The translations under genes and the position numbers were made by a program. From Aequorivita vladivostokensis (GTDB lineage Bacteria; Bacteroidota; Bacteroidia; Flavobacteriales; Flavobacteriaceae), in assembly GCF_000952855.1 (NCBI RefSeq), contig NZ_JSVU01000003.1:310001-374000 (forward strand): DNA of 64,000 nucleotides, given 5' to 3'. Under the pieces are notes generated by a model. It did no database searches and was not told the origin of the DNA. It saw only the letters and a program-made list of their open reading frames with translations. Shown in pieces: positions 1-64,000 of the stretch. Every line of letters starts with the position of its first letter. Within the stretch, counting starts at the first letter, position 1.

Positions 1-101
1 GCAGATCTGCTTTCTTCACCAGGATCTGCTAATGATATATTATGATTTCCTAATACCGGATGATTATAAAATTGAATAGAAATAATTTTATACATAAGCT
101 C

Positions 102-1592
102 CTATTTATATTTTTTAATTTCCTCCGCAACCCTACCCAACTCAACTTCTTCAACCTTATAAGTTTTAGGCTTTTTAAGAGGTTTGACTGCGCTCACCCT
201 AAAATTTTTCTTTTTGCCTATGGGCTTGACAGTTTGTTTTTTCAAAGCCTTTATCTCCTCCAACAACTCCCGCGCATCCCCATCACTCTCCATCTGTGGC
301 ACAAGCTCGCCTTTAAAGGCTTTGTGCAGAATGGCTTGCGGTAATGTATCTATTTTTTGTTTTAGGGCTTGGTATTGTTGCTCGATGGCATCTGCTTTGG
401 CAAAGAGGTTTTTTATTCGGGCTACTATTTCCTGTTGCTCTTCTATACTTCCAATATAAACTGGAAGTTCCTTAATTCTTGTTAATGCCAATTTACCTTG
501 CGCAGCTGATTTTATTGATTGCATCATATTTTCAAAACAAATTGATGATTGTAACCAAAGTGCTAAATAATCGTGATCAACTCCCTTTTCCAAATCAGTA
601 ATTTTCGCAGCATTTTCAGTTAAATTGGCCCCATCCATCTCAAAAGGAATAATACCCGCATCTCCGATTTTCGCACCTACTATCGTTATATACAAATCGT
701 TTTCCTTTACAGTATATCTCTTAATTTTTTCTTGAGTCTCAGGCAACAAATACCTTAAATTTTCAGTCAACACTGATCCTTGTTTTAAATCTCTAGCACG
801 GATGTAAGGTAAACCTGTATCTTCATCAACTAAATCATGACCTTTCGGAAGTCTTTTTCCGCCTTTAACTTTACCTATGTTATCAATAGTTGTATGAATC
901 CAGCCATTTGGAATAGGATGTAAATAAAAATTGGTATTTTTTTCTACTTTTAATGAAGTTGTATATTCCTTATTAAGTTCTCTCCACTCCGCCGTCAATT
1001 TCCCCGTAACCGCCTGCGTCAACACCTGCTGCCTAAAATCTTTTAAAAATTGGGGGATTTTATCTAAGCTTTCTTTTATCTGTTCCAACTGCCCAAATAA
1101 TCGATCTAGTTTGGCAACAATGCGGGTTTGTTCAGGTAATGGGGGGAGAGGAATTAATGTATTTTTTAATATTGTTTGGTTTATATTCTTTTGAGCAACA
1201 CCTTTACCTTCACTCAGTATCGAAGAGGATAATTCCAATAAAGAGTAGGTTATATATTTTTTATTGATGAGCTCAGAAGGCGTAATACCTGCAATAGCCT
1301 GATTTGTAGTCGCTTCAATTTCCAAAACTCCAATTCTTCCAATTGTGGCAAAAATTGTAAATAATATTGTCCCTTTTGGAAATATAGTAGCTGATGAATT
1401 TTTTAAACCCTTTTCCGTTATATACTCCGTTGCTCGATCTACAGATAGGCCTTTTATGTCAGAAATTTTAACCCAAGGAATATCTCCATTCCAATATGAC
1501 GAATTGCTTCGAGCTGGTGTACCGCCACTTTGAATCTTCGCTAAATCATCCAACGGGCAAAAGACCCAATTCTTTGGTAATTCCTTCTCCAT
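102..1592 (-). CDS. hsdS: Type I restriction-modification specificity subunit HsdS
   Basis: DNA-recognition subunit of a type I R-M enzyme; it sets which bipartite site the HsdM methylase and HsdR nuclease act on. The 496 residues show the usual two-fold layout: first target-recognition domain (about 5-150), a conserved helical spacer (about 150-205, containing LPPLPEQTRIVAKLDRLF), second recognition domain (about 228-375, starting at the IPNGW motif) and a second helical spacer (about 380-440, SIEEQQEIVARIKNLFAKAD). Both halves are present, so it should recognise a normal asymmetric split target; the target itself cannot be read from sequence. The ATG shares one base with the hsdM stop (TAATG), so translation is probably coupled. 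No second hsdS or recombinase lies in the window, so there is no visible specificity shuffling. Confidence 0.95.
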   Translation of the reverse strand: MEKELPKNWVFCPLDDLAKIQSGGTPARSNSSYWNGDIPWVKISDIKGLSVDRATEYITEKGLKNSSATIFPKGTILFTIFATIGRIGVLEIEATTNQAIAGITPSELINKKYITYSLLELSSSILSEGKGVAQKNINQTILKNTLIPLPPLPEQTRIVAKLDRLFGQLEQIKESLDKIPQFLKDFRQQVLTQAVTGKLTAEWRELNKEYTTSLKVEKNTNFYLHPIPNGWIHTTIDNIGKVKGGKRLPKGHDLVDEDTGLPYIRARDLKQGSVLTENLRYLLPETQEKIKRYTVKENDLYITIVGAKIGDAGIIPFEMDGANLTENAAKITDLEKGVDHDYLALWLQSSICFENMMQSIKSAAQGKLALTRIKELPVYIGSIEEQQEIVARIKNLFAKADAIEQQYQALKQKIDTLPQAILHKAFKGELVPQMESDGDARELLEEIKALKKQTVKPIGKKKNFRVSAVKPLKKPKTYKVEEVELGRVAEEIKKYK

Positions 1593-3052
1593 TATCCCAA
1601 CTCCTTTATCATCGCATTCAATTGTTCCGTAATGCTATTAATTTCCTTTAAAGCCTCTTTGGCAATGTCTATAGGTTCGCCTAGATCTTCAGAGTTGCTA
1701 ATGCTCTCATCCGCAATGAGACCTAAATCTAAACTGTCATTCTTTTTAGCTATGGTTTCTCTAGGTATGCATTGCCAACGTTCATCTTTTATAGCCTTAC
1801 GTTTTTCGTCGCTTATTTCGCCATTGTATTCTTTTTCTAATCTATCTACTGTTATACCGCCAGTATAGGCTTTTACAAAACCTTCAAAAGCATTTTCTAT
1901 AAAAGGGGTGCGCTTGCCATAGTTGGGAGTGTTGGTACGCATATCGTAAAACCATACATTTTTGGTGTTGCCGGTTTCGGTGGCTCCTCTGGTAAAGAAG
2001 AGTACGTTGGTCTTTACACCTGCTGCATAAAAAATACCCGTAGGCAAACGCAACACGGTGTGCAGGTTGCATTTATCCATAAGGTCACGGCGTATTTTTT
2101 GGCCATCACCGTCCTCAAACAAAACATTATCTGGCAAGACTACTGCCGCTCTTGCCTTGCCATCTTTTTTTAGGCTTCGGTATATATGCTGTAAAAAGTT
2201 GAGTTGTTTGTTGCTGGTGGGAAAGGTAAAATCGTCACGGGTAGGACGTTCGCCTCCTTTTTTTGTTCCAAAAGGCGGATTGGCGAGTACGCCGTCAAAA
2301 TCTTTTAACTTTTTTCCGAATTCGGTTAAGGTATCTGCTAAATAGATACGGCTTTCCATTCCGTGCAAACGAGCGTTCATCAGTGCCAAACGGTGGGCAT
2401 CGCCAACAAGTTCTACGCCGCTAAAGGCTTCTTCTTTTTGAAACTTGCGAGCATTTTCGTCTAGATTAAAATTTATATCATACTTTCTATCTAAATAAGC
2501 ATAGGCGGCAATCATAAACCCAAAAGTGCCTGCTGCGGGATCGTTCCAGCGTTCTTTTAATTTTGGCACCATCAAGCTCACCATAATATTAATAAGGGGT
2601 CGTGGTGTAAAATACTGCCCTGCCCCGCTCTTTTTTTCACCTGCGTTTTTTTCCAATAGGCTTTCGTAAATATCGCCCATTACGTCTCTGTCGCTTTCTT
2701 CATACCAGTCCAATTGGTCTATAGCCTGAACCAGCGTATTGAAGTTTACGGGTTTGCGTAAGCTCGTGGAAGCATCTGCATATATTTCCTTGATGCTTTC
2801 ACTGGTGGTTTCGGCACTAATTTCTGCAAGGAATTTGCGGTAGCGCAAAAAGGCTTCGTTATTGTCGTGTTCGTTAACAAAACTTTGCCAGCGGTAGCGT
2901 TCAGGGATGTGGTTTTCAAAGTCCTTTACTTCGCTTAGCTTTAAGAATAGTATAAAGGTAAGTTCGTTAAGGTATTGGTGATAGGTTACGCCATCGTCCC
3001 GCAATACGTTACATAGATTCCATAGTTTTTGGGCAATTTGGTCGGCGCTCAT
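1592..3052 (-). CDS. hsdM: Type I restriction-modification methyltransferase subunit HsdM
   Basis: N6-adenine DNA methyltransferase subunit (N6_Mtase family), 486 aa. It has the N-terminal HsdM helical domain (about 5-125), the SAM-binding motif DPAAGTFGF (171-179) and the catalytic NPPF motif (258-261). It forms the M2S1 methylase with HsdS and the full restriction complex with HsdR. It lies between hsdR and hsdS on the same strand: hsdS begins at its stop codon, whereas 233 bp full of hairpins separate it from hsdR, so hsdMS may be transcribed or stabilised separately from hsdR. Both key catalytic motifs are intact, so the methylase is predicted active. Confidence 0.97.
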   Translation of the reverse strand: MSADQIAQKLWNLCNVLRDDGVTYHQYLNELTFILFLKLSEVKDFENHIPERYRWQSFVNEHDNNEAFLRYRKFLAEISAETTSESIKEIYADASTSLRKPVNFNTLVQAIDQLDWYEESDRDVMGDIYESLLEKNAGEKKSGAGQYFTPRPLINIMVSLMVPKLKERWNDPAAGTFGFMIAAYAYLDRKYDINFNLDENARKFQKEEAFSGVELVGDAHRLALMNARLHGMESRIYLADTLTEFGKKLKDFDGVLANPPFGTKKGGERPTRDDFTFPTSNKQLNFLQHIYRSLKKDGKARAAVVLPDNVLFEDGDGQKIRRDLMDKCNLHTVLRLPTGIFYAAGVKTNVLFFTRGATETGNTKNVWFYDMRTNTPNYGKRTPFIENAFEGFVKAYTGGITVDRLEKEYNGEISDEKRKAIKDERWQCIPRETIAKKNDSLDLGLIADESISNSEDLGEPIDIAKEALKEINSITEQLNAMIKELG

Positions 3053-3091
3053 AGAATTGATACTGATTTTCAGGTTTTTATTTTTCTAGTT

Positions 3092-3261
3092 CCTCTCCCT
3101 TTTTCAGGGAGAGGTGGGCTTTCTTTTTCGCTAGAAAAGGAAAGGTCGGAGAGGGTGCACTCAATATCTAATTATTATGATTTGTAGATTTACCCCTTCC
3201 GTCTTTTCAAAACTGCATTTGGCAGTTTTGAAAAGCCACCTTCCCCTGAAAAAGGGGAAGG
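3092..3261. repeat. Hairpin-rich intergenic element between hsdR and hsdM
   Basis: Three inverted repeats occupy the gap between hsdR and hsdM: a 9-bp stem at 3092-3100/3106-3114 (5-nt loop), a perfect 14-bp stem at 3203-3216/3222-3235 (5-nt loop), and a 9-bp stem at 3239-3247/3253-3261 (5-nt loop). The outer two are related pyrimidine-rich palindromes (CCTCTCCCT and CCTTCCCCT types), resembling palindromic intergenic sequences common in flavobacterial genomes. None is followed by a clear T-tract on the minus strand, so they look more like mobile or structural palindromes than classic terminators, though they could limit read-through or protect mRNA ends. Confidence 0.75.
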
Positions 3262-3285
3262 AACCATTTAGTTATTTATATTGTT

Positions 3286-6200
3286 TTACGCACCTTCGGC
3301 GTATAGGTTTTTATTTATTGTTTTTAATATTTCTTCTAGGTTGTTTTCAAATATTTTGTCAATACGCTTAAAGCCTCCTTCTTCTTTAAAAGGATTTTTG
3401 TCTAGGTCTTCTTTGGTAAGGACAGTTTCTGCAATTAGTTGGGCGTGGAAGCGTTCCAGCCATTTTTGTTGGATTTTGTTCCAAGTTCTCATTGCATACA
3501 CTTTTTGAAAAGCGTTGTCAATTCTGTCTTTGTGTGCGACCAAATGCACATCTAAAGCCAAAGTGCGAATATAGGAAATGATGTCCGCAGCTATGTCTTC
3601 ATTTTTGGCATTTTTCCAAGCGGTATGTAATGTTCTGGCATTAAAGCCTTCTTGGTCCAAAAGAAGTTTTAATTCTTTAAGAGATTGTCTGTCCAAAGAA
3701 GTAGGTCTATTGCATATTATTTGAATAGCGGCTATTTTATTGCGGTTTTCTTCTATGAATTTTTTGAAATTTTCTATATAGTCTTCTGGTTTTTTGGCGT
3801 TTCCATAATCGCGTTCAATACCGTAAAATTCATCTTCGTGTTCTGAAACCAATTGATGTTTTGGACGATATACTTTAGTATCTAAATAGTTCCAAAGGGA
3901 ACCATAACTTTGTATTATTTGCTTTGCTTCGCTAGCTTTTATTTCCTTTAATTTTTCAATGAACTCTTTTGGTTCAAGACCATCTGCGGCATACATAAAA
4001 CGCTCTATATCGTTTTCTTCAATCTTTCTTCTCTTCCGCTGTAGTTTTGCAATAATTTGTTCTATCTGCGTTTTTATGCGCTCATCGCTTTCAATATGGT
4101 CAAGCTCTTCAGCCAATTGCACAAAAGAAGTGGAAGGTTTTTCTACGGAAGTCATTTGTGTATAATCGCCCAAAGCTTCGTGTACCCGCACGGCATCATA
4201 AATATTAAAGTACTCCTTCCCTATTTCATCACATTTTCTGGTGGCACGGCCTATCATTTGTTCATACAAAATACGAGAGCCTACTCTGCGAAGGAAAACT
4301 AAATTGCATATTTTCGGCACGTCTATTCCAGTTGTCAATAAATCTACCGTAACGGCTATGTTGGGATATTTTTCGTTTTTAAATTCCTTTGTGAGTTGTT
4401 CCGGGTCGTAAACATTGCCTGTTATTTTTTGGATAGCATTTTGGTGTACATCCATACCAATTGCTGCAAATTCTTCTTTCAGTATTTTTACAATCGTATC
4501 CGCATGGGAATCCCTTACCGCAAAAATGAGGGTTTTCTCATCACTTTCAGGGTCTAAGTGCTGCACCAACTCTTTGCATACAGTTCTGTTGAACGATTCG
4601 GTGAGCACTAGCTTATTGAATTGTTCAATTTCAATTAAAAGGTCATCTTCCAATTCAGCGAGCTCTTCAATTTTATTGGTTTCAGGATTAAAAACTTTAG
4701 GCCGTTCGCCCTTCTTCCAAAGAATTCCTTCTTCACTCAAACGGGTTTTAATTCGATAGGGTGGCTCATGGTCTGCCAGATAACCCTCTAATACTGCTTG
4801 CCTATAAGAATAACTGAATACAGGTTTTCCGAAAATCTGAGTGGTATGCAAGGCGGGGGTTGCGGTTAGACCAATTATATAAGCATTGAAATATTCAATC
4901 ACCCGTTTGTATTGGCTTACATAGTCGTCCTGATCTTTAAATTGAAGGTCTTCATCCTCCATTTCTCTATCTAAATTATATCCTCGGTGCGCTTCGTCAA
5001 TAATGATACAATCATACGTATCAATGGGCAAGGTATTGTCTTCTGAATAAAACAATCGTTTTACCATACTCTGCACGGTAGCAAAGTGCAATCGTGCTTC
5101 TGAATCTGGATTTCTTGTTTTTAATTCGTCTATGTGATAAACTTCCCCAAAGGTGTTTAGTCTTTCAATCTTGTTGTCTTTATAATTCCCTAGGGCCTGT
5201 GTCGCCAAGAGTCTTCTATCGGTAAGGAAAAGTATTCGTTTAAAACGGTTTGCTTTAATAAGACGATAGGTTAGACCAATAACGGTTCTGGTCTTACCTG
5301 TTCCAGTTGCCATCACCAACAATGAACGCTTATCCGTAGGTTCATTGATTAGTTTCTTTTCAATTTCTTGAATGGCTTCTATTTGATAGTCTCGTAGACC
5401 AAGACCATTTCTATCTTGAAGATAGTCATAATCACTCTTTTCAAGTCGATTGTTAACCTTATCTAAATCTTTTTCAAACAAGTCAATAAGACCTTGTGGT
5501 GAAAACCATCCTTTTAATGCTATTGCGCTGTTACGCTCATTGCGGACATCTAAAAACCAAATCCCACTCTTAGTCTTTATCTGCTCTAGGTATTCACGCC
5601 CATTCGTTGAAAATAGAAAGGGCGCTTTATAGTTATTCCATTCGCTAAGAAATAGCATATCCTCTTTTTGTTGAAGTCGTTCCGCATAGATTTTAGATTG
5701 TCTTAAATCTGTGGATATGTCGCTTGCATATTTTTTGGCTTCTACAATTCCATAGAGTGTTTTTCCAATAAACAAAGCATAATCTGCCCATTTACCATCA
5801 CAAGGCCATTCGGCAATTGCCATCATTCTGCCTTTTTCCGGAAGGGTTTTATTTGATTTATAATTTAAAGTCTCCGTATTACATTCCCATCCAGATGCAC
5901 GCAGTTGCGGATCAATCAGAATTAGGCGTGTGTCTTTCTCGTTTAAATCGAGATTCTTAGCGATGTTCTCCCCTCTTCGTTTACGGGCTTCAGCAACTTC
6001 TTTGCTCTGGTTTAGAGTTTCAATTTTGTTTTTATAATCTACAACTTGTTTTGAAATTACTTCCAACTGCGCGGTTAGCTCTTCTACGTTATTTTGGGTT
6101 CTTTCAGGAAGATGATATTTCTTTTGTTCAACGTAATCGTTATTGTAGGTTTCATAAAACCATTTTGCTAACTGGAAGCTTTTTTTAAGAATAAAAAGTG

Positions 6201-6507
6201 CTTCTTCTTTTGAACCTGTTCCATCATGACTTGCCCTGTTCCCAGATGTACGAATTGTATGGAGAATCCCTTTTACAATTTCTGGAAGAATGTTTTTGTA
6301 ATAAAGTTGATTGATTCTGTCAACCTGAGTTCCATGCAAATCTCCCATTTGCTCAAAGTCCCAGATCAATATGCTAATTTTTTCGGAAAATAGACGAGTC
6401 TTAGAAAGTGTGGAACTTGGATCAATATGAATCAATTCCTCAGCAATCTCACAGATAGTGAATAATTCCGGGTAGTCTTTTTGGAGAAACGAAAAACTGG
6501 AACTCAT
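3286..6507 (-). CDS. hsdR: Type I restriction enzyme endonuclease/translocase subunit HsdR
   Basis: ATP-dependent translocase and nuclease of the type I R-M system, 1073 aa. The first ~120 residues look like a DUF4145 domain. They are followed by a coiled segment and an HsdR_N nuclease domain with PD-(D/E)xK-type residues D242 and E256-A-K258. The superfamily 2 motor has Walker A ATGTGKT (400-406), DEAH (504-507), a GLTATP motif III and the QMIGRATRKCDEIG motif VI region. All motor and nuclease motifs are intact, so restriction activity is expected. It is the promoter-proximal gene of hsdR-hsdM-hsdS. The start ATG at 6507 follows an AT-rich ~200 bp gap. Confidence 0.97.
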   Translation of the reverse strand: MSSSFSFLQKDYPELFTICEIAEELIHIDPSSTLSKTRLFSEKISILIWDFEQMGDLHGTQVDRINQLYYKNILPEIVKGILHTIRTSGNRASHDGTGSKEEALFILKKSFQLAKWFYETYNNDYVEQKKYHLPERTQNNVEELTAQLEVISKQVVDYKNKIETLNQSKEVAEARKRRGENIAKNLDLNEKDTRLILIDPQLRASGWECNTETLNYKSNKTLPEKGRMMAIAEWPCDGKWADYALFIGKTLYGIVEAKKYASDISTDLRQSKIYAERLQQKEDMLFLSEWNNYKAPFLFSTNGREYLEQIKTKSGIWFLDVRNERNSAIALKGWFSPQGLIDLFEKDLDKVNNRLEKSDYDYLQDRNGLGLRDYQIEAIQEIEKKLINEPTDKRSLLVMATGTGKTRTVIGLTYRLIKANRFKRILFLTDRRLLATQALGNYKDNKIERLNTFGEVYHIDELKTRNPDSEARLHFATVQSMVKRLFYSEDNTLPIDTYDCIIIDEAHRGYNLDREMEDEDLQFKDQDDYVSQYKRVIEYFNAYIIGLTATPALHTTQIFGKPVFSYSYRQAVLEGYLADHEPPYRIKTRLSEEGILWKKGERPKVFNPETNKIEELAELEDDLLIEIEQFNKLVLTESFNRTVCKELVQHLDPESDEKTLIFAVRDSHADTIVKILKEEFAAIGMDVHQNAIQKITGNVYDPEQLTKEFKNEKYPNIAVTVDLLTTGIDVPKICNLVFLRRVGSRILYEQMIGRATRKCDEIGKEYFNIYDAVRVHEALGDYTQMTSVEKPSTSFVQLAEELDHIESDERIKTQIEQIIAKLQRKRRKIEENDIERFMYAADGLEPKEFIEKLKEIKASEAKQIIQSYGSLWNYLDTKVYRPKHQLVSEHEDEFYGIERDYGNAKKPEDYIENFKKFIEENRNKIAAIQIICNRPTSLDRQSLKELKLLLDQEGFNARTLHTAWKNAKNEDIAADIISYIRTLALDVHLVAHKDRIDNAFQKVYAMRTWNKIQQKWLERFHAQLIAETVLTKEDLDKNPFKEEGGFKRIDKIFENNLEEILKTINKNLYAEGA

Positions 6508-6712
6508 TAATCTTGTAAAATTGGTTAGTTAATTCCTCAAATATAAAACAATAAAAATCCATCCCACTACGGAAATCCGCATTGGCGACAAATTTTCTGG
6601 GGAGAACTCGAAAGATAAAATATTTTCCCTTTAAGAAAAATTTAAGATGTAGATAATCGATGAAATATGCCTCTGTAATTGCGGGAAGACTGAAAGCCAA
6701 CAGATTGCATTT

Positions 6713-7111
6713 TTACCGCTTCCGTGGCTCCTTTACCACATCTATGGATTTGCCTTTTAGCCAATTTTTCATTTCCGGGGTGGGCTGGTAGTTGATGTGG
6801 AACTTTTTTATCTCGTGCGGCCGCAACAATTCAGGACTGGGCTGGGGGGTGCTTTTAAAGCCCATCTTAAAGCGGCCAATGTTTTCGAGATTGATCACGT
6901 GGCCGTCTGCCAGCAGCTCCTTCATCTTATCGCCAAGGGCGGTGAGCACCGCTACCACGTCGGGCCGCTTTACGGTGCACTCATTGCTTATCAGGTAACT
7001 GAGCCGTTTAATATCTATCTCGCCCGTGCCAATGGCCTGCATGATGTAGTATTCCTGGCCCTCGGGGCCAATGTTGTCCTTGCGTTTGGTGATGCGGTAT
7101 TTGAGTGCCAT
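6713..7111 (-). CDS. HU-like histone-family DNA-binding protein
   Basis: Small DNA-binding protein of the Bacteroidota HU-related family (HU-HIG/TIGR01201 type), 132 aa. It has an HU fold core (about 25-105, including the segment around HVINLENIGRFKMGF) and a short C-terminal tail ending in basic residues (EPRKR). Such proteins are longer than canonical 90-aa HU and are thought to bend or compact DNA; individual members are mostly uncharacterised. The GC content is visibly higher than that of the flanking AT-rich spacers, as expected for a real gene. It is monocistronic, between hsdR and a 495-bp gene-free gap. Confidence 0.85.
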   Translation of the reverse strand: MALKYRITKRKDNIGPEGQEYYIMQAIGTGEIDIKRLSYLISNECTVKRPDVVAVLTALGDKMKELLADGHVINLENIGRFKMGFKSTPQPSPELLRPHEIKKFHINYQPTPEMKNWLKGKSIDVVKEPRKR

Positions 7112-7606
7112 GAAGATTGCTATTGAGTGAATGGTTAATTTCTAATAAAGCTCAGGTAATTGCAATGCAAAACACAGTTAGTTGCGTTTGCATCGCCCGT
7201 TTCTTGTAGCTAAAAGTAATATAATTATTGGAATAAAATTATAAAATTGTTGTGGTGGAATACTATAATTCTTGATAGGAAATTATATAATTTTTCACGA
7301 GGCTGTTTTTGGAGGAGAATAGCAGCCCAAGCGTGCGGTAGTAGCAAGATACGTATAAAATTGAAATGGATGTTGGTTTCTTATTATTTATTGACCTAAT
7401 TTTTTGAGCCATCATTTTGGAGTCAAAACGAAAATGAAATCGAAATCGAAATCGAAATCGAAAACGAAAACGAAAACGATATTGAATTTGAATTTGAATT
7501 TTAATGAAATGACTGAGATGAAAATAATGAGTCTATCGGGAAAGACGAGGGAAGAAACGCGGGGCAATCGCGCACCAACGGGGGCTTTTATCCATTTGTT
7601 AAAAAC
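7112..7606. other. 495-bp gene-free gap with a hexanucleotide tract
   Basis: No credible gene on either strand. The only plus-strand reading frame of any length is generated by the hexamer tract at 7425-7502. The stretch upstream of the HU-like gene (about 7112-7330) is AT-rich and must contain that gene's promoter, but I cannot place it confidently. Confidence 0.6.
7425..7502. repeat. In-phase hexanucleotide tract (13 degenerate units)
   Basis: Thirteen consecutive 6-bp units in perfect phase: AAAACG, AAAATG, four AAATCG, three AAAACG, ATATTG, two AATTTG, AATTTT. The units drift in blocks, as if the array arose by slippage and point change. It sits between the HU-like gene and the convergent side of the AHSA1 gene, not inside a credible coding sequence. 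Purine-rich on the plus strand. Confidence 0.85.
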
Positions 7607-8065
7607 TCACTTTTCGCAGTATTTTTTATAAGCCCCTAAAATATAGTCCCAACCCTGTGCGCTGGCCATCATTTCGCGATATTCAGCTGCTCCCTTGCCG
7701 TGGTTTTCAAAATTTCGGTGTTCAAAATATACTTTTGCTCCTTCGCCATTTTCCGAAAATACAATTTCAATATCACTTGCCTTTTCCGGATCGGGAACGG
7801 GTTCGCGGGTGGGGCTTATCTGCCATTTTAATTTTATTTTTTCGTTTTCTTCTAACTCAGTTACGCGCCCCCAATCACAACGAAAGCCGTAAGGCCCTAT
7901 TTCGGTACAGAGCCCGCCCTTTTGCCGGTCAATCCGAATTTCCTTGAGTTTGTCCTGCGACCAAGTGTATTCCTTTGGCCACCAGGCGTTGAGTTCGTTT
8001 AAAAATTTTTGGAAGGCCTTATCCCTTGCTATTCTAAGATTGAATTCCCTGCTTATTTTTTCCAT
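7607..8065 (-). CDS. SRPBCC / AHSA1-domain protein
   Basis: 152-aa protein with the START-like SRPBCC fold of the AHSA1 (activator of Hsp90 ATPase homologue) family: helix-grip pattern with the conserved N-terminal beta strand, an acidic/aromatic middle (KIKLKWQISP around 80-90) and a C-terminal long helix ending GWDYILGAYKKYCEK. Family members bind small hydrophobic ligands; substrate unknown. Its start lies 3 nt after the stop of the upstream membrane-protein gene, so the two form an operon. Confidence 0.75.
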   Translation of the reverse strand: MEKISREFNLRIARDKAFQKFLNELNAWWPKEYTWSQDKLKEIRIDRQKGGLCTEIGPYGFRCDWGRVTELEENEKIKLKWQISPTREPVPDPEKASDIEIVFSENGEGAKVYFEHRNFENHGKGAAEYREMMASAQGWDYILGAYKKYCEK

Positions 8066-8068
8066 TGT

Positions 8069-8626
8069 CTAAGATTTTGTTTTGTAAACAGTCTTTCTGT
8101 GGTTTAAAATTAATAAGGTGAGGATATAAATCAAAACGATGCCAAAGGGAATTGCTATAAACCTATATTCGGGCAGTAAGTACCAAAGGGCGAGTACCAA
8201 AATAGTTCGGATGAGGGCGTGAAAAATGCCGACCCAATGCTTTACGATCCAGGAAAACGGCAACCACATAAGTCCAGTGAGTATGCCGACGGTAAGGGGA
8301 AGAGAGGTATAGTCTATCAAAAAGAAGGGGATGGCAATGGAGTAAACAAGGATGGCCTGCCCAGCAGTATAAAGAAAAAGGGTATCGAATTCGTTTTTTG
8401 GCCTGCTCTTGTCGAGAAAGTTTTCGCCTGTGAATTTTGAAAGAAACAGGCCGAGATATACTATACTTCCCGTTCCAATAAATACAGCCCAAACGGCAAT
8501 AAAATCGGAAAAGAAAATGCCGGTTGTGCCAATCAAGGCCCAAATAATAAGACCGGCCAAGGGAGTAGCTAAAAATTTTTGGTTGATAAATTCAAGGCGC
8601 TGTTGTTCTAAGGTTCTATAGTCCAT
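8069..8626 (-). CDS. Multi-pass membrane protein of unknown function
   Basis: 185-aa integral membrane protein with about six hydrophobic segments (roughly 20-40, 43-63, 85-105, 110-130, 135-155, 158-178). I recognise it only as a conserved hypothetical, possibly DUF7010-like. It is the first gene of a two-gene operon with the AHSA1-domain protein (3-nt spacing). No catalytic motif or signal peptide is visible. Confidence 0.7.
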   Translation of the reverse strand: MDYRTLEQQRLEFINQKFLATPLAGLIIWALIGTTGIFFSDFIAVWAVFIGTGSIVYLGLFLSKFTGENFLDKSRPKNEFDTLFLYTAGQAILVYSIAIPFFLIDYTSLPLTVGILTGLMWLPFSWIVKHWVGIFHALIRTILVLALWYLLPEYRFIAIPFGIVLIYILTLLILNHRKTVYKTKS

Positions 8627-9028
8627 GGGTGCAATTCCGTCTATTTTAGTACTTATTTGAAGATTTAAATTTATTAAATATAATAATTATCCAATAGGAA
8701 CCGCACTTATTAAGTTTAAGGTAGAGGAAACAGGCTCACTAATTTATACCTATGAAATTCTGGATCTTGTGATTTTGATGTAGATAAAATGAAGTTGGGA
8801 AGTTTAAGATACGCAATTCATTAAAACTCAACTGCCGTCGACGGACACACTTATGAAAGTATCGAAGGATTGTGGGTTTTCTGAAACTTTAGTCTTTACA
8901 AGGGTCTTTTATGAGAGGCTTTATTGCTATTTGTAAATTTTTCAGGGGCCTACGGTATATTCTCGAGGCTTGTACAATGGGTTTAAAGCGCGACCATTGC
9001 GCATATATAAAGATTTGATTTTGCCCTG
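8627..9028. other. 402-bp gap without a recognisable gene
   Basis: AT-rich near 8640-8700, then mixed composition. I see no open frame with protein-like content and no strong hairpin. It may hold the promoter of the membrane-protein/AHSA1 operon at its left end and untranslated or decayed sequence in the rest. Confidence 0.5.
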
Positions 9029-9580
9029 TTATTTGTTTTTCGGTTGATAATACAGAATTATAGCTCCATTCTTAAAAGTTTTGTTCTTAACGAGTTTAAA
9101 AATAATCCTGTTGTTTATGTTTTCAAACAACCGCAAACCCTTTCCTTCGACCAGGGGATGAATGCAAAGTTGGAATTCATCAATCAATTGAAGGTGCAGC
9201 AATTGGATAATCAAACTGCGGCTGCCCACAAAGATATCCTTTCCCGGTTGTTGCTTGAGTTCCAAAACCTCCTCTTTTAGGCTGCGTTTGGCTATTGTGG
9301 CACTTTTCCAAGTTACATTTTTAAGCGTACGGGAGAAAACTATTTTTGGAATTCTGTCAATAACTACGGCAAAATCATGCATCGATTTGTTCTCGGAAGG
9401 ATTATCCAGAACCGTCCGCCAGAATTCCATAAGTCCATACGTAATCCTGCCGTACAGGATTGCATCTCCCTGCGCTAGAAGTTGGGTATAATGTTGATGT
9501 ATTGCCTCATCAGGAATACCGGCAGTATGGTCGCAAAATCCATCAATTGTCATATTTAATGCTGCAATTATTTTTCCCAT
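9029..9580 (-). CDS. Dihydrofolate reductase-like / RibD C-terminal domain protein
   Basis: 183-aa protein of the RibD_C / YwjB-YyaP branch of the DHFR superfamily. Visible hallmarks are the N-terminal strand MGKIIAALNMTIDGFCD, the LYGRITYGLMEFW segment (about 42-54) that lines the nucleotide site, and the KDIFVGSRSLIIQLL region (about 114-128). Probably an NAD(P)H-dependent reductase; members are only sometimes true DHFRs and the substrate is not predictable. Stands alone between gaps. Confidence 0.8.
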   Translation of the reverse strand: MGKIIAALNMTIDGFCDHTAGIPDEAIHQHYTQLLAQGDAILYGRITYGLMEFWRTVLDNPSENKSMHDFAVVIDRIPKIVFSRTLKNVTWKSATIAKRSLKEEVLELKQQPGKDIFVGSRSLIIQLLHLQLIDEFQLCIHPLVEGKGLRLFENINNRIIFKLVKNKTFKNGAIILYYQPKNK

Positions 9581-9757
9581 CGACTTATAGTTTTTTGTAG
9601 ATATTCTTGGATGACCGCAAAGATTCGTTTATAAAAAAGCGGGCGATTATAAAGCATTAAACTTCCTGAGAAGCACAAAGTATGGTATGTGCTAAAGGAC
9701 TTAAGCTAAGGGCTAATTGGCCTATTTTTATACCTGTTGAGCGTTTGTGCTTAGTTA

Positions 9758-10324
9758 TCAATCCGGTTTTAATGGCGCGCCTACTACCAGCATATCGTGG
9801 TCCTTAAAAACTTTTACGACTTCCTCTTTTGAAGGGGGCGAAGTCCATTGGTCTGTTACCTTAAAAAAGGCCTCCATTTTTCCCGCGGGCAGGTAGGAAA
9901 CAATCATTTTTCCTTTTTCCGATAATTGGATAAAGGCGTGCTGCACCTTTCGGGGCAGAAAAATGGTGTCGCCCGCTTTCATTTCAAATTTATCATCGCC
10001 CACTTGAAACAGGTATTCGCCCTCCACAACGTAAAACCATTCATCCTGAAAAGGATGGATATGCAGGGGCGGGCCACCTTTGGGGGTAAGTCCGGTCTGT
10101 TCAAAAACGGCCAGATCGTTGTCGGTATCGCTTCCCGATATCTTTATACCCAAAATATTCAGGGTTACGCCTTTCATCTTGTAATGCTTGCCAAATCTCG
10201 CTTCCCCTGAATTTACCTTAAAGCCTTTATTGGTACGCATATCAAATTTCCAAGTTACAGGTTTGGCGATAAGGGAAAGTGGCAGGGCGGCAAGTAGGGT
10301 GACTAATAAGTGCCTTCTTTTCAT
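9758..10324 (-). CDS. Exported cupin-domain protein
   Basis: 188 aa with an N-terminal export signal (MKRRHLLVTLLAALPLSLIA, Arg pair followed by a hydrophobic core, possibly Tat-like) and one conserved-barrel cupin. Cupin motif 1 is visible as GGPPLHIHPFQDEWFYVVEG (about 83-102: two His and a Glu that would bind metal) and motif 2 as GDTIFLPRKVQHAF (about 118-131, third His). It is a predicted periplasmic metal-binding cupin; the reaction is unknown. Single gene, followed downstream by its neighbour about 180 bp away. Confidence 0.8.
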   Translation of the reverse strand: MKRRHLLVTLLAALPLSLIAKPVTWKFDMRTNKGFKVNSGEARFGKHYKMKGVTLNILGIKISGSDTDNDLAVFEQTGLTPKGGPPLHIHPFQDEWFYVVEGEYLFQVGDDKFEMKAGDTIFLPRKVQHAFIQLSEKGKMIVSYLPAGKMEAFFKVTDQWTSPPSKEEVVKVFKDHDMLVVGAPLKPD

Positions 10325-10807
10325 TTTCTATCATATTTGTTACTTAAAGTGTTGGACTTTCGGATTTTCTTATAAAAATAACGAATTTAAAATTCAGAAA
10401 ATACTGAAATGAATGGGTTTTTTGCATAATGGGCAAGGTGTCTGTACTTGGAAAGTTGCGTGTAAATTAGCACGAACCGTTCGGTTTAACATAAACCCTA
10501 AATAGACAATGGGCAAAGGACTTCCCCTGTAGGCAATTGGAGCGTTTTTATTGAAGAGGTTGCTTAGGGGAAGGAGCTTTAATATATAATTATAGGATAA
10601 CAACAAAAGCTCCCCGCCCTGAAAGGGAGGGGTGTCAACTTTAGTTGACGGGGTGGGTAGATCAATTAAAACAGAGAGACAAAACCCCTTCCGGCCGCCG
10701 ATCACAATCCGTTTTTTGATCGGATAAATTCCGGCGGCCACCTTCCCCTTTTTTTGAGTTTAGGGGTTTTATTGAAGTTTTTTACTTAGGGGAAGGAGCT
10801 TTTTGGG
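10325..10807. repeat. Repeat-filled intergenic region
   Basis: 483 bp without a credible gene. It holds two related direct repeats, 10545-10580 and 10767-10802, both beginning TTTTATTGAAG and ending CTTAGGGGAAGGAGCTTT. Between them are several palindromes: TCAACTTTAGTTGA around 10628-10641, and a CCGATCA/TGATCGG pair around 10697-10722 inside GC-rich GGCCGCC/GGCGGCC arms. An open frame on the minus strand across this region encodes only the repeats read as protein. Looks like nested palindromic intergenic elements of the kind frequent in flavobacteria. Confidence 0.7.
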
Positions 10808-11968
10808 TCAATGACTATGCCCCCCACCCCCTTCTTCCTGCAACAGCACAAACCCGCCCTTGGTCAAAAATTTCGTATCTGGTTTAAATGCTTCGGCGTT
10901 TTCAATGGCGGTGAACCCTTTATAAGTGGGGCCTATCTTTACCGCTACGGGAAGGATTTCAAATTCGTCGGCAGTTTCATTTTCAATTTTTAACACGTAG
11001 TGTTTCCCTTCCATTTCCACCACGGCGTTTTCCGGAAGCGCCCACTGGTCTGAAGTGCCCGTAACAATCTGCGCCTCCACAAACATTCCGGCAGTGAAGT
11101 TTTGCTCATCCTTTTCATCTATATGCCCGTGGACCAAAGAAGTTCTGTTGTTCGGGTCAATGGAAGTTCCCACTAAATGTACCTCGCCCTTAAAAACTTC
11201 TTTTGAGGCCTCAGGCACCGTGAATAAAATGTCCTGTTTCTTTTTAAGCTGTAGGAGATCTTTTTCAAAAACCTTTAATTCCAAGTGGATATGGTCTGTA
11301 TTCATAATTTCCATAATCTTATCGGCCGGGGAAACGTAGGTACCCGTGTTTACAAAAACCTGGGTCACGTTGCCGTCTATGGGACTGTAAATATTTACAG
11401 CTGAAACGATATTTCCCGCTTGGACCGATGCTGGATTTATATTCAACATTTCAAGGTTTTTCTTGAGGCTGTTGTAGCGCGCCAAATTGGATTTGTATTC
11501 GCTTTCGGCTTTTAGAAAACTTTTTTGGGAAGTGATTTTTTCATCAAACATAATCCGCTGCCGATCGTACTCCGATTTTAAATAGGAAAGCTGCTCGGCG
11601 GTTTCCAAATAGTTCTGCTGCATCGTTATAAACTCTGGATTTTCCAGTGTTACCAAACGCTGCCCTTTGGAAACTTTATTACCCACCAACAATGGGGTGT
11701 TTTTAATATATCCGCCCGCGAAGGCACTTATCACGGCCCGGCTCTGTGGCGGCACGTCAATAATCCCACTGGTCTGTACCGCAGTGGCAAAGGGCTTTTC
11801 GGTGAGTTGGCCTACCTCCATTTTTGCATTTTCAAACTGCGCTTTTGAAAGATGTACGATGTCATCCCTCCCCTCTGGGGAGGTTAGGAGGGGACTTTCT
11901 TTTTCGGAATTGTTGCAAGCCGCCAAAACTAAAGCCAAAAGCAACAAAATTGATTTTATATAGTTCAT
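10808..11968 (-). CDS. RND efflux periplasmic adaptor lipoprotein (CusB/CzcB-like)
   Basis: Membrane-fusion protein linking the CusA-type pump to its outer-membrane channel, 386 aa. It has a lipoprotein signal with lipobox cysteine C18 (LVLAAC). Barrel-sandwich/lipoyl halves flank an alpha-hairpin (about 110-180, EFITMQQNYLETAEQLSYLK onward), followed by beta-barrel and membrane-proximal domains. The C-terminus is GGGGHSH, a possible metal ligand. An intergenic-type palindrome (11867-11883) lies in frame just after the lipobox and encodes the linker SPLLTSPEGRDD. Ten nt downstream of the cusA-tolC fusion gene, so the same operon. Heavy-metal export (Cu, Zn, Co or Cd) is inferred from the partner. 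Confidence 0.9.
   Translation of the reverse strand: MNYIKSILLLLALVLAACNNSEKESPLLTSPEGRDDIVHLSKAQFENAKMEVGQLTEKPFATAVQTSGIIDVPPQSRAVISAFAGGYIKNTPLLVGNKVSKGQRLVTLENPEFITMQQNYLETAEQLSYLKSEYDRQRIMFDEKITSQKSFLKAESEYKSNLARYNSLKKNLEMLNINPASVQAGNIVSAVNIYSPIDGNVTQVFVNTGTYVSPADKIMEIMNTDHIHLELKVFEKDLLQLKKKQDILFTVPEASKEVFKGEVHLVGTSIDPNNRTSLVHGHIDEKDEQNFTAGMFVEAQIVTGTSDQWALPENAVVEMEGKHYVLKIENETADEFEILPVAVKIGPTYKGFTAIENAEAFKPDTKFLTKGGFVLLQEEGGGGHSH
11867..11883. repeat. Palindrome embedded in the adaptor coding sequence
   Basis: Perfect 7-bp stem CCTCCCC / GGGGAGG with a 3-nt loop, flanked by GTTAGGAGGGGA. It matches the style of flavobacterial intergenic palindromes but lies inside the adaptor gene, in frame, in the flexible linker between lipobox and first folded domain. 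Confidence 0.7.
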
Positions 11969-11978
11969 AACAAAGGTT

Positions 11979-14900
11979 TTATAGTATTAAATAATTGAGG
12001 GCGATGACCGCCTGGTTGTAATTGTTCAGATTTTGGAGGTATTGCAGTTCAATTTCATAGGCGTTTTCAAGGCTTTGGATGTATTGAAAGAAGTCAATCT
12101 CCCCATTTTTAAAACCGATATTTGCCGTTTTTAAAATTTCCTCGGAAAGGGATTTTCCCTCGGTTTCATAATAACTCAGTGCTTCTTCATATTTTGAAAC
12201 CTCGTTGAGCAATTGAAGTTTTCGTGAATTGAGGTGGATTTTATAATCCTCAGCCTGCTGCTGGCTCACGTCCGCCGCAATTTTGGAAGCTTTTATTTTT
12301 GAGGCATTCCCGCTAAAGAGCAAGGGAATCTTAAGGCCAATTTGATAGGCATATAGATTTTGGCTCAAGCCCGAATTGCTTCCCAAGGAATAGGAAAGAC
12401 TGATATCTGGTAACAAATGCTGTTTTTCAAGACTGCGCTTTGCATTAAAAAAATCTGTTCTATTTTCATAATAATCTATTGCTGGGTGCGCTTCCATACT
12501 TGAAAGTGAAAGTTTCAGTTTTTCCAAAGTTTGGGTTGAAACCTGCAAGCTATCCTGGGATTGAACAACTGCCTTCAAACGTTCCATTGCAATCCGCACA
12601 TCTTCCCTACTCTGCCTATAATCGGTTTCCAACTGTCGCTGTTTGGCGCGGGCGGTTATTTTTTCAAGATAATTGGTTTCCCCCAGCTCAAAACGGCGTT
12701 GGGCGGCGTGGGCAAAATTCTGATAGAGGCTGTCCAGACTTTGATATACACGCTCCCTGTTTTTTTCAAATTGATATTGGTAATAGGCCGCCGCCACCAT
12801 GCCTTCGGTGGTTCGCTTTTGCAGGTTGTATTGGCTGCTTTGCATCTCGAACTGCAGCTTGTTGACGTTCCTTTCGGCGAAATAAACCGTGGGGAAAAGA
12901 AAATCCTGTTGCACGCCAAAAACTTCGAGCGGCTCGTTGTTTGGTCCTAAATCATTTTCATTGAATTCATAAAAGACCGTAGTTTTATCAAAACTGAAAG
13001 CACTCCCTATCAAGGCGTTTGCTTCCTCTTTCTGAAGCGAAGCGGCTTTTAGGCCAGCATTGTTTTCCAAAGCTATTTGCTGTAAGTCTTCCAATGTTTT
13101 GGGCGACTCCTGCGCCATTCCCGAAAAGCCAAGCAAGAAAATAAGTATGGCCACAGGCAACTTTTTAGTTTTTCTTTTTAAACTGATTGTTTTTTTATCT
13201 GAATCAAAAATTGAATAGAGCACCGGCAACACAACCAAGGTTAAAATGGTAGCGGTTATTAAGCCGCCAATAACCACGGTTGCCAAGGGTCTTTGCACCT
13301 CAGCTCCGGCGTTGGTGGAAATGGCCATCGGCAAAAACCCAAGGGCGGCAGCCGAAGCGGTCAAGAGCACGGCCCGCAGTCGGTCTTTTGTTCCCTGTAC
13401 TATCAGTTCCTTTTTATCTGTCATACCTTCTTTTTTGAGTTCCTTAAAATGTTCTATCAACACTATCCCGTTGAGGACGGCAATCCCGAAAAGGGCAATA
13501 AAACCAACCCCTGCCGAGATGCTAAAGGGCATATCGCGAAGCCAGAGCAGCAACACGCCGCCCACTGCCGCCAAGGGTATGGCGGAATAAATCATCAAAG
13601 CCTCCTTGACCGAATTAAAGGCGAAATACAGCATCACGAATATCAGCAGCAAGGCCACGGGTACCGCTATCAGCAGGCGGTCCTTGGCGCTTTGTAGGTT
13701 TTCAAATTGCCCGCCGTAATCGATAGTGTAGCCCACGGGCAGCTTGATGTTGGCGTCAATCAATTCTTGTACGTCGTCCACTACGCTCTGCAGATCGCGG
13801 CTCCGCACGTTGATGCCCACTACTATCCGGCGCTTGGTGTCGTCGCGTGAGATTTTTGCCGCGCCTTTTGCGTATTTAATTTCCGCGAGTTCGCGCAAGG
13901 GCACTTTTTCCCCGGAAGGAGTATCTACATAGAGGTTTTGCAGGTTTGAAAGGTCGCGACGGTTGTTTTCATCCAGCCGTACCACGAGGTCGAAGCGTTT
14001 TTCGCCCTCAAAAATGCTGCCCATGGATTTCCCTGCAAAGCCCATGGCAATCATTTCGTTTAAATCTTCAATGTTCAGGCCATAGCGGGCAATTTTGGCA
14101 CGGTTGAAAGTTACGTTCATCTCGGGCAGGCCGGCTACTTTTTCCACAATAATATCATCTGCGCCTTCCACGTTTTCCACAAGGTTTTTTATTTCGTTGC
14201 CAAGGCTGCTGAGCAGGTCGAGGTCTTCCCCAAAAATCTTGATGGCGATATCGGCGCGAACCCCTGTGATAAGTTCGTTAAAGCGCATCTCAATAGGCTG
14301 GGTGAATTCCACTTCCATCCCGGGGATTATCGTGAGGGCTTCCTTAAATTTTTCCGCCAGCTCATTTTTACTCTTGGCAGAGACCCATTCCTTTTTGGGC
14401 TTTAGGGTGATGATTACGTCGCTTTCCTCCATAGACATGGGGTCGGTGGGCACTTCGGCGGCACCGATACGGCTGACCACTTGGTCCACTTCGGGGAATT
14501 TTTCTATAAGAATTTTTTCAATCTGGGTGGTGATGGCAATGGTATTGCTAAGGGAAGTTCCCGTTTTCAGCACGGGCTGGATAACAAAATCGCCTTCGTC
14601 CAGCGTTGGTACAAATTCGCCACCCATAGTTGAAAAAAGATAAATTGTTGAAGCTAGAATCAGTATTGCAACTCCCAATACCAACTTTTTAGCACCTAAT
14701 GCCCAACGAATTGCCGGTTCGTAAAAACGATTCAAAAAAGCCATTAGTCTGACTGAAATATTTCTTTTTGAAGTTTTAGTGGGTTTTAAAAACAATGAGG
14801 CGGCCACGGGAACGTATGTAAAACAAAGCACCATGGCTCCAATAAGCGCAAAGCTGAAGGTCTGCGCCATCGGGATAAACATTTTGCCCTCTACCCCACT

Positions 14901-16310
14901 GAGGGAGAGAATTGGGATAAAAACAATCAAAATAATCAACTGCCCGAAAATGGCGGAATTCATCATTTTTGAGGAGCTCTTCACGGTAAGCTCGTCCTTT
15001 TCACTTTGTCTTTCCGAAGAAGGAAGTGCATTTAGCTTAGGCGCGTGCTTGCTGATTTTAAAGGCGACAAACTCTACGATGATTACCGCCCCGTCGATGA
15101 TAATTCCAAAGTCGATGGCGCCCATGCTCATCAAGTTGGCATCTACGCCAAAGAGGTACATCATAGAAAGAGTAAAGAGTAGCGATAGCGGAATAACGGA
15201 GGCCACCACGAGCCCCGAGCGGAAATTTCCCAACAATAGCACTACCACGAAAATCACGATAAGCACGCCCAAAATGAGGTTTTCGGCAATGGTGAAGGTG
15301 GTTTTCCCGATGAGCACGCTCCTATCGAGAAACGGATTGATGTACACGCCTTCGGGCAGGGATTCGGATATTTCGGCCACCCGGTCCTGCACATCCTTGA
15401 TAACCTGATTGGAGTTGGCGTCCTTTAGCATCATTACCTGGCCGAGGATTTTTTCGCCTTGGCCGTTGCCGGTAATGGCGCCAAAACGGGGGGCGCTTCC
15501 AAATTGCACTTTGGCGATATCCTTCACATAAATAGGAAAGCCGTTCTCGTTTTTTACCACTATATTTCGGATGTCCTCCAAAGAGGTAATCAAGCCTTCG
15601 CCCCGAATAAAATAGGCCTGGTTTTCCTTTTCAATATAACTTCCGCCAGAAACGCTGTTGTTCTTTTCCAAGGCGGTAAAGACTTCCGCGGCCGTGATGT
15701 TCATGGCGTTCAGCTTATGGGTGTTGATGGCCACCTCGTACTGTTTTAAATGGCCGCCCCAAGTGTTTACCTCCACCACCCCGGGAATGCCGGAGAGTTG
15801 GCGTTTAACGATCCAGTCCTGGATAGTGCGCAGTTCGGTGTCGGTATAGGCGTCCTCATAGCCCGGTCTCACGTCGAGAATGTATTGGTATATCTCGCCC
15901 AGCCCCGTGGTTATCGGGCCCATTTGCGGCGTGCCGAAACCTTCGGGAATGTTTTCGGAGGCCGATTTTATCTTTTCGGCTATGAGTTGGCGAGGCAGAT
16001 AGGTGCCCATACGTTCCTCAAAGACGATGGTAACCACCGAAAGCCCAAATTTGGAAACGGAACGGATCTCGAGCACCCCCGGCAAATTTGCCATTTCCAG
16101 TTCCACGGGATAGGTGATAAACTGCTCCATATCCTGGGTGGAAAGATTGCGGGAAGTGGTAATTACCTGCACCTGGTTGTTGGTGACATCGGGCACGGCA
16201 CCTATGGAAAGCTGCGTGAGCGAAAACACCCCAAAGCCTATCAGCAGCAGCGTAAACAAACCGATGATGAGTTTGTTCTTTATACTGAATTGAATGATTT
16301 TTGTTAACAT
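11979..16310 (-). CDS. CusA/CzcA heavy-metal RND pump fused to a TolC-like outer-membrane channel
   Basis: 1443-aa fusion. Residues 1 to about 1035 are a complete heavy-metal RND pump: 12 membrane segments, the HME proton-relay pattern D-x5-D-x6-E in AIDFGIIIDGAVIIVEF, and the VPTLDEGDFVIQP and SMEESDVIITLKPKKEW signatures of CzcA/CusA. A basic linker and a signal-peptide-like segment (about 1046-1066, KLPVAILIFLLGFSGMAQ) follow, then about 375 residues of TolC/CusC-type outer-membrane efflux protein with repeated long coiled helices. Because the halves belong in different membranes, the internal signal segment probably has to be cleaved. Operon with the adaptor gene. Such fusions occur in other Bacteroidota. 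Metal specificity is not determinable. Confidence 0.93.
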   Translation of the reverse strand: MLTKIIQFSIKNKLIIGLFTLLLIGFGVFSLTQLSIGAVPDVTNNQVQVITTSRNLSTQDMEQFITYPVELEMANLPGVLEIRSVSKFGLSVVTIVFEERMGTYLPRQLIAEKIKSASENIPEGFGTPQMGPITTGLGEIYQYILDVRPGYEDAYTDTELRTIQDWIVKRQLSGIPGVVEVNTWGGHLKQYEVAINTHKLNAMNITAAEVFTALEKNNSVSGGSYIEKENQAYFIRGEGLITSLEDIRNIVVKNENGFPIYVKDIAKVQFGSAPRFGAITGNGQGEKILGQVMMLKDANSNQVIKDVQDRVAEISESLPEGVYINPFLDRSVLIGKTTFTIAENLILGVLIVIFVVVLLLGNFRSGLVVASVIPLSLLFTLSMMYLFGVDANLMSMGAIDFGIIIDGAVIIVEFVAFKISKHAPKLNALPSSERQSEKDELTVKSSSKMMNSAIFGQLIILIVFIPILSLSGVEGKMFIPMAQTFSFALIGAMVLCFTYVPVAASLFLKPTKTSKRNISVRLMAFLNRFYEPAIRWALGAKKLVLGVAILILASTIYLFSTMGGEFVPTLDEGDFVIQPVLKTGTSLSNTIAITTQIEKILIEKFPEVDQVVSRIGAAEVPTDPMSMEESDVIITLKPKKEWVSAKSKNELAEKFKEALTIIPGMEVEFTQPIEMRFNELITGVRADIAIKIFGEDLDLLSSLGNEIKNLVENVEGADDIIVEKVAGLPEMNVTFNRAKIARYGLNIEDLNEMIAMGFAGKSMGSIFEGEKRFDLVVRLDENNRRDLSNLQNLYVDTPSGEKVPLRELAEIKYAKGAAKISRDDTKRRIVVGINVRSRDLQSVVDDVQELIDANIKLPVGYTIDYGGQFENLQSAKDRLLIAVPVALLLIFVMLYFAFNSVKEALMIYSAIPLAAVGGVLLLWLRDMPFSISAGVGFIALFGIAVLNGIVLIEHFKELKKEGMTDKKELIVQGTKDRLRAVLLTASAAALGFLPMAISTNAGAEVQRPLATVVIGGLITATILTLVVLPVLYSIFDSDKKTISLKRKTKKLPVAILIFLLGFSGMAQESPKTLEDLQQIALENNAGLKAASLQKEEANALIGSAFSFDKTTVFYEFNENDLGPNNEPLEVFGVQQDFLFPTVYFAERNVNKLQFEMQSSQYNLQKRTTEGMVAAAYYQYQFEKNRERVYQSLDSLYQNFAHAAQRRFELGETNYLEKITARAKQRQLETDYRQSREDVRIAMERLKAVVQSQDSLQVSTQTLEKLKLSLSSMEAHPAIDYYENRTDFFNAKRSLEKQHLLPDISLSYSLGSNSGLSQNLYAYQIGLKIPLLFSGNASKIKASKIAADVSQQQAEDYKIHLNSRKLQLLNEVSKYEEALSYYETEGKSLSEEILKTANIGFKNGEIDFFQYIQSLENAYEIELQYLQNLNNYNQAVIALNYLIL

Positions 16311-16452
16311 AACAAATTATGGGTTTATCATCTTCAACATAAAACTGTTGAAAATCGAAATAATAAAAATTGATACTGACCGCTTTTAAAGCGATAAATG
16401 GTGGCCTCTAGAAGAAATTGGAAATAATTATTTCCAAGAAAGGCCTATTTAG

Positions 16453-16851
16453 TTATGCAAACTTAGGTGGCTGAAAAATTGAGAATTTTTCAAGTGAGGA
16501 GTATAGATTTTGATAGTGGAAGGTGTGCGATTGCCGTGCATGTATTTCCACCTTTACAATAGAAATTTCAAAAGGAACCAGCACCACATCTGTTGAAAGA
16601 TGGTGGCAGGAAATATGCTGAAAAGGTAATTCTTCATGCTCCTCGTCTTCCTCATTGTGATTTTTCTGGTGCTCCATTTTTAAGGAGCCGTAGTGTTTTT
16701 CAACGAAATTGAAGAAATCGTCGCCGTAATTTTTAGAGTGGTATTCAGCGTGCTGAACCAAGCGCCCAAGCAGAAAAATATCTTGCATGCCAAAACCTAC
16801 GCTTTGAAAAACGACAAGCAAGGAAAATGATATGGCAAACAGTGATTTCAT
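16453..16851 (-). CDS. Small exported His/Glu-rich protein next to the metal pump
   Basis: 132 aa with a signal peptide (MKSLFAISFSLLVVFQSVGFG). The middle is rich in His, Glu and Asp (EHQKNHNEEDEEHEELPFQH, about 59-78), with a CHH pair soon after and a C-terminal IFQPPKFA. I recognise the general type (short exported proteins upstream of CusA-like pumps in flavobacteria, often ending in PPK/R-x-A) but no named function. Acidic/His-rich composition suggests metal binding in the periplasm. About 140 bp upstream of the pump gene on the same strand, so possibly the first gene of the operon. Confidence 0.75.
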   Translation of the reverse strand: MKSLFAISFSLLVVFQSVGFGMQDIFLLGRLVQHAEYHSKNYGDDFFNFVEKHYGSLKMEHQKNHNEEDEEHEELPFQHISCHHLSTDVVLVPFEISIVKVEIHARQSHTFHYQNLYSSLEKFSIFQPPKFA

Positions 16852-16904
16852 TCAAAAGGTAAAATTAGTCAATAATTATGAAAAGTAGGCGCATAGAAAT
16901 AAGA

Positions 16905-17045
16905 TTACTTGTGAACTTCACGCGTACCCCCATGACCTCCGGCCACAATGAGCAATACTTTAATGCTTAAAAAAATAAACTTAAAAAATTGGATGATGGG
17001 GTTCATCATCACAAAACGTTTGAATTTTGATATTCTCTGTGTCAT
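16905..17045 (-). CDS. 46-aa membrane microprotein
   Basis: Short gene reading MTQRISKFKRFVMMNP, then a hydrophobic stretch (about 17-38), then AGGHGGTREVHK. The arrangement is a basic amphipathic start, a single membrane helix and a Gly/His tail. It lies about 50 bp upstream of the His-rich exported protein and on the same strand as the metal-efflux operon. The composition (basic N-terminus, one clear transmembrane helix, His/Gly tail) is protein-like and argues for a real small gene; function unknown. Confidence 0.55.
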   Translation of the reverse strand: MTQRISKFKRFVMMNPIIQFFKFIFLSIKVLLIVAGGHGGTREVHK

Positions 17046-17133
17046 TTCTTATTATTTATTTTTATTACTATTATTATTGGTTCTTGAATACTACCTATGA
17101 TTCTCACTTTACTAACTACTGCCTAATGCCTAA

Positions 17134-18591
17134 TTATTCAGGAATTAAATACCAAAAAGGTTTCATTTTGGCCTTGTAAATAAAGGCATAGTGCAGCATC
17201 AGTTTCAGCCAATGGCCTGCCAACCCGATTTCTCCAAAGGTTTTTCCCAGTTTTCTGCCCATGGTATCTGGATATTTTTTGTAATCTGGCACAATTGGAA
17301 AGGTAGTGATACTAACCCCACTGCCCTTTGTGATCCCAAAGCCCGCTGAGGCGATACAGGCCGCGCCCATATTGCCCATAGAGCCTTTGTGGTGCAAGGA
17401 TTCCGTATTGTTTTTTATACTGTCTATAATATTGTCTGCAACCAATTTGGCCGTAATTCCAGAGGGCATCCCCGTTCTTGGTGGCGCTGGAAAGATTTCG
17501 GTGCCATTTGGACTTTTGCGGGGCTTGGAAATGCTATGCGGTGGCGCAAAAGCAATGCCCGGAGCAAAAATATTTTTATAGCTTGGGTTTTGATAAGTTT
17601 CGGGCCAATCCTGTACGGTCCAATCCTCATAAGGTTTTGGCGCGTAGTCTGCATCCACTATCATAAACCCTTTAAAAAGTTTCTCCGTAATGTCGTTATT
17701 GTCTTTATCGAAAGCCTTGAATCCGTGGCCCGAAAAGGATGGAATCAGCATCGCAAAATCGTATTCAATGGTTTTATATTCCCCGGTCAAAGTTTCATAA
17801 TGTGCAAGTCCGTCTTCAATTTTATTTACGCCAGCGCCCAGAATCCAATCGATATTGCGATCTTCAAAAACCATCTCGACCATTTCGTGCGATTTCATAA
17901 TGTTGCTGCCGTAGCTTAGCAACATACCGTCCATTCCAAAGTCTCCCAATTCATATTCGTTGGAAATCCAAGTGATTTTAGCTTTGTCGCGAACCTTTTG
18001 ACGGCGAAGCTCCTGTTCCACATTCAATATATATTCAAAGGCAGCACCTTGGCAGGTAGCCTTTGCGTGGCCTGTGCCGATAACAATTTTTGTCTCTTTA
18101 CCCTTTTTCATTTCAGCAATTAGGGCCTGTAAACCTTCGTTGGCGTGGTCTGCATGGGTATAGGTACAAACCGAATACGTTTTGTTTGTTCCGGGATTCA
18201 ATCCTTCAGTAGCCTCAAAATTGAGTTTGGGACCTGTGGCGTTTATCAGGTAATCGTAAGTTATTCTTTCGGTTTGGCCTCTTTTTTCTTCAGAAACATA
18301 TTCAGCCACCACAAACGGATTTTCAGTTTCGCTATCGCCTTCGGGATAAAAGGAGGTAACTTTCGCCTGCTTAAAACCAATTCCTTTCTTTTTATATAAA
18401 GGTGCAAGCGGAAAAAGTATTTCCTTTGATTTCATTCGGCCAATGCCCACCCAGATGTTTGAGGGAATCCACTGATAATTGCTATTGGGCGAAACCACGA
18501 TTACTTCGTGGGTCTTGTCCAGTTTTCTGCGAAGGTGTGAGGCAGCTACGTGACCCGAGATTCCTGCACCCAATATTACGATTTTTGACAT
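17134..18591 (-). CDS. sqr: Sulfide:quinone oxidoreductase-like flavoprotein
   Basis: 485-aa FAD-dependent oxidoreductase of the SQR family, a membrane-peripheral enzyme that oxidises sulfide to sulfane sulfur and reduces quinone. It shows the Rossmann motif GAGISG (8-13), a second nucleotide-binding region (IGTGHAKATC, 171-180), and three cysteines at C142, C180 and C412, the number and approximate spacing of the SQR redox/persulfide cysteines. The hydrophobic C-terminus (HYAFIYKAKMKPFWYLIP) fits monotopic membrane binding. The start is supported by the Rossmann strand beginning at residue 3. It has its own promoter with an operator (18681-18724) about 100 nt upstream. A related flavocytochrome-type dehydrogenase is the main alternative. 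Confidence 0.85.
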   Translation of the reverse strand: MSKIVILGAGISGHVAASHLRRKLDKTHEVIVVSPNSNYQWIPSNIWVGIGRMKSKEILFPLAPLYKKKGIGFKQAKVTSFYPEGDSETENPFVVAEYVSEEKRGQTERITYDYLINATGPKLNFEATEGLNPGTNKTYSVCTYTHADHANEGLQALIAEMKKGKETKIVIGTGHAKATCQGAAFEYILNVEQELRRQKVRDKAKITWISNEYELGDFGMDGMLLSYGSNIMKSHEMVEMVFEDRNIDWILGAGVNKIEDGLAHYETLTGEYKTIEYDFAMLIPSFSGHGFKAFDKDNNDITEKLFKGFMIVDADYAPKPYEDWTVQDWPETYQNPSYKNIFAPGIAFAPPHSISKPRKSPNGTEIFPAPPRTGMPSGITAKLVADNIIDSIKNNTESLHHKGSMGNMGAACIASAGFGITKGSGVSITTFPIVPDYKKYPDTMGRKLGKTFGEIGLAGHWLKLMLHYAFIYKAKMKPFWYLIPE

Positions 18592-18680
18592 TTTTCGAAG
18601 ATTTTAAATGTCTAATTTACATCAATGAATAAAACCCTAAAATGATTTTAATCATATAAAATTGAGACAATTAGACTCTT

Positions 18681-18724
18681 CAAAATTGATTTTATTTATT
18701 TGAAAAAACAGTAACTTTTGTTAC
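18681..18724 (-). promoter_or_regulatory. Predicted Crp/Fnr-type operator plus -7 element for sqr
   Basis: Perfect palindrome GTAAC-TTTT-GTTAC at 18711-18724 (plus-strand reading), and 22 nt further downstream on the minus strand CAATTTTG (18688-18681), one base off TAnnTTTG. Same 44-bp architecture as four other sites in this block. The distance from the -7 element to the sqr ATG is about 90 nt. Confidence 0.75.
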
Positions 18725-18745
18725 ACAGCAGAAAAAACTTCTCCA

Positions 18746-19048
18746 TTAAAGCTTTTTATCAAGTCCGTTTCTTATAATCTTGACAGCAATCAAACCGATA
18801 ACAGCGCCTAATAGTGATACCGCCATATTAATTGCAAACAAAACAACATTTACGCCTCCAGATTCCATTATTGAAATAGGATCAAAACCAAGTTTTCCAA
18901 ATATTTTAATAAAGAAAATACTGCCGAAAATTCCTGCGATGGTATTTGCTGTAAATCCCATTGTATATTTTTTCTTAATGGTGCCATATACATTAGCTCC
19001 AATAATGCCAACAAAAATGCTGATAATTGCAATGAGTGTATCTGTCAT
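18746..19048 (-). CDS. Small membrane protein downstream of cydB
   Basis: 100-aa protein with three hydrophobic helices (about 3-22, 33-52, 66-92), glycine-rich faces and a basic tail (RNGLDKKL). It starts 23 nt after cydB stops and is on the same strand, so it should be co-transcribed with cydAB. No family recognised; a GlsB/YeaQ-like glycine-zipper protein is possible. Small accessory subunits (CydX, CydS, CydY) are known for bd oxidases but are much shorter with one helix, so a role in oxidase assembly is only a suggestion. Confidence 0.7.
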   Translation of the reverse strand: MTDTLIAIISIFVGIIGANVYGTIKKKYTMGFTANTIAGIFGSIFFIKIFGKLGFDPISIMESGGVNVVLFAINMAVSLLGAVIGLIAVKIIRNGLDKKL

Positions 19049-19071
19049 AATAAATGTATTTCAGAACACTG

Positions 19072-20148
19072 TTAATGTTCCCCATAGCCCACATCGCCCA
19101 TCTTCCCTTTAAAAATACGGTACTGAACAAACATATAAACAGCCACTAAAATGGCAGCAATTACAAACCAATATACACCAACTGACAATCCATATTCATG
19201 CGCAGCAACATTATAAAGCGTTAAGGAAGGATTTACATCATTGGTTGAAGGCAATACTTTTGGGAATATTGAGGCCACGGTAGTGGTTAATCCGCCAAAT
19301 AGAAACAAGGAAGAAAACAAAAAACCCACGCCATCCTTCTTGAAGGATTTCACTTTAAACAAACCGAAAAGTCCCGTGAAAGCAATGAGTGGGAAAATCC
19401 AAAGCCATGGGCGTTCTATAAAGTTATGAAAAGGTTTTGGTTCAATGATATGCCAGCTAAATAAAGAAATTACTACCAAAGCCAACATCACAAAATTTAA
19501 ATTAAAGATTACTTTTTTTAGCTTTTGATTTAAATCGGAATTGGTTTTGAAGATAATCCAATTTGCTCCGTGAATGGTTAATGCCACTACCCCTACCACC
19601 CCCAATAGCAGCGTAAACCAATCAATGATACCTAAATGTTCTGCATGGGGGCTAAAGGATGAATTCCAAAGTGGTAAAAAGAAATAATGGGGTTCGTGTT
19701 CAGAAACACCATCGGTTACCATTCCTAAATTCACGCCCCTAACTACATTTCCCAAAGCAATTCCAAAAAAAAGAGCCAATAGCAAACTTGCAATTCCAAA
19801 AGCTTTATCCCATATAGTTTCCCACATTTTGTTATGGATCTGCCCACGTAGTTCCAGACCAATTGCCCTAAAAATGAGGAGCCATAAAATCATAACCAAC
19901 GGTAAGTAAAAGCCACTAAATGATGATGCGTATAAAGTGGGAAAAGCAAAAAACAACACACCTCCAGCAGCAATAAGCCAAACTTCGTTGGCATCCCAGA
20001 ATGGGCCAATTGCGCTTGTAATAGCTTTTTTATCCTTTTCGGTTTTGGCAAAAAACAAATGGATGATGCCTGCACCAAAATCATAACCATCCAAAATAAC
20101 ATAGATGGTCAACATTGTCATTAAAACGATATACCAAAATAATTCCAT
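19072..20148 (-). CDS. cydB: Cytochrome bd oxidase subunit II
   Basis: 358-aa CydB, the haem-free structural subunit of the bd-type quinol oxidase. It has the diagnostic N-terminal DGYDFGAGIIH (about 20-30), GPFWDANEVW (about 48-57) and multiple membrane segments. It pairs with CydA, whose stop lies 2 nt upstream of this start. Driven from the operator-bearing cydA promoter. In this context it completes a quinol oxidase that, from studies of other bacterial bd oxidases, is expected to tolerate sulfide. Confidence 0.95.
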   Translation of the reverse strand: MELFWYIVLMTMLTIYVILDGYDFGAGIIHLFFAKTEKDKKAITSAIGPFWDANEVWLIAAGGVLFFAFPTLYASSFSGFYLPLVMILWLLIFRAIGLELRGQIHNKMWETIWDKAFGIASLLLALFFGIALGNVVRGVNLGMVTDGVSEHEPHYFFLPLWNSSFSPHAEHLGIIDWFTLLLGVVGVVALTIHGANWIIFKTNSDLNQKLKKVIFNLNFVMLALVVISLFSWHIIEPKPFHNFIERPWLWIFPLIAFTGLFGLFKVKSFKKDGVGFLFSSLFLFGGLTTTVASIFPKVLPSTNDVNPSLTLYNVAAHEYGLSVGVYWFVIAAILVAVYMFVQYRIFKGKMGDVGYGEH

Positions 20149-20150
20149 AG

Positions 20151-21485
20151 TTAGATTTGTTTTGTGGTTTCAGGCCCTTTATTGATGATTTTTCCTGCTA
20201 GCATTAAAAATAGCAATCCCAATAACAAATAAAGACCAATAAAACCAAGCAAGGTGAATAATGTGTTTCCCGATGAGACGGTTGGCGAAATGCCATCAGC
20301 AGTTCGCAAGAGATTATAAACCAACCAAGGTTGCCTACCCAATTCTGCGGTGTACCACCCTGTAGTGTTCGCTATATATGGAAATGGCAACATAAACATC
20401 AGAGACCATAAAATCCATTTGGTTTTATAGAGTTTCTTTCGGAGCAATTGAATGCTTGCAAGAAGCATTAAAGCAATAAAAATTGTACCCAAGCCAACCA
20501 TAATATGATATGAATAATACAATCCAGGAATGTTAGTGGGGTATATACTTTCATCAAATTCATTCAAGCCTTTTATTTTAGCATCCCATCGCTGATAAGT
20601 TAAAAAGCTCAACACATTTGGAACGGCAATTTTGTTGTCGAGTTTTTTATTTTCCGTATCTGGCTGACCAATTAAAATAATTTCAGAACCTTTATCTTCT
20701 GTTTCAAAAATTCCTTCCATAGCCGCGAAAGTTACAGGTTGATGTTTTACAACATTCTTAGCGGTCCAATCTCCTGTGGGAAAAGCCACCAAAACACTAG
20801 AAATCAAACCAAAAATCACTCCAGTTTTTACGAAAAGTTTTCCGAATTCACTATGTTTATTGCTTAACAGATAGAATGCGCCTATGGCTGCCACTACAAA
20901 AGATGCTGTAATAACTGAAGCCAATTGATTGTGCAAATAAGAAGGCAGCAACCAAGGGTTGGAAAACAGAGCCCCAAAATTGTTAAGCACAAATTTTCCA
21001 TTCTCTAAAATTTCATAACCTACCGGATGTTGCATCCAAGAATGGGTAGCTATAATTAAATAACCACTAGCCCAAGACCCTAAAAACACTAGAAATCCCG
21101 TTAGGAAATGGAGCTTTTGACCCATTAATTTTTCTCCAAAAAGGAACAATCCCAAAAACGAAGATTCAAGGAAAAAGGAAAACATCCCCTCCATTGCAAG
21201 GGTCTGCCCTATAATACCCCCTGTAAGCTCTGAAAACTTTGCCCAATTGGTTCCAAATTGAAATTCCATTGGAATTCCGGTAACAACACCCATTGCAAAA
21301 TTAAGTGCGAAAATCTTCATCCAAAATTTCGCGGCATCGTTGTATTTATCAATTTTGGTTCTTAGGAATTTCCATTTAAAATAGACAATCATTAAAGACA
21401 ATCCCATGGTCAATTGTGGAAATAAATAGTGGAAAGTGATAGTAAATGCAAATTGCATTCTATCATAAAAGAGCATATCTTCCAT
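20151..21485 (-). CDS. cydA: Cytochrome bd oxidase subunit I
   Basis: 444-aa CydA, the haem-carrying subunit that oxidises quinol and reduces O2 to water. Near the N-terminus is FHYLFPQLTMG (about 18-28), whose His is the haem ligand. EFQFGTNW follows around 79-86, and the GRQPW signature lies near residue 383. The periplasmic quinol loop is of the short (L-minus, CIO-like) type given the total length. First gene of cydA-cydB-(100-aa protein). The operator and -7 element at 21516-21559 lie 31-74 nt upstream of the ATG. Confidence 0.95.
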   Translation of the reverse strand: MEDMLFYDRMQFAFTITFHYLFPQLTMGLSLMIVYFKWKFLRTKIDKYNDAAKFWMKIFALNFAMGVVTGIPMEFQFGTNWAKFSELTGGIIGQTLAMEGMFSFFLESSFLGLFLFGEKLMGQKLHFLTGFLVFLGSWASGYLIIATHSWMQHPVGYEILENGKFVLNNFGALFSNPWLLPSYLHNQLASVITASFVVAAIGAFYLLSNKHSEFGKLFVKTGVIFGLISSVLVAFPTGDWTAKNVVKHQPVTFAAMEGIFETEDKGSEIILIGQPDTENKKLDNKIAVPNVLSFLTYQRWDAKIKGLNEFDESIYPTNIPGLYYSYHIMVGLGTIFIALMLLASIQLLRKKLYKTKWILWSLMFMLPFPYIANTTGWYTAELGRQPWLVYNLLRTADGISPTVSSGNTLFTLLGFIGLYLLLGLLFLMLAGKIINKGPETTKQI

Positions 21486-21515
21486 ACTTCAGAAAATTGA
21501 TGGTGAAAATCTAAA

Positions 21516-21559
21516 CAAAGATAAAAGATGCAGCTTCTTTATAATGCAACTTTTGTTAC
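21516..21559 (-). promoter_or_regulatory. Predicted Crp/Fnr-type operator plus -7 element for cydAB
   Basis: Palindrome GCAAC-TTTT-GTTAC at 21546-21559 (one mismatch to GTAAC) and TATCTTTG, a perfect TAnnTTTG, on the minus strand at 21523-21516. The gap is 22 nt, identical to the other four units. The site also lies in the divergent region with upp, but the -7 spacing fits only the cydA direction. Confidence 0.8.
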
Positions 21560-21561
21560 AG

Positions 21562-21595
21562 TTTGTAAAATATGCTGCTCCTTTTTCTACCTTTA
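21562..21595 (+). promoter_or_regulatory. Possible promoter of upp
   Basis: TTTG at 21562-21565 and TACCTTTA at 21588-21595 (one base off TAnnTTTG), 22 nt apart, about 50 nt upstream of the upp ATG. Fits the Bacteroidota -33/-7 layout; short motifs make this tentative. Confidence 0.4.
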
Positions 21596-21646
21596 TCTAA
21601 ATTATCCATATTTTGAACCTCAGAAAATACCAATCTATTTAAAACC

Positions 21647-22300
21647 ATGATAGTCCACGACTTCAGCAACGAAAATTCTGTTCTCAACCAATTTGTTCTG
21701 GAAATGCGCGATGTTTCCATTCAAAAGGATTCCATGCGCTTTCGGAAAAATATTGAGCGTATTGGGGAAATTCTCAGTTATGAAATGAGCAAAACACTGC
21801 ACTATAAAACGGAAGTGGTAAAAACGCCGTTGGGGGAAAAGGAAATGAAAGTACCCGAAACAGATATAGTAGTTTGTTCCATTTTACGGGCGGCCCTGCC
21901 CCTCCATACGGGGGTTATAAGTTTTTTTGACAAGGCCGAAAACGCCTACATCTCTGCATTCCGGCACCACGCGGATGGCGATGATGCCTTTGAAGTGGTA
22001 GTAAATTATCTGGCATCGCCCTCCATTGAGGGAAAAACCTTGATATTGACCGACCCGATGCTGGCAACGGGAAAAACGTTGGAAAACGTACTTAAAGCCT
22101 TTAAAAGTCACGGAACGCCAAAGCAAATCCATATTCTATCCATCATCGGCGCCAAACCGGGAATAGCTTATATCCAGGATAAATTTCCCGAAAATACACA
22201 TCTTTGGATAGCAGCCGTAGATGAAAAACTAAACAGCCGAGGCTATATTCTGCCTGGCTTGGGCGATGCTGGCGATTTGGCGTTTGGTGTGAAACTGTGA
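21647..22300 (+). CDS. upp: Uracil phosphoribosyltransferase
   Basis: 217-aa UPRT, pyrimidine salvage: uracil + PRPP to UMP + PPi. PRPP-binding loop LILTDPMLATGKTLE (about 131-145) and the uracil-binding C-terminal segment SRGYILPGLGDAGDLAFG are intact. It is the only plus-strand gene inside the sulfide/respiration block. Its stop codon directly abuts the stop codon of the convergent MBL/rhodanese gene, with no spacer at all. Probably unrelated to sulfur metabolism. Confidence 0.95.
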   Translation: MIVHDFSNENSVLNQFVLEMRDVSIQKDSMRFRKNIERIGEILSYEMSKTLHYKTEVVKTPLGEKEMKVPETDIVVCSILRAALPLHTGVISFFDKAENAYISAFRHHADGDDAFEVVVNYLASPSIEGKTLILTDPMLATGKTLENVLKAFKSHGTPKQIHILSIIGAKPGIAYIQDKFPENTHLWIAAVDEKLNSRGYILPGLGDAGDLAFGVKL

Positions 22301-23641
22301 TTATTTAAAATCCTCAACATCGTCGCTTAGATCATAAACTTTTTCAATCTTTAACTCTTTCTCCAGAATACTGCTGCCGGCAGCGCTGCGGTATCCTCCT
22401 GCACAATGTACCACTATGGGTTTGTCGGTAGGAATTTCATCTGCTTTCTCGCGCAATTGATGTAGTGGAATAGCAATGGCTTTGTCAAAGAATTTCTCTT
22501 CGGATACCTCACTTTCATTACGGATATCAACAATGGTGTACTTTTCTGTATTCTTTTTGAAATCCTCCAAATTGAAAGCAGCCGATTTTTCAAAACTGGC
22601 ACTCCCGAGGGTAAATACTGTTTTCACATTGGCTTCATAACCAATCTTAGCCGTACGGTGAAGAATTTTTTCAGCATTTTCAATGGAATCGACAACCAAA
22701 TGGAATTTCTCAACGGGCCGTACAATAGACCCCAACCAGGTTTCAAACTTTGATGTGTCGGAAGTAGCCATAATATTTATACTGCCCGGCAAATGGTTTT
22801 TCTTAAAATCTTCCTCATCGCGAATATCAATAATCAGGGCACCATTTTCGACCTTTTCAACATTCACCTTAAATGAAATACCGCCCAATGCAGTCCGCAG
22901 GTTTTTTGCGCCGTTTTTGTTTACGTCCACATTATACCCAAAATAATGCGGGATAAAAGGTTGGGAATCCAGCAAATGGTTTACAAACTGCTCCTCTGTC
23001 TGTTTTTTGAATGCCCAATTGCCAATGCGTTCGTTGCCCAGCGTACTTGAGGAGGCGTCCTCGCTCATCCCTTTTCCGCAGAGCGAGCCTGCGCCATGGG
23101 CTGGATAAACATAGGCGATGTCCGGCAGGTCGGTGAATTTGTTTTGAATGGTATCATACATCATTTTTGCAAGTTCCTCGCGTTTGGCCTTCATATGGCC
23201 GGCCTTTTCGCGCAGGTCTGGGCGGCCCACATCGCCCACAAAAAGGGTATCTCCCGTAAAAAGGGCGGTCTTGTTTTCTTCCGTGGCAACAATGGTAACG
23301 CTATCGGGCGAATGGCCCGGGGTATTTATAGCCCTAAAAGTGGTATTGCCCATTTTAACCTCATCGCCATCGTCAAAAGAGACGTGTGGGTAATCAGCGC
23401 CCGTTTTCTCACTGCAATATAGTTTTGCACCAGTTTCATTGTGAATTTGAAGGTGTGAACTCACAAAATCGGCGTGAGGGTGGGTTTCAAATACCGCAAC
23501 TATCTTGGCATTGTTTTCTTCGGCGTATTTGTAATACTGGATTGGGTTTCTTTCGGGATCTACCAAAGCCATTTTGCCATCGCTGATAATGGCGTATGAA
23601 AAATGTGAAAGAGGTTCGTATTCAAATTGTTTAATTTTCAT
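22301..23641 (-). CDS. MBL-fold persulfide-dioxygenase-like protein with two rhodanese domains
   Basis: 446 aa. The N-terminal metallo-beta-lactamase domain (1 to about 240) has THPHAD (H54, H56, D58), TPGHSPDS (H110), FTGDTLFVGDVGRPDL (D131) and YPAHG (H182), the metal ligands and GDVGRPDL motif of the ETHE1/BlhA group. Two rhodanese domains follow. The first (about 265-345) lacks a catalytic cysteine (VVDSIEN at that place); the second (about 355-446) keeps VVHCAGGYRSA with C413. Likely converts persulfide made by SQR to sulfite and moves sulfane sulfur. No GTAAC operator lies upstream; the peroxiredoxin terminator ends only about 27 nt before its ATG, so expression may depend on read-through. 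Confidence 0.88.
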   Translation of the reverse strand: MKIKQFEYEPLSHFSYAIISDGKMALVDPERNPIQYYKYAEENNAKIVAVFETHPHADFVSSHLQIHNETGAKLYCSEKTGADYPHVSFDDGDEVKMGNTTFRAINTPGHSPDSVTIVATEENKTALFTGDTLFVGDVGRPDLREKAGHMKAKREELAKMMYDTIQNKFTDLPDIAYVYPAHGAGSLCGKGMSEDASSSTLGNERIGNWAFKKQTEEQFVNHLLDSQPFIPHYFGYNVDVNKNGAKNLRTALGGISFKVNVEKVENGALIIDIRDEEDFKKNHLPGSINIMATSDTSKFETWLGSIVRPVEKFHLVVDSIENAEKILHRTAKIGYEANVKTVFTLGSASFEKSAAFNLEDFKKNTEKYTIVDIRNESEVSEEKFFDKAIAIPLHQLREKADEIPTDKPIVVHCAGGYRSAAGSSILEKELKIEKVYDLSDDVEDFK

Positions 23642-23667
23642 AATCCTTTTTATTTAAATATAATAAA

Positions 23668-23706
23668 AATCAGCCTTGGGGACAAAACCCCAAGGCTGAT
23701 TTTTTT
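23668..23706 (-). terminator. Strong hairpin terminator between peroxiredoxin and MBL/rhodanese genes
   Basis: Perfect 14-bp stem (23668-23681 with 23688-23701), 6-nt loop, T-rich on both sides (plus-strand T run 23701-23706, minus-strand TTTTTATTATA), so it could work in both directions. On the minus strand it follows the peroxiredoxin stop by about 7 nt and lies 27 nt before the MBL/rhodanese ATG. Confidence 0.85.
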
Positions 23707-23712
23707 AAGTGC

Positions 23713-24375
23713 TTAAATACTTTTCTTCGCCAAATACCAATCTACTTTTTCCAACGAATCGTCTGCCAATCTTTCATTAAGCTCATCCAATGTTTTTGGG
23801 GGCCCTACAATTACCTTATCCCCTTTTTTCCAATCCAAGGGCATTGCCACGCCATATTTATCTGATGTTTGAAGGGCATTCAGCGCACGTAAAATTTCAT
23901 CCATATTTCTACCCACATTTAATGGATAGTACATTATTAAGCGTATTTTCTTATTGGGATCGATAAAAAATACCGCGCGTACGGCAGCTGTTTCACTTTC
24001 ATTGGGTTGAAGCATCCCGTATAGTTTTGAAACCTTCATATCCAAATCTGCAATGATTGGGAAATCAAAATATACGCCTGTATTTTCCCTTACATTTTGA
24101 ACCCAGCCCAAATGTGCGTGTATGCTATCTATACTCAAACCTAAAAGCTCTGTGTTGAGTGCGTCAAACTCACCCTTTCGCTGTGCGAAACCACTCATTT
24201 CGGTGGTGCAGACAGGTGTAAAATCGGCTGGATGCGAAAACATCACTACCCATTTGTCCTTGGCAAAGTCTGAGAACTTTATTTTTCCTTTTGTTGTAAC
24301 TGCCTCAAAATCTGGTGCGTTATCTCCTATTCTCGGCATTGTGTTTACTTGTTGTAATTCTGAAGTTGTTTCCAT
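23713..24375 (-). CDS. 1-Cys peroxiredoxin (Prx6 type)
   Basis: 220-aa thiol peroxidase. Peroxidatic cysteine C56 sits in HPADFTPVCTTE; it is the only cysteine in the protein, so it is a 1-Cys enzyme needing an external reductant. The long C-terminal domain (about 160-220, KYGVAMPLDWKKGDKVIV) is typical of the Prx6 branch. It can reduce peroxides and, as known for some peroxiredoxins, possibly persulfides. Carries its own operator promoter (24412-24455) and a strong terminator immediately downstream. Confidence 0.93.
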   Translation of the reverse strand: METTSELQQVNTMPRIGDNAPDFEAVTTKGKIKFSDFAKDKWVVMFSHPADFTPVCTTEMSGFAQRKGEFDALNTELLGLSIDSIHAHLGWVQNVRENTGVYFDFPIIADLDMKVSKLYGMLQPNESETAAVRAVFFIDPNKKIRLIMYYPLNVGRNMDEILRALNALQTSDKYGVAMPLDWKKGDKVIVGPPKTLDELNERLADDSLEKVDWYLAKKSI

Positions 24376-24411
24376 AATAATTAATTTTAACTATTCTTTT
24401 TAAATTTTAGA

Positions 24412-24455
24412 TAAAATTAAGCTATAATGAATTTGTGTACAGTAACATAAGTTAC
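24412..24455 (-). promoter_or_regulatory. Predicted Crp/Fnr-type operator plus -7 element for peroxiredoxin
   Basis: Perfect palindrome GTAAC-ATAA-GTTAC at 24442-24455 and TAATTTTA (one base off TAnnTTTG) on the minus strand at 24419-24412, 22 nt apart. The palindrome ends 1 nt before the tauE stop codon, so it occupies the whole tauE-prx gap together with the leader. Confidence 0.78.
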
Positions 24456-24456
24456 A

Positions 24457-25269
24457 CTACTGTTTGACTATAAATTCCATATAGAAGATGAAGATGGCCA
24501 TTACAAAAATAAAATAGCCAAAAGCCTTTTTCAGTTTTTTTCCATCGATAAAATTCCCGAGATAGCTACCGATGAAAATACCTATCAGTGATATTGTTGT
24601 GATGGTCAATAGAAAATTCCAATCTATCTGTCGTACCAGGGCATCGCCCAGAAAAAAACCAATCAATGAATTTAGCGCAATAATAATGAGTGAAGTCCCT
24701 ACGGCCACCTTCATCTCTACATTGGCCAAAAGAACCAGGGCAGGTATTATCAAAAAGCCACCACCCGCACCAATGATACCTGTTACGGCGCCTAAAATCA
24801 ATCCCTCAATCAATATTAAAGGATAGTTGTACTTTACTTTTCCAGTAGTTTTTTTGGTTAGATTTTTTTTTCCATTTAGCATGGAAAAGGCAGCGGGAAT
24901 CATTAAAAGTGCGAAAAGACCAAACATCCCCATTCTTCGGGTGAGTTGGAATTGGCCTATGGTCAATAATACATCCGGCAAAGCGGGCACTAAATAATGC
25001 CTTACCAATGTAACCCCGATAATTGCCGGAAAACCAAATACAATTGCAGTCCGCAAATCTACATAGCCTTTGAAATATTGCTTTATTCCACCAACCAATG
25101 CGCTGGTTCCGACAATGAACAGTGAGTAAGCGGTCGCAGATTTTTCATCTACCGAAAATAAATAAGCCAAAACCGGTACTGCCAAAATAGAACCCCCGCC
25201 GCCAATAATGCCCAAGGATAAACCTATAAACAATGCGCTTATATATCCAAGGATTTCTATTAATGCCAT
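24457..25269 (-). CDS. TauE/SafE family sulfite/sulfonate exporter
   Basis: 270-aa membrane protein of the TauE/SafE family, with two repeated halves of hydrophobic helices containing the paired glycine motifs GIIGGGGSILAVPVLAYL (about 20-37) and GIIGAGGGFLIIPALVLL (about 161-178). It is predicted to export sulfite or organosulfur anions. Placed between the TPMT-like methyltransferase and the peroxiredoxin, with its own operator promoter 18-61 nt upstream, it would remove the sulfite made by the MBL/rhodanese protein. Substrate is inferred from context only. Confidence 0.88.
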   Translation of the reverse strand: MALIEILGYISALFIGLSLGIIGGGGSILAVPVLAYLFSVDEKSATAYSLFIVGTSALVGGIKQYFKGYVDLRTAIVFGFPAIIGVTLVRHYLVPALPDVLLTIGQFQLTRRMGMFGLFALLMIPAAFSMLNGKKNLTKKTTGKVKYNYPLILIEGLILGAVTGIIGAGGGFLIIPALVLLANVEMKVAVGTSLIIIALNSLIGFFLGDALVRQIDWNFLLTITTISLIGIFIGSYLGNFIDGKKLKKAFGYFIFVMAIFIFYMEFIVKQ

Positions 25270-25286
25270 AATTACGGGTTAAGGGT

Positions 25287-25330
25287 CAAAAATAGCTGGT
25301 TTAATTGAGGTATCAAGTAACATCGGTTAC
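25287..25330 (-). promoter_or_regulatory. Predicted Crp/Fnr-type operator plus -7 element for tauE
   Basis: Perfect palindrome GTAAC-ATCG-GTTAC at 25317-25330 and a perfect TATTTTTG -7 element on the minus strand at 25294-25287, 22 nt apart. The -7 element lies about 18 nt before the tauE ATG. Confidence 0.82.
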
Positions 25331-25344
25331 AATGTGGCTATGCC

Positions 25345-25926
25345 CTATTTTTTTGAAAGCATAAAAAACAGTTCATTTCCCGCTCTTTGTGGAATTGAAT
25401 TATAAGCGACCTCCATTGTCTCTATTTTAAATTTTTCTTTAAAAAGGGAGAGATACTCTGTTTTATTTCCCCCGAAAGGAGGTTTGTCATCATTTAAGGG
25501 AATATTGAAAAGTAATCCTACCAACTTGCCATTTGGCTTGAGCAGTTTGTGCATTTTATTTACATATTCTTCACGAAGTGATGGTTCCAGCGCACAAAAA
25601 AAAGTCTGTTCCAAAATCAGGTCGAAGGTGTCCTCCAATTCAAAAAAGTCGGCGTGCAAAAGGTTTTCCTTAGGAAATGACGGGATGCGTTCCACAAGAT
25701 TTTTTAAGGGAATTGATGAAATATCCACCACAAAAACATTGTTGAAACCGTTTTCAAAAAGGTATTCCGCCTCATAGGAATTACCGCCACCAGGGATCAA
25801 AATCTTTAAATTTTTATCTGAAAGTTGGTCGATGTATTCCTTTATTGGCTTAGAAACGCAGCCAATATCCCAGCCCGTTTCACCACTGAGGTATTTGTGG
25901 TTCCAAAAGGTTTCGTAATAATTCAT
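25345..25926 (-). CDS. TPMT-family SAM-dependent methyltransferase
   Basis: 193-aa thiopurine-methyltransferase-like protein: WNHKYLSGETGWDIGCVSKP at the N-terminus, SAM motif ILIPGGGNSYEAEYLFENGF (about 42-61), VVDISSIPL after it, and DLILEQTFFCALEPSLREEY (about 101-120). Bacterial TPMT relatives methylate thiols, sulfide, selenium or tellurium compounds. The start is 3 nt after the cytochrome c stop, so the gene is in the cytochrome operon under the same operator. Here methylation of sulfide or low-molecular thiols is a reasonable inference. Confidence 0.85.
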   Translation of the reverse strand: MNYYETFWNHKYLSGETGWDIGCVSKPIKEYIDQLSDKNLKILIPGGGNSYEAEYLFENGFNNVFVVDISSIPLKNLVERIPSFPKENLLHADFFELEDTFDLILEQTFFCALEPSLREEYVNKMHKLLKPNGKLVGLLFNIPLNDDKPPFGGNKTEYLSLFKEKFKIETMEVAYNSIPQRAGNELFFMLSKK

Positions 25927-25929
25927 ATG

Positions 25930-26955
25930 CTAATTTTCAAAACGGATACTCCAAATGCCGCGCACTTCATTTTCGCCGTAGCCAGTAGCCTTATCCATTG
26001 GGTACAGTTCCTGTATCTTGGACAAAGTAAGGGTTTCCAGTTCCTTTCCGGGCGTGCCGTGACATTTTAAGCACATGGAATTGGTAACGATGGGGTAATA
26101 AAATTCTGTTTCCTTGCCCAAATCAACCACAATCGGGTTTACCTCGCCTCCGGCAGCCACTTGTTTTTTGAAGTTTTCAAGATATTGTAGCTCTGCGGCA
26201 TTGGCTTTATTTTTTGGGTTTCTCGGTTTATCCGTAACGCGCTTAATATATGCTTTATGGACGGTAGCCATACTGTCTGTTATGGGCAAAGCCTGAACAT
26301 TACAAAAGTCTAGGGCGGCAATAACCCCGTTTTTCTGGATTTGGCCCATCAGGTTCTTTCCCAATTCGGCTTTGGTGGTCTGGGCCATTTGCATGCCGCG
26401 TTCCTTCACGGAAGGTTGCGCATTTGTATTTTGGTTTTTACCCATTCCTTTACCATTTCCCATTCCGCGACCCATTCGGCCCTTCATCTGCGGTCGGTCG
26501 CCGTGCATTTGCTTGTAGTGGGCATCAAACCATTCGGGCTCTTCTATATCATTATCAAACATATAATCTGCAATTTGCTTGATAGTCTCCTCTGGATAGA
26601 ATTGATAGGGCATTAAGCCAAATTTCTTGACCGCGCCGGGCATTTTTGATTTTTCCTCGGAAGGATTTTTTAAGAAATTGACGAAATTTTCCACAAACGC
26701 TTCCTTTGAAGTGTTTTCCGAAATATAATGCATCTTTACCGCTATCATAGGCGGGGCAATCATCGCTTCTTCCGAAATTTTTGGATTGTGGCAAACGTAA
26801 CAGTTGTTTTCCATCAATTTCTTGCCGGGATGTTCCTGAGGGCTTGTAAGTATTAAGTTTTCTGCATTTTCGGCAATCGCTAAATATTCGCTGCGGGGAT
26901 TGGTATTGCAGGCTGTGAATAAACTGATCAAAAATAATGTGGCTAAAAGTTTCAT
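25930..26955 (-). CDS. Di-haem-motif c-type cytochrome lipoprotein with Tll0287-like domain
   Basis: 341 aa from the ATG at 26955, chosen because it gives a clean lipoprotein signal (MKLLATLFLISLFTAC, C16); a longer frame would add 10 residues before it. Domain 1 (about 40-140) has CYVCH (C52, C55, H56). A Met/Gly/Lys-rich linker (about 156-176, with MKGRMGRGMGNGKGMG) follows. Domain 2 (about 185-341) is a DUF3365/Tll0287-like haem domain with CLKCH (C295, C298, H299). It is anchored in the periplasm or on the outer membrane. It may carry electrons or sense gas or redox state. First gene of a two-gene operon with the methyltransferase; its promoter carries the operator at 26983-27026. Confidence 0.88.
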   Translation of the reverse strand: MKLLATLFLISLFTACNTNPRSEYLAIAENAENLILTSPQEHPGKKLMENNCYVCHNPKISEEAMIAPPMIAVKMHYISENTSKEAFVENFVNFLKNPSEEKSKMPGAVKKFGLMPYQFYPEETIKQIADYMFDNDIEEPEWFDAHYKQMHGDRPQMKGRMGRGMGNGKGMGKNQNTNAQPSVKERGMQMAQTTKAELGKNLMGQIQKNGVIAALDFCNVQALPITDSMATVHKAYIKRVTDKPRNPKNKANAAELQYLENFKKQVAAGGEVNPIVVDLGKETEFYYPIVTNSMCLKCHGTPGKELETLTLSKIQELYPMDKATGYGENEVRGIWSIRFEN

Positions 26956-26982
26956 ATTTTGAGTATAAAGTTGTGGACAATT

Positions 26983-27026
26983 CAAAAATAAAGGGAAACT
27001 TCACGCTTGGCAGTAACAAAAGTTAC
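26983..27026 (-). promoter_or_regulatory. Predicted Crp/Fnr-type operator plus -7 element for the cytochrome operon
   Basis: Perfect palindrome GTAAC-AAAA-GTTAC at 27013-27026 and a perfect TATTTTTG on the minus strand at 26990-26983, 22 nt apart. It lies between the regulator's stop codon (27072) and the cytochrome gene. Confidence 0.82.
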
Positions 27027-27071
27027 ACTTCAAACTTTTTAAAATGAAATGATTAGGTATTACTCAAAAAT

Positions 27072-27704
27072 TTAAAGAGAAACTATTTTAATGCTATTTC
27101 GGTTAAGTTCGATTTTCCCCATGGATTCCAGCTTCTTCAACAAACGCGACACCACCACGCGCGAGGTGTGAAGCTCATACGCAATTTCCTGATGCGTGGA
27201 ATTGATCAGGGAATCATTGGTTACCTTTTTTTTGTTTTGAAGGTATTTCACCAAGCGCTCGTCCATATTGTAAAATGCGATGCTGTCAATGGTTTCAAGC
27301 ATTTCGGTAAGGCGGGCGTGGTAACTTTGAAAAACGAAGTTGCGCCAACTTTTATACTTGCCCGTCCACTCCTCCATTTTTTGGATGGGTATCATAATCA
27401 AAGTGGTGTCGAGCTCTGCGATGGCTCGGATCTCGCTTTTGGTCTGCCCCAAACAACAGGTTAGGGTCATGGCACAGGTATCGCCGCGCTCCAAAAAATA
27501 GAGCAGCAGTTCGTCCCCGTCGTCGTCTTCCCTTAAAATTTTTATGGCCCCCTTGAGGAGCAAGGGTATGGAGCGTACGTAATCGCCAATCTCAATTACC
27601 TTTTCGCCTTCCTTTACTTCCTTTAAAACACCTACTTGGCCAATTTCATCAATTAGGGCGTCCTCAAAAATATGGGAGAAGTTTTCCTTTAAATTATCGA
27701 GCAT
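27072..27704 (-). CDS. Crp/Fnr-family regulator with a Cys cluster
   Basis: 210 aa from the ATG at 27704; a longer upstream frame would overlap mlaD and adds no family-like residues. N-terminal cyclic-nucleotide-binding-like beta-roll (about 20-115), long dimer helix (about 115-150), winged HTH (about 165-205). The cNMP pocket carries DTCAMTLTCC (C77, C83, C84) instead of a cAMP-binding Arg-Ser, so a thiol/redox, persulfide or haem/NO input is more likely than cAMP. In the recognition helix TSRVVVSRLL the glutamate of CRP/FNR (E181 in CRP) is V183 while the preceding Arg (R182) is kept, consistent with a GTA-N8-TAC type operator. Adjacent to five such sites. Ends 45 nt from the cytochrome operator. 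Confidence 0.9.
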   Translation of the reverse strand: MLDNLKENFSHIFEDALIDEIGQVGVLKEVKEGEKVIEIGDYVRSIPLLLKGAIKILREDDDGDELLLYFLERGDTCAMTLTCCLGQTKSEIRAIAELDTTLIMIPIQKMEEWTGKYKSWRNFVFQSYHARLTEMLETIDSIAFYNMDERLVKYLQNKKKVTNDSLINSTHQEIAYELHTSRVVVSRLLKKLESMGKIELNRNSIKIVSL

Positions 27705-27759
27705 TATCACTTTGTTTGGTTGGTTTTTTTTTTGACTTACGAAAATACCGAATTTAAAA

Positions 27760-28746
27760 TTAATTTTTCCTGGCTTCCCGCCTTTCCTGTCGCTCCAGTT
27801 TTCTGAAATAACCGCGGAAAAGGAAATTGTGCCGCAGCGCTTCCATATTTTCATTCAATTTCTCGGCAGCTTCTTTTATATCCAGCATCGTGGAATCGAT
27901 ATTCTTGACCAAAACCTCATCTTGCGTAATGTAATTCAAAGCACCTTTTCCCGATTTTATTTCGGAGAGATAGGCATCGAGATTTTGGGTTATTTCATTA
28001 ATGTCCTCGCTCGATTTTTCAAGATTGCTGAATACGCCCCTTATTTGGTTGGCAGAAACCGTATCGCTCAAAAGCACGGCCGCCGCACTTTCATCATAAT
28101 TGACTTTTGAAATAAGGGCGTTAATGCGCGCAACCGCCGTGGAAGTACCCGCAGCGGTTTGTTTGAGTTCAATTACCGTCTGCCTTAAATCCTGGGCCAG
28201 CAAGGTATCGGTTACCAAGGCGCCCAAAGTGCCTTTGCCCTCAAGGATTTTATTGGTAATCTTCAACAGATCGGCGGTGAGCAAGGCGGCGTTTTCATTG
28301 GTGGTGTTCAGGGTGGAGAGCATATCGTCGGCGCCAATCTTGCTGTAAGACTGGATGGTATCGCCGGAAATTACGGGTTTGGCACTGGCAACTTTCCCTG
28401 GAATAATGTTCACGACCATGCTTCCCACCAAGCCATCGGAACCGATGGAAGCAATAGCATCGGTTTTAATGAATCTTGCCGTTTTTTCCTCAATCATCAT
28501 TTGGATGGTGATGCTTCCCTCCTCGATCATTTCAATCTTGCTTACGGTGCCCACGTTTATACCGGAGTAACGCACGTTGTTGCCTATAATCAAACCATTT
28601 ACGTTCCCAAAGGTAGCGTAGAGCGCAATGTTTTTGCTGAAAATATGCTGTCGGTTGCCGATGGAATAAAGCGCCGCAATAAGAATGGCGGTGCCCACCA
28701 CTACGAAAAGACCGACTTTTATTTTTTGGGAAGTTGATTTAGCCAT
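27760..28746 (-). CDS. mlaD: MlaD/MCE-domain lipid-transport protein
   Basis: 328-aa periplasmic substrate-binding component of an Mla-type lipid transporter: single N-terminal membrane anchor (about 8-28, KVGLFVVVGTAILIAALYSI), MCE domain (about 38-118), then a long helical region with coiled-coil character (about 140-315) and a basic C-terminus (RRERREARKN reading near EARKN). Last of mlaE-mlaF-mlaD, 5 nt after mlaF. Works with the ATPase and permease to move phospholipids between outer and inner membrane. The Crp/Fnr gene follows after 55 bp. Confidence 0.9.
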   Translation of the reverse strand: MAKSTSQKIKVGLFVVVGTAILIAALYSIGNRQHIFSKNIALYATFGNVNGLIIGNNVRYSGINVGTVSKIEMIEEGSITIQMMIEEKTARFIKTDAIASIGSDGLVGSMVVNIIPGKVASAKPVISGDTIQSYSKIGADDMLSTLNTTNENAALLTADLLKITNKILEGKGTLGALVTDTLLAQDLRQTVIELKQTAAGTSTAVARINALISKVNYDESAAAVLLSDTVSANQIRGVFSNLEKSSEDINEITQNLDAYLSEIKSGKGALNYITQDEVLVKNIDSTMLDIKEAAEKLNENMEALRHNFLFRGYFRKLERQERREARKN

Positions 28747-28751
28747 AATTT

Positions 28752-29501
28752 TTAGTTTTTAAAGAATGCCCGGGTTTGGGGATCGCTGGAATTTGACAGT
28801 TCATCATAAGTACCCTCGGCATAGTTGATTCCATCTACCAATAATATTATTCTATTCGATATTACCCTTGCGCAATCCACATCGTGGGTGATAATGAGGG
28901 AGGAGGTGTTATACTCTTTTTGGATGCTTCGCATAAGCTGGATAATCTCGTTTGCCGTAATGGGGTCCAAGCCCGTTGTGGGCTCATCGTACATTATTAT
29001 TTTGGGTTTTAAAATTAGCGCCCGTGCCAGTGCTACCCTACGTTGCATTCCGCCGGAAAGTTCGGAAGGCATCAAATCGATGGTGTGCAGCAGTCCCACG
29101 CTTTTTAGCGCATCTTGTACGGATTGTTCCGTACTTTTAAAATCCTCAATTTTATCTTTGTGTCTTCGTAACGGAAACTCCAAGTTTTCCCGAACGGTCA
29201 TTGAGTCGTACAAAGCACTGCCCTGAAAGAGGAAACCGATTTGAGTCCGCAGAAAATCCAATTCCCTTTGGCCCATGGTGATGATGTCGTGACCGTTAAT
29301 GGTAATGCTTCCACTATCGGGCTGGATCAAGCCCACAATACACTTGACCATAACCGATTTCCCCGATCCAGACTTGCCCATAATCACCAGGTTTTCCCCT
29401 TTAAAAAGTTGAAGATTGAAACCTTTGAGCACATGGTTTTCGCCAAAGCTCTTATGGATATCTTTTAACTCAAGGACTGGTGTTTGGTTTTCTTTTTTCA
29501 T
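28752..29501 (-). CDS. mlaF: MlaF ABC transporter ATPase
   Basis: 249-aa ATPase of the Mla lipid transporter. Walker A GKSGSGKS (about 42-49), Q-loop GFLFQGSALYDS, signature LSGGMQRR (about 147-154) and Walker B PKIIMYDEPTTGLDP are intact. It abuts mlaE (the mlaE stop lies directly before the mlaF ATG) and precedes mlaD by 5 nt. Powers phospholipid transport for outer-membrane asymmetry. Confidence 0.94.
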   Translation of the reverse strand: MKKENQTPVLELKDIHKSFGENHVLKGFNLQLFKGENLVIMGKSGSGKSVMVKCIVGLIQPDSGSITINGHDIITMGQRELDFLRTQIGFLFQGSALYDSMTVRENLEFPLRRHKDKIEDFKSTEQSVQDALKSVGLLHTIDLMPSELSGGMQRRVALARALILKPKIIMYDEPTTGLDPITANEIIQLMRSIQKEYNTSSLIITHDVDCARVISNRIILLVDGINYAEGTYDELSNSSDPQTRAFFKN

Positions 29502-30284
29502 TTAAACTTCAAAAAATATATCCGAAACAAATACGGCAATAAAATCTATTATAAATAATAACATTGAGGAATAAACTACCGCTGAATTTGAGGCTTCCCC
29601 TACCCCCACGGTACCTTTGGAACAATTGTAGCCTTTGTAGGTACCCATCAGGCCGATGGCAAAGCCAAAGAATACGGTCTTGACGGTTGCGGGAAGCACA
29701 TCGCTAAAGCTTAAGGCGTCAAAAACCTTATTAAAATAAAGCGTATAGGAAACATCTCCCTTTAAATTCTCAATTATCGCAGATCCGAATAATGCGACGG
29801 TATCTCCCGCAATTACGAGCAAGGGCAACATTAAGGTAACCGCCAATATTCTGGTAACCACCAAATATTTGAACGGATTGGTGCCCGAGACCTCCATAGC
29901 GTCTATCTGCTCGGTTACACGCATGGAGCCGAGTTCCGCACCTATTCCGGAGCCAATCCTTCCCGCGCAGATCAAGGCGATTATTACCGGGCCGATTTCC
30001 CGCACTATGGAAATACTGATCATGGATGGCATCCACGAGGCCGCGCCAAGATCGGTCAAAGTGGGCCGCGATTGAAGCGTAAAGACCAAGCCCAAAATAA
30101 AACCCGTCACCATTACCAAAAACAGGGAGCGGATGCCCATATTGTAGCATTGACGTATCAATTCCCTAAATTCAAATGGCGGACTGAACAATTCCCGAAA
30201 AAAACGGCCGGCAAATAAGGTCATATCGCCAATTTCGGCGAAAAACGATTTTGTGCGGGTTATAAGGGAGTTTTCTTTTTTCAT
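29502..30284 (-). CDS. mlaE: MlaE ABC transporter permease
   Basis: About 260 aa from the ATG at 30284 (a TTG two codons upstream is the alternative). MlaE/YrbE permease with about five membrane helices and the conserved stretch EIGPVIIALICAGRIGSGIGAELGSMRVTEQIDA split across residues about 112-145. The GTNPFKYLVVTR motif follows. Forms the inner-membrane channel of the Mla transporter with MlaF; first gene of the operon. Divergent from the patatin gene over about 200 bp. Confidence 0.93.
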   Translation of the reverse strand: MKKENSLITRTKSFFAEIGDMTLFAGRFFRELFSPPFEFRELIRQCYNMGIRSLFLVMVTGFILGLVFTLQSRPTLTDLGAASWMPSMISISIVREIGPVIIALICAGRIGSGIGAELGSMRVTEQIDAMEVSGTNPFKYLVVTRILAVTLMLPLLVIAGDTVALFGSAIIENLKGDVSYTLYFNKVFDALSFSDVLPATVKTVFFGFAIGLMGTYKGYNCSKGTVGVGEASNSAVVYSSMLLFIIDFIAVFVSDIFFEV

Positions 30285-30490
30285 ATACAACAGGGAAACC
30301 CAAAGATAATCCTAAGGATAGGGAATAACTATGACAAACATCAGCAATAAATTTAATTAACAGATTCAAAATCTTATTCTTAGCAAACAGATACCATCCA
30401 AATTTAACTATCAATTTTGAGCTCGATTATGACTTTGGTCAGGGTTTATTTGCTTTAATTTTTACAAATTTGTTATCAAAATTTAGAACA

Positions 30491-31261
30491 ATGACGAATC
30501 TTGGTTTAGTCCTTTCCGGTGGCGGAGCAAGGGGCGCCGCGCATATCGGGGTATTAAAGGCATTGGAGGAGCACGGCATTTCACCCACCCACGTTTCGGG
30601 CACCAGTGTGGGCGCCATTGTGGGAGCGCTGTATTCGGCGGGGGTCCATTGGTCTGAAATATTAAAATTCTTTAAAACCGTTTCAATTTTTACCACCAAA
30701 AGATTTGCTTTCACCAAACCGGGGTTTTTGGATACCGAAAAGTTTTATGACGACCTAAAGGTGTTTTTTCCGAGGGATAATTTTGACGCCCTTGAAAAAT
30801 CGCTCTTTATAACCGCGACCAATGTGATTTCGGGAAATTTAAAAATTTTCAGCAAAGGGCAGCTTATAAAACCGGTTATAGCTTCCGCTTCCTTTCCGGG
30901 TGTTTTTACCCCAACCGAGATTAATGGTTCGTACTATATAGATGGGGGAATACTGAATAACTTTCCCGTGGAGCCGCTAAAGCAACACTGCGATACAATT
31001 ATTGGGGTGTATATCAACTCCCTACAGAAAATCAGCATCAAGGATTTGAATCATTCCTATAATGTTGCCGATAGGGCACTTAAAATCAGGGCGGTTTCAG
31101 ATTCTATAAGAAAATTCCCCGAATGCGATTTGGTTATTGCGCCCAAAGATGTGGGAGGCTTTGCCATATTCGGTATGAGCAATACGGATGCTATTTTTGA
31201 AATGGGGTATTCTGAAGCGATGACCGCTTTAAAGGAAAACGAAAACCTATTTAAGAATTGA
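30491..31261 (+). CDS. Patatin-like phospholipase
   Basis: 256 aa from the ATG at 30491, which places the first beta strand (MTNLGLVLSGGGARG) at the start as in other family members. The oxyanion hole GGGARG (about 10-15), nucleophile elbow GTSVG (about 39-43, Ser) and catalytic Asp in DGG (about 151-153) are all present, so a serine acyl hydrolase is expected. Cytoplasmic or membrane-associated; likely releases fatty acids from phospholipids. Divergent from mlaEFD, which may reflect shared lipid homeostasis. Confidence 0.9.
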   Translation: MTNLGLVLSGGGARGAAHIGVLKALEEHGISPTHVSGTSVGAIVGALYSAGVHWSEILKFFKTVSIFTTKRFAFTKPGFLDTEKFYDDLKVFFPRDNFDALEKSLFITATNVISGNLKIFSKGQLIKPVIASASFPGVFTPTEINGSYYIDGGILNNFPVEPLKQHCDTIIGVYINSLQKISIKDLNHSYNVADRALKIRAVSDSIRKFPECDLVIAPKDVGGFAIFGMSNTDAIFEMGYSEAMTALKENENLFKN

Positions 31262-32026
31262 CTACAATTCAATTTCAAGTTGGATTGGGCAGTGGTCGGA
31301 GCCATAATATTCCGATAATATTGCTACATTTTTTATTTTTTCGAGCAAGGGTTCACTTACCAAAAAATAATCTATGCGCCACCCACTATTGCGCTCCCGA
31401 GCCTTAAACCGATAGCTCCAGTAGGTGTAGGCTACGCTATCCGGATGGAAATGCCGATAGGTATCCACAAAACCTGCGTTGAGCAAATTGTCCATTCCGT
31501 CAATTTCAATTTGGGTATAACCGGCCGTTTTGTTGTAATTGGCCTTGTCATTTTTAAGGTCAATGGGGCGGTGGGCAACATTTAAATCGCCGCAAAGAAT
31601 TACAGGCTTTGATTTTTTCAAATTTATAAGATAGCTTCGGAAGTCGTCATCCCAAGTCTTTCTATAATCCAGCCTTTCCAGTTGTTGCCCAGAATTGGGA
31701 ACATATACATTGACCAAAAAGAAGGTCTCAAATTCCAAACAGATTACCCGGCCTTCGTTGTCGTGTTCCGCAACGCCCATATCGTACGTAACTGCCAAGG
31801 GTTCCTTTTTGCTCAAGACCGCAACACCAGAATAGCCTTTCCGCTCTGCCGAATTGTAATATTGGTGATAGTGGGTGATTTTGGACAAAGCCGTTTTTAC
31901 CTCGTCATCCTGGGCCTTGGTTTCCTGAAAGCAGATAATATCTGGATCCATTTTTGAAAAATCCCCAAAGAAATCCTTTTTGGTTATCGCCCTTACGCCG
32001 TTGATGTTCCACGAGATTATTTTCAT
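31262..32026 (-). CDS. xth: Exodeoxyribonuclease III
   Basis: 254 aa from the ATG at 32026, giving the canonical start MKIISWNINGVRA and the usual family length. AP endonuclease/3' exonuclease of base-excision repair. Visible catalytic motifs: WNINGVR, CFQETKAQ (about 32-39), GDLNVAHRPIDLKN (about 147-160), and the C-terminal SDHCPI. Its stop abuts the stop of the convergent patatin gene with no spacer. Confidence 0.94.
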   Translation of the reverse strand: MKIISWNINGVRAITKKDFFGDFSKMDPDIICFQETKAQDDEVKTALSKITHYHQYYNSAERKGYSGVAVLSKKEPLAVTYDMGVAEHDNEGRVICLEFETFFLVNVYVPNSGQQLERLDYRKTWDDDFRSYLINLKKSKPVILCGDLNVAHRPIDLKNDKANYNKTAGYTQIEIDGMDNLLNAGFVDTYRHFHPDSVAYTYWSYRFKARERNSGWRIDYFLVSEPLLEKIKNVAILSEYYGSDHCPIQLEIEL

Positions 32027-32108
32027 AGCATCTGTTCTTTTTGTAAATATCTGAAAGGTGGAGAGAAATTGCAATTATATACCTGTGAAATATTCGCAAT
32101 TGCACAAC

Positions 32109-32453
32109 TTAAGCGACACATCTATAAATTACAATAATCACCGCAATACCAAAAATGGTAGTATAAATCAATTTATTGTATTTCGCCAACCAATTGGGAA
32201 GGAAAATATCGAAGTTGGCCTTGGAGGAGTCAGAGTACTTTCGGGCAATAATCGTAAGCGGACAAAACATTCTAAAAGCCAGCAAAACCAAGCCTTCCAA
32301 CAAAACAATGGCTATGCAGATCCAGACCCATTTGTCAATTTTATTGGCGATGGCGGCGTATAAAAGATAGAAAATCACCACATTAAAAAACAGCCAAACA
32401 ACCGTGTGGAGGCTTTTTATAAACAGCAGTTTCTTGTTTTTTGAATAGGCCAT
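32109..32453 (-). CDS. Small membrane protein (DUF2784-like)
   Basis: 114 aa with three hydrophobic helices (about 15-35, 39-60, 93-112) and a conserved-looking RMFCPLTIIARKY segment between the second and third. Resembles flavobacterial conserved membrane proteins around DUF2784; no function known. Starts 4 nt after the DUF6544 gene stops, so the two are co-transcribed. Confidence 0.7.
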   Translation of the reverse strand: MAYSKNKKLLFIKSLHTVVWLFFNVVIFYLLYAAIANKIDKWVWICIAIVLLEGLVLLAFRMFCPLTIIARKYSDSSKANFDIFLPNWLAKYNKLIYTTIFGIAVIIVIYRCVA

Positions 32454-32457
32454 TTTC

Positions 32458-33546
32458 CTAATCTGAAATTTTCAAATTATACTGAACATCCTGTAAATAG
32501 AATTTTCCGTAAACAAAATCGCCATCGGGAAAGTGCCAAACGGCATCGGCAGCAACGGGCAGTTTATAGCCATTGACCGTACCGTATTCGGTAACCGGGG
32601 TTGAAAACGGGACGTTTTGGTTGGAATTCACATCCACCCTGTCTTCCGAAATAAAATTGATCAATCGCCCACTCTCGTCGAATTTCAAAATCGCCGATAC
32701 TGAAACTTCTCCATTATGGAAAACAGCCTTTACCGAATTATTATCCAAGGTGTGCCACTCGATACGTTTGTCAATCAAGGCTGCTGGCGCAAAAAGGCAC
32801 ATATCGTTAAAAAAAGTGACGGTCTCGGTCTTGAACATTTCGGGTTCCGCGATATTTACCACAGGAAAAACGGACAGCAGTTTTATGAGCATCGATGCCT
32901 TTCCCTCTTTATACCGATGGTAACCCTGGGTGGGCAAGCCTTTGAAATTGGCTTTCATAAAAAACAAGCGCGTGGGATCTTCAAAAAAATTATACTGTTC
33001 CGAAGTGAACGCGAACCAATCCTTTCCCTTTTCCCGCATTTCCCCTTTAAAAATAGCTCTTGCAGTTTTTATTTTAGGTTTACCGATTGCACCGACGTAT
33101 TTCAGGTAGTTCTGAACCAGAATAGGAAGCTGGGCAATATCGGCTTCAGAGATTATTTCTTCGGAAATGTTCACGCTTTCAAAAGATTGGGAAACTTCTT
33201 TTTTAAATTCCCATTCAAAATTCCAGTTCGCCATTGTCAGAAGGGCTACAATAAGAACGATCAAATTGGCGATAGTACCAAATTTGGCGTCCTGCCAATT
33301 CACAATAATCAAAACCTGAGATACTACTACAGCGGCTATAGCAATCCAAAACCAAAGATTGTTTTTCAACAGAAATAGAATTCCTATCGTTATAAAAGTC
33401 AAAGCGACCGCGAGCCATAAAAGACCTTGCGGTTTTGAGAAATTTTGTGACAATTGTGGAATTTCGGCGAAGTCAAAAGCCTTTAAAAAGCCCATTAAAT
33501 GAATAAGGCCGTGGAGTAAAAGAAGAATGAAGAATGCAATTTTCAT
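32458..33546 (-). CDS. DUF6544-type membrane-associated protein
   Basis: 362 aa. The N-terminal third has four hydrophobic helices (about 2-22, 42-60, 66-84, 88-105); the rest (about 130-362) is a soluble beta-rich domain with YLKYVGAIGKPKIKTARAIF and a C-terminal WHFPDGDFVYGKFYL. I match it to the DUF6544/DUF6920 family of unknown function on overall architecture. Operon with the 114-aa membrane protein. Confidence 0.75.
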   Translation of the reverse strand: MKIAFFILLLLHGLIHLMGFLKAFDFAEIPQLSQNFSKPQGLLWLAVALTFITIGILFLLKNNLWFWIAIAAVVVSQVLIIVNWQDAKFGTIANLIVLIVALLTMANWNFEWEFKKEVSQSFESVNISEEIISEADIAQLPILVQNYLKYVGAIGKPKIKTARAIFKGEMREKGKDWFAFTSEQYNFFEDPTRLFFMKANFKGLPTQGYHRYKEGKASMLIKLLSVFPVVNIAEPEMFKTETVTFFNDMCLFAPAALIDKRIEWHTLDNNSVKAVFHNGEVSVSAILKFDESGRLINFISEDRVDVNSNQNVPFSTPVTEYGTVNGYKLPVAADAVWHFPDGDFVYGKFYLQDVQYNLKISD

Positions 33547-33571
33547 TTAAAATGCTTTTGTGAGTTCAGTC

Positions 33572-34150
33572 TTAAAAATCCCAAGCCAAACCAATTCCAA
33601 ATGAGATATAATTCAGTTTTAATTCAGTTGAAGTATTTTCAATCGTTATATCCCTAGAAAGCGAACGGTAGCGAAGCATGGGGCGCAGTGCGAGGTTGGG
33701 GGCAAACTCATAATCTACTCCTGCAGCAATTTGCCAACCAAATCCGTGGCCAGTGTCGGCGGCAATACTGCCACTGTTATTTTCAATTTCTATATGATTG
33801 TAAACCGCTCCAGCCCTTGCCAAGTAAGAAAATGCGGAAGTGCCGATAGGTTTTATGATTTGAAAACCGAATGTGTATCCCATTTCCTTTAAGGTAATAT
33901 CCTCCAATAAAAAACTATCCTCACCTTTAAACTCGTTTAAGCCCCAACCCCCATAAGCTGCTAAATGGGGCATAATTTTATAGGCTCCCGTAAGTTCGAA
34001 ACCAAAGCCAATTTTAGTGTCGGTATTGCCCACGTCACCAGTGGGAAAATTAAGTCCAGGCCTGAATTCCAACGACCATTTTTCCTGTGCTTCCGCGCCA
34101 ATTGAAAACAGCAGCATGGTGGCAACAAACAAAAAATTGAACTTTTTCAT
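33572..34150 (-). CDS. Outer-membrane beta-barrel protein
   Basis: 192 aa from the ATG at 34150, which yields a clean signal peptide (MKKFNFLFVATMLLFSIGAEA, cleavage before QEKW). The mature part has about eight amphipathic beta strands alternating aromatic/small residues and ends in SFGIGLAWDF, with the terminal aromatic typical of outer-membrane insertion. OmpA-N/OprW-like small barrel; cargo or receptor role unknown. Solo gene between DUF6544 and the P-type ATPase. Confidence 0.85.
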   Translation of the reverse strand: MKKFNFLFVATMLLFSIGAEAQEKWSLEFRPGLNFPTGDVGNTDTKIGFGFELTGAYKIMPHLAAYGGWGLNEFKGEDSFLLEDITLKEMGYTFGFQIIKPIGTSAFSYLARAGAVYNHIEIENNSGSIAADTGHGFGWQIAAGVDYEFAPNLALRPMLRYRSLSRDITIENTSTELKLNYISFGIGLAWDF

Positions 34151-34251
34151 AATGTTTACGTTTTCGTGAAACACTCAAATTTACATTGGAAAGCAGTTTT
34201 TTACTATGACAAAAATCAGTTAATTATTGTTTATCAATAACTTAAATCTGA

Positions 34252-36774
34252 TTAAGAAGAGGAAATAGCTGTTTTTGAAATTTGTTTGCGTTTCCACCAT
34301 TTCACGATTTCAAACCACAACACACTCAACATCCCGATCCCAACACTGATGCCGAGCTGGTTTATATCAAGTCTTTCAAATTGAAAAAACTTAGTGAAGG
34401 GCGGTACAAAAAGGAGCAACAGGGTAATGCCCACGGTAATGCCCACTATGATTGGCACCAAGTTGTTTTTATATTTGAATGTGGTAAAGATGGAGTAGAT
34501 AAAAGAGCGGTTTACAAAGGTCAGCACAATGTTTGCGGTTATGAGCGCGGTATATACCATAGTTCGGGTTATCGCTTCATTTGCGCCATTGCCTACAGCA
34601 ATTTGATATACCGCAAGTACGCCGGCCGTAATCGCCAATCCTTGGATAATACTGGTGAAAAGTTCGCTCCAATTAAAAAAGGTGCTGGAAAAAGGCCGTG
34701 GTTTTTGGAGCATGGAATCCTTTTCCAGCGGTTCGTTTTCATAAACTATCGAGCAGGTTGGGCCCATTATCAATTCCAACAAAATAACGTGTACGGGCGT
34801 GAAGATATTGGGATAGACCCAGCCCAAGACCAAAGGGATAAAAACGGTAAGGATGATAGGAATGTGGATGGAAATGATATACTGAATGGCCTTTTTTAGG
34901 TTGGAATAGATTTTTCTGCCCATCGCCACGGCCTCCACCATTTTGGAAAGGTCGTCGTCCACAAGGATAAGCGAGGCGGATTGTTTGGCTATTTCGGTGC
35001 CCTTCTTCCCCATTGCCACCCCGATATTTGCGGCTTTTAGCGCCGGGCCGTCGTTTACGCCATCGCCCGTCATCGCCACAATGTGGCCCTGTGCTTTCAG
35101 GGCGTTGATTATTTTAAGTTTCGCTTCGGGAAACATCCGCGCGAAAATATTTTTTTCCGAAGTGATTCTTGCCAGTTCCGAACCGTTCAGGTCTACAAGG
35201 TCATCGCCTGAAATAACTTCCCCAAAGCCCCTGAAATTTACCTTTTTGGCAATGGCCGCAGTGGTTTCGGCAATATCGCCAGTGATAATTTTAACCGCAA
35301 TGCCCGCATTGTAAAAATCCTGGAATACTTTTGAAATATTCCCTTTCGGCGGATCGTAAAAAGCGACGAGCCCCTTAAATTCAAACTTGAAATGCTGTTG
35401 CTTTTTTGGCCAGTCAGTTCCTTCAAATTTTGAAATACCCACACCCAAAACCCGATAACCCTGGGCTGCCAGATCCGTTATTGTCTTTTTTAAAATTTCC
35501 TTTTCACTATCACTTAAATTTGACACCGCCATCAAAGCTTCGGGCGCGCCTTTGGCAGCGATGATTCTATCGCCTCTGTCATTTTCAAAAATATGGGTCA
35601 TCATCGTGGGTTTGCCTCCCAGAGGATATTCGTGGACCATTTTGAAATTGGGTCTTTCATCGTTTTCAGCAATCCTTTCATAAAAACTGTGAAGCGATTG
35701 CTCCATAGTGTCAAAAGGAATGGGCTCGCTGGCCCACATGGCGGTGATTATAAGTTCCTTTTCACTGGCGGAAAGCTCTTCTCTTACCGAAGTGACCTTA
35801 TCGGTCTCCAGCGTGAAAATTTTATCGAGCCGCATTTTGTTCTCCGTAATCGTTCCCGTCTTATCCACACAGATTATCGTGGCACTACCCAGGGATTCCA
35901 CGGTTTTCATCTGTTTTACGATTACGCCCATATTCATCAGCCGCCACGCGCCAATGGCCATAAAGGTGGTAAAGGCAACCGGGATTTCCTCGGGTAAGAT
36001 GCTCATGGCAAGGGTAAGCGCCTTTAACAGGCTGTCCAAAACGTCTTCGGAATTGTAGTAATTGATGCCCCAAACCAAAAGAAAAACCACCGCTCCGGCG
36101 ATTACCATCTTTTTTACGAAATTGTTTATCTGGAGTTCCAGCGTCGATTTTTCGGAAGAAATATCCTCTATGCTCTTCCCTATTTTCCCAACTTTGGTTT
36201 GGTTGCCTATCGCGGTTATTTCGGCAATGGCAAGCCCGCCCCCCACTTGGGTGCCCATATAAATTTTGTTGTCTGCGGAATTTGCATCTTTTTCAACAGA
36301 AAAGGATTCCCCCGTTAAAATGGACTCATTTACCGAAAAGTCATTGGAATGGACGATAACGCCATCGGCCACAATAGTTGACCCTTCCTCCACCATCAAA
36401 AAATCTCCCACGACGACTTCTTGGCTCATTATTTCGATGACTTCCCCATTGCGGATTACCTTGCAGTGCGGTTGGGAGAGCTCCTTTAGTTTTTCGAGGG
36501 CGTTATGGGTTTTAGCATCCTGATAAAGTGAAATGGCAGCGACCAAAAGAATGGCGGCGGCGAGGAAAATACCGTCACCCGTATTTCCGGTGAAAAAATA
36601 GAGCGTTGCGGCGACCAGCAGTAAAATGACCATCGGTTCCTTTACCAAGCCTTTTATAGCCTCAAGAAAGTGGTTCTTCTTTTTTGATTCGAGAACATTG
36701 CTGCCGAATTTTTTCCGCGAAGCCAAGACCTCGGCATCGGTCAGGCCTTTTATGTTGAAGTTGGTTATGGGCAT
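34252..36774 (-). CDS. P2-type cation-transporting ATPase (Ca2+-ATPase-like)
   Basis: 840-aa P-type ATPase: N-terminal cation-ATPase domain, actuator motif TGES (154-157), membrane ion-binding motif PEEIP (261-265), phosphorylation motif DKTGT (D304), KGAPE in the nucleotide-binding domain, hinge TGDGVNDGPAL, and C-terminal membrane helices. PEEIP with the cytoplasmic layout points to the P2A/P2 Ca2+/Mn2+ group rather than heavy-metal P1B (no CPx, no metal-binding N-domain). Probably exports Ca2+. Monocistronic. Confidence 0.93.
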   Translation of the reverse strand: MPITNFNIKGLTDAEVLASRKKFGSNVLESKKKNHFLEAIKGLVKEPMVILLLVAATLYFFTGNTGDGIFLAAAILLVAAISLYQDAKTHNALEKLKELSQPHCKVIRNGEVIEIMSQEVVVGDFLMVEEGSTIVADGVIVHSNDFSVNESILTGESFSVEKDANSADNKIYMGTQVGGGLAIAEITAIGNQTKVGKIGKSIEDISSEKSTLELQINNFVKKMVIAGAVVFLLVWGINYYNSEDVLDSLLKALTLAMSILPEEIPVAFTTFMAIGAWRLMNMGVIVKQMKTVESLGSATIICVDKTGTITENKMRLDKIFTLETDKVTSVREELSASEKELIITAMWASEPIPFDTMEQSLHSFYERIAENDERPNFKMVHEYPLGGKPTMMTHIFENDRGDRIIAAKGAPEALMAVSNLSDSEKEILKKTITDLAAQGYRVLGVGISKFEGTDWPKKQQHFKFEFKGLVAFYDPPKGNISKVFQDFYNAGIAVKIITGDIAETTAAIAKKVNFRGFGEVISGDDLVDLNGSELARITSEKNIFARMFPEAKLKIINALKAQGHIVAMTGDGVNDGPALKAANIGVAMGKKGTEIAKQSASLILVDDDLSKMVEAVAMGRKIYSNLKKAIQYIISIHIPIILTVFIPLVLGWVYPNIFTPVHVILLELIMGPTCSIVYENEPLEKDSMLQKPRPFSSTFFNWSELFTSIIQGLAITAGVLAVYQIAVGNGANEAITRTMVYTALITANIVLTFVNRSFIYSIFTTFKYKNNLVPIIVGITVGITLLLLFVPPFTKFFQFERLDINQLGISVGIGMLSVLWFEIVKWWKRKQISKTAISSS

Positions 36775-36940
36775 TTTTGGAACGGGCTTGGTTAATCATT
36801 AAAATTATGAATTTCCAACCCATTCATTTATGACAACCATCATTAAAAAAAGAAAATTTCCCAAAACGAGGTCTCGACTGCGGCTGCCTGTTCTCCGTAG
36901 ATAGGCAGGCTCGACAGGACATAAATATCACTAAAAAAAA

Positions 36941-38482
36941 TTACAAAGGGATATTCCCATGCTTTCGGTTTGGTCGTGGAACATCTTTCGTTTCCAGCAT
37001 CGCAAAAGCTTTCAGCAGTTTTCTGCGCGTTTCGCGGGGCTGGATTACCTCATCGATAAATCCGCGCTGTGCGGCCTTAAAGGGATTGGCAAATTTTTCG
37101 GCGTATTTCGCTTCCTTTTCCGAAAGTTTTAGTTCGGGATTGGCAGCCTCGGCAATTTCCTTTCTGAAAATAATCTCACTGGCGCCCTTTGCGCCCATCA
37201 CGGCAATTTCAGCCGTTGGCCACGCGTAGTTCATATCGGCGCCAATGTGCTTGCTGTTCATCACGTCATAAGCACCACCGTAAGCTTTCCTGGTAATTAC
37301 AGTAACCCGTGGCACGGTGGCTTCACTTAAAGCATAAAGTAATTTTGCGCCGTTCAGAATAATGCCGTTCCATTCCTGATCGGTGCCCGGCAGAAAACCC
37401 GGCACGTCCACCAAAACCAATAGCGGAATGTTGAAACAATCGCAGAAACGCGTAAACCGTGCACCTTTTTTGGAACTGTCAACATCCAAAACGCCCGCCA
37501 AACTCATCGGTTGGTTTGCAACGATGCCAATGCTTCTGCCGCCCAATCGCGCAAAACCAACTATAATATTATCTGCATAATCCTTATGCACTTCGAAAAA
37601 CGAATCAGCATCAATAATTCCTTTGATTACCTCGTGCATATCGTAAGGTTTGTTTGCGGAATCTGGCACGATGGTTTCCAGTTCCTCCCGAAACTCATCG
37701 GCAGCTTCAAAAGGCAGTTTTTCAGTTACGGATTTATTGTTCTGCGGAAGATAGCTGAGCAGGGTTTTTATCTGTTCCAAACACACTATATCATTCGCCG
37801 CCGTGAAATGTGTCACCCCACTTTTGGTGGCGTGGGTCCGCGCACCGCCCAGTTCTTCGGAAGTAACGTTTTCATTGGTAACGGTTTTCACCACATTGGG
37901 TCCCGTAACGAACATATAACTGCTGTCCTGCACCATCAAAGTGAAATCGGTCATCGCAGGGGAATACACCGCGCCGCCGGCACAAGGCCCCATAATTGCC
38001 GAAATCTGCGGGATTACACCAGAAGCCTGTACGTTTCTGTAAAAGATATCGGCGTAGCCACCCAAAGACCGAACGCCTTCCTGAATTCGCGCGCCACCGG
38101 AATCGTTCAAGCCAATCACAGGCGCACCAACGCTCACGGCGTGGTCCATTATTTTACAGATTTTCTCCGCGTGGGTTTCGGAAAGGGCGCCGCCAAAAAC
38201 CGTAAAATCCTGTGCGAAAACATACACCAAACGACCATTGATAGTGCCATAGCCCGTAACCACCCCATCGCCGTAATATACTTCGTTTTGCATATCAAAA
38301 TCGGTCGTGCGGTGGGTTACGAGGATGCCCATTTCCTCAAAAGAGCCTTCGTCTAGAAGATATTCCACACGTTCGCGGGCGGTGAGTTTTTTCTTTTCGT
38401 GCTGCTTTGCAATTCGTTTTTCGCCGCCGCCTTTTTTGGCTTCGGAAAGGATTGCTTGCAGTTTTTTATTGTTGTCGGTCAT
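36941..38482 (-). CDS. Acyl-CoA carboxylase carboxyltransferase (beta) subunit
   Basis: 513 aa from the ATG at 38482; a longer frame exists but its extra 26 codons are made from the intergenic repeat at 38501-38562. Carboxyltransferase of the propionyl/acetyl-CoA carboxylase family, with glycine-rich CoA/biotin pockets visible as GGSG-like stretches ([47 protein letters not shown]). Catalyses carboxyl transfer from carboxybiotin to acyl-CoA, probably propionyl-CoA. Third gene of BCCP-biotin carboxylase-carboxyltransferase. Confidence 0.92.
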
Positions 38483-38500
38483 ATTTGTGATAATTGAAGC

Positions 38501-38562
38501 CTCTGCGAACTCTGCGCCTTTGCGGTAATAAATTGCACCGCAGAGACGCAGAGGGCGCAAAG
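38501..38562. repeat. CTCTGCG/CGCAGAG intergenic palindrome inside the carboxylase operon
   Basis: Imperfect inverted repeat: CTCTGCGAACTCTGCG and CTTTGCGGT on the left, ACCGCAGAGACGCAGAG and GCGCAAAG on the right. I recognise this type as a common Bacteroidota intergenic repeat. It fills the 83-bp gap between biotin carboxylase and carboxyltransferase and would fold in the operon mRNA. Confidence 0.75.
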
Positions 38563-38565
38563 AAT

Positions 38566-40008
38566 TTACTTCGGCATACGAAGTATTTCTGAATCTTTTA
38601 AATAGTGTTTTAATGCGAATAGCGCCGCCACTTTGGCCTCCTCTTCATGGACGGCTTTCAGCTTTTCTTCGGACCAATATTTCTTCACAAAATTGGTGTC
38701 GAAATTTCCGCAACGGAAGGCTTCGTGCTCAAAGACAAATTTTCCGAAAGGAAGCGTGGTGCTCACGCCTTCAACATCGTATTCCGAAATGGCTTCCAGC
38801 ATTCGCTGCATTGCCTCGTTTCGGGTTTTTCCGTAGGTTATCAATTTTGAAAGCATGGGATCGTATTGGATTGGCACCTGCATTCCTTCGGTAAAACCAT
38901 CGTCCACGCGAATGTTTTTTCCGCTTGGCGGACGATACACTTCCAACTTTCCAACGCTTGGCATAAAGTTGTTCAGTGGGTCTTCGGCATATACGCGAAG
39001 TTCAAAAGCGTGGCCCGTGATTTTTAAATCATCCTGCGAAAAGGAAAGTTTTTCATTATTGGCAACATTTATCTGTTGTTCCACCAAATCGAGGTCGGTA
39101 ATGAGTTCGGTAACGGGATGCTCCACTTGTAGGCGGGTGTTCATTTCGAGGAAGTAGAAATTGTGTTTGTCGTCCAAAAGAAATTCCACCGTGCCCGCGC
39201 CCACATAATCGCAGGCTTTTGCGACTTTCACGGCAGCCTCGCCCATTTGGTTGCGCAGTTCCGGCGTCAAAACAGAGGAAGGCGCTTCCTCTACTACTTT
39301 TTGGTGACGACGCTGAATGCTGCATTCCCGCTCAAAAAGATGGACGGTGTTGCCAAAATTATCAGCCAAAACCTGGATTTCGATGTGCCGCGGCGATGTG
39401 ACAAATTTTTCAATAAAGACGGAGCCGTCGCCGAAAGCATTTTCGGCCTCGCTGATGGCGCGTTTCATTTGGTCCTCAAATTCTTTGGAATTTTCAACGA
39501 TGCGCATTCCTTTTCCGCCACCGCCAGCGGACGCTTTTATGAGAATTGGGAAACCAATTTCCTTTGCGATTTCCTTTGCTGCGGCAACATCCGTAATGGC
39601 CTCATCGGTGCCGGGAACCATTGGTATATCGTATTTTTTCACGGCGTCCTTGGCGGCAAGCTTGCTTCCCATAATACGGATGGCATGCGATTTTGGGCCG
39701 ATGAAAATCATTCCGCTTTTTTCGACACTTTCACCGAATTCGGCATTTTCACTTAAAAATCCGTAGCCGGGATGGATGGCATCCACGTTCAATTCCTTTG
39801 CAACCTTTATGATTTTATCGCCTAAAAGATACGATTCGTTGGAAGGTGGCGGGCCTATGCAAACGGCTTCATCTGCAAACTTTACGTGGGGCGCATTTCT
39901 ATCTGCTTCCGAAAAAACGGCAACCGTTTTAATGCCCATGTTTCGGGCGGTTTTCATGATTCGCAAAGCAATTTCGCCTCGATTGGCGACCAATATTTTC
40001 TTAATCAT
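38566..40008 (-). CDS. Biotin carboxylase subunit of acyl-CoA carboxylase
   Basis: 480 aa from the ATG at 40008 ([19 protein letters not shown], the canonical family start). ATP-grasp enzyme that carboxylates biotin with bicarbonate: glycine-rich loop [30 protein letters not shown], and [16 protein letters not shown] are intact. It overlaps the upstream BCCP gene by 8 bp (ATG inside the BCCP end, in AAAATGATTAA), implying translational coupling. Confidence 0.95.
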
Positions 40009-40495
40009 TTTTTTCCAATTCAATTAGCAATTTTCCTTTATCGACCGTTTCGCCTTTGGCAATCGTTACCGATTTTACAACGCCATCGCGCGGCGCCGTG
40101 AGCGTATTTTCCATCTTCATCGCTTCGAGAACGCAAAGGAAAGCGCCTTGTTTAACTTCATCGCCTTCGGAAACATTCACTTCCAAAATAATGCCCGGCA
40201 TTGGGGCGTGGATTTCGTCTTCAAAAGAGTCATTCCCCAGAGAAAGTCCCATCTCTTTAATGAGCTGGTCCAAAGGTGTGGCAATAGTTAGCTCGTAAGC
40301 GTTTCCGTTTACTTTTATTCGATACTTTCTATTGACAAAATCGCTCTTCAAAAGTTCAATTGCAAAGGATTTATTGTTGTGGAGTAGGTGAACTTTCTGT
40401 CCCGAAAGTTCTGTCTGGTCAATTTGTTCAAGGTCGTTAGCATTCAATTGAAATTCGTAACTGTCATCAACGCTAATGCGATAGCTCTCATCCAT
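40001..40495 (-). CDS. Biotin carboxyl carrier protein
   Basis: 164 aa with a C-terminal biotinyl domain: the biotin-acceptor Lys sits in VLEAMKMENTL (about 128-138), preceded by the hairpin MPGIILEVNVSEGDEV. The N-terminal half (1-80) resembles the BT-type linker domain of acyl-CoA carboxylases. First gene of the carboxylase operon; overlaps biotin carboxylase by 8 bp. Confidence 0.93.
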   Translation of the reverse strand: MDESYRISVDDSYEFQLNANDLEQIDQTELSGQKVHLLHNNKSFAIELLKSDFVNRKYRIKVNGNAYELTIATPLDQLIKEMGLSLGNDSFEDEIHAPMPGIILEVNVSEGDEVKQGAFLCVLEAMKMENTLTAPRDGVVKSVTIAKGETVDKGKLLIELEKND

Positions 40496-40612
40496 AAATT
40501 TGAAAATTTTGGTTAAAGATAAGGTATGTTGGAGGTTTCGGCAAAAAGGAATTGGGAATGATTTTAGAAAATTCCGTCCAACTTTTGGTATCTTTAGCTA
40601 AAATCAAGCACT

Positions 40613-41731
40613 ATGAAAAAATACATTTTTTTAGTAACCGCCTTTGTTGTTTTCGCTTCCTGCGCCCAGCAGAAAAAGAAAGACGATGTAGCACTTAAAA
40701 CCGAACCACAAACTTATAAAGTAGAAGAAGCGGTGGATGGACTGACCATTCCGTGGGGAATGACGTGGCTTCCCGACGGCAGTATGTTAATTACCGAAAA
40801 GGATGGGCGATTGATTCATTTTAAAAATGGTGAAAAAACCGAGATAGCTAACGTGCCAGCCGTTTACAACAGCGGGCAGGGGGGATTGATGGATATTGAA
40901 TTACACCCTAATTACGCTGAAAACGGATGGATTTATATGACTTATGCTTCTGAGGAAGGACCCGGAAAAGGAGGCAATACGGCGCTGATGCGGTGCAAGC
41001 TGGAAGGCAATTCGCTTACGAATATTGAAACCTTATACAAAGCCGAACCCAATACTACGGCCGGACAGCACTTCGGTTCACGGATTGAGTTTGACAATGA
41101 TGGCTTTGTATATTTCTCTATTGGGGAACGTGGCGAACGCGAAATAAATCCACAGGACATAACCCGTGATGGCGGAAAAATCTATAGATTGAATGAGGAT
41201 GGCAGCATCCCAACTGACAATCCTTTTTACAATAACCCGAATGCCAAAAAAGCTATTTACACATACGGAAATCGAAATCCACAAGGAATGGCGAAGCATC
41301 CAGAAACTGGAAAGATCTGGATGCACGAGCACGGCCCAAAAGGTGGTGACGAAATAAATATCGTAAAAAAGGGTGCAAATTATGGATGGCCAATCGTTAC
41401 TTATGGCATCAATTACAGCGGTACGGAAATTACCGATCAAACCACAAAACCAGGGATTGAGCCGCCCATTTATTATTGGGTACCTTCAATTGCACCTTCT
41501 GGGATGGCTTTTGTAACAAGTGATAAATACCCGCAATGGAAAGGAAAACTATTGGTCGGCTCTTTGAAGTTTGCCTATGTGGAATTGCTCACTTTGGAAG
41601 GTGAAAAAGTTACAAACCGAGAGAAAATTGCACAGGATATTGGGCGGGTACGGAATGTAAAAATGGGACCGGATGGGTTGATTTATATTGCCGTGGAAGG
41701 ACAGGGAATTTTTAGATTGGTGCCTGAATAA
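40613..41731 (+). CDS. PQQ-type sugar dehydrogenase lipoprotein
   Basis: 372 aa. Lipoprotein signal MKKYIFLVTAFVVFASC (C17). The rest is a six-bladed propeller of the glucose/sorbosone dehydrogenase family (YliI/Asd-like): TIPWGMTWLPDGSMLITEKDGRL near 45-67, GQHFGSRIEF near 148-157 (candidate catalytic His), GNRNPQGMA, MHEHGPKGGDEIN (Ca/PQQ loop). It would oxidise aldoses in the periplasm with PQQ as cofactor, if the cell has it; no PQQ synthesis genes lie in this window. Single gene, divergent from the carboxylase operon. Confidence 0.88.
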   Translation: MKKYIFLVTAFVVFASCAQQKKKDDVALKTEPQTYKVEEAVDGLTIPWGMTWLPDGSMLITEKDGRLIHFKNGEKTEIANVPAVYNSGQGGLMDIELHPNYAENGWIYMTYASEEGPGKGGNTALMRCKLEGNSLTNIETLYKAEPNTTAGQHFGSRIEFDNDGFVYFSIGERGEREINPQDITRDGGKIYRLNEDGSIPTDNPFYNNPNAKKAIYTYGNRNPQGMAKHPETGKIWMHEHGPKGGDEINIVKKGANYGWPIVTYGINYSGTEITDQTTKPGIEPPIYYWVPSIAPSGMAFVTSDKYPQWKGKLLVGSLKFAYVELLTLEGEKVTNREKIAQDIGRVRNVKMGPDGLIYIAVEGQGIFRLVPE

Positions 41732-41737
41732 AAAATG

Positions 41738-41783
41738 ACCACGAATACACGAATATTTATAAAATTATTCCTGCATTCGTGGT
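41738..41783. repeat. ACCACGAAT...ATTCGTGGT palindrome between convergent genes
   Basis: 9-bp perfect stem (41738-41746 with 41775-41783) around a 28-nt loop containing a partial repeat of the arm (ACACGAAT). Located between the convergent dehydrogenase and lepB genes. This arm sequence is a recognisable Bacteroidota repeat. It might act as a weak bidirectional terminator but lacks a T tract. Confidence 0.65.
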
Positions 41784-41789
41784 AAAACT

Positions 41790-43349
41790 TTACCTCTTAG
41801 CAGATTTCTTTCTTCTTCTGTAGAAATCGTAAGCGAAATAGGCAATAAGAGCAATTACAAAGTACATAAAATAGGAAACAGGTTTTCCGCTACCGCCAAC
41901 GGTGGTGAAAAGTCTTTCCCAACGCACCTTTTTATTCATGCCATCCCAACTCATCCAAACGAATACGGGCTTGCCTACGACGTGGTTGAAAGGTACAAAT
42001 CCCCAAGTACGAGCGTCCTCACTGTTGTTACGGTTATCGCCCATCATCCAATAATAATCCATTTTAAAGGTATAATCAGTAATTGGTTGATCGTTTAATA
42101 AAACTTGAGTTCCAGATTGGGTTATTTTATTGTCAATACCTATTTCGCTTCCTTCGTAAACCTCTATAATCCGTTTGTACAGCGGCAATGTTTCGGGCGT
42201 AATGGAAACGGTGGCGCCTTTTTTCGGAATGTAAAGAGGTCCAAAGAAATCATTGTTCCAAGGATAATTTTGACTATCTGGAAATGTACCTTCATTCCAT
42301 ACCCCTTTTTCACTTCGGAAGCGGGAAATATTAACCACATTTGGATTGTTCTTCAGCATGTTTAATGACTCTTCCGAAATTCCTCCAAAGCGATAGGTGT
42401 TATTTCCGAAGCCATAACGATCGGTAATATCATAACGATTGTAAAGCATTTCAGGGTTTAGCTGACTATTCACCTGCACATCGTAACTGAATTGTAGCTT
42501 CGCCCTATCTGGCAGTTCATTTTGTTTTCCGTTGATAAACACATAACCATCACGCACTTCCAAAGAATCTCCCGGAAGGCCTACGCAGCGCTTTACGTAA
42601 TTCGATTTTTTATCAATAGGCTTGTAGTAATATTTGCCGTCGCCGTACTGCTGAAAGGCATTCACCGTATCCACGGGCCAGTTAAAAACTACAATATCAT
42701 TACGCTTTATATCCTGGAATCCCGGAAATCTGAAATACGGAATCTGCGGTTTTGAAAGGTAGGATTTCGTTTTAATTACGGGAATGGTATCGTGGACCAT
42801 CGGAAAGGCTATGGGCGTCATTGGCGTGCGCGCTCCGTAATGGAATTTGCTCACAAACAGGAAATCGCCCACCAAAAGTGTTTTTTCCAAAGAAGAAGTA
42901 GGGATAGTGAATGGTTGCATAAAATAGGTATGCACTATGGTAGCTGCAACTACCGCAAAAAGTATGGAACTCACCCACTCTCCCGTGGAAGTACGCGGTT
43001 TCAGGCTTCTATCTTTTATGTGGGTTACATTTTGGGTGTAATTGATGTAATAAATATAAAGACCCAATGTAAGCAAGACCAAAACCGTATCGGTTGTGGA
43101 ATTACGGCCGAAACTGCGTATGGTTTCTACCCACACCACTGGGAACATAATCAAATTTACGATGGGCACAAAAAGCAAAATGGTCCACCACCACGGCCGG
43201 TTGATAATCTTCATCAAAACCACGGCATTGTAGACCGGCACGGCTGCTTCCCAAGCTTTTCTACCTGCTATTTGGTATAACTTCCAGGTTCCGGCAAAAT
43301 GGATTACCTGAACTATCAAAAAAAATATAAACCAACCTGTCCAACTCAT
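41790..43349 (-). CDS. lepB: Signal peptidase I with N-terminal DUF5684 domain
   Basis: 519-aa leader peptidase, longer than the E. coli enzyme. Residues 1 to about 105 form a DUF5684 domain with several membrane helices. The S26 peptidase follows: nucleophile in IPTSSLEKTLLVGD (S153 by alignment to IPSGSM), general-base Lys in NYVKRCVGLPGDSLE (K253), and GDNRNNSEDARTWGFVP in the C-terminal box. The catalytic dyad is intact. A large insertion lies between the two conserved boxes. Last gene of a parA-parB-DUF5683-dapB-lepB run, a gene order typical of flavobacteria. Processes exported pre-proteins on the periplasmic side. Confidence 0.95.
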   Translation of the reverse strand: MSWTGWFIFFLIVQVIHFAGTWKLYQIAGRKAWEAAVPVYNAVVLMKIINRPWWWTILLFVPIVNLIMFPVVWVETIRSFGRNSTTDTVLVLLTLGLYIYYINYTQNVTHIKDRSLKPRTSTGEWVSSILFAVVAATIVHTYFMQPFTIPTSSLEKTLLVGDFLFVSKFHYGARTPMTPIAFPMVHDTIPVIKTKSYLSKPQIPYFRFPGFQDIKRNDIVVFNWPVDTVNAFQQYGDGKYYYKPIDKKSNYVKRCVGLPGDSLEVRDGYVFINGKQNELPDRAKLQFSYDVQVNSQLNPEMLYNRYDITDRYGFGNNTYRFGGISEESLNMLKNNPNVVNISRFRSEKGVWNEGTFPDSQNYPWNNDFFGPLYIPKKGATVSITPETLPLYKRIIEVYEGSEIGIDNKITQSGTQVLLNDQPITDYTFKMDYYWMMGDNRNNSEDARTWGFVPFNHVVGKPVFVWMSWDGMNKKVRWERLFTTVGGSGKPVSYFMYFVIALIAYFAYDFYRRRKKSAKR

Positions 43350-43395
43350 CGTTTATTGTTTATTGTTTATTGTTATTTTTTATTAAAAGCTGTTA

Positions 43396-43428
43396 ATTCG
43401 GGATTCGGGATTCGGGATTCGGGATTCG
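43396..43428. repeat. ATTCGGG heptamer tandem repeat
   Basis: Four and two-thirds perfect 7-bp units of ATTCGGG in the 108-bp lepB-dapB gap, followed by degenerate derivatives (AATTTGGGATTTGG, CAATCGTCAATCGTTAATC). Not coding. Confidence 0.9.
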
Positions 43429-43457
43429 CTAATTTGGGATTTGGCAATCCACAATCG

Positions 43458-44168
43458 TCAATCGTTAATCTTCAATCCCAGCACATCCTTCATCGTAAAA
43501 ATACCTTTTTTATCCTTTAAAAATTCTGCGGCCAAAATGGCTCCCAAAGCAAATCCTTCGCGGCTATGGGCTTCGTGTTTTAGCGATATGGTATCTATGG
43601 GAGAGTCGTAGGAAACAATATGTGTCCCTTTTACATCTTCTTCCCGTTTTGCTGTAATATTTAAAGTATTTTCTTCGGAAGCATCCAACTTCCAATCCTT
43701 TTTATCACTGTGCTTCAATATTCCCTCGGCAATGGTAATGGCCGTGCCGCTGGGCGCGTCCTTTTTTTGAAGGTGATGTATTTCTTCCACGGAAACTTTA
43801 TAATCTTTCCACTTCGCCATCAACTTTGCGGCATAATCGTTTATGCTGAAAAAAAGGTTTACCCCCACACTGAAGTTGGACGCATAGATAAAGCTTCCGT
43901 TACGGTTTTTACATAAGTTTACCATTTCATCATATTTTTCAAGCCAGCCCGTTGTGCCCGAAACAACAGGTATTCCCGCTTTCAATGTCCTGGAAATATT
44001 TTCAACGGCAGCTTCGGGAGAAGAAAATTCTATGGCTACCTCAGCTTCGTCAAAATTTCCTTCGGAAGATTCGCTCGTACTTTTAAAAACGATGGAATGG
44101 CCCTTTTCCAAAGCCAATTTTTCAATGGTCTTGCCCATTTTTCCGTAACCGAGAAGTGCTATTTTCAT
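43458..44168 (-). CDS. dapB: 4-hydroxy-tetrahydrodipicolinate reductase
   Basis: 236 aa from the ATG at 44168 (MKIALLGYGKMGKTIE, a Rossmann start); the longer frame reads through heptamer repeats. Lysine/diaminopimelate pathway enzyme. The EIHHLQKKDAPSGTA segment (about 148-162) holds the conserved His and the KxxPSGTA motif. Member of the parAB-lepB cluster. Confidence 0.94.
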   Translation of the reverse strand: MKIALLGYGKMGKTIEKLALEKGHSIVFKSTSESSEGNFDEAEVAIEFSSPEAAVENISRTLKAGIPVVSGTTGWLEKYDEMVNLCKNRNGSFIYASNFSVGVNLFFSINDYAAKLMAKWKDYKVSVEEIHHLQKKDAPSGTAITIAEGILKHSDKKDWKLDASEENTLNITAKREEDVKGTHIVSYDSPIDTISLKHEAHSREGFALGAILAAEFLKDKKGIFTMKDVLGLKIND

Positions 44169-44172
44169 AATT

Positions 44173-44212
44173 GGCGGGTGTTGGGTGCGGGATGTTGGGT
44201 GCTGGGTGACGG
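44173..44212. repeat. Degenerate TGTTGGG/GCTGGGT heptamer tract upstream of dapB
   Basis: G-rich imperfect heptamers (GGTGTTGGGTGCGGGATGTT and continuing GGGTGCTGGGTG) lie immediately before the dapB start on the complementary strand. Same style as tracts at 43396 and 46683. Confidence 0.65.
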
Positions 44213-44318
44213 ATGACTGGTGAAGGAAGTATGAGAAACGCATACAAAAACTTGCATACATTCTTGTTTCATATTTCCGTGTTCTTTCATCTTTATTCTC
44301 TTTTCTTTATTCTTTCTT

Positions 44319-44900
44319 CTATTTAAACCGATATGTCAACGACATTCCGTACTGTGGTTTCGCATTGAATTGGTTGTAATCAAAATTGGGTTGTAGTGAA
44401 AGGTCCTCGCTTACTTCATACTGTCGCAAATGCGCATCCACATTGGCATCAACTACATTCAGCAAATAAAAAGCCACTGTTACAATTATGCTGATGCTCT
44501 TGTTTTTTTGTGCAGATTTTTGGGCATTTATCAATCGGTCGTCAGAAATTCCTTGGAACTCATCATCGTCATAGCCCGCAAGTCTTCGTTTGTAAGCATC
44601 TCGAAAACGATCGTATTCATCATCCTGCTGCTTATAGAAGTAAACGCCAGCCGCCATTCCTGCGTAGATAATGGGGATTTTCCAGTATTTTTTATTGTAA
44701 ACCTGCCCCAGGCCCGGAACCACCGCGGAGTAAAATGCAGCTTTTGCAGGAGCCAAGGGATTGTATTCCTCTTTTGGCAGAATTGAATCATTCACCACAA
44801 TAACCCTTTCTTCCTTTTTTACAGTTAAAGTATCAGAAGTCTGCGCAAACAGTGCTGTGGCGAAGATTAAAAAAAAAATATTTAGGAAATTATTTTTCAC
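44319..44900 (-). CDS. DUF5683 domain protein
   Basis: 193 aa with a signal peptide (ends LFAQTSD) and a conserved central part FYSAVVPGLGQVYNKKYWKIPIIYAGM (residues split about 54-80) typical of DUF5683. Two or three hydrophobic helices; function unknown, envelope-located. The start is a GTG at 44900 inside the end of parB (11-bp overlap), so it is translationally coupled to parB. Confidence 0.85.
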   Translation of the reverse strand: MKNNFLNIFFLIFATALFAQTSDTLTVKKEERVIVVNDSILPKEEYNPLAPAKAAFYSAVVPGLGQVYNKKYWKIPIIYAGMAAGVYFYKQQDDEYDRFRDAYKRRLAGYDDDEFQGISDDRLINAQKSAQKNKSISIIVTVAFYLLNVVDANVDAHLRQYEVSEDLSLQPNFDYNQFNAKPQYGMSLTYRFK

Positions 44901-45789
44901 TTTTGATTAGCTTCAAAATACGTTCGAAGTCTTCTTTGTTTTTGAAAGGAACCACAAGTTGTCCTTTTCCCGATTTAGAAACCTTGACCTCTACCGAAGT
45001 CTCAAAAAGATCGGACAATTCCTTCTTTGCCTTTTTGGCGAAGGGAGGCGCAGTGGCTTTTTGTGGCTTTGTTTTTTCTTCAGGGTTTTTATAGCCCCGT
45101 ACCAAGGCCTCGGTGTCGCGAACCGATAGGCTTTGGCTTAAAATCTTTTCGTAAATATCCAGTTGGTCGTTTAAATCTTCAACGTTTATCAACGCTCTTC
45201 CGTGGCCCATCGAGATAAAACCGTCGCGCATTCCGGTTTGGATAATTGGGTCCAATTTCAACAAACGAAGATAATTGGCGATCGTGGAGCGGTTCTTCCC
45301 TACCCTGTCGCTCAGTTCCTCTTGGGTTACGTTTATTTCCTCGATCAATCGTTGGTAGGAAAGGGCAATTTCAATGGGATCCAAATCCTGCCTTTGGATG
45401 TTTTCAACCAAAGCCATTTCCAAGGATTCCTGATCGTTTGCAATACGAATATAGGCTGGAATAGTCTCTAAACCGACCAATTTTGAAGCGCGAAAACGGC
45501 GTTCGCCACTTACCAATTGATATTTGTTGAAATCCAGTTTTCGAACCGTAATTGGTTGGATAACGCCCAATTCTTTGATAGAAGAAGCCAATTCACGAAG
45601 CGATTCTTCGTTAAAACTGGTTCGCGGTTGAAATGGGTTTACTTCAATACTGCCCAATTCCAGCTCTACAATGCTGCCCACAACCTTGTCGGCATTCTTG
45701 TCTGCAACAGATTTTATATCGTTGGACGGGTCTTTCAAAAGTGCTGAAAGTCCGCGGCCCAAGGCTTGTTTTTTGGTCGCTTTCGCCAT
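44890..45789 (-). CDS. parB: Chromosome partitioning protein ParB
   Basis: 299-aa ParB/Spo0J. N-terminal ParB/sulfiredoxin-like CTPase domain with GERRFRASKLVG (about 95-106) and ENIQRQDLDPIE. A HTH domain (about 150-185, TQEELSDRVGKNRSTIANYLRLL) and a C-terminal dimerisation helix follow. Binds parS sites and loads SMC. Its ATG directly follows the parA stop, and its end overlaps DUF5683. Confidence 0.96.
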   Translation of the reverse strand: MAKATKKQALGRGLSALLKDPSNDIKSVADKNADKVVGSIVELELGSIEVNPFQPRTSFNEESLRELASSIKELGVIQPITVRKLDFNKYQLVSGERRFRASKLVGLETIPAYIRIANDQESLEMALVENIQRQDLDPIEIALSYQRLIEEINVTQEELSDRVGKNRSTIANYLRLLKLDPIIQTGMRDGFISMGHGRALINVEDLNDQLDIYEKILSQSLSVRDTEALVRGYKNPEEKTKPQKATAPPFAKKAKKELSDLFETSVEVKVSKSGKGQLVVPFKNKEDFERILKLIKSEK

Positions 45790-46560
45790 TTATTCTTTTT
45801 CGTTTTTCTGAATTAATTCGTGCGCCAGGCTTAAATAATTGTCGGCGCCTTTACTCGCGGCATCGTAACTGATGATACTTTCACCGTAACTGGGCGCTTC
45901 ACTTAAACGCACGTTTCGCTGAATGATTGTTTCAAAAACCATTTCGTCAAAATGCTTTTTCACCTCATCCACTACCTGATTTGAAAGGCGTAGGCGCTGG
46001 TCGTACATAGTCAACAACAGACCTTCAATATCGAGGTTTACGTTGTGAATTTTTTGGACACTTTTAATGGTGTTCAAAAGTTTTCCAAGTCCTTCCAAGG
46101 CGAAATATTCACATTGAATAGGGATGATAACCGAATCAGCAGCCGTTAGGGCATTCAAAGTAAGCAATCCCAACGATGGCGCGCAATCAATAAGGATATA
46201 ATCGTAATCTGCCTTTAGGCCTTCGATGGCCTTTTTTAGCATATATTCGCGGTTCTCCACATCTACGAGTTCAATCTCGATAGCCACCAAATCTATATGG
46301 GAAGGTATTAAATCTAAGTTGGGGGAATTTGTAGAAACGATGGCTTCCTTTGCGCTGGCGCTGTGCTCAAGCAGCTGATAGGTACCCATTTCAACGGTTT
46401 CAACATCTATGCCCAAGCCCGAGGTGGCGTTGGCTTGCGGATCTGCATCAATAAGTAAAACCTTCTTCTCCAAAACGCCCAAGGAGGCCGCTAAATTTAC
46501 TGAGGTCGTGGTCTTGCCCACGCCTCCTTTTTGGTTTGCAATTGCAATTATTTTACCCAT
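45790..46560 (-). CDS. parA: Chromosome partitioning ATPase ParA
   Basis: 256-aa ParA/Soj deviant-Walker ATPase. KGGVGKTTTSVNLAASL (about 10-26) is the deviant Walker A; LIDADPQANATSGLG (about 36-50) and YILIDCAPSLGLLTLNAL are the Walker A' and B regions. Works with ParB in origin segregation. First gene of the parAB-DUF5683-dapB-lepB series. Confidence 0.97.
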   Translation of the reverse strand: MGKIIAIANQKGGVGKTTTSVNLAASLGVLEKKVLLIDADPQANATSGLGIDVETVEMGTYQLLEHSASAKEAIVSTNSPNLDLIPSHIDLVAIEIELVDVENREYMLKKAIEGLKADYDYILIDCAPSLGLLTLNALTAADSVIIPIQCEYFALEGLGKLLNTIKSVQKIHNVNLDIEGLLLTMYDQRLRLSNQVVDEVKKHFDEMVFETIIQRNVRLSEAPSYGESIISYDAASKGADNYLSLAHELIQKNEKE

Positions 46561-46682
46561 TAATTTACCTAAAATTTTAGTGGTTAAAAGTACAATTATT
46601 TATGTGGATAGAAAATTGTATTTGTTAACAGAACCCCTTTGGGGGAAAATTTCAAATTCCAATATCCAAATTCCAAATAGAA

Positions 46683-46706
46683 TTCAATGTTCAATGTTCA
46701 ATGTTC
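46683..46706. repeat. TTCAATG heptamer tandem repeat upstream of parA
   Basis: Three perfect 7-bp units plus TTC, with degenerate AATTCCAAAT-type repeats around them (46650-46820), in the parA-SDR gap. Not coding. Confidence 0.85.
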
Positions 46707-46823
46707 CAAAAAATAAATTCAAAGAAATCCACCCTGTTCTGCATTGAAAATTTTCAAAAACTGTTTTTCGATTTTAATTTTTGGAATTTATTCGGAATTT
46801 AGTGCTTGAAATTTGGAATTTCT

Positions 46824-47705
46824 TTATTTGGTTTTTTTAGATCGGATCATCTCCTCCAGCATATCCCACATTTGTTGGGGCACTTCTTCCAACAAGTTCA
46901 TTTGTCCGGCGCCTTTCAGCCATTCACCGCCGTCTATTACTATTACTTCACCATTGATGTATGCCGAAAAATCGGAAACTAAATATGCGGCGAGGTTAGC
47001 GAGTTCCTGATGTTCGCCCACGCGTTTTACGGGAACTTTTTTTGCGGGATCGAATTTTTCCTTCAAATCGCCCGGCAGCAATCTGTCCCAAGCGCCTTTG
47101 GTTGGGAAGGGTCCCGGGGCAATGGCGTTAAAACGGATGCCGTATTTTGCCCATTCCACAGCCAAAGAGCGCGTCATTGCCAATACGCCGGCTTTTGCCG
47201 TGGCACTGGGCACAACATAGGCTGAACCTGTGAAGGCATAGGTGGTAACTATATTTAAAACGGTTTTATTATCTTCTTTTTTGTCAATCCAATGCTTTCC
47301 GAAAGCAAGGGTGCAGTTTTTTGTTCCCTTTAAAACAATATCGATTATCGTATCAAAAGCATTTGCGGAAAGTCTTTCAGTGGGAGAAATAAAGTTTCCC
47401 GCGGCGTTATTCAACAACACATCTACGGTGCCAAATTCTTTCACAGAGGTTTCCACCATTGCTTCCACTTCATCGTAATTGCGCACATCGCATTGAACGG
47501 GTAAAACTTTTCCGCCTGTTTGTTTTTCGAGCTCCTCTTTTACGGTTTGCAATTTTTCAAGGTTTCGGGAGGTGATTACCACATTGGCGCCGAGCTCCAA
47601 AAAGTAGGTGGTCATTGCTTTTCCAAGGCCGCTGCCGCCGCCGGTTACTACTATTGTTTTTCCTTTTAGCGCGCCGTCGCGAAGCATTTTTGATGTATGA
47701 TCCAT
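46824..47705 (-). CDS. SDR-family 2,4-dienoyl-CoA reductase-like enzyme
   Basis: 293 aa from the ATG at 47705. Rossmann motif TGGGSGLG (21-28), NNAAG (99-103). At the usual YxxxK place the sequence is SATAK (S167, K171), so the catalytic Tyr is shifted or absent, as in the dienoyl-CoA reductase branch of SDRs. Probably reduces 2,4-dienoyl-CoA esters in unsaturated fatty-acid oxidation using NADPH. Divergent from the DUF1704 gene. Confidence 0.87.
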   Translation of the reverse strand: MDHTSKMLRDGALKGKTIVVTGGGSGLGKAMTTYFLELGANVVITSRNLEKLQTVKEELEKQTGGKVLPVQCDVRNYDEVEAMVETSVKEFGTVDVLLNNAAGNFISPTERLSANAFDTIIDIVLKGTKNCTLAFGKHWIDKKEDNKTVLNIVTTYAFTGSAYVVPSATAKAGVLAMTRSLAVEWAKYGIRFNAIAPGPFPTKGAWDRLLPGDLKEKFDPAKKVPVKRVGEHQELANLAAYLVSDFSAYINGEVIVIDGGEWLKGAGQMNLLEEVPQQMWDMLEEMIRSKKTK

Positions 47706-47909
47706 AGTTTCTGATTGAACAGCAAAAATACATATAATTAAGCAACCGCAGCATTCCGTTACTGGCAACTATTTATTCTAAGCGTGGCGTTGGAATTGCT
47801 TAAAGCTCCCATAATTCGCTGTTAAATAATCTTTAAACCGCCAATAGCACCGCTGGCTTTTTTTTATCTTCCCAATTAATCATCGTAAAACAACTAAAAA
47901 ACAGAGGCA

Positions 47910-49748
47910 ATGAAGGCAACTGCCCTTCCCGAAAAAGAAGAATTTTTAAGCGAGCTAAAACCTGGAGAAAGAACGGTTACCGAACTCCCCCACGGCGGCT
48001 ATCTCTTTTTGGAGCACGACATACCTTTTTTGATGATTTACCGAAACATTCCCAATGATAAAGCCACCATGCGTTTGGCACGGACTGGCGCTTCCTATTT
48101 GGTAGTAGGAAAGAATAATTTTGAATATTTCCAGAAATTCGTGAACGAGCTTACAGAGAAGATGAGTGCCCGTTTTGGCTCCTTCATCTTAATGGAAATT
48201 TACAGCGGGGCTCCAAACAGTAAGGAATTCGTAATTCGCGGGCCCTCCCACAAACTGCCGGTTTCCTTGGAGGTTTTAAGGGAAGAGTTGGAAAAACTTG
48301 AGAGCAGACGATATGGAGGTCAATTGCTTACCGCCAGGATTGAACAGACCAAGCAAAGGCTGCCTGAAAGCAAAGAAGCTTTTTGCAGCATTGAGGAAAT
48401 AAAAGAATGCGGTGGAACGCTGATTGGCCTTGAAATTCCGCCTGTTTACAGAAATACGGAAGGCGAGTTGTACCCGCTCTATTTCAGGAAATTTAGGGAA
48501 GGCTTCGCGGCGGCAATCCATAAAGCCGTTTTTGAGTTTATTCGGATACAAACCTCCTCTAAGCTCGAAAGTTTTGCGGCCTTGGGAAAACGCACCATAC
48601 ACGAGGAAGTGTACAAAATTGACCGCGGCCTTACCGAAATAGAAAGCAGCTATCAATTCCTGTTGTTGGTAGCTCCTGTAAATATTCAGTCCCTGCGTGA
48701 ATGTTTTTTCAAAAGCAATTTTGAGGAACTCAACGCCTACCACTACCGTTTGCTACCCATTGATCCCGATATCTTAAAGCGAAAACTTTACGATTTGCCC
48801 ATTGACGAAATTGACGATCCTGCACTTTCCTTTCTTTTTGATGAAAAACGCGAAGAGATTGACCAACAATTGACGATGCTGAAAGAGCGCGGCTCCAAGA
48901 ATTTTTTCTACAGAAGTGTGCGACTCTATCAGGGCCTTGATAAAAATTTAGTTACCGAAGCGAAGAAAATTCTTCAGAATATTTCAGAAGACAGGCAGCA
49001 AGAAAAGGTAAAGACACTTGACGCCACGGAATTTGGAAAAATGGCCGAAGCGGAATTTGATTTCTTCAGAAAGCAAGCATCAGATTATTCGTGCAGGGTT
49101 CATATTCGTGAAGATGTGAATGTAATGATGGTTTCGCGGGGCGAACTCTATCTGCCGGCAGATTACACGCTCACAAAATCGGAAGCCTCTGCCCTAATCC
49201 AGCACGAAATTGGCACGCACGCCCTTACCTATTACAACGGCATCCAGCAGCCCCTCACCCAGCTTTCGCAAGGATTGGCAGATTACGATCCGCTGCAGGA
49301 AGGGATGGCCGTGCTTTCGGAGTATTTAATCGGCGGCCTAACGGGCAATAGACTACGCACGCTCGCAGGTCGTGTAATTGCGGGGGAAGCCCTACTGAAT
49401 GGTGCAAATTTTAAGGAAGTTTTTCACTTGCTTTATTCAAAGAACGGTTTTTCAAAAGAACCCGCCTTCAATATTACCTCGCGAATATTTCAGGGTGGCG
49501 GCTTTTTAAAGGATATAATCTATTTAAAAGGTTTGGTGGAACTTAAGGAGTATTTGATGCAGGGTGGCGATCTGGAATTTTTGCTCGCTGGAAAATTCGC
49601 CCTAAAACATGTACCGATGATAAAGGATCTGACAGAAAGAAAATTGCTGAAACCGCCCACCCTAAAGCCCAGATATTTAAACACGGCAAACTATAAGGAC
49701 CGAATGAAAAAGGTGCGGGAGGGAATTTCACTTTCCGAAATGGTTTAA
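47910..49748 (+). CDS. DUF1704 / QEGLA-motif metallopeptidase-like protein
   Basis: 612 aa. The C-terminal half holds IQHEIGTHALTYYNG (metal motif H432-E433-x3-H437) and LQEGMAVLSEYL (QEGLA motif, variant QEGMA, about 462-466); the N-terminal half is a helical domain of the DUF1704 family. Eukaryotic DUF1704 proteins (MATCAP) are tubulin carboxypeptidases that remove C-terminal tyrosine; bacterial members are annotated as flavohaemoglobin-expression modulators with little evidence. No signal peptide, so cytoplasmic. First of three co-directional genes with gaps of 78 and 31 bp. Predicted zinc carboxypeptidase acting on an unknown C-terminus. Confidence 0.88.
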   Translation: MKATALPEKEEFLSELKPGERTVTELPHGGYLFLEHDIPFLMIYRNIPNDKATMRLARTGASYLVVGKNNFEYFQKFVNELTEKMSARFGSFILMEIYSGAPNSKEFVIRGPSHKLPVSLEVLREELEKLESRRYGGQLLTARIEQTKQRLPESKEAFCSIEEIKECGGTLIGLEIPPVYRNTEGELYPLYFRKFREGFAAAIHKAVFEFIRIQTSSKLESFAALGKRTIHEEVYKIDRGLTEIESSYQFLLLVAPVNIQSLRECFFKSNFEELNAYHYRLLPIDPDILKRKLYDLPIDEIDDPALSFLFDEKREEIDQQLTMLKERGSKNFFYRSVRLYQGLDKNLVTEAKKILQNISEDRQQEKVKTLDATEFGKMAEAEFDFFRKQASDYSCRVHIREDVNVMMVSRGELYLPADYTLTKSEASALIQHEIGTHALTYYNGIQQPLTQLSQGLADYDPLQEGMAVLSEYLIGGLTGNRLRTLAGRVIAGEALLNGANFKEVFHLLYSKNGFSKEPAFNITSRIFQGGGFLKDIIYLKGLVELKEYLMQGGDLEFLLAGKFALKHVPMIKDLTERKLLKPPTLKPRYLNTANYKDRMKKVREGISLSEMV

Positions 49749-49826
49749 AAAATTGCACCCTAAAACGAAAAATATAACCAAAGCGAAATCCAGAACCCTG
49801 CGGTTTCCTTTACAACAAAAAGAAAA

Positions 49827-50879
49827 ATGAAAATATGTTTTGTAATAAGCGACATTAAAACTGAGGCCTGCGGGACCACAGTCGTAATCTTGAAAAAGGC
49901 ACACGAACGCGGCCACGAAGTATTTGTAATGAGCGTTGGTGATTTCATCTTCCATCGTGACAAAAATATAAGCCTGCGCTGCAAGAAAATTCCAGCCTCG
50001 GTAAAAGGCGATAAGGTAGAGGAATTTTGGGAACAGGTCCAGGACGACAAACTTAAACCAAAAGCGATACCCAGTACCGATATGGACATTCTCTTTCTTC
50101 GGAACAACCCAACCGAAGAAAGTTCAGACAGACATTGGGCCGAGCACAGTGGAATTGCCTTTGCAAGAATGATCCAGCAATCGGGGGTTTTGGTACTCAA
50201 TGACGCCTTTGCAATGAGCCACGCCTTTATCGATAAACTTTATTTTGAAGAGTTACCGGCAGAGATTAAACCCAATAGTTTGATTACCCGCAACAAGGAA
50301 GATCTATTGAAATTCTGGGAAAAGAACGGAAAAAAAATGGTACTGAAACCTTTGGAAGGTAGTGGCGGCCAAGATGTCTATTTAATTGACAAGGATAAGA
50401 AAAACCTCAACCAGATTGTTGAAACCCTTACCGTAAAAGGATATATAATTGCGCAGGAATTTTTACCTGAAGTAAGTAAGGGAGATGTCCGCATCATTCT
50501 TATGAACGGAAAAATTTTAGAGGAAGACGGGCAGAAAGCCGTTATAAGACGGGTGAGTTCAGACAAAAGCGAATTCCGCAGCAACCTCTCGCTGGGAGCG
50601 AAGGCAAAAAAGACAAAACTTACCCCGGAAATGGAGCACATTGTTGCGCTTACCGCCCCAAAATTGATACGGGACGGGCTTTTCTTTGTCGGTTTGGATA
50701 TCGTGGATGATAAACTGATAGAGATAAACGTACTGAGCCCAGGAGGTTTGGACTACTGCGAAGACATTGGCCTTCCCGCATTTACGGATACCGTAATTGA
50801 CGCCTTGGAGCGCAAAATGGAATATCTGAAATATTATAAAAACAGTTTGAGCAACAGGGTTTTGGCAACCATGGACTAA
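49827..50879 (+). CDS. ATP-grasp ligase, GshB-like
   Basis: 350 aa with an ATP-grasp fold of the glutathione-synthetase (GshB) type: MVLKPLEGSGGQDVYLID (about 171-188, ATP-binding Lys and Gly loop), GDVRIILMNGKI (about 219-230), FVGLDIVDDKLIEINVLSPGG (split about 289-309, Mg-ligand Asp and Glu-x-Asn). Forms a carboxylate-amine (peptide-like) bond with ATP. No gshA is adjacent, so glutathione synthesis is not indicated; it more likely joins an amino acid to a peptide or small molecule. Middle gene of the three-gene unit. Confidence 0.9.
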   Translation: MKICFVISDIKTEACGTTVVILKKAHERGHEVFVMSVGDFIFHRDKNISLRCKKIPASVKGDKVEEFWEQVQDDKLKPKAIPSTDMDILFLRNNPTEESSDRHWAEHSGIAFARMIQQSGVLVLNDAFAMSHAFIDKLYFEELPAEIKPNSLITRNKEDLLKFWEKNGKKMVLKPLEGSGGQDVYLIDKDKKNLNQIVETLTVKGYIIAQEFLPEVSKGDVRIILMNGKILEEDGQKAVIRRVSSDKSEFRSNLSLGAKAKKTKLTPEMEHIVALTAPKLIRDGLFFVGLDIVDDKLIEINVLSPGGLDYCEDIGLPAFTDTVIDALERKMEYLKYYKNSLSNRVLATMD

Positions 50880-50910
50880 TCGTTATTAAAAAAACCAATT
50901 TAAAATTTAG

Positions 50911-51804
50911 ATGAACCATATACCAAGAATTATAGGAACCTATGATAGTGGAGAAAAAGGGCCATTGCTCTTTATAACTGGGGGCGTCCATGGAAATGAA
51001 CCTAGTGGCATTGTCGCGCTATTAAAGATTTTTAAAATTTTAAAAGCCCAAAAACCAAACATAAGAGGAAAGGTAGTGGGTGTTTCGGGAAATAAAGAAG
51101 CATTGTATCAAGGCGTCCGCTATATTGACGAGGATTTAAACAGAACCTGGACCAAGGAGAACATTGCCTCGAGAAAAATAGATTCGCACGAAAAAAAGGA
51201 AATGTTTGAAATAATTGATGTTTTGGAAAAATTTCCAAAGAAGGATTTTACAAAGCGTTATTTTTTAGACTGCCACACTACCTCATCTGCCAGCGAGCCT
51301 TATATTTCGGTACAGGATGTGAACGATAACGATGGGTGGGCGCACCAATTTCCCACCTACATCATCCGCGGCTTTTCAGATATTGTGTTAGGCTGTATAG
51401 ACCATTTCGAAAGTAGAATTGGTATGCCAGGTTTTGTTTTTGAAGGAGGACAACACGAGAGTAAAATTTCAGAAAAAAATCACGAAGGAATTATATGGCT
51501 GGCACTCCAAAACGCTTGCGGGTTGGATTTGGATTCTTTGGAAACCTACCCTGAGGCAGCGAAAATGCTGGAAGCGAAAAGAAAAAATCGCAAGACATTT
51601 GAAATAACATACCGCCACGGAATCAATAAGGACGATGAATTTAAAATGGAACCCGGATACAGCAATTTTCAGCCCATAAACAAAGGTGAATTATTGGCAT
51701 ATGAAAACGGTGAGCCAGTCCATAGCAGATGGGATGCCTATATCTTTATGCCGCTCTATCAAAGCCAGGGCAACGATGGCTTTTTTATAGTTGAGGAAGT
51801 TTAG
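50911..51804 (+). CDS. AstE/AspA-type zinc hydrolase
   Basis: 297 aa of the succinylglutamate desuccinylase/aspartoacylase family (M14-like fold): zinc motif GGVHGNEPSG (about 24-33, His and Glu), downstream LDCHTTSSA (about 122-130, third ligand His), and FVFEGGQHES (about 173-182) with the catalytic Glu. Cleaves amide bonds of acyl- or peptidyl-amino acids. Third gene after the DUF1704 and ATP-grasp genes (31-bp gap). Cytoplasmic. Confidence 0.88.
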   Translation: MNHIPRIIGTYDSGEKGPLLFITGGVHGNEPSGIVALLKIFKILKAQKPNIRGKVVGVSGNKEALYQGVRYIDEDLNRTWTKENIASRKIDSHEKKEMFEIIDVLEKFPKKDFTKRYFLDCHTTSSASEPYISVQDVNDNDGWAHQFPTYIIRGFSDIVLGCIDHFESRIGMPGFVFEGGQHESKISEKNHEGIIWLALQNACGLDLDSLETYPEAAKMLEAKRKNRKTFEITYRHGINKDDEFKMEPGYSNFQPINKGELLAYENGEPVHSRWDAYIFMPLYQSQGNDGFFIVEEV

Positions 51805-51912
51805 GAGGCGCCCTGAACTATTTTTGTTAAAAAATTTTTCAATAAAATTGAATCGGGGTTAAAGATTGCCAAATAGTTGCCCTAGGCCCTAGAGGCTTTG
51901 TATATTGTTATT

Positions 51913-52539
51913 ATGGAAAAAATATTAGTAGCAGGTGCACACGGCACCACAGGTAAAAAGATAATTTCAATTTTAAAAGAATCCAATACATACAAACCCG
52001 TTGCGATGGTCCGGAAGGAAGAACAGATATCGCATTTTCAGAACAATGGCGTGGAAACTATTCTGGCCGATTTGGAAAAAGACGTAAGCGAAACTACTAA
52101 CGGCATAGACCGAGTAATTTTTGCCGCAGGTTCCGGAGGGAAAAAAGTAAAAGAAGTAGATCAGGAAGGCGCCAAAAAACTGATGGACGCCGCAAAGAAC
52201 AAAGGGGTGAAAAAATTTGTAATGCTCAGCTCCATGGGTGCGGACAAACCTGAAGAGGCAGATGAAATACAAGAATATTTAAGAGCCAAGCACAACGCCG
52301 ATGAATATTTAAAACAATCTGGCGTTCAGTATACCATTGTACGTCCCGGAGCCTTGACCAATAACGATGGAAAAGGAAAAATTAAATTAGAGAACAAATT
52401 AAATCAACGCGGTGAAATTTCAAGGCGCGATGTAGCCGAAACCTTGGTTGGGGCTTTGGATAGTTCGATAGCAAAGAATAAAACCTTTGAAATTCTAGAA
52501 GGTGACACTTACATTAAGGCTGCGCTGGAAAAAGCTTAA
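51913..52539 (+). CDS. NAD(P)-binding atypical SDR protein (NmrA/YhfK-like)
   Basis: 208 aa from the ATG at 51913 (MEKILVAGAHGTTGKKI; the longer frame adds five residues without support). Atypical SDR with the glycine-rich GAHGTTGKK loop (about 8-16), FAAGSGGKK and MLSSMGADKPEE, and YTIVRPGAL near 141-149. Probably binds NAD(P); catalytic residues of classical SDRs are missing. Role unknown (possible redox sensor or epimerase-like). Confidence 0.82.
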   Translation: MEKILVAGAHGTTGKKIISILKESNTYKPVAMVRKEEQISHFQNNGVETILADLEKDVSETTNGIDRVIFAAGSGGKKVKEVDQEGAKKLMDAAKNKGVKKFVMLSSMGADKPEEADEIQEYLRAKHNADEYLKQSGVQYTIVRPGALTNNDGKGKIKLENKLNQRGEISRRDVAETLVGALDSSIAKNKTFEILEGDTYIKAALEKA

Positions 52540-52620
52540 GATTCCCTGTATAATTCCCAATAAATTAGAGCACGTAAATGAAAATTGGCGTGCTTTTTTT
52601 GTGTGAAATATTCCGCGAAA

Positions 52621-53310
52621 TTATTCAGATTTCCAAAGCAGTTTCTGCGCGGTGCCGTGATCGCCCAAGTGATAAACGCTCAGCGATTCGGCCTTAAATG
52701 TAATGGGCTTGAAAACTTGAGTTGCCAAGCTGTCCAAAAGTTTTGTTGGCGCTACGCCCAGACTGATGTGCGGGTCAAAGTTTTCAAAACTGTGTTTTTC
52801 TACAAATTCTGGAACGTAGGTTAAGGTAGATTCGCCAATGGGGCTGCCGTCAGGGTTTTGCACAAAGGATTTTTCAGAACCGTTTTTCACTATGTATGGT
52901 CTTACCAATTCTATGACCTTTTGGTGGAGCTTCAATAACTGTTCGTTTTTTTCCACGGCAATCATTGAAAAGCTTTCCGCTTTGTCTTTGTAATAAAAAA
53001 GGCTTTCTGCTTTTAAGGAATCATTTTTTATTGTTTTGAAAAGCCCCTCTAGAGCACCGTTCACTTTCGGCAGATCTTCCTCTTTAATAAAACTTTGTAA
53101 GAGAGTGATGTGCGGCACATGGTTTTTATCAAGTTTTATGGTTTCGGGATTACTTTGATTTATTAGGGAATTAAGCTGAAGTGACTGTGCATACATCTCT
53201 TCCGAAGGAATTAAGAGCACATCAATTGCGATTATGTTTTGCTTTTTTGGCGCACACGAGAAAAATGTGAAACCAAAAAACAGGAAAGAAAGAAGCATAT
53301 TATTTTTCAT
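52621..53310 (-). CDS. Lipoprotein with a 2H-phosphoesterase (2'-5' RNA ligase-like) domain
   Basis: 229 aa from the ATG at 53310 (gives the lipoprotein signal MKNNMLLSFLFFGFTFFSC, C19). The body has two HxT/Sx motifs, HVPHITLL (H67, T69) and FDPHISLG (H181, S183), the catalytic signature of the 2H phosphoesterase superfamily, which acts on cyclic phosphates and 2'-5' linked nucleotides. Being a lipoprotein, it would act outside the cytoplasm, which is unusual for the family. Starts 8 nt after the aldehyde dehydrogenase gene ends. Confidence 0.82.
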   Translation of the reverse strand: MKNNMLLSFLFFGFTFFSCAPKKQNIIAIDVLLIPSEEMYAQSLQLNSLINQSNPETIKLDKNHVPHITLLQSFIKEEDLPKVNGALEGLFKTIKNDSLKAESLFYYKDKAESFSMIAVEKNEQLLKLHQKVIELVRPYIVKNGSEKSFVQNPDGSPIGESTLTYVPEFVEKHSFENFDPHISLGVAPTKLLDSLATQVFKPITFKAESLSVYHLGDHGTAQKLLWKSE

Positions 53311-53318
53311 AAAGTAAA

Positions 53319-54680
53319 TTAAAATTTCAAAAACCACCGCATCAACTTCAATCGAAACGGTGTGTGTGGATAATATCGAATTGAAGGATCCAGCCAAGTG
53401 GGTTTGTCCATCACGCTTTTATAATGGGTAAAGGCTTTGAAGCCGGCTTCTCCATGATAGTTGCCGATACCGCTTTGGCCCACGCCGCCAAAAGGCAGGT
53501 TCGAATTGCTGATGTGCATTACCGTTTCATTAATTGCGCCGCCTCCAAAGGAAATCTCTTTTAATACTTTCTTCTTTATGGAACTACTTTTTGTGAAGAG
53601 ACAACAAGACAACGGTTTGGGAAGACTATTCACTTTAGCAATAGCCTCTTCAATAGTTTTATAAGTTATTACGGGCAGGATGGGGCCAAAAATTTCCTCT
53701 TGCATCACCGCATCATCCATAGTTACATTTTGCATTATGGTGGGCTGAATGTAGCGGGTTTCTTTGTGGGTTTGGCCGCCATAATATATTTTTTCAGGAT
53801 TGAGCATTTTGGTAAGCCGCTCAAAATTATCGTTATTGATTATTTGAAGGTAATTGTCATTTTCAAAAGCAAAGTGCTGGCTTATTATTTCCTCTTTAGC
53901 CCGTTCGAGAAATTTTTGTTCGATGCTTTTGTGAACGAGGACATAGTCCGGAGCAATACAGGTTTGGCCTGCGTTCAGAAATTTCCCCCATACCAGTCGT
54001 CTTACCGAAACTTTCAGATTGCAACTTTCAGTAACAATTGCAGGACTTTTACCACCTAACTCTAAAGTTACGGGCGTGAGGTTTTCTGCGGCGGCCTTGT
54101 AAACGATCTTGCCAACTCTGGTGCTGCCGGTAAAAAATATTTTATCAAATTTTTGTTTTAACAACTCTTGGGTCTCTTCTACCCCACCCTCAACCACGGT
54201 GAAATATGCCGGATCAAAATTTTCCTTTACAATTTTCGCCATAGCGGCGGCAGTGTTTGAGGGGAGTTCGCTGGGTTTTAATATTATTGTATTTCCAGCG
54301 GCTATTGCTGCAATAACCGGAGCGAAGGAAAGTTGGTATGGGTAATTCCAAGCGCCAATTACAAGACTCACACCCAAAGGCTCCGGGATGATATAACTGG
54401 AAGCGGGAAAGTTTAGAATCCCTGTAGAAACGGGCTTGGTGTGCGTCCATTTAAAAATATTGCTCCGTGCTTCCTTAATATCCTTGTAAAGCAGGGAAAG
54501 CTCCGTAGTGTAATTATCAAACTCCGACTTTTTGAAATCGTTGTAAATGGCTTCGTGAAGCAGGGACTCATTTTTTTGTAATGCCTGCTGAAGAATTTTT
54601 AATTGCTTTCTTCTAAAGTGAAGATTTTTGGTGGCGTGGGTGTTGAAAAAATTGCGTTGGGCGATAATAATTTCTTTCAT
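53319..54680 (-). CDS. Aldehyde dehydrogenase (ALDH3-like)
   Basis: 453 aa from the ATG at 54680. NAD(P)-dependent aldehyde dehydrogenase: ELGGKSPAIV (about 211-220, catalytic Glu), NAGQTCIAPDYV (about 240-251, catalytic Cys), and EEIFGPILPV. The size and C-terminal hydrophobic helix-like tail (FRLKLMRWFLKF) resemble the class 3/fatty-aldehyde type. Oxidises aldehydes, substrate unknown. Operon with the 2H lipoprotein. Confidence 0.93.
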   Translation of the reverse strand: MKEIIIAQRNFFNTHATKNLHFRRKQLKILQQALQKNESLLHEAIYNDFKKSEFDNYTTELSLLYKDIKEARSNIFKWTHTKPVSTGILNFPASSYIIPEPLGVSLVIGAWNYPYQLSFAPVIAAIAAGNTIILKPSELPSNTAAAMAKIVKENFDPAYFTVVEGGVEETQELLKQKFDKIFFTGSTRVGKIVYKAAAENLTPVTLELGGKSPAIVTESCNLKVSVRRLVWGKFLNAGQTCIAPDYVLVHKSIEQKFLERAKEEIISQHFAFENDNYLQIINNDNFERLTKMLNPEKIYYGGQTHKETRYIQPTIMQNVTMDDAVMQEEIFGPILPVITYKTIEEAIAKVNSLPKPLSCCLFTKSSSIKKKVLKEISFGGGAINETVMHISNSNLPFGGVGQSGIGNYHGEAGFKAFTHYKSVMDKPTWLDPSIRYYPHTPFRLKLMRWFLKF

Positions 54681-54746
54681 AGAATCAATTTTCACTAAAA
54701 ATACTTTTAATGAAATTGATTGAAGTTAAAAAAAGTAGAAAAATTA

Positions 54747-55511
54747 TTACTTCTCCCTATTCAAAATCTTGTATTCCTCATAACAGCCGCTGATGGCATC
54801 GAGAATCTGCAGATCGTTTGCCGTGCGGATAAAATCTTTGGAATAGCTGCATTTGTTGAGTATTTCATCTATATCCACACGTTCCAACTGCAGAACAGCC
54901 ATAAGCGTTTCACGGTCGAATTTACTTTGCAAAAGGTTCCGGATTTCGTCATCTTCCTTCATTTGGCGTAGCTTGCGCATCTGTTTCGGTCGTTTTCCGA
55001 AGACGTTATAGAGAAAATCAGCAGGATTGAAAATAGAACTTAACACCTTACTTACCGCCCCCGGCTGGTTGCTTCCGCCTTCATACCCTGTATTTAGACC
55101 TGAAATTCGGTAGCGGTAATTATCGTAAATAGGGATTAGTTTTGCGTCAATCTCTACATAACCTGTAAGTTGAACCGGCTTTACTACTACTTCTTCGAGG
55201 GCGATGCCCAGCTCGGTCATTTTTACCTTTATATCGCCAAACCTAAGCCAGTCATTGGTCACCCGAACGCGCAGCGACTTGAAACCGAGGTACGAAAAAT
55301 ATAGCGTGTCATTAACGGCAGCCCTTATGGCAAACTCTCCTTTTTCGTTGGTAGTGGTACCTATAACCTGGTTGAGGTTCACGATATTTACGTTTTCCAA
55401 AAGATTATCGTTGGCATCGTTCATCACGGTACCTTTGATTATCGTATTTTCCTGGGCAAAGGAAATTGCGGCAACAAAAAAGAGGGCAAAAAGTAGGATG
55501 TGTTTTTTCAT
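54747..55511 (-). CDS. Carboxypeptidase-regulatory-like (CarboxypepD_reg) secreted protein
   Basis: 254 aa from the ATG at 55511, giving a clean signal peptide (MKKHILLFALFFVAAISFA before QEN). A CarboxypepD_reg-like beta domain (about 24-105: IIKGTVMNDANDNLLENVNI, ATTNEKGEFAIRA, LYFSYLGFKSL) is followed by about 150 residues of mostly helical sequence with no family I know. Such proteins are common in Bacteroidota envelopes. Follows the GNAT gene by 26 nt. Confidence 0.82.
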   Translation of the reverse strand: MKKHILLFALFFVAAISFAQENTIIKGTVMNDANDNLLENVNIVNLNQVIGTTTNEKGEFAIRAAVNDTLYFSYLGFKSLRVRVTNDWLRFGDIKVKMTELGIALEEVVVKPVQLTGYVEIDAKLIPIYDNYRYRISGLNTGYEGGSNQPGAVSKVLSSIFNPADFLYNVFGKRPKQMRKLRQMKEDDEIRNLLQSKFDRETLMAVLQLERVDIDEILNKCSYSKDFIRTANDLQILDAISGCYEEYKILNREK

Positions 55512-55537
55512 ATAGTGAATTAATATACGGAAAAATT

Positions 55538-56158
55538 TCACTGGGAGGAAATGTTCCGCTCTTTTTCAATTTTAGCTTTTAGATTTTCTTTTACCCCGCC
55601 AAACCATTCATCCTTTAAAATACTCAGCACGATGCTGTCCCTTCTTCCTTCGGGTGCGGCGCAATTGTTTCGCAAAATGCCTTCCACGGTGCAACCAATA
55701 CTTTTCATTGCCGAAATGCTCCGGGCGTTTTTGGCATCGGCGCGAAACTCCACCCGGTCAAGATCTAATGTTTCAAAAGCAAATTGGAGCAATAGCATTT
55801 TGCATTGCTTGTTGAGCCCTGTGCCCTGAAATTTCTTGCCATACCAGGTATAACCGAGTTGAACTGTATTGTGTGTTTGCTGATAGTCGTAAAATCGGGT
55901 GCTGCCGGCCACCTCTCCGGTGCGTTTATCAAAAACAAGAAAGGGATAGGCGGTTTCTTGCGTTCTGCCAAAAATGGCGGCATCAATATAAGTTTTTAAA
56001 TTTTCCAGACCATTGGCTGGTTGTAGGGAGTAGTTCCAAATTTCGGGTTCCTGCTCGGAAAAGGGAAGCAGTAAATCCAAGTCTTTATGGTGCAGCGGCC
56101 TGAGCCGCACACGGTCGTTTTCCAGTATGTATTCCTGCAGAAAGTTGAAGGTTTGCAT
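55538..56158 (-). CDS. GNAT N-acetyltransferase (RimJ/RimL-like)
   Basis: 206 aa. GNAT fold with ENDRVRLRPLHHKDLDLLLPF at the N-terminus, QLGYTWYGKKFQGTGLNKQ (about 95-113, acetyl-CoA loop), and DRVEFRADAKNARSISAMKSIG (about 134-155). Transfers acetyl to an unknown amine, possibly a protein N-terminus. Its ATG lies only 8 nt past the T tract of the helicase terminator, so expression must come by read-through or a promoter inside that region. Operon with the CarboxypepD-like gene. Confidence 0.87.
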   Translation of the reverse strand: MQTFNFLQEYILENDRVRLRPLHHKDLDLLLPFSEQEPEIWNYSLQPANGLENLKTYIDAAIFGRTQETAYPFLVFDKRTGEVAGSTRFYDYQQTHNTVQLGYTWYGKKFQGTGLNKQCKMLLLQFAFETLDLDRVEFRADAKNARSISAMKSIGCTVEGILRNNCAAPEGRRDSIVLSILKDEWFGGVKENLKAKIEKERNISSQ

Positions 56159-56165
56159 AAACTTT

Positions 56166-56195
56166 AAAAAAAACGGGCCTCGATTAAAGGCCCGT
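56166..56195 (-). terminator. Rho-independent terminator of the DEAD-box helicase gene
   Basis: 8-bp stem ACGGGCCT/AGGCCCGT (56173-56180 with 56188-56195), 7-nt loop, followed on the minus strand by an eight-T tract (56173-56166). About 50 nt after the helicase stop. Ends 8 nt before the GNAT ATG. Confidence 0.85.
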
Positions 56196-56246
56196 AAATA
56201 TACTTATATAGACGTTAAAGTGGTGCTAAAGTTTAATTATTCAGAA

Positions 56247-58064
56247 TTATCCTTTTCTTCGGCGTCTTCCGCCTGTGCCTTTTGCATCTGGGCGCGGGGC
56301 TCCCCTTCGGCTTTTACCTTTGAATTTTGGCTTGTCGCCGCCACCTTCAAAACCGCCACTGCGCTTTTTGAATCCTCCTTTTCTTCCGCCGCCATCGCCA
56401 CGGTCGTTTCTGTCGCCTCTTCTTTTGCCGCGATCGCGACCACCGCCACCGCCTTTGCCTTTACTGCGGCCAGTATCTTTGGAAATTTCAATATTTATCT
56501 GGCGGCCATCAAGTTTGAAATCATTGAAAATGCCCATTACCAATTCCTGATGTGTGGTATCGGTATTGAAAAAAGAGAAACTGTCCTTTACGTCAACTTT
56601 ATAAACATCGTCTTTGCCCAATTGAAGCAAGTCGCGGAGGAAATCCTTTAGGCTCATCCAATCGAAATCGTCTTTTGAACCTATGTTGATGAAATAGCGG
56701 GTACTGTCCTTTGCGTCTTCATCAGAAAAATTGCGTTCCCCAGAAATATTGAGGTCTTTACTGTTTTTGTAATAATTCAAGAAACGTGTAAACTCTACGG
56801 AAAACACTTTTTTGATGAGCTCTTCCTTTGAAAAATCTGCCAATACCTCGTTTATATTCGGAAGATAGGCGTTTATTTCAGGGTTTATTTTCGCGTCCTT
56901 TATACTGTTTGCCAAGTGGAACATTTGTACTTCGCAGATTTCCATTCCCGAAGGTATTTCCTTGGCAATGAATTTCTTTTGGATCATTTTTTCAATCGTG
57001 TGAATTTTTCGCACTTCACTTTTTGAAACAATCACCATGGAAATACCCGTCTTTCCAGCGCGTCCGGTACGGCCACTACGGTGGGTATAGGTTTCTATTT
57101 CGTCTGGCAGTTGATAATTTATTACGTGGGTAATATCGTCCACGTCAATGCCCCGGGCGGCAACATCGGTTGCTACCAGCATTTGTATTTGGCGATTTCG
57201 GAACGATTTCATTACCGTATCACGTTGGCTCTGGCTCAAATCGCCGTGAATGGCCGCGGCGTTGTAACCATCTTCAATAAGCTGTTCGGCAACTTTTTGG
57301 GTGTCGCGTTTTGTTCTACAGAAAATCACGGAAAAGATTTCCGGATTTGCATCTGCCAAACGCTTCAAGGCATTGTAGCGGTCGCGGGCGTTTACCAGAT
57401 AATATTCGTGCGAAACTTGGTCGGAACCAACGTTTTTGGTACCCACGGTAATTTCCACGGGCGTGTGCATAAATTTCTTTGCGATCGTGGAAACCTCCTT
57501 CGGCATCGTTGCGCTGAAAAGCCAAGTGCTTTTTTCCTTTGGCGAGTGCGAGAGTATTTCGGTAATGTCCTCGTAAAAGCCCATATTGAGCATTTCGTCG
57601 GCTTCATCGAGCACGCAGTATTCTATTTTTGAAATATCAATCAGGCCACGACCTATCATATCTTTCATTCGGCCCGGGGTTGCCACGATAATCTGGGAAC
57701 CCTTTTTAATTTGGCGCGCCTGATCGGTAATGCTTGCCCCACCATAAACGGCGGTAACGTTAAGGCCCGGCATATATTTGCCGTAGGCGATCATTTCATT
57801 TGTAATCTGAAGGCACAGTTCGCGGGTTGGCGAAAGGATAAGGCCTTGGGTAGTGCGACTGTTTACGTCAATTTTTTGCAACATGGGGAAACCAAAGGCT
57901 GCGGTTTTACCGGTTCCTGTCTGGGCCAGGGAAACCATGTCGGTCTCGCGGTCCAAAAGGATTGGGATTGCTTTTTCTTGTACTTCCGAAGGGGTTTCAA
58001 AACCCATGTCGGCGATGGCTTTTAGAAGATTTTCTTCCAAGCCGAGTGCTTTAAATGCTGTCAT
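56247..58064 (-). CDS. DEAD-box RNA helicase
   Basis: 605 aa. RecA-like motor with AQTGTGKTAAFG (Walker A, about 45-56), DEAD in VLDEADEML, SATMP, and HRSGRTGRAG (motif VI). A helicase C-terminal RNA-binding extension follows (about 380-520), then a strongly basic Gly/Arg-rich tail (about 520-605, with GGGGGRDRGKRRGDRNDRG). Resembles CsdA/DeaD-type cold-shock helicases acting in ribosome assembly and RNA decay. A probable long leader precedes it and a strong terminator follows. Confidence 0.94.
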   Translation of the reverse strand: MTAFKALGLEENLLKAIADMGFETPSEVQEKAIPILLDRETDMVSLAQTGTGKTAAFGFPMLQKIDVNSRTTQGLILSPTRELCLQITNEMIAYGKYMPGLNVTAVYGGASITDQARQIKKGSQIIVATPGRMKDMIGRGLIDISKIEYCVLDEADEMLNMGFYEDITEILSHSPKEKSTWLFSATMPKEVSTIAKKFMHTPVEITVGTKNVGSDQVSHEYYLVNARDRYNALKRLADANPEIFSVIFCRTKRDTQKVAEQLIEDGYNAAAIHGDLSQSQRDTVMKSFRNRQIQMLVATDVAARGIDVDDITHVINYQLPDEIETYTHRSGRTGRAGKTGISMVIVSKSEVRKIHTIEKMIQKKFIAKEIPSGMEICEVQMFHLANSIKDAKINPEINAYLPNINEVLADFSKEELIKKVFSVEFTRFLNYYKNSKDLNISGERNFSDEDAKDSTRYFINIGSKDDFDWMSLKDFLRDLLQLGKDDVYKVDVKDSFSFFNTDTTHQELVMGIFNDFKLDGRQINIEISKDTGRSKGKGGGGGRDRGKRRGDRNDRGDGGGRKGGFKKRSGGFEGGGDKPKFKGKSRRGAPRPDAKGTGGRRRRKG

Positions 58065-58215
58065 TTTATGTATTAAAATTTTTATATGTGTGCTAATGGG
58101 AAGCTACTGGACATATAAAAAACGGACAGCTTCACTATAACACTCCTCACCCTGAGGATTTTTCCTGAAAACCAAAAGCTTCTGGCGATTGATTTTTTTC
58201 AAGGGCGCAAAAGTA
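58065..58215 (-). promoter_or_regulatory. Probable long leader and promoter of the DEAD-box helicase
   Basis: A perfect TAnnTTTG element (TACTTTTG, minus strand 58215-58208) lies about 145 nt upstream of the helicase ATG. Between them is a small hairpin (6-bp stem TCCTCA/TGAGGA at 58144-58149 and 58153-58158) and AU-rich sequence. Long structured leaders are typical of cold-induced helicase mRNAs; no -33 box is evident. Confidence 0.4.
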
Positions 58216-58388
58216 GTTTAAAGTTTTTAGTTTACGACATCCGTTGGCAATTTTTTTTTCAGAAGCAGAAAACTCTCTTCAAACCAGTAAATTGCATCTC
58301 AGTAATTATTAATTAAAAAAGATTAAAATAAATTCCGCTACATAACTTTTGTATTTCTATTTTTGAAAAATATTATTCAAGCACAATT
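58216..58388. other. Divergent promoter spacer
   Basis: Remaining part of the 324-bp gene-free gap between the helicase and the plus-strand barrel gene. It carries TATTTTTG (TAnnTTTG) at 58358-58365, about 24 nt before the plus-strand ATG, as the likely -7 element for that gene. I see no gene here. Confidence 0.45.
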
Positions 58389-58985
58389 ATGATCAAACGT
58401 TTACTACTACTAGGGATTTTTCTAAACTCATTTTTGGCCATTTCCCAAACTTTTGAATTTGGCCCATTAATTCAATATCACCGTTCAGCTTTTATTTTTG
58501 AAGATAGATCCAAAATAATTGTAGGAGACAACGATATAGATTACGGCAACAAAACAACTGAGAGTGACAGTCATTTTGCCTTTGGTGGTTATGCGGCCTA
58601 TTATACAGAAAACACTTTCTCGTATGCGGCAGATCTATTTTATGTTGCTACCTCCTCTCCAAATTATGGCGATAATACTTTTCATAGCATCAATTTAATT
58701 CCAACTGTAGGCGCAGAAATTGGTAATTCTCACTTGCATTTCAATTTAGGAATCGGGGTTGGATTTATGTTGAATAAACCGTCTTTTGATAATGTAAAGG
58801 ACGTTCAACCAAAAAATTACAGCGCCATAGATGGTCTTGTGAAATTGGCAATTCAATATAGAATTAAAGAAATATTGAGCATTGACGGCGGCGTGCTGTA
58901 CGGGGTAAGCAAAGTAGTTGACGAACAACGCCGATTCCATTTTTATATAGGTACTCGCGTACCTCTGAATTTGATTCTAAATTAA
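58389..58985 (+). CDS. Outer-membrane beta-barrel-like protein
   Basis: 198 aa with a signal peptide (MIKRLLLLGIFLNSFLAISQ) followed by alternating amphipathic strands (FAFGGYAAYYTENTFSYAAD, LHFNLGIGVGFMLN, and a C-terminal RFHFYIGTRVPLNLILN). Predicted eight-stranded barrel; no named family. Confidence 0.72.
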   Translation: MIKRLLLLGIFLNSFLAISQTFEFGPLIQYHRSAFIFEDRSKIIVGDNDIDYGNKTTESDSHFAFGGYAAYYTENTFSYAADLFYVATSSPNYGDNTFHSINLIPTVGAEIGNSHLHFNLGIGVGFMLNKPSFDNVKDVQPKNYSAIDGLVKLAIQYRIKEILSIDGGVLYGVSKVVDEQRRFHFYIGTRVPLNLILN

Positions 58986-59065
58986 GTATTTTATCATCAA
59001 TTACAGATTTTAAGACTTTATAGATTTTATACTGAAAACTGCGACTGAATACGGCGACTGAAAAC

Positions 59066-59638
59066 TTATTTCGAAAGATAATCAATCAACTGCCGCATCG
59101 CCTTTCCGCGATGGCCTATTTCGCTTTTTTGGGTGAGGGTCATTTCTGCAAAGGTTTTATCGAAGCCTTTGGGTTGAAAAACCGGATCGTAACCAAAACC
59201 TGAGTCGCCACGGGGCTCTTTGATTATTTCACCTTCGCAGATTCCGAGAAACATAATTTCTTCGTGTTCCATATTCAAGGCAATTGCCGTTTTGAATCTT
59301 GCCAAGCGGTCTTCTTTGCCTTCCAAATTTTTCAGCAATTTTTTAATATTCGCGGTTGAATCGTGCGAAACTCCCGCATAACGGGCGCTGTAAACACCGG
59401 GTTCGTTGTTTAGGGCTTTTACCTCCAGCCCTGTATCATCCGCAAAGCAGTTTAAATTGTATTTATTGCGAACGTAATTCGCCTTTAAAATTGCGTTGCC
59501 CTCAATGGTGTCTGCCGTTTCGGCAATGTCTTCATCGCAACCAATATCGTTTAAACTGAGCAATTCAATATGGTGCGGAAGCATGGCTTTTACTTCGGTG
59601 AATTTGTTTTGGTTGTGGGTGGCGAAGACGAGTTTCAT
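59066..59638 (-). CDS. rdgB: RdgB/HAM1 non-canonical purine NTP pyrophosphatase
   Basis: 190 aa. Hydrolyses dITP, XTP and ITP to keep them out of DNA. FATHNQNKFTEVKAML (about 4-19), FADDTGLEVKALNNEPGVYSARYAG (split about 65-89), FGYDPVFQP and the C-terminal SEIGHRGKAMRQL are all in place. Last gene of trmH-like / 116-aa / rdgB, 2 nt after the 116-aa gene. Confidence 0.96.
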   Translation of the reverse strand: MKLVFATHNQNKFTEVKAMLPHHIELLSLNDIGCDEDIAETADTIEGNAILKANYVRNKYNLNCFADDTGLEVKALNNEPGVYSARYAGVSHDSTANIKKLLKNLEGKEDRLARFKTAIALNMEHEEIMFLGICEGEIIKEPRGDSGFGYDPVFQPKGFDKTFAEMTLTQKSEIGHRGKAMRQLIDYLSK

Positions 59639-59640
59639 TA

Positions 59641-59991
59641 TTAGTAATGAGAATTTAGATTTGAAATGTAAGATTTTATTTTTTCTGAAATTTGCAGAAC
59701 AGTTTCAAAATCACAACATTCGACGAAAATAACGACCTCATCTTTTTCATATTTAAATTTGAGTTGTTGTCTATCGTAGTAGTGATATTTAGGACCCGAA
59801 AAAAGTATAAAATTAATTGCCGTGATAAAAAAATTTGTTGATTTTGTTTTCGCCTCAACTTTATTTATGAGTTCAAAACTATAAAACCTATTTGTATTCT
59901 CTTTAGAGTCATCCTTAATTTGAAAACCTTTTTCAAGAAATTCAAATTCAAACAAAGGATTGGTTCGCAAAGTTATCCTTTCAGCAATCAT
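59641..59991 (-). CDS. Conserved small protein of unknown function
   Basis: 116 aa with one hydrophobic central stretch (NFFITAINFILFSGP, about 53-67) and otherwise charged; reads like a PH-like or small soluble domain. No family recognised. Its ATG overlaps the TrmH stop by 4 bp (ATGA) and its stop is 2 nt before rdgB, so it is the middle gene of an operon. Confidence 0.7.
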   Translation of the reverse strand: MIAERITLRTNPLFEFEFLEKGFQIKDDSKENTNRFYSFELINKVEAKTKSTNFFITAINFILFSGPKYHYYDRQQLKFKYEKDEVVIFVECCDFETVLQISEKIKSYISNLNSHY

Positions 59992-60689
59992 TGTTCGGGA
60001 TTTTCAAGGTAATATCTTTCAATTATTTCTTCCGAAGCCTTGATGGTCTTTTTCATCCACTCCATTTCAATCTCCAGTTTTTCTGCTTCGGAAAGTTGCC
60101 AGTTTACTTTGCTCTGCTTCATTTTTGAAACCACGCTTTGCAAAATAATCGCTGCGGAAACCGAGATGTTCAAACTCTCCGTAAACCCGTACATAGGGAT
60201 TTTTAGAAAACCATCGGCGGCGTTCATTACCGTATCGCTCAATCCGTCGCTCTCTTTTCCGAAGAAAAAGGCGCTCTTTTTTGAAACGTCAAATTCGTGC
60301 AACAAAGTCGAAGCATCGTGGGGCGTGGTGGCAATAATTTGATAGCCCGAATCCCTAAGATTTTTAATACAATCGGTGATGGAGTGGTACCGCTTCAGAC
60401 TTACCCATTTCTGCGCGCCCATGGCAATTTCCTTATCCACGCGTTTTCCGAGACGTTCTTCCACCACGTGCAAATCCTGAATGCCAAAAACATCGCAGGT
60501 ACGCATTACCGCGCTGGTGTTGTGGAGCTGGTACACGTCTTCGGTTGCCACGGTGAAATGACGCGTACGTTCAGAGAGCACTTTTTTGAACAAGGCTGTT
60601 CTACGTTCGGTAAGATAGGTTTGTAAATATTGAAACAATGCTAAGTCCAAAGTGGAAAAGATTTTTGGTTTAAAAATATCAATTTTCAA
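59988..60689 (-). CDS. SpoU-family tRNA/rRNA 2'-O-methyltransferase (TrmH-like)
   Basis: 233 aa. SPOUT methyltransferase with NTSAVMRTCDVFGIQD (about 57-72, motif 1), FFFGKESDGLSD (about 146-157) and IPMYGFTESLNISVSAAI (about 168-185, motif 3). Closest to TrmH (Gm18 of tRNA) by these motifs and the extended N-terminal HxxxF-like region. The only in-frame starts before the conserved part are TTG codons (60689, or 60650 which would give a shorter form beginning LDLALFQYLQ). So a non-ATG start is needed. Confidence 0.88.
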   Translation of the reverse strand: MKIDIFKPKIFSTLDLALFQYLQTYLTERRTALFKKVLSERTRHFTVATEDVYQLHNTSAVMRTCDVFGIQDLHVVEERLGKRVDKEIAMGAQKWVSLKRYHSITDCIKNLRDSGYQIIATTPHDASTLLHEFDVSKKSAFFFGKESDGLSDTVMNAADGFLKIPMYGFTESLNISVSAAIILQSVVSKMKQSKVNWQLSEAEKLEIEMEWMKKTIKASEEIIERYYLENPEQ

Positions 60690-60779
60690 TTTCGATTTTG
60701 CTAAGATAAAAGTTATTGGTTTAATAGTTTCTTTCTAAAAACCGCAATTTTAAATAACTTAGTAATTCAATAATCAATT

Positions 60780-61451
60780 ATGAAAATAGCAGTATTGACT
60801 GGCGCAGGTGTGAGCGCAGAAAGTGGCATAAAAACATTTCGGGACAGTGATGGGCTCTGGGAAGGTCACGATGTTATGGAAGTAGCCTCACCCGAAGGTT
60901 TTGAGAGAAACCCAAAAGTGGTATTGGATTTTTACAACCAACGCCGAAAACAATTGTTGACCGTAAAACCAAATGCAGCTCATTTTGCTTTGGCTGATTT
61001 AGAAAAAAACCATGACGTTACTATAATTACCCAAAACGTTGATGATCTGCACGAACGGGCAGGCAGCACCAATTTAATACATCTTCACGGCGAACTTTTA
61101 AAAGTGCGTTCCACTTTTGATGAAGATTTAATTTTAGATTGGAAAGAGGACTTGAACTTGGGAGATTTCTGTGAAAACAATCACCAACTGCGCCCCCACA
61201 TTGTCTGGTTTGGCGAAATGGTGCCGATGATTGAGGTTGCGGCCGATGTTGTAGCGCGAGCCGATGCGGTTATTATTGTGGGAACTTCGATGCAAGTGTA
61301 TCCCGCCGCAGGGTTGGTGCAGTATGCCAAACCGGATGCGCATATTTATTTTGTCGATCCCAAACCTTCCATTTCAGAGAGCAAAAGAATTACAGTTTTT
61401 GCTGAAAAAGCTTCTATTGGCGTTCCAAAAGTTGTTGAACTTCTAAAATAA
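60780..61451 (+). CDS. cobB: Sirtuin-type NAD-dependent deacylase (class III, zinc-less)
   Basis: 223 aa. NAD-binding GAGVSAESGIKTFRD (about 8-22), TQNVDDLHERAG, catalytic His in HLHGEL (H103). YxxR pair at Y52/R55 (FYNQRRKQ) marks the class III/SIRT5-like group that removes succinyl/malonyl groups. The zinc-binding cysteine quartet of canonical sirtuins is absent; only one cysteine remains (in DFCENN), so this is a zinc-free variant. Followed by the helical protein with 5 nt between. Confidence 0.9.
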   Translation: MKIAVLTGAGVSAESGIKTFRDSDGLWEGHDVMEVASPEGFERNPKVVLDFYNQRRKQLLTVKPNAAHFALADLEKNHDVTIITQNVDDLHERAGSTNLIHLHGELLKVRSTFDEDLILDWKEDLNLGDFCENNHQLRPHIVWFGEMVPMIEVAADVVARADAVIIVGTSMQVYPAAGLVQYAKPDAHIYFVDPKPSISESKRITVFAEKASIGVPKVVELLK

Positions 61452-61456
61452 AAATT

Positions 61457-62023
61457 ATGTTGCCTGAAGATTTAAAACAAAAATTGATGGAGGTTGACAG
61501 CAGTCGAAATAAAAGGCAGGAGGTTGCCTTTTGGATTACCAAAAAACCCCATTATGTTCGGGAAACACTGCAATGGTGCTTTACTGAGGATAGTGAACTT
61601 TTGGTCCAATCTGCTTGGGTGTTGGAGATTATTTGTGAACACAAAGCAAAAAACTTCTTTAAATACATGCACCTGTTTTTTGAAAAACTGCCCACAATTA
61701 AAAATGATTCGGCATTGCGCTCCTGCGCAAAAATTTGCGAAATGCTTTGCCATTATCATTTTATGAAAGGCTTCGGGATATTTTATGAGGTTTTAAACAA
61801 AAATGAAAGAAAAATTATAACAGAGTGCTGCTTTGATTGGCTCATTACCGATCAGAAAGTAGCCTGCCAGGCTCCCGCTATGCAATGCCTCTATTATTTG
61901 GGGTGGGATAATGACAAAAAATGGATTTATCCTGAGTTAAAAAACATTCTCATAGAAAATGCGCCGCAAAAAAGTGCAGGATACCAAGCACGCGCCAGGA
62001 AAATTCTGAAAAAAATTTCCTGA
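61457..62023 (+). CDS. Conserved helical protein next to sirtuin
   Basis: 188 aa, almost all helix (HEAT-like pattern), with Cys/Trp-rich stretches (CEMLCHYHFMKGF, CCFDWLITDQKVACQAPAM). I recall relatives sometimes labelled adenylosuccinate lyase in flavobacteria, but the lyase signature is not here. Begins 5 nt after cobB, so likely the same transcript. Function unknown. Confidence 0.72.
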   Translation: MLPEDLKQKLMEVDSSRNKRQEVAFWITKKPHYVRETLQWCFTEDSELLVQSAWVLEIICEHKAKNFFKYMHLFFEKLPTIKNDSALRSCAKICEMLCHYHFMKGFGIFYEVLNKNERKIITECCFDWLITDQKVACQAPAMQCLYYLGWDNDKKWIYPELKNILIENAPQKSAGYQARARKILKKIS

Positions 62024-62063
62024 ACCCAAATTCGCCCACTGTTAAAATAAGCCTATGCAATTC

Positions 62064-62092
62064 TTTGGGCCAACATATTTTTTTTAGCTTTA
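62064..62092 (+). promoter_or_regulatory. Possible promoter of the COG3650-like lipoprotein gene
   Basis: TTTG at 62064-62067 and TAGCTTTA (62085-62092, one base off TAnnTTTG), 17 nt apart, about 27 nt before the ATG. Confidence 0.45.
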
Positions 62093-62118
62093 TAAGTCAA
62101 GTTTAAAAAAACAATATT

Positions 62119-62604
62119 ATGAATATCAAAGTATTACTTACGCTACTTATTTTAATTCCGCTGACTTTCTCCTGCAAAAACACCAAAGAGCCCGAAGCGG
62201 AGCCGATAGTCCCCACTGATACCAAAGCCACGATGGAATACAATGAAAACAGGCTAGATAGCATTCCCGCCAATCGTGAATTTTCCGGCGCTTTTAAAGG
62301 AAGCGGAAGCGAGCCTTTTTGGAGCGTTACGCTGGATGCTGATAAAATTCTGTTTGAATCGGCGGATGCAGATCTAAAATCGTTTACCGCACCCCTCACA
62401 AATCCTGAAATTTCTGGTAATTCCACAACGTTTACCGCCGACCAAAAAGACGGAATCATAAAAGTGACGCTACTTGAAGAGAAATGCACAGGGGCAATGA
62501 ACGGTATAGAAATGACACATAAGGTGAAGGTTTCCCTAAAATTAAAGAACGATAAAGATTTCAGAAATTTTGAAGGTTGTGGTGCTTATGAAGAATGGAA
62601 GTAA
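62119..62604 (+). CDS. Lipoprotein with a COG3650-like domain
   Basis: 161 aa. Lipoprotein signal MNIKVLLTLLILIPLTFSC (C19). The body has GSEPFWSVTLDADKI (about 70-84), a Cys in EEKCTGAMNG (about 121-130) and GCGAYEEWK at the end, the pattern of COG3650-like envelope lipoproteins (FxGxGxEPFW...GCG). Function unknown. Confidence 0.78.
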   Translation: MNIKVLLTLLILIPLTFSCKNTKEPEAEPIVPTDTKATMEYNENRLDSIPANREFSGAFKGSGSEPFWSVTLDADKILFESADADLKSFTAPLTNPEISGNSTTFTADQKDGIIKVTLLEEKCTGAMNGIEMTHKVKVSLKLKNDKDFRNFEGCGAYEEWK

Positions 62605-62616
62605 AAATTTATCAAT

Positions 62617-62973
62617 ATGACCCAGGTAGAAACCTATATTGATTCATTCCCATTAAATACTAAAGAAAAGCTTTGCAAATTAAGGATGATGATAAAAGAA
62701 TGGGTGCCAATGGCCGAAGAAACCATCAGTTATGGGATGCCCGCGTTCAAACTCCACGGAAAATCTTTGGTATATTTTGCTGGCTATAAAAACCATATCG
62801 GATTTTACGCGCTTCCTTCTGGGAATGATGCTTTTCAAAAAGAACTTTCAAACTATAAAACCGGCAAGGGTTCTATACAGTTTCCCCTTTCGGAGGAATT
62901 ACCGTGGCAATTGATTGAAAAGATTGTAAAATATAGAAAAACCGAAGTGGAATCCAATAAAAAATCGCCATAG
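62617..62973 (+). CDS. DUF1801 / YdhG-like protein
   Basis: 118 aa. MTQVETYIDSFPL, EETISYGMPAFKLHGKSLVYFAGYKNHIGFY (split about 34-60) and GKGSIQFPLSEELPWQLI are characteristic of DUF1801 (iron-chaperone-like YdhG fold). Starts 12 nt after the lipoprotein gene. Its stop codon is inside the stem of the terminator. Confidence 0.82.
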   Translation: MTQVETYIDSFPLNTKEKLCKLRMMIKEWVPMAEETISYGMPAFKLHGKSLVYFAGYKNHIGFYALPSGNDAFQKELSNYKTGKGSIQFPLSEELPWQLIEKIVKYRKTEVESNKKSP

Positions 62974-62998
62974 AACCGTAAGCGCTATGGCGATTTTT
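62960..62998. terminator. Terminator hairpin after the DUF1801 gene
   Basis: 14-bp perfect stem (62960-62973 with 62985-62998) with 11-nt loop and T5 on the plus strand, A-rich on the other side; can serve both this gene and the minus-strand microprotein. Confidence 0.8.
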
Positions 62999-63011
62999 GA
63001 TACTTGTTTTT

Positions 63012-63155
63012 TTAAGCCGTATCCCTTGGCTGATGTTTTTCCTTTCTTTCCTTTTCCTGATAATTAATATCCTTTCCTTGCGTGGCACTCTTGTTTATAG
63101 CCTGCTCTTTTTTACTTTGTTTTTCCTTTTCCAAATTTTTTTCGTTCTTTTCCAT
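63012..63155 (-). CDS. 47-aa highly charged microprotein
   Basis: Reads MEKNEKNLEKEKQSKKEQAI, then NKSATQGKDINYQEKERKEK, ending HQPRDTA: almost entirely Lys/Glu/Gln, predicted disordered. It lies in the 260-bp space between the DUF421 and DUF1801 genes, and codon choice is AT-rich like real genes here. No family; may be a stress-type small protein or a chance frame. Confidence 0.45.
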   Translation of the reverse strand: MEKNEKNLEKEKQSKKEQAINKSATQGKDINYQEKERKEKHQPRDTA

Positions 63156-63233
63156 AATTTCTATATTTTTTGTTGAAGTGATAAATTACACAACAATTGG
63201 CAGGCAATCAAATTTTTAGAACGGAATTAACAC

Positions 63234-63755
63234 TTAGCGTCCCACGTCCTCCAGCAGCCAATCCTCTATTTCCACATCATCGTCCTTTGTGTGGAGCACC
63301 GCAATATCACCGGTACATTCAAAGATTACCGCTCTTACTTGTGAGAGTTCAAGTACATTTGCCTCCCGCAATTTGGAGCGAAGATCGGCTTCAGTGACGC
63401 GGGCCTTTTTCAAATTTTCGTGAAGTATCTCTTCCCCGTCCATCAAAAGCATCGGTTGGTTGTCTATTAGTTTCTGAACAATGCTAAAACGTCTCAGCAT
63501 CGCTACCGAAATCTGTAGCAAATATACCGCAGCCAGACCCACAGCGCCCTGCAATAAGCTAACGGACTTGGACAAGATGGTCGTGGCGATTACGGACCCT
63601 ATTGCAACCGTCATAGCAAAGTCAAAACTGCTCATTTTTGAAAAACTTCGTTTGCCAGCCAGTCGGGTAAATAGAATTGTGGCGATGTAAATTCCGATTG
63701 CCGTTAAAACAATAGCAATCAGGGAGGCGGTGGATGCTTCAAACCATTTTATCAT
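63234..63755 (-). CDS. DUF421 (YetF-like) membrane protein
   Basis: 173 aa. Three N-terminal membrane helices (about 10-30, 44-62, 68-86) with GKRSFSKMSSFDFAMTVAIG, the DUF421 signature, and a cytoplasmic domain (about 95-173, IDNQPMLLMDGEEILHENL). Resembles Bacillus YetF/YrbG; role unknown, associated with spore/stress proteins. Confidence 0.88.
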   Translation of the reverse strand: MIKWFEASTASLIAIVLTAIGIYIATILFTRLAGKRSFSKMSSFDFAMTVAIGSVIATTILSKSVSLLQGAVGLAAVYLLQISVAMLRRFSIVQKLIDNQPMLLMDGEEILHENLKKARVTEADLRSKLREANVLELSQVRAVIFECTGDIAVLHTKDDDVEIEDWLLEDVGR

Positions 63756-63787
63756 TTTGGTAATTTTTTTTAATTAAAAGTATTTAT

Positions 63788-64000
63788 TTATCTGTTGAAT
63801 TTATAATATTCCAAATAAGGATGGGGCGTTTTATTGATGGAATGCACAATTGCGTCCATTCCCATAACGCTGAAGGTAATGCCATTTCCGCCAAAACCTA
63901 ATATATAATGTTCATTCTTTTTAGGCTCCGGTTTTCCGAAATATGGCAGACCATCCTTTGTCTCTCCAAATGTGCCTGCCCAAGAGTAATCCATCACAAA
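63788..64000 (-). CDS. FAD-dependent oxidoreductase, C-terminal part (runs off the window)
   Basis: Only the last ~70 codons are in the window. YSWAGTFGETKDGLPYFGK and HYILGFGGNGITFSVMG match the C-terminus of DAO-family (glycine/D-amino-acid oxidase-like) flavoproteins. The N-terminal FAD domain lies beyond the right edge. The gene is on the minus strand. Confidence 0.8.
   Translation of the reverse strand, partial: FVMDYSWAGTFGETKDGLPYFGKPEPKKNEHYILGFGGNGITFSVMGMDAIVHSINKTPHPYLEYYKFNR

Follow-up and report, generated by a model that had tools for sequence, protein, structure and literature searches.

A conserved promoter unit in front of sulfide and respiratory genes of Aequorivita vladivostokensis and its predicted Crp/Fnr-type activator

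Five palindromes of the same geometry stand in front of genes for sulfide handling and respiration in a 64,000-nucleotide stretch of the Aequorivita vladivostokensis genome (hereafter the window). This raises the question of whether the sites form a single switch and, if so, which protein would work it. The units appear to belong to a conserved switch that turns on genes for sulfide detoxification and respiration, and the cysteine-containing regulator encoded beside them probably works it.

Five promoter units and the genes behind them

An earlier note on this DNA had described five GTAAC-N4-GTTAC palindromes on the minus strand, each placed 22 nt from a -7 box of the form TAnnTTTG. Coordinates and letters were exact on recheck at all five sites (Table 1), and the statement that the window holds no further unit was confirmed at up to two mismatches. 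Unit 5 lies directly downstream of the gene for a Crp/Fnr-type regulator. In the portion of a start-site mapping study of Flavobacterium psychrophilum used here (PMC9723704), TAnnTTTG occupies -12 to -5. The operator centre is therefore placed at -41.5, close to the -41 proposed earlier, which is a class II activator position at a fixed distance from the -7 box. Words beginning with CRP, FNR, GTAAC or sulfide were not found in the main text of that study.

Table 1. Promoter units and genes in the window (positions are those of the window)
Feature	Positions	Strand	Composition or basis
Unit 1, upstream of sqr	18681..18724	-	operator 18711-18724 + 22 nt + -7 box CAATTTTG at 18681-18688
Unit 2, upstream of cydAB	21516..21559	-	operator 21546-21559 (1 mismatch, GCAAC) + 22 nt + TATCTTTG
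Unit 3, upstream of peroxiredoxin and persulfide dioxygenase-like gene	24412..24455	-	operator 24442-24455 + 22 nt + TAATTTTA
Unit 4, upstream of TauE/SafE gene	25287..25330	-	operator 25317-25330 + 22 nt + TATTTTTG
Unit 5, upstream of cytochrome c and TPMT	26983..27026	-	operator 27013-27026 + 22 nt + TATTTTTG
Sulfide:quinone oxidoreductase-like flavoprotein, 485 aa (sqr)	17134..18591	-	PF07992; nearest sequences in the PDB: sulfide-quinone reductases (best 1.3e-36)
Small protein after cydB, 100 aa	18746..19048	-	ORF
CydB, cytochrome bd subunit II	19072..20148	-	PF02322
CydA, cytochrome bd subunit I	20151..21485	-	PF01654
Metallo-beta-lactamase (MBL) + two rhodanese domains, persulfide dioxygenase-like	22301..23641	-	PDB 3tp9, 3r2u, BpPRF 5ve3 by sequence
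Peroxiredoxin, 1-Cys C-terminal domain	23713..24375	-	PF00578, PF10417; NF009668 above cut-off
TauE/SafE sulfite exporter family	24457..25269	-	PF01925
Thiopurine S-methyltransferase (TPMT) family protein	25345..25926	-	PF05724
Cytochrome c-like protein, start taken at internal ATG	25930..26955	-	two CxxCH motifs in translation
Crp/Fnr-type regulator, 210 aa, start MLDNLKEN	27072..27704	-	PF00027 38.1 (cut-off 27.5), PF13545 36.7 (27)

The names given previously to the sqr, cydAB, peroxiredoxin, TauE/SafE and TPMT products agreed with Pfam or PDB sequence matches. The sqr product matched the NCBIfam SQR model below that model's cut-off. Behind Unit 5, TPMT was borne out by Pfam; the name cytochrome c rests on the CxxCH motifs, its NCBIfam match being weak and below cut-off. 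No Pfam or NCBIfam family match was found for the small protein after cydB. Judged from a 71-bp gap, the peroxiredoxin unit probably drives the metallo-beta-lactamase/rhodanese gene too. The predicted regulon comprises genes of sulfide and persulfide oxidation together with sulfite export, peroxiredoxin, efflux and cytochrome bd, a sulfide-tolerant oxidase.

Distribution of the units in the genome and in relatives

The composite motif was counted across the whole genome, with the motif read backwards as the control. Three sites had no mismatch, four had one, none had two and 39 had three. At one mismatch or fewer the count was 7 against 1 in the control, and at three or fewer it was 46 against 80, so the whole excess is confined to the former class. 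All seven of these units lie within 37 kb on one strand. Two lie outside the window, about 9 kb to its left, and precede an RND-type efflux operon and a DUF302 gene; the earlier count of five was right for the window and incomplete, not wrong, for the genome.

Palindromes arising by chance in AT-rich DNA would fit the three-mismatch count, and the palindrome alone was likewise not above its backwards control (6 against 11 in the genome). One perfect copy (C1:324077) lies within an integrase-like ORF and is absent from the composite sites at up to three mismatches; it looks like chance and was not treated as a regulon site. As an account of the units, chance is contradicted by the composite count at one mismatch or fewer, by its distribution over 120 family genomes and by the half-site permutations below. 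Its probability is virtually negligible, in keeping with the earlier judgement.

The scan of this genome and of other Flavobacteriaceae that the earlier note had proposed showed units tracking a close orthologue of the adjacent regulator. Units were present in 94 of the 95 family genomes with the orthologue and in 4 of the 25 without it (98/120 overall), and this co-occurrence refutes a chance origin. The totals were 444 against 31 for the control in the 95 genomes, so that the units are not equally common at random positions, and 5 against 5 in the remaining 25. One genome (G045) carried the orthologue, yet no unit was found in it.

At exactly 22 nt past the palindrome, TAnnTTTG was counted 61 times over 60 stretches and 100 times over 80 named loci, two sets with genomes in common; any other distance was seen 0-2 and 0-3 times, respectively. 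The GTAAC half-site gave a count of 195, compared with a mean of 1.37 and a maximum of 8 for 59 permuted half-sites, and centre lengths other than N4 gave counts of 0-3. Forty stretches outside the 18-kb regulator neighbourhoods were hand-picked among the matches listed. These were mostly on other contigs or far away, with some (e.g. G049) within about 30 kb.

For the survey of downstream genes, units sharing their first 70 nt were merged. Many of the genes in relatives were sulfur or respiratory genes, both near the regulator and away from it. Clusters of rhodanese/MBL proteins, of TauE and of SQR-type flavoproteins were the most frequent; since clustering was single-linkage, MBL-rhodanese, rhodanese and rhodanese-fused flavoproteins fall together in the largest one. 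SulP, YeeE and molybdenum oxidoreductases were also among the predicted targets. CydA was a minority target (8 of the 320 units with a downstream ORF), and nine linked units preceded genes of the regulator's own cluster. For some of the genes behind units, no link to sulfur was apparent (aldehyde dehydrogenase, DUF983, sterol desaturase-like). Within 300 nt, 15/294 linked and 4/45 unlinked units had no ORF of 60 aa beginning with ATG.

The adjacent regulator and the operator letters

Both Pfam scores and the fold (TM 0.81 to PDB 3dv8) place the regulator in the Crp/Fnr superfamily. Membership of the CRP, NtcA or FNR families was rejected on NCBIfam scores far under the cut-offs (49.5 vs 266, 41.3 vs 244.95 and 20.8 vs 228 bits, respectively; the ORF scanned was 260 aa, 27072-27854). 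The protein carries Cys77, its first cysteine, Cys83 and Cys84, and has the recognition helix SRVVVSR. In alignments of orthologues the C-x5-C pair is near-invariant and lies in the effector-site loop. With the query included, Cys77/Cys83/Cys84 were kept in 60/60/59 of 60 sequences from the family stretches (the regulator being present in 59 of the 60), in 81/81/79 of 81 from the named set and in 29/28/28 of 29 best matches across the phylum, many of which are still family members. Some relatives, genus g120 among them, have another residue in place of Cys84, and in G119 positions 83 and 84 are both substituted. A conserved cysteine pair or trio of the kind found in persulfide-sensing regulators is thus present, as is a predicted regulon that includes genes of sulfide and persulfide oxidation. 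Residues 71-90, the putative sensing loop, are the least certain part of the AlphaFold model.

The regulator was compared with known systems. CRP of E. coli, which has the same fold, acts at class II promoters on TGTxA-N6-TxACA operators centred at -41.5, and a Glu in its recognition helix goes with TGTGA; the geometry, the centre and the Glu/TGTGA pairing recur here. Unlike CRP, the regulator has a cysteine-bearing effector loop, and its predicted promoters have a Bacteroidota -7 box. NtcA binds GTA-N8-TAC, which is contained in the present operator, and its helix TRVTVTR resembles SRVVVSR. The likeness to NtcA drawn previously holds for the recognition helix and is limited to it, because the protein as a whole fails the NtcA cut-off; the sulfur targets and the cysteines also differ. 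FNR, with the Crp/Fnr fold and class II activation in common, has N-terminal cysteines for a 4Fe-4S cluster and the operator TTGAT-N4-ATCAA, whereas the regulator has no N-terminal cysteines and another predicted operator. A putative Crp/Fnr-family protein of Eubacterium rectale (3dv8) was the best PDB match by sequence (3.7e-30) and by fold. It also has C-x5-C but comes from another phylum, lacks Cys84 and has the helix residues H-R-E-V-I-T-R.

Two further HTH_Crp_2 proteins of the genome scored above cut-off and two of the five matches were weak, one being cNMP-like with another helix and one not Crp-like. The other Crp/Fnr proteins were rejected as operator binders on their differing recognition helices.

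Operator letters were compared with residue 183 of the recognition helix in 60 stretches around the better regulator matches across the phylum. The helix was unclassed by pattern in 4 of the 60 loci; one of these, G395 (E at 183), was added to the E183 set by eye, and G218 and G263 (Cx5C, helix HREAISR) were left out of the counts of perfect units. Six of the 21 genomes in the E183 set belong to the window's own family (genus g120). In relatives with Glu in place of Val183, spaced operators read GTGA..TCAC instead of GTAA..TTAC, the geometry being unchanged and the genes similar. Perfect spaced units numbered 16 GTAA and 2 GTGA in V183 genomes, and 2 GTAA and 17 GTGA in E183 genomes. Counted by genome the test was weaker (10/1 vs 2/5, P = 0.013, relatedness ignored). 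The exceptions were G279 (E183), with two perfect GTAA units, and G121 and G160 (V183), with one perfect GTGA unit each; in G385 a single palindrome accounts for both perfect GTAA units.

With units scored by TTTG at the right distance, a spaced GTGA unit was nearby in 8/22 E183 Cx5C loci and a spaced GTAA unit in 6/11 V183 loci. Scored with full TAnnTTTG, the GTAA and GTGA counts were 6 and 0 in V183 loci and 0 and 5 in E183 loci. GTGA palindromes without the -7 box were equally common (12 in 11 V183 loci vs 23 in 22 E183 loci), so operators without the box fail to separate the regulator types; GTGAT is also the second commonest half-site of the V183 group. Among relatives without C-x5-C, a spaced unit was present at 1/24 loci (L312, with an off-consensus -7 box).

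Proposed regulon and alternatives

It is likely that these genes form a class II regulon with the adjacent Crp/Fnr protein as predicted activator and a sulfur signal received through its cysteines. A homodimer of the regulator would bind TGTAAC-N4-GTTACA-like sites that have their centre at -41.5 and adjoin or overlap the -33 element, and it would hold RNA polymerase on the -7 box. Genes for sulfide oxidation (SQR) and persulfide oxidation (MBL-rhodanese) would be turned on. Sulfite and other sulfur compounds would be moved or oxidised by TauE and, in relatives, by SulP, YeeE and molybdenum oxidoreductases; peroxide removal, cytochrome bd and compound efflux would be further outputs. The likely signal is a sulfide-derived persulfide or polysulfide, which may react with Cys77 and Cys83 (usually also Cys84) in the loop corresponding to the one that binds cAMP in CRP. 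The unit totals and the operator centre support the earlier proposal of one Crp/Fnr activator acting from a class II position.

Sections of a review (PMC9774590) describe ArsR, CsoR and Fis-type sensors of sulfur species. SqrR, BigR, CstR and FisR respond to sulfide or sulfur species through two or three conserved cysteines, and SqrR and FisR control genes of sulfide oxidation; these differ in family from the regulator here, for which sensing is predicted. Abstracts add MarR-family proteins, OhrR, PerR, AdpA and LasR. No Crp/Fnr protein was seen among the sensors named in these sections and abstracts. By title and opening of the abstract, no Bacteroidota sulfide or persulfide regulator of this type was found in the open-access literature, in which "Crp/Fnr" itself could not be searched; prior work may exist.

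The same regulator, operator and activation could serve an oxygen, NO or redox sensor, its cysteines ligating an iron-sulfur cluster or heme or forming a plain disulfide, with the sulfur genes part of a low-oxygen programme. The cydAB, peroxiredoxin and cytochrome c-like genes are plausible targets of such a sensor, FNR proteins are distantly related by sequence and fold, and CooA, a heme sensor, was among the sequence matches. We consider this rather unlikely given the FNR score, the position of the first cysteine and the predominance of rhodanese/MBL, TauE and SQR-type clusters over CydA. Alternatively, the regulator might be a repressor that blocks polymerase beside the -33 region until sulfide releases it. 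The operator does adjoin the expected -33 element, and the review sections (PMC9774590) class SqrR, BigR and CstR as repressors but also give FisR as a precedent for a sulfur-responsive activator. A repressor needs no single exact distance to the -7 box, yet 22 nt is strongly preferred, and the centre is at the class II activator position; repression is very improbable. Binding of the operator by the adjacent regulator is itself predicted, and a different DNA-binding protein might use the site with that regulator as a bystander. This deserves little credence in view of the co-occurrence over 120 genomes, the covariation of residue 183 with the spaced operator, the other helices of the remaining Crp/Fnr proteins and the scarcity of spaced units in relatives without C-x5-C.

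For the class II regulon under a sulfur-responsive activator, a wider reading is about evenly poised. The regulator may represent a Bacteroidota-wide Crp/Fnr subfamily that has a C-x5-C(C) thiol site in place of the cyclic-nucleotide pocket, senses persulfide directly and is the master activator of sulfide oxidation, its operator switching between TGTAA and TGTGA by one Val/Glu change while geometry and sulfur targets stay fixed. If the proposed regulon is true, Bacteroidota would gain a sulfide regulon under a Crp/Fnr-type control protein, and the motif, the regulon list, the candidate sensing residues and the natural specificity switch supplied here could all be tested by ordinary methods.

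Distribution of the spaced unit

The coordinates and sequences of the five minus-strand units in the window (palindrome GTAAC-N4-GTTAC, 22 nt, -7 box TAnnTTTG) were all reproduced, and the palindromes and spacing described in the earlier note were correct. Searching the 3.27 Mb genome, where the window occupies C3:310001-374000, with GTAAC-N4-GTTAC-N22-TAnnTTTG returned 3 sites at 0 mismatches, 4 at 1, 0 at 2 and 39 at 3. The total of five held for the window but not for the genome: two further units lay outside it. One preceded an outer-membrane efflux gene, with genes for membrane-fusion and RND-like proteins (both named by reading) after it, and the other a DUF302 gene. McrBC-type and type I restriction-like genes (by reading) separate these two from the window's five, an arrangement that would fit insertion of an island into the unit cluster. 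Two small proteins in or beside the cluster had no Pfam matches.

Coordinates of features (C, contig; L, DNA stretch; G, compared genome)
Feature	Location	Strand
Seven sites at ≤1 mismatch	within C3:300556-337026	minus (all)
Crp/Fnr-type regulator	window 27072-27704	minus
Small protein	window 16453-16851	
Small protein	window 18746-19048	
Restriction-like genes	L056 (C3:303001-312000), ORFs 826-8942	
Receiver-cNMP-HTH hybrid regulator	L055 2897-4018	minus
Two-sided palindrome	G385:C1:2653669-2653742	
Two-sided palindrome	G086:C1:125105-125178	
Two-sided palindrome	G087:C1:2569523-2569596	
Two-sided palindrome	G058:C131:10522-10595	

The bare palindrome was no commoner in the genome than its backwards-read control (6 versus 11), nor was the composite at ≤3 mismatches (46 versus 80). 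What speaks against chance is how often the composite occurs at ≤1 mismatch (7 versus 1) and how well it is conserved. The surroundings of the regulator at 80 named loci (1.48 Mb in all) held GTAAC-N4-GTTAC 195 times, whereas 59 permuted half-sites averaged 1.37 occurrences (maximum 8) and versions with another centre length occurred 0-3 times. TAnnTTTG started exactly 22 nt away 100 times, and at any other distance 0-3 times. A second set of 60 genome stretches, with genomes partly common to the first, gave 123 palindromes (control 3) and TAnnTTTG at 22 nt 61 times versus 0-2 elsewhere. Because both sets were built around the regulator, whole genomes provided the independent test. Of 120 family genomes, 103 had a match to the regulator at E ≤ 1e-20. 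Close orthologues (E ≤ 1e-50) were present in 95; the remaining 25 comprised 17 without a match and 8 with a distant relative or fragment. Units at ≤1 mismatch numbered 444 (control 31) in the former, being present in 94 of 95, and 5 (control 5) in the latter, in 4 of 25. The co-occurrence is not an effect of genome size: among genomes lacking the orthologue, the 13 that reach 2.5 Mb held 5 units (control 5), and among those that have it, the 9 below 2.5 Mb held 36 (control 1).

Promoter position and downstream genes

For Flavobacterium psychrophilum, published mapping (PMC9723704) puts the sigma-A box TAnnTTTG at -12 to -5. With this placement and the 22 nt, the 14-bp operator would occupy -48 to -35, centred at -41.5. 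In CRP work this is the class II position. Among 146 distinct perfect units, T stood ahead of the palindrome in 83%, and T and G behind it in 65% each, where a -33 element could begin; the remaining spacer carried no signal of comparable strength. Since the exact operator-to-box distance is kept, the regulator probably contacts polymerase, and hence activates, at its predicted operator. At the level of sequence, the cross-genome tests and the -41.5 placement appear to bear out the earlier proposal that one activator drives all five promoters. In four genomes (Table) a single palindrome was flanked on both sides by a -7-like box at 22 nt, and two divergent class II promoters may share such an operator.

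Downstream ORFs were surveyed for 279 linked units (in regulator neighbourhoods) and 41 units away from them; clusters outside the Pfam scans were named by reading. The largest clusters among the 279 were TauE/SafE (67), a mixed rhodanese, MBL-rhodanese and rhodanese-flavoprotein cluster (66), SQR-type flavoproteins (22), cytochrome c-like (17), peroxiredoxin (15), YeeE-type sulfur transport (14), outer-membrane efflux protein (11), the regulator's own cluster (9), SulP (9), DUF983 (7), sterol desaturase-like (7) and CydA (6). The 41 preceded the rhodanese cluster (6), efflux (5), DUF983 (5), TauE, YeeE, CydA and a YgaP-type membrane protein (2 each), a molybdenum oxidoreductase and a DsrE-like gene (1 each), and genes without an obvious link to sulfur, among them those for a thioredoxin-like protein (3) and aldehyde dehydrogenase (2).

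Regulator, cysteine loop and operator switch

The regulator (210 aa) has cNMP-like and HTH_Crp_2 domains above cut-off; its closest match is from Aequorivita aquimaris D-24 (98%). Its AlphaFold model has a mean pLDDT of 88.6, lowest at residues 71-90. Cys77, Cys83 and Cys84 were conserved in 60, 60 and 59 of 60 sequences, in 29, 28 and 28 of 29 from a phylum-wide sample still rich in family members, and in 81, 81 and 79 of 81 named sequences; genus g120, within the family, and some others carry another residue instead of Cys84. In CRP this loop binds cAMP. The best sequence match in the PDB, 3dv8 (a Crp/Fnr protein of E. rectale, from another phylum), likewise has C-x5-C (Cys77 and Cys83 in the regulator), so the cysteine loop may predate Bacteroidota. 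In the proposed mechanism, the signal to which the regulator responds is the least certain part. Some 12.5 kb from the nearer outlying unit, next to universal-stress-like proteins, lies a receiver-cNMP-HTH hybrid regulator with a recognition helix unlike that of the unit-adjacent regulator.

Residue 183, in the recognition helix, was mostly Val, and Glu in g120 and some relatives outside the family. All 1024 half-sites were enumerated at N4 in 20 neighbourhoods: GTAAC (13) and then GTGAT (6) led in the Val group, and GTGAT was joint third (4) in the Glu group, after two low-complexity words. Bare palindromes were therefore an incomplete guide to the group: the 11 Val loci held 12 GTGA and 18 GTAA palindromes, the 22 Glu loci 23 and 17. 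Requiring the -7 distance separated the groups fully in these neighbourhoods: Val loci had 8 GTAA units and no GTGA unit, Glu loci no GTAA unit and 10 GTGA units. Regulators without C-x5-C had a spaced unit in 1 of 24 loci (L312). Genome-wide, 21 Glu genomes held 17 GTGA and 2 GTAA perfect units, and 11 Val genomes 2 and 16 (P = 1.7e-6 by unit and 0.013 by genome, relatedness uncorrected). At ≤1 mismatch, Glu genomes had 83 GTGA units (control 11) and 47 GTAA units (control 47); Val genomes had 35 GTAA (control 14) and 10 GTGA (control 3). The pattern agrees with CRP, in which Glu181 accompanies TGTGA, and the covariation ties the regulator, indirectly, to its predicted operator.

The switched GTGA units precede genes similar to those at GTAA units. 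Eleven, including one of locus L302, were followed (by reading) by peroxiredoxin genes, OsmC-like genes and the gene of the regulator itself (2 each) and by MBL-rhodanese, rhodanese, YeeE-type, SulP and DUF202-like genes (1 each). Hybrid GTAAC-N4-GTCAC operators in five g120 genomes (G144, G287, G322, G334, G338) go with a Glu183, C-x5-C regulator without Cys84. Near Val183 relatives that lack these cysteines, 15 loci (L283, L289-L291, L295, L296, L298, L301, L303, L307-L309, L313-L315) held 15 GTAA palindromes and 1 GTGA palindrome, none at 22-nt spacing; these relatives possibly use the same half-site in another promoter geometry.

To the original finding are added whole-genome and cross-genome tests, a -41.5 placement from published mapping, the cysteine loop of the regulator and the operator switch.
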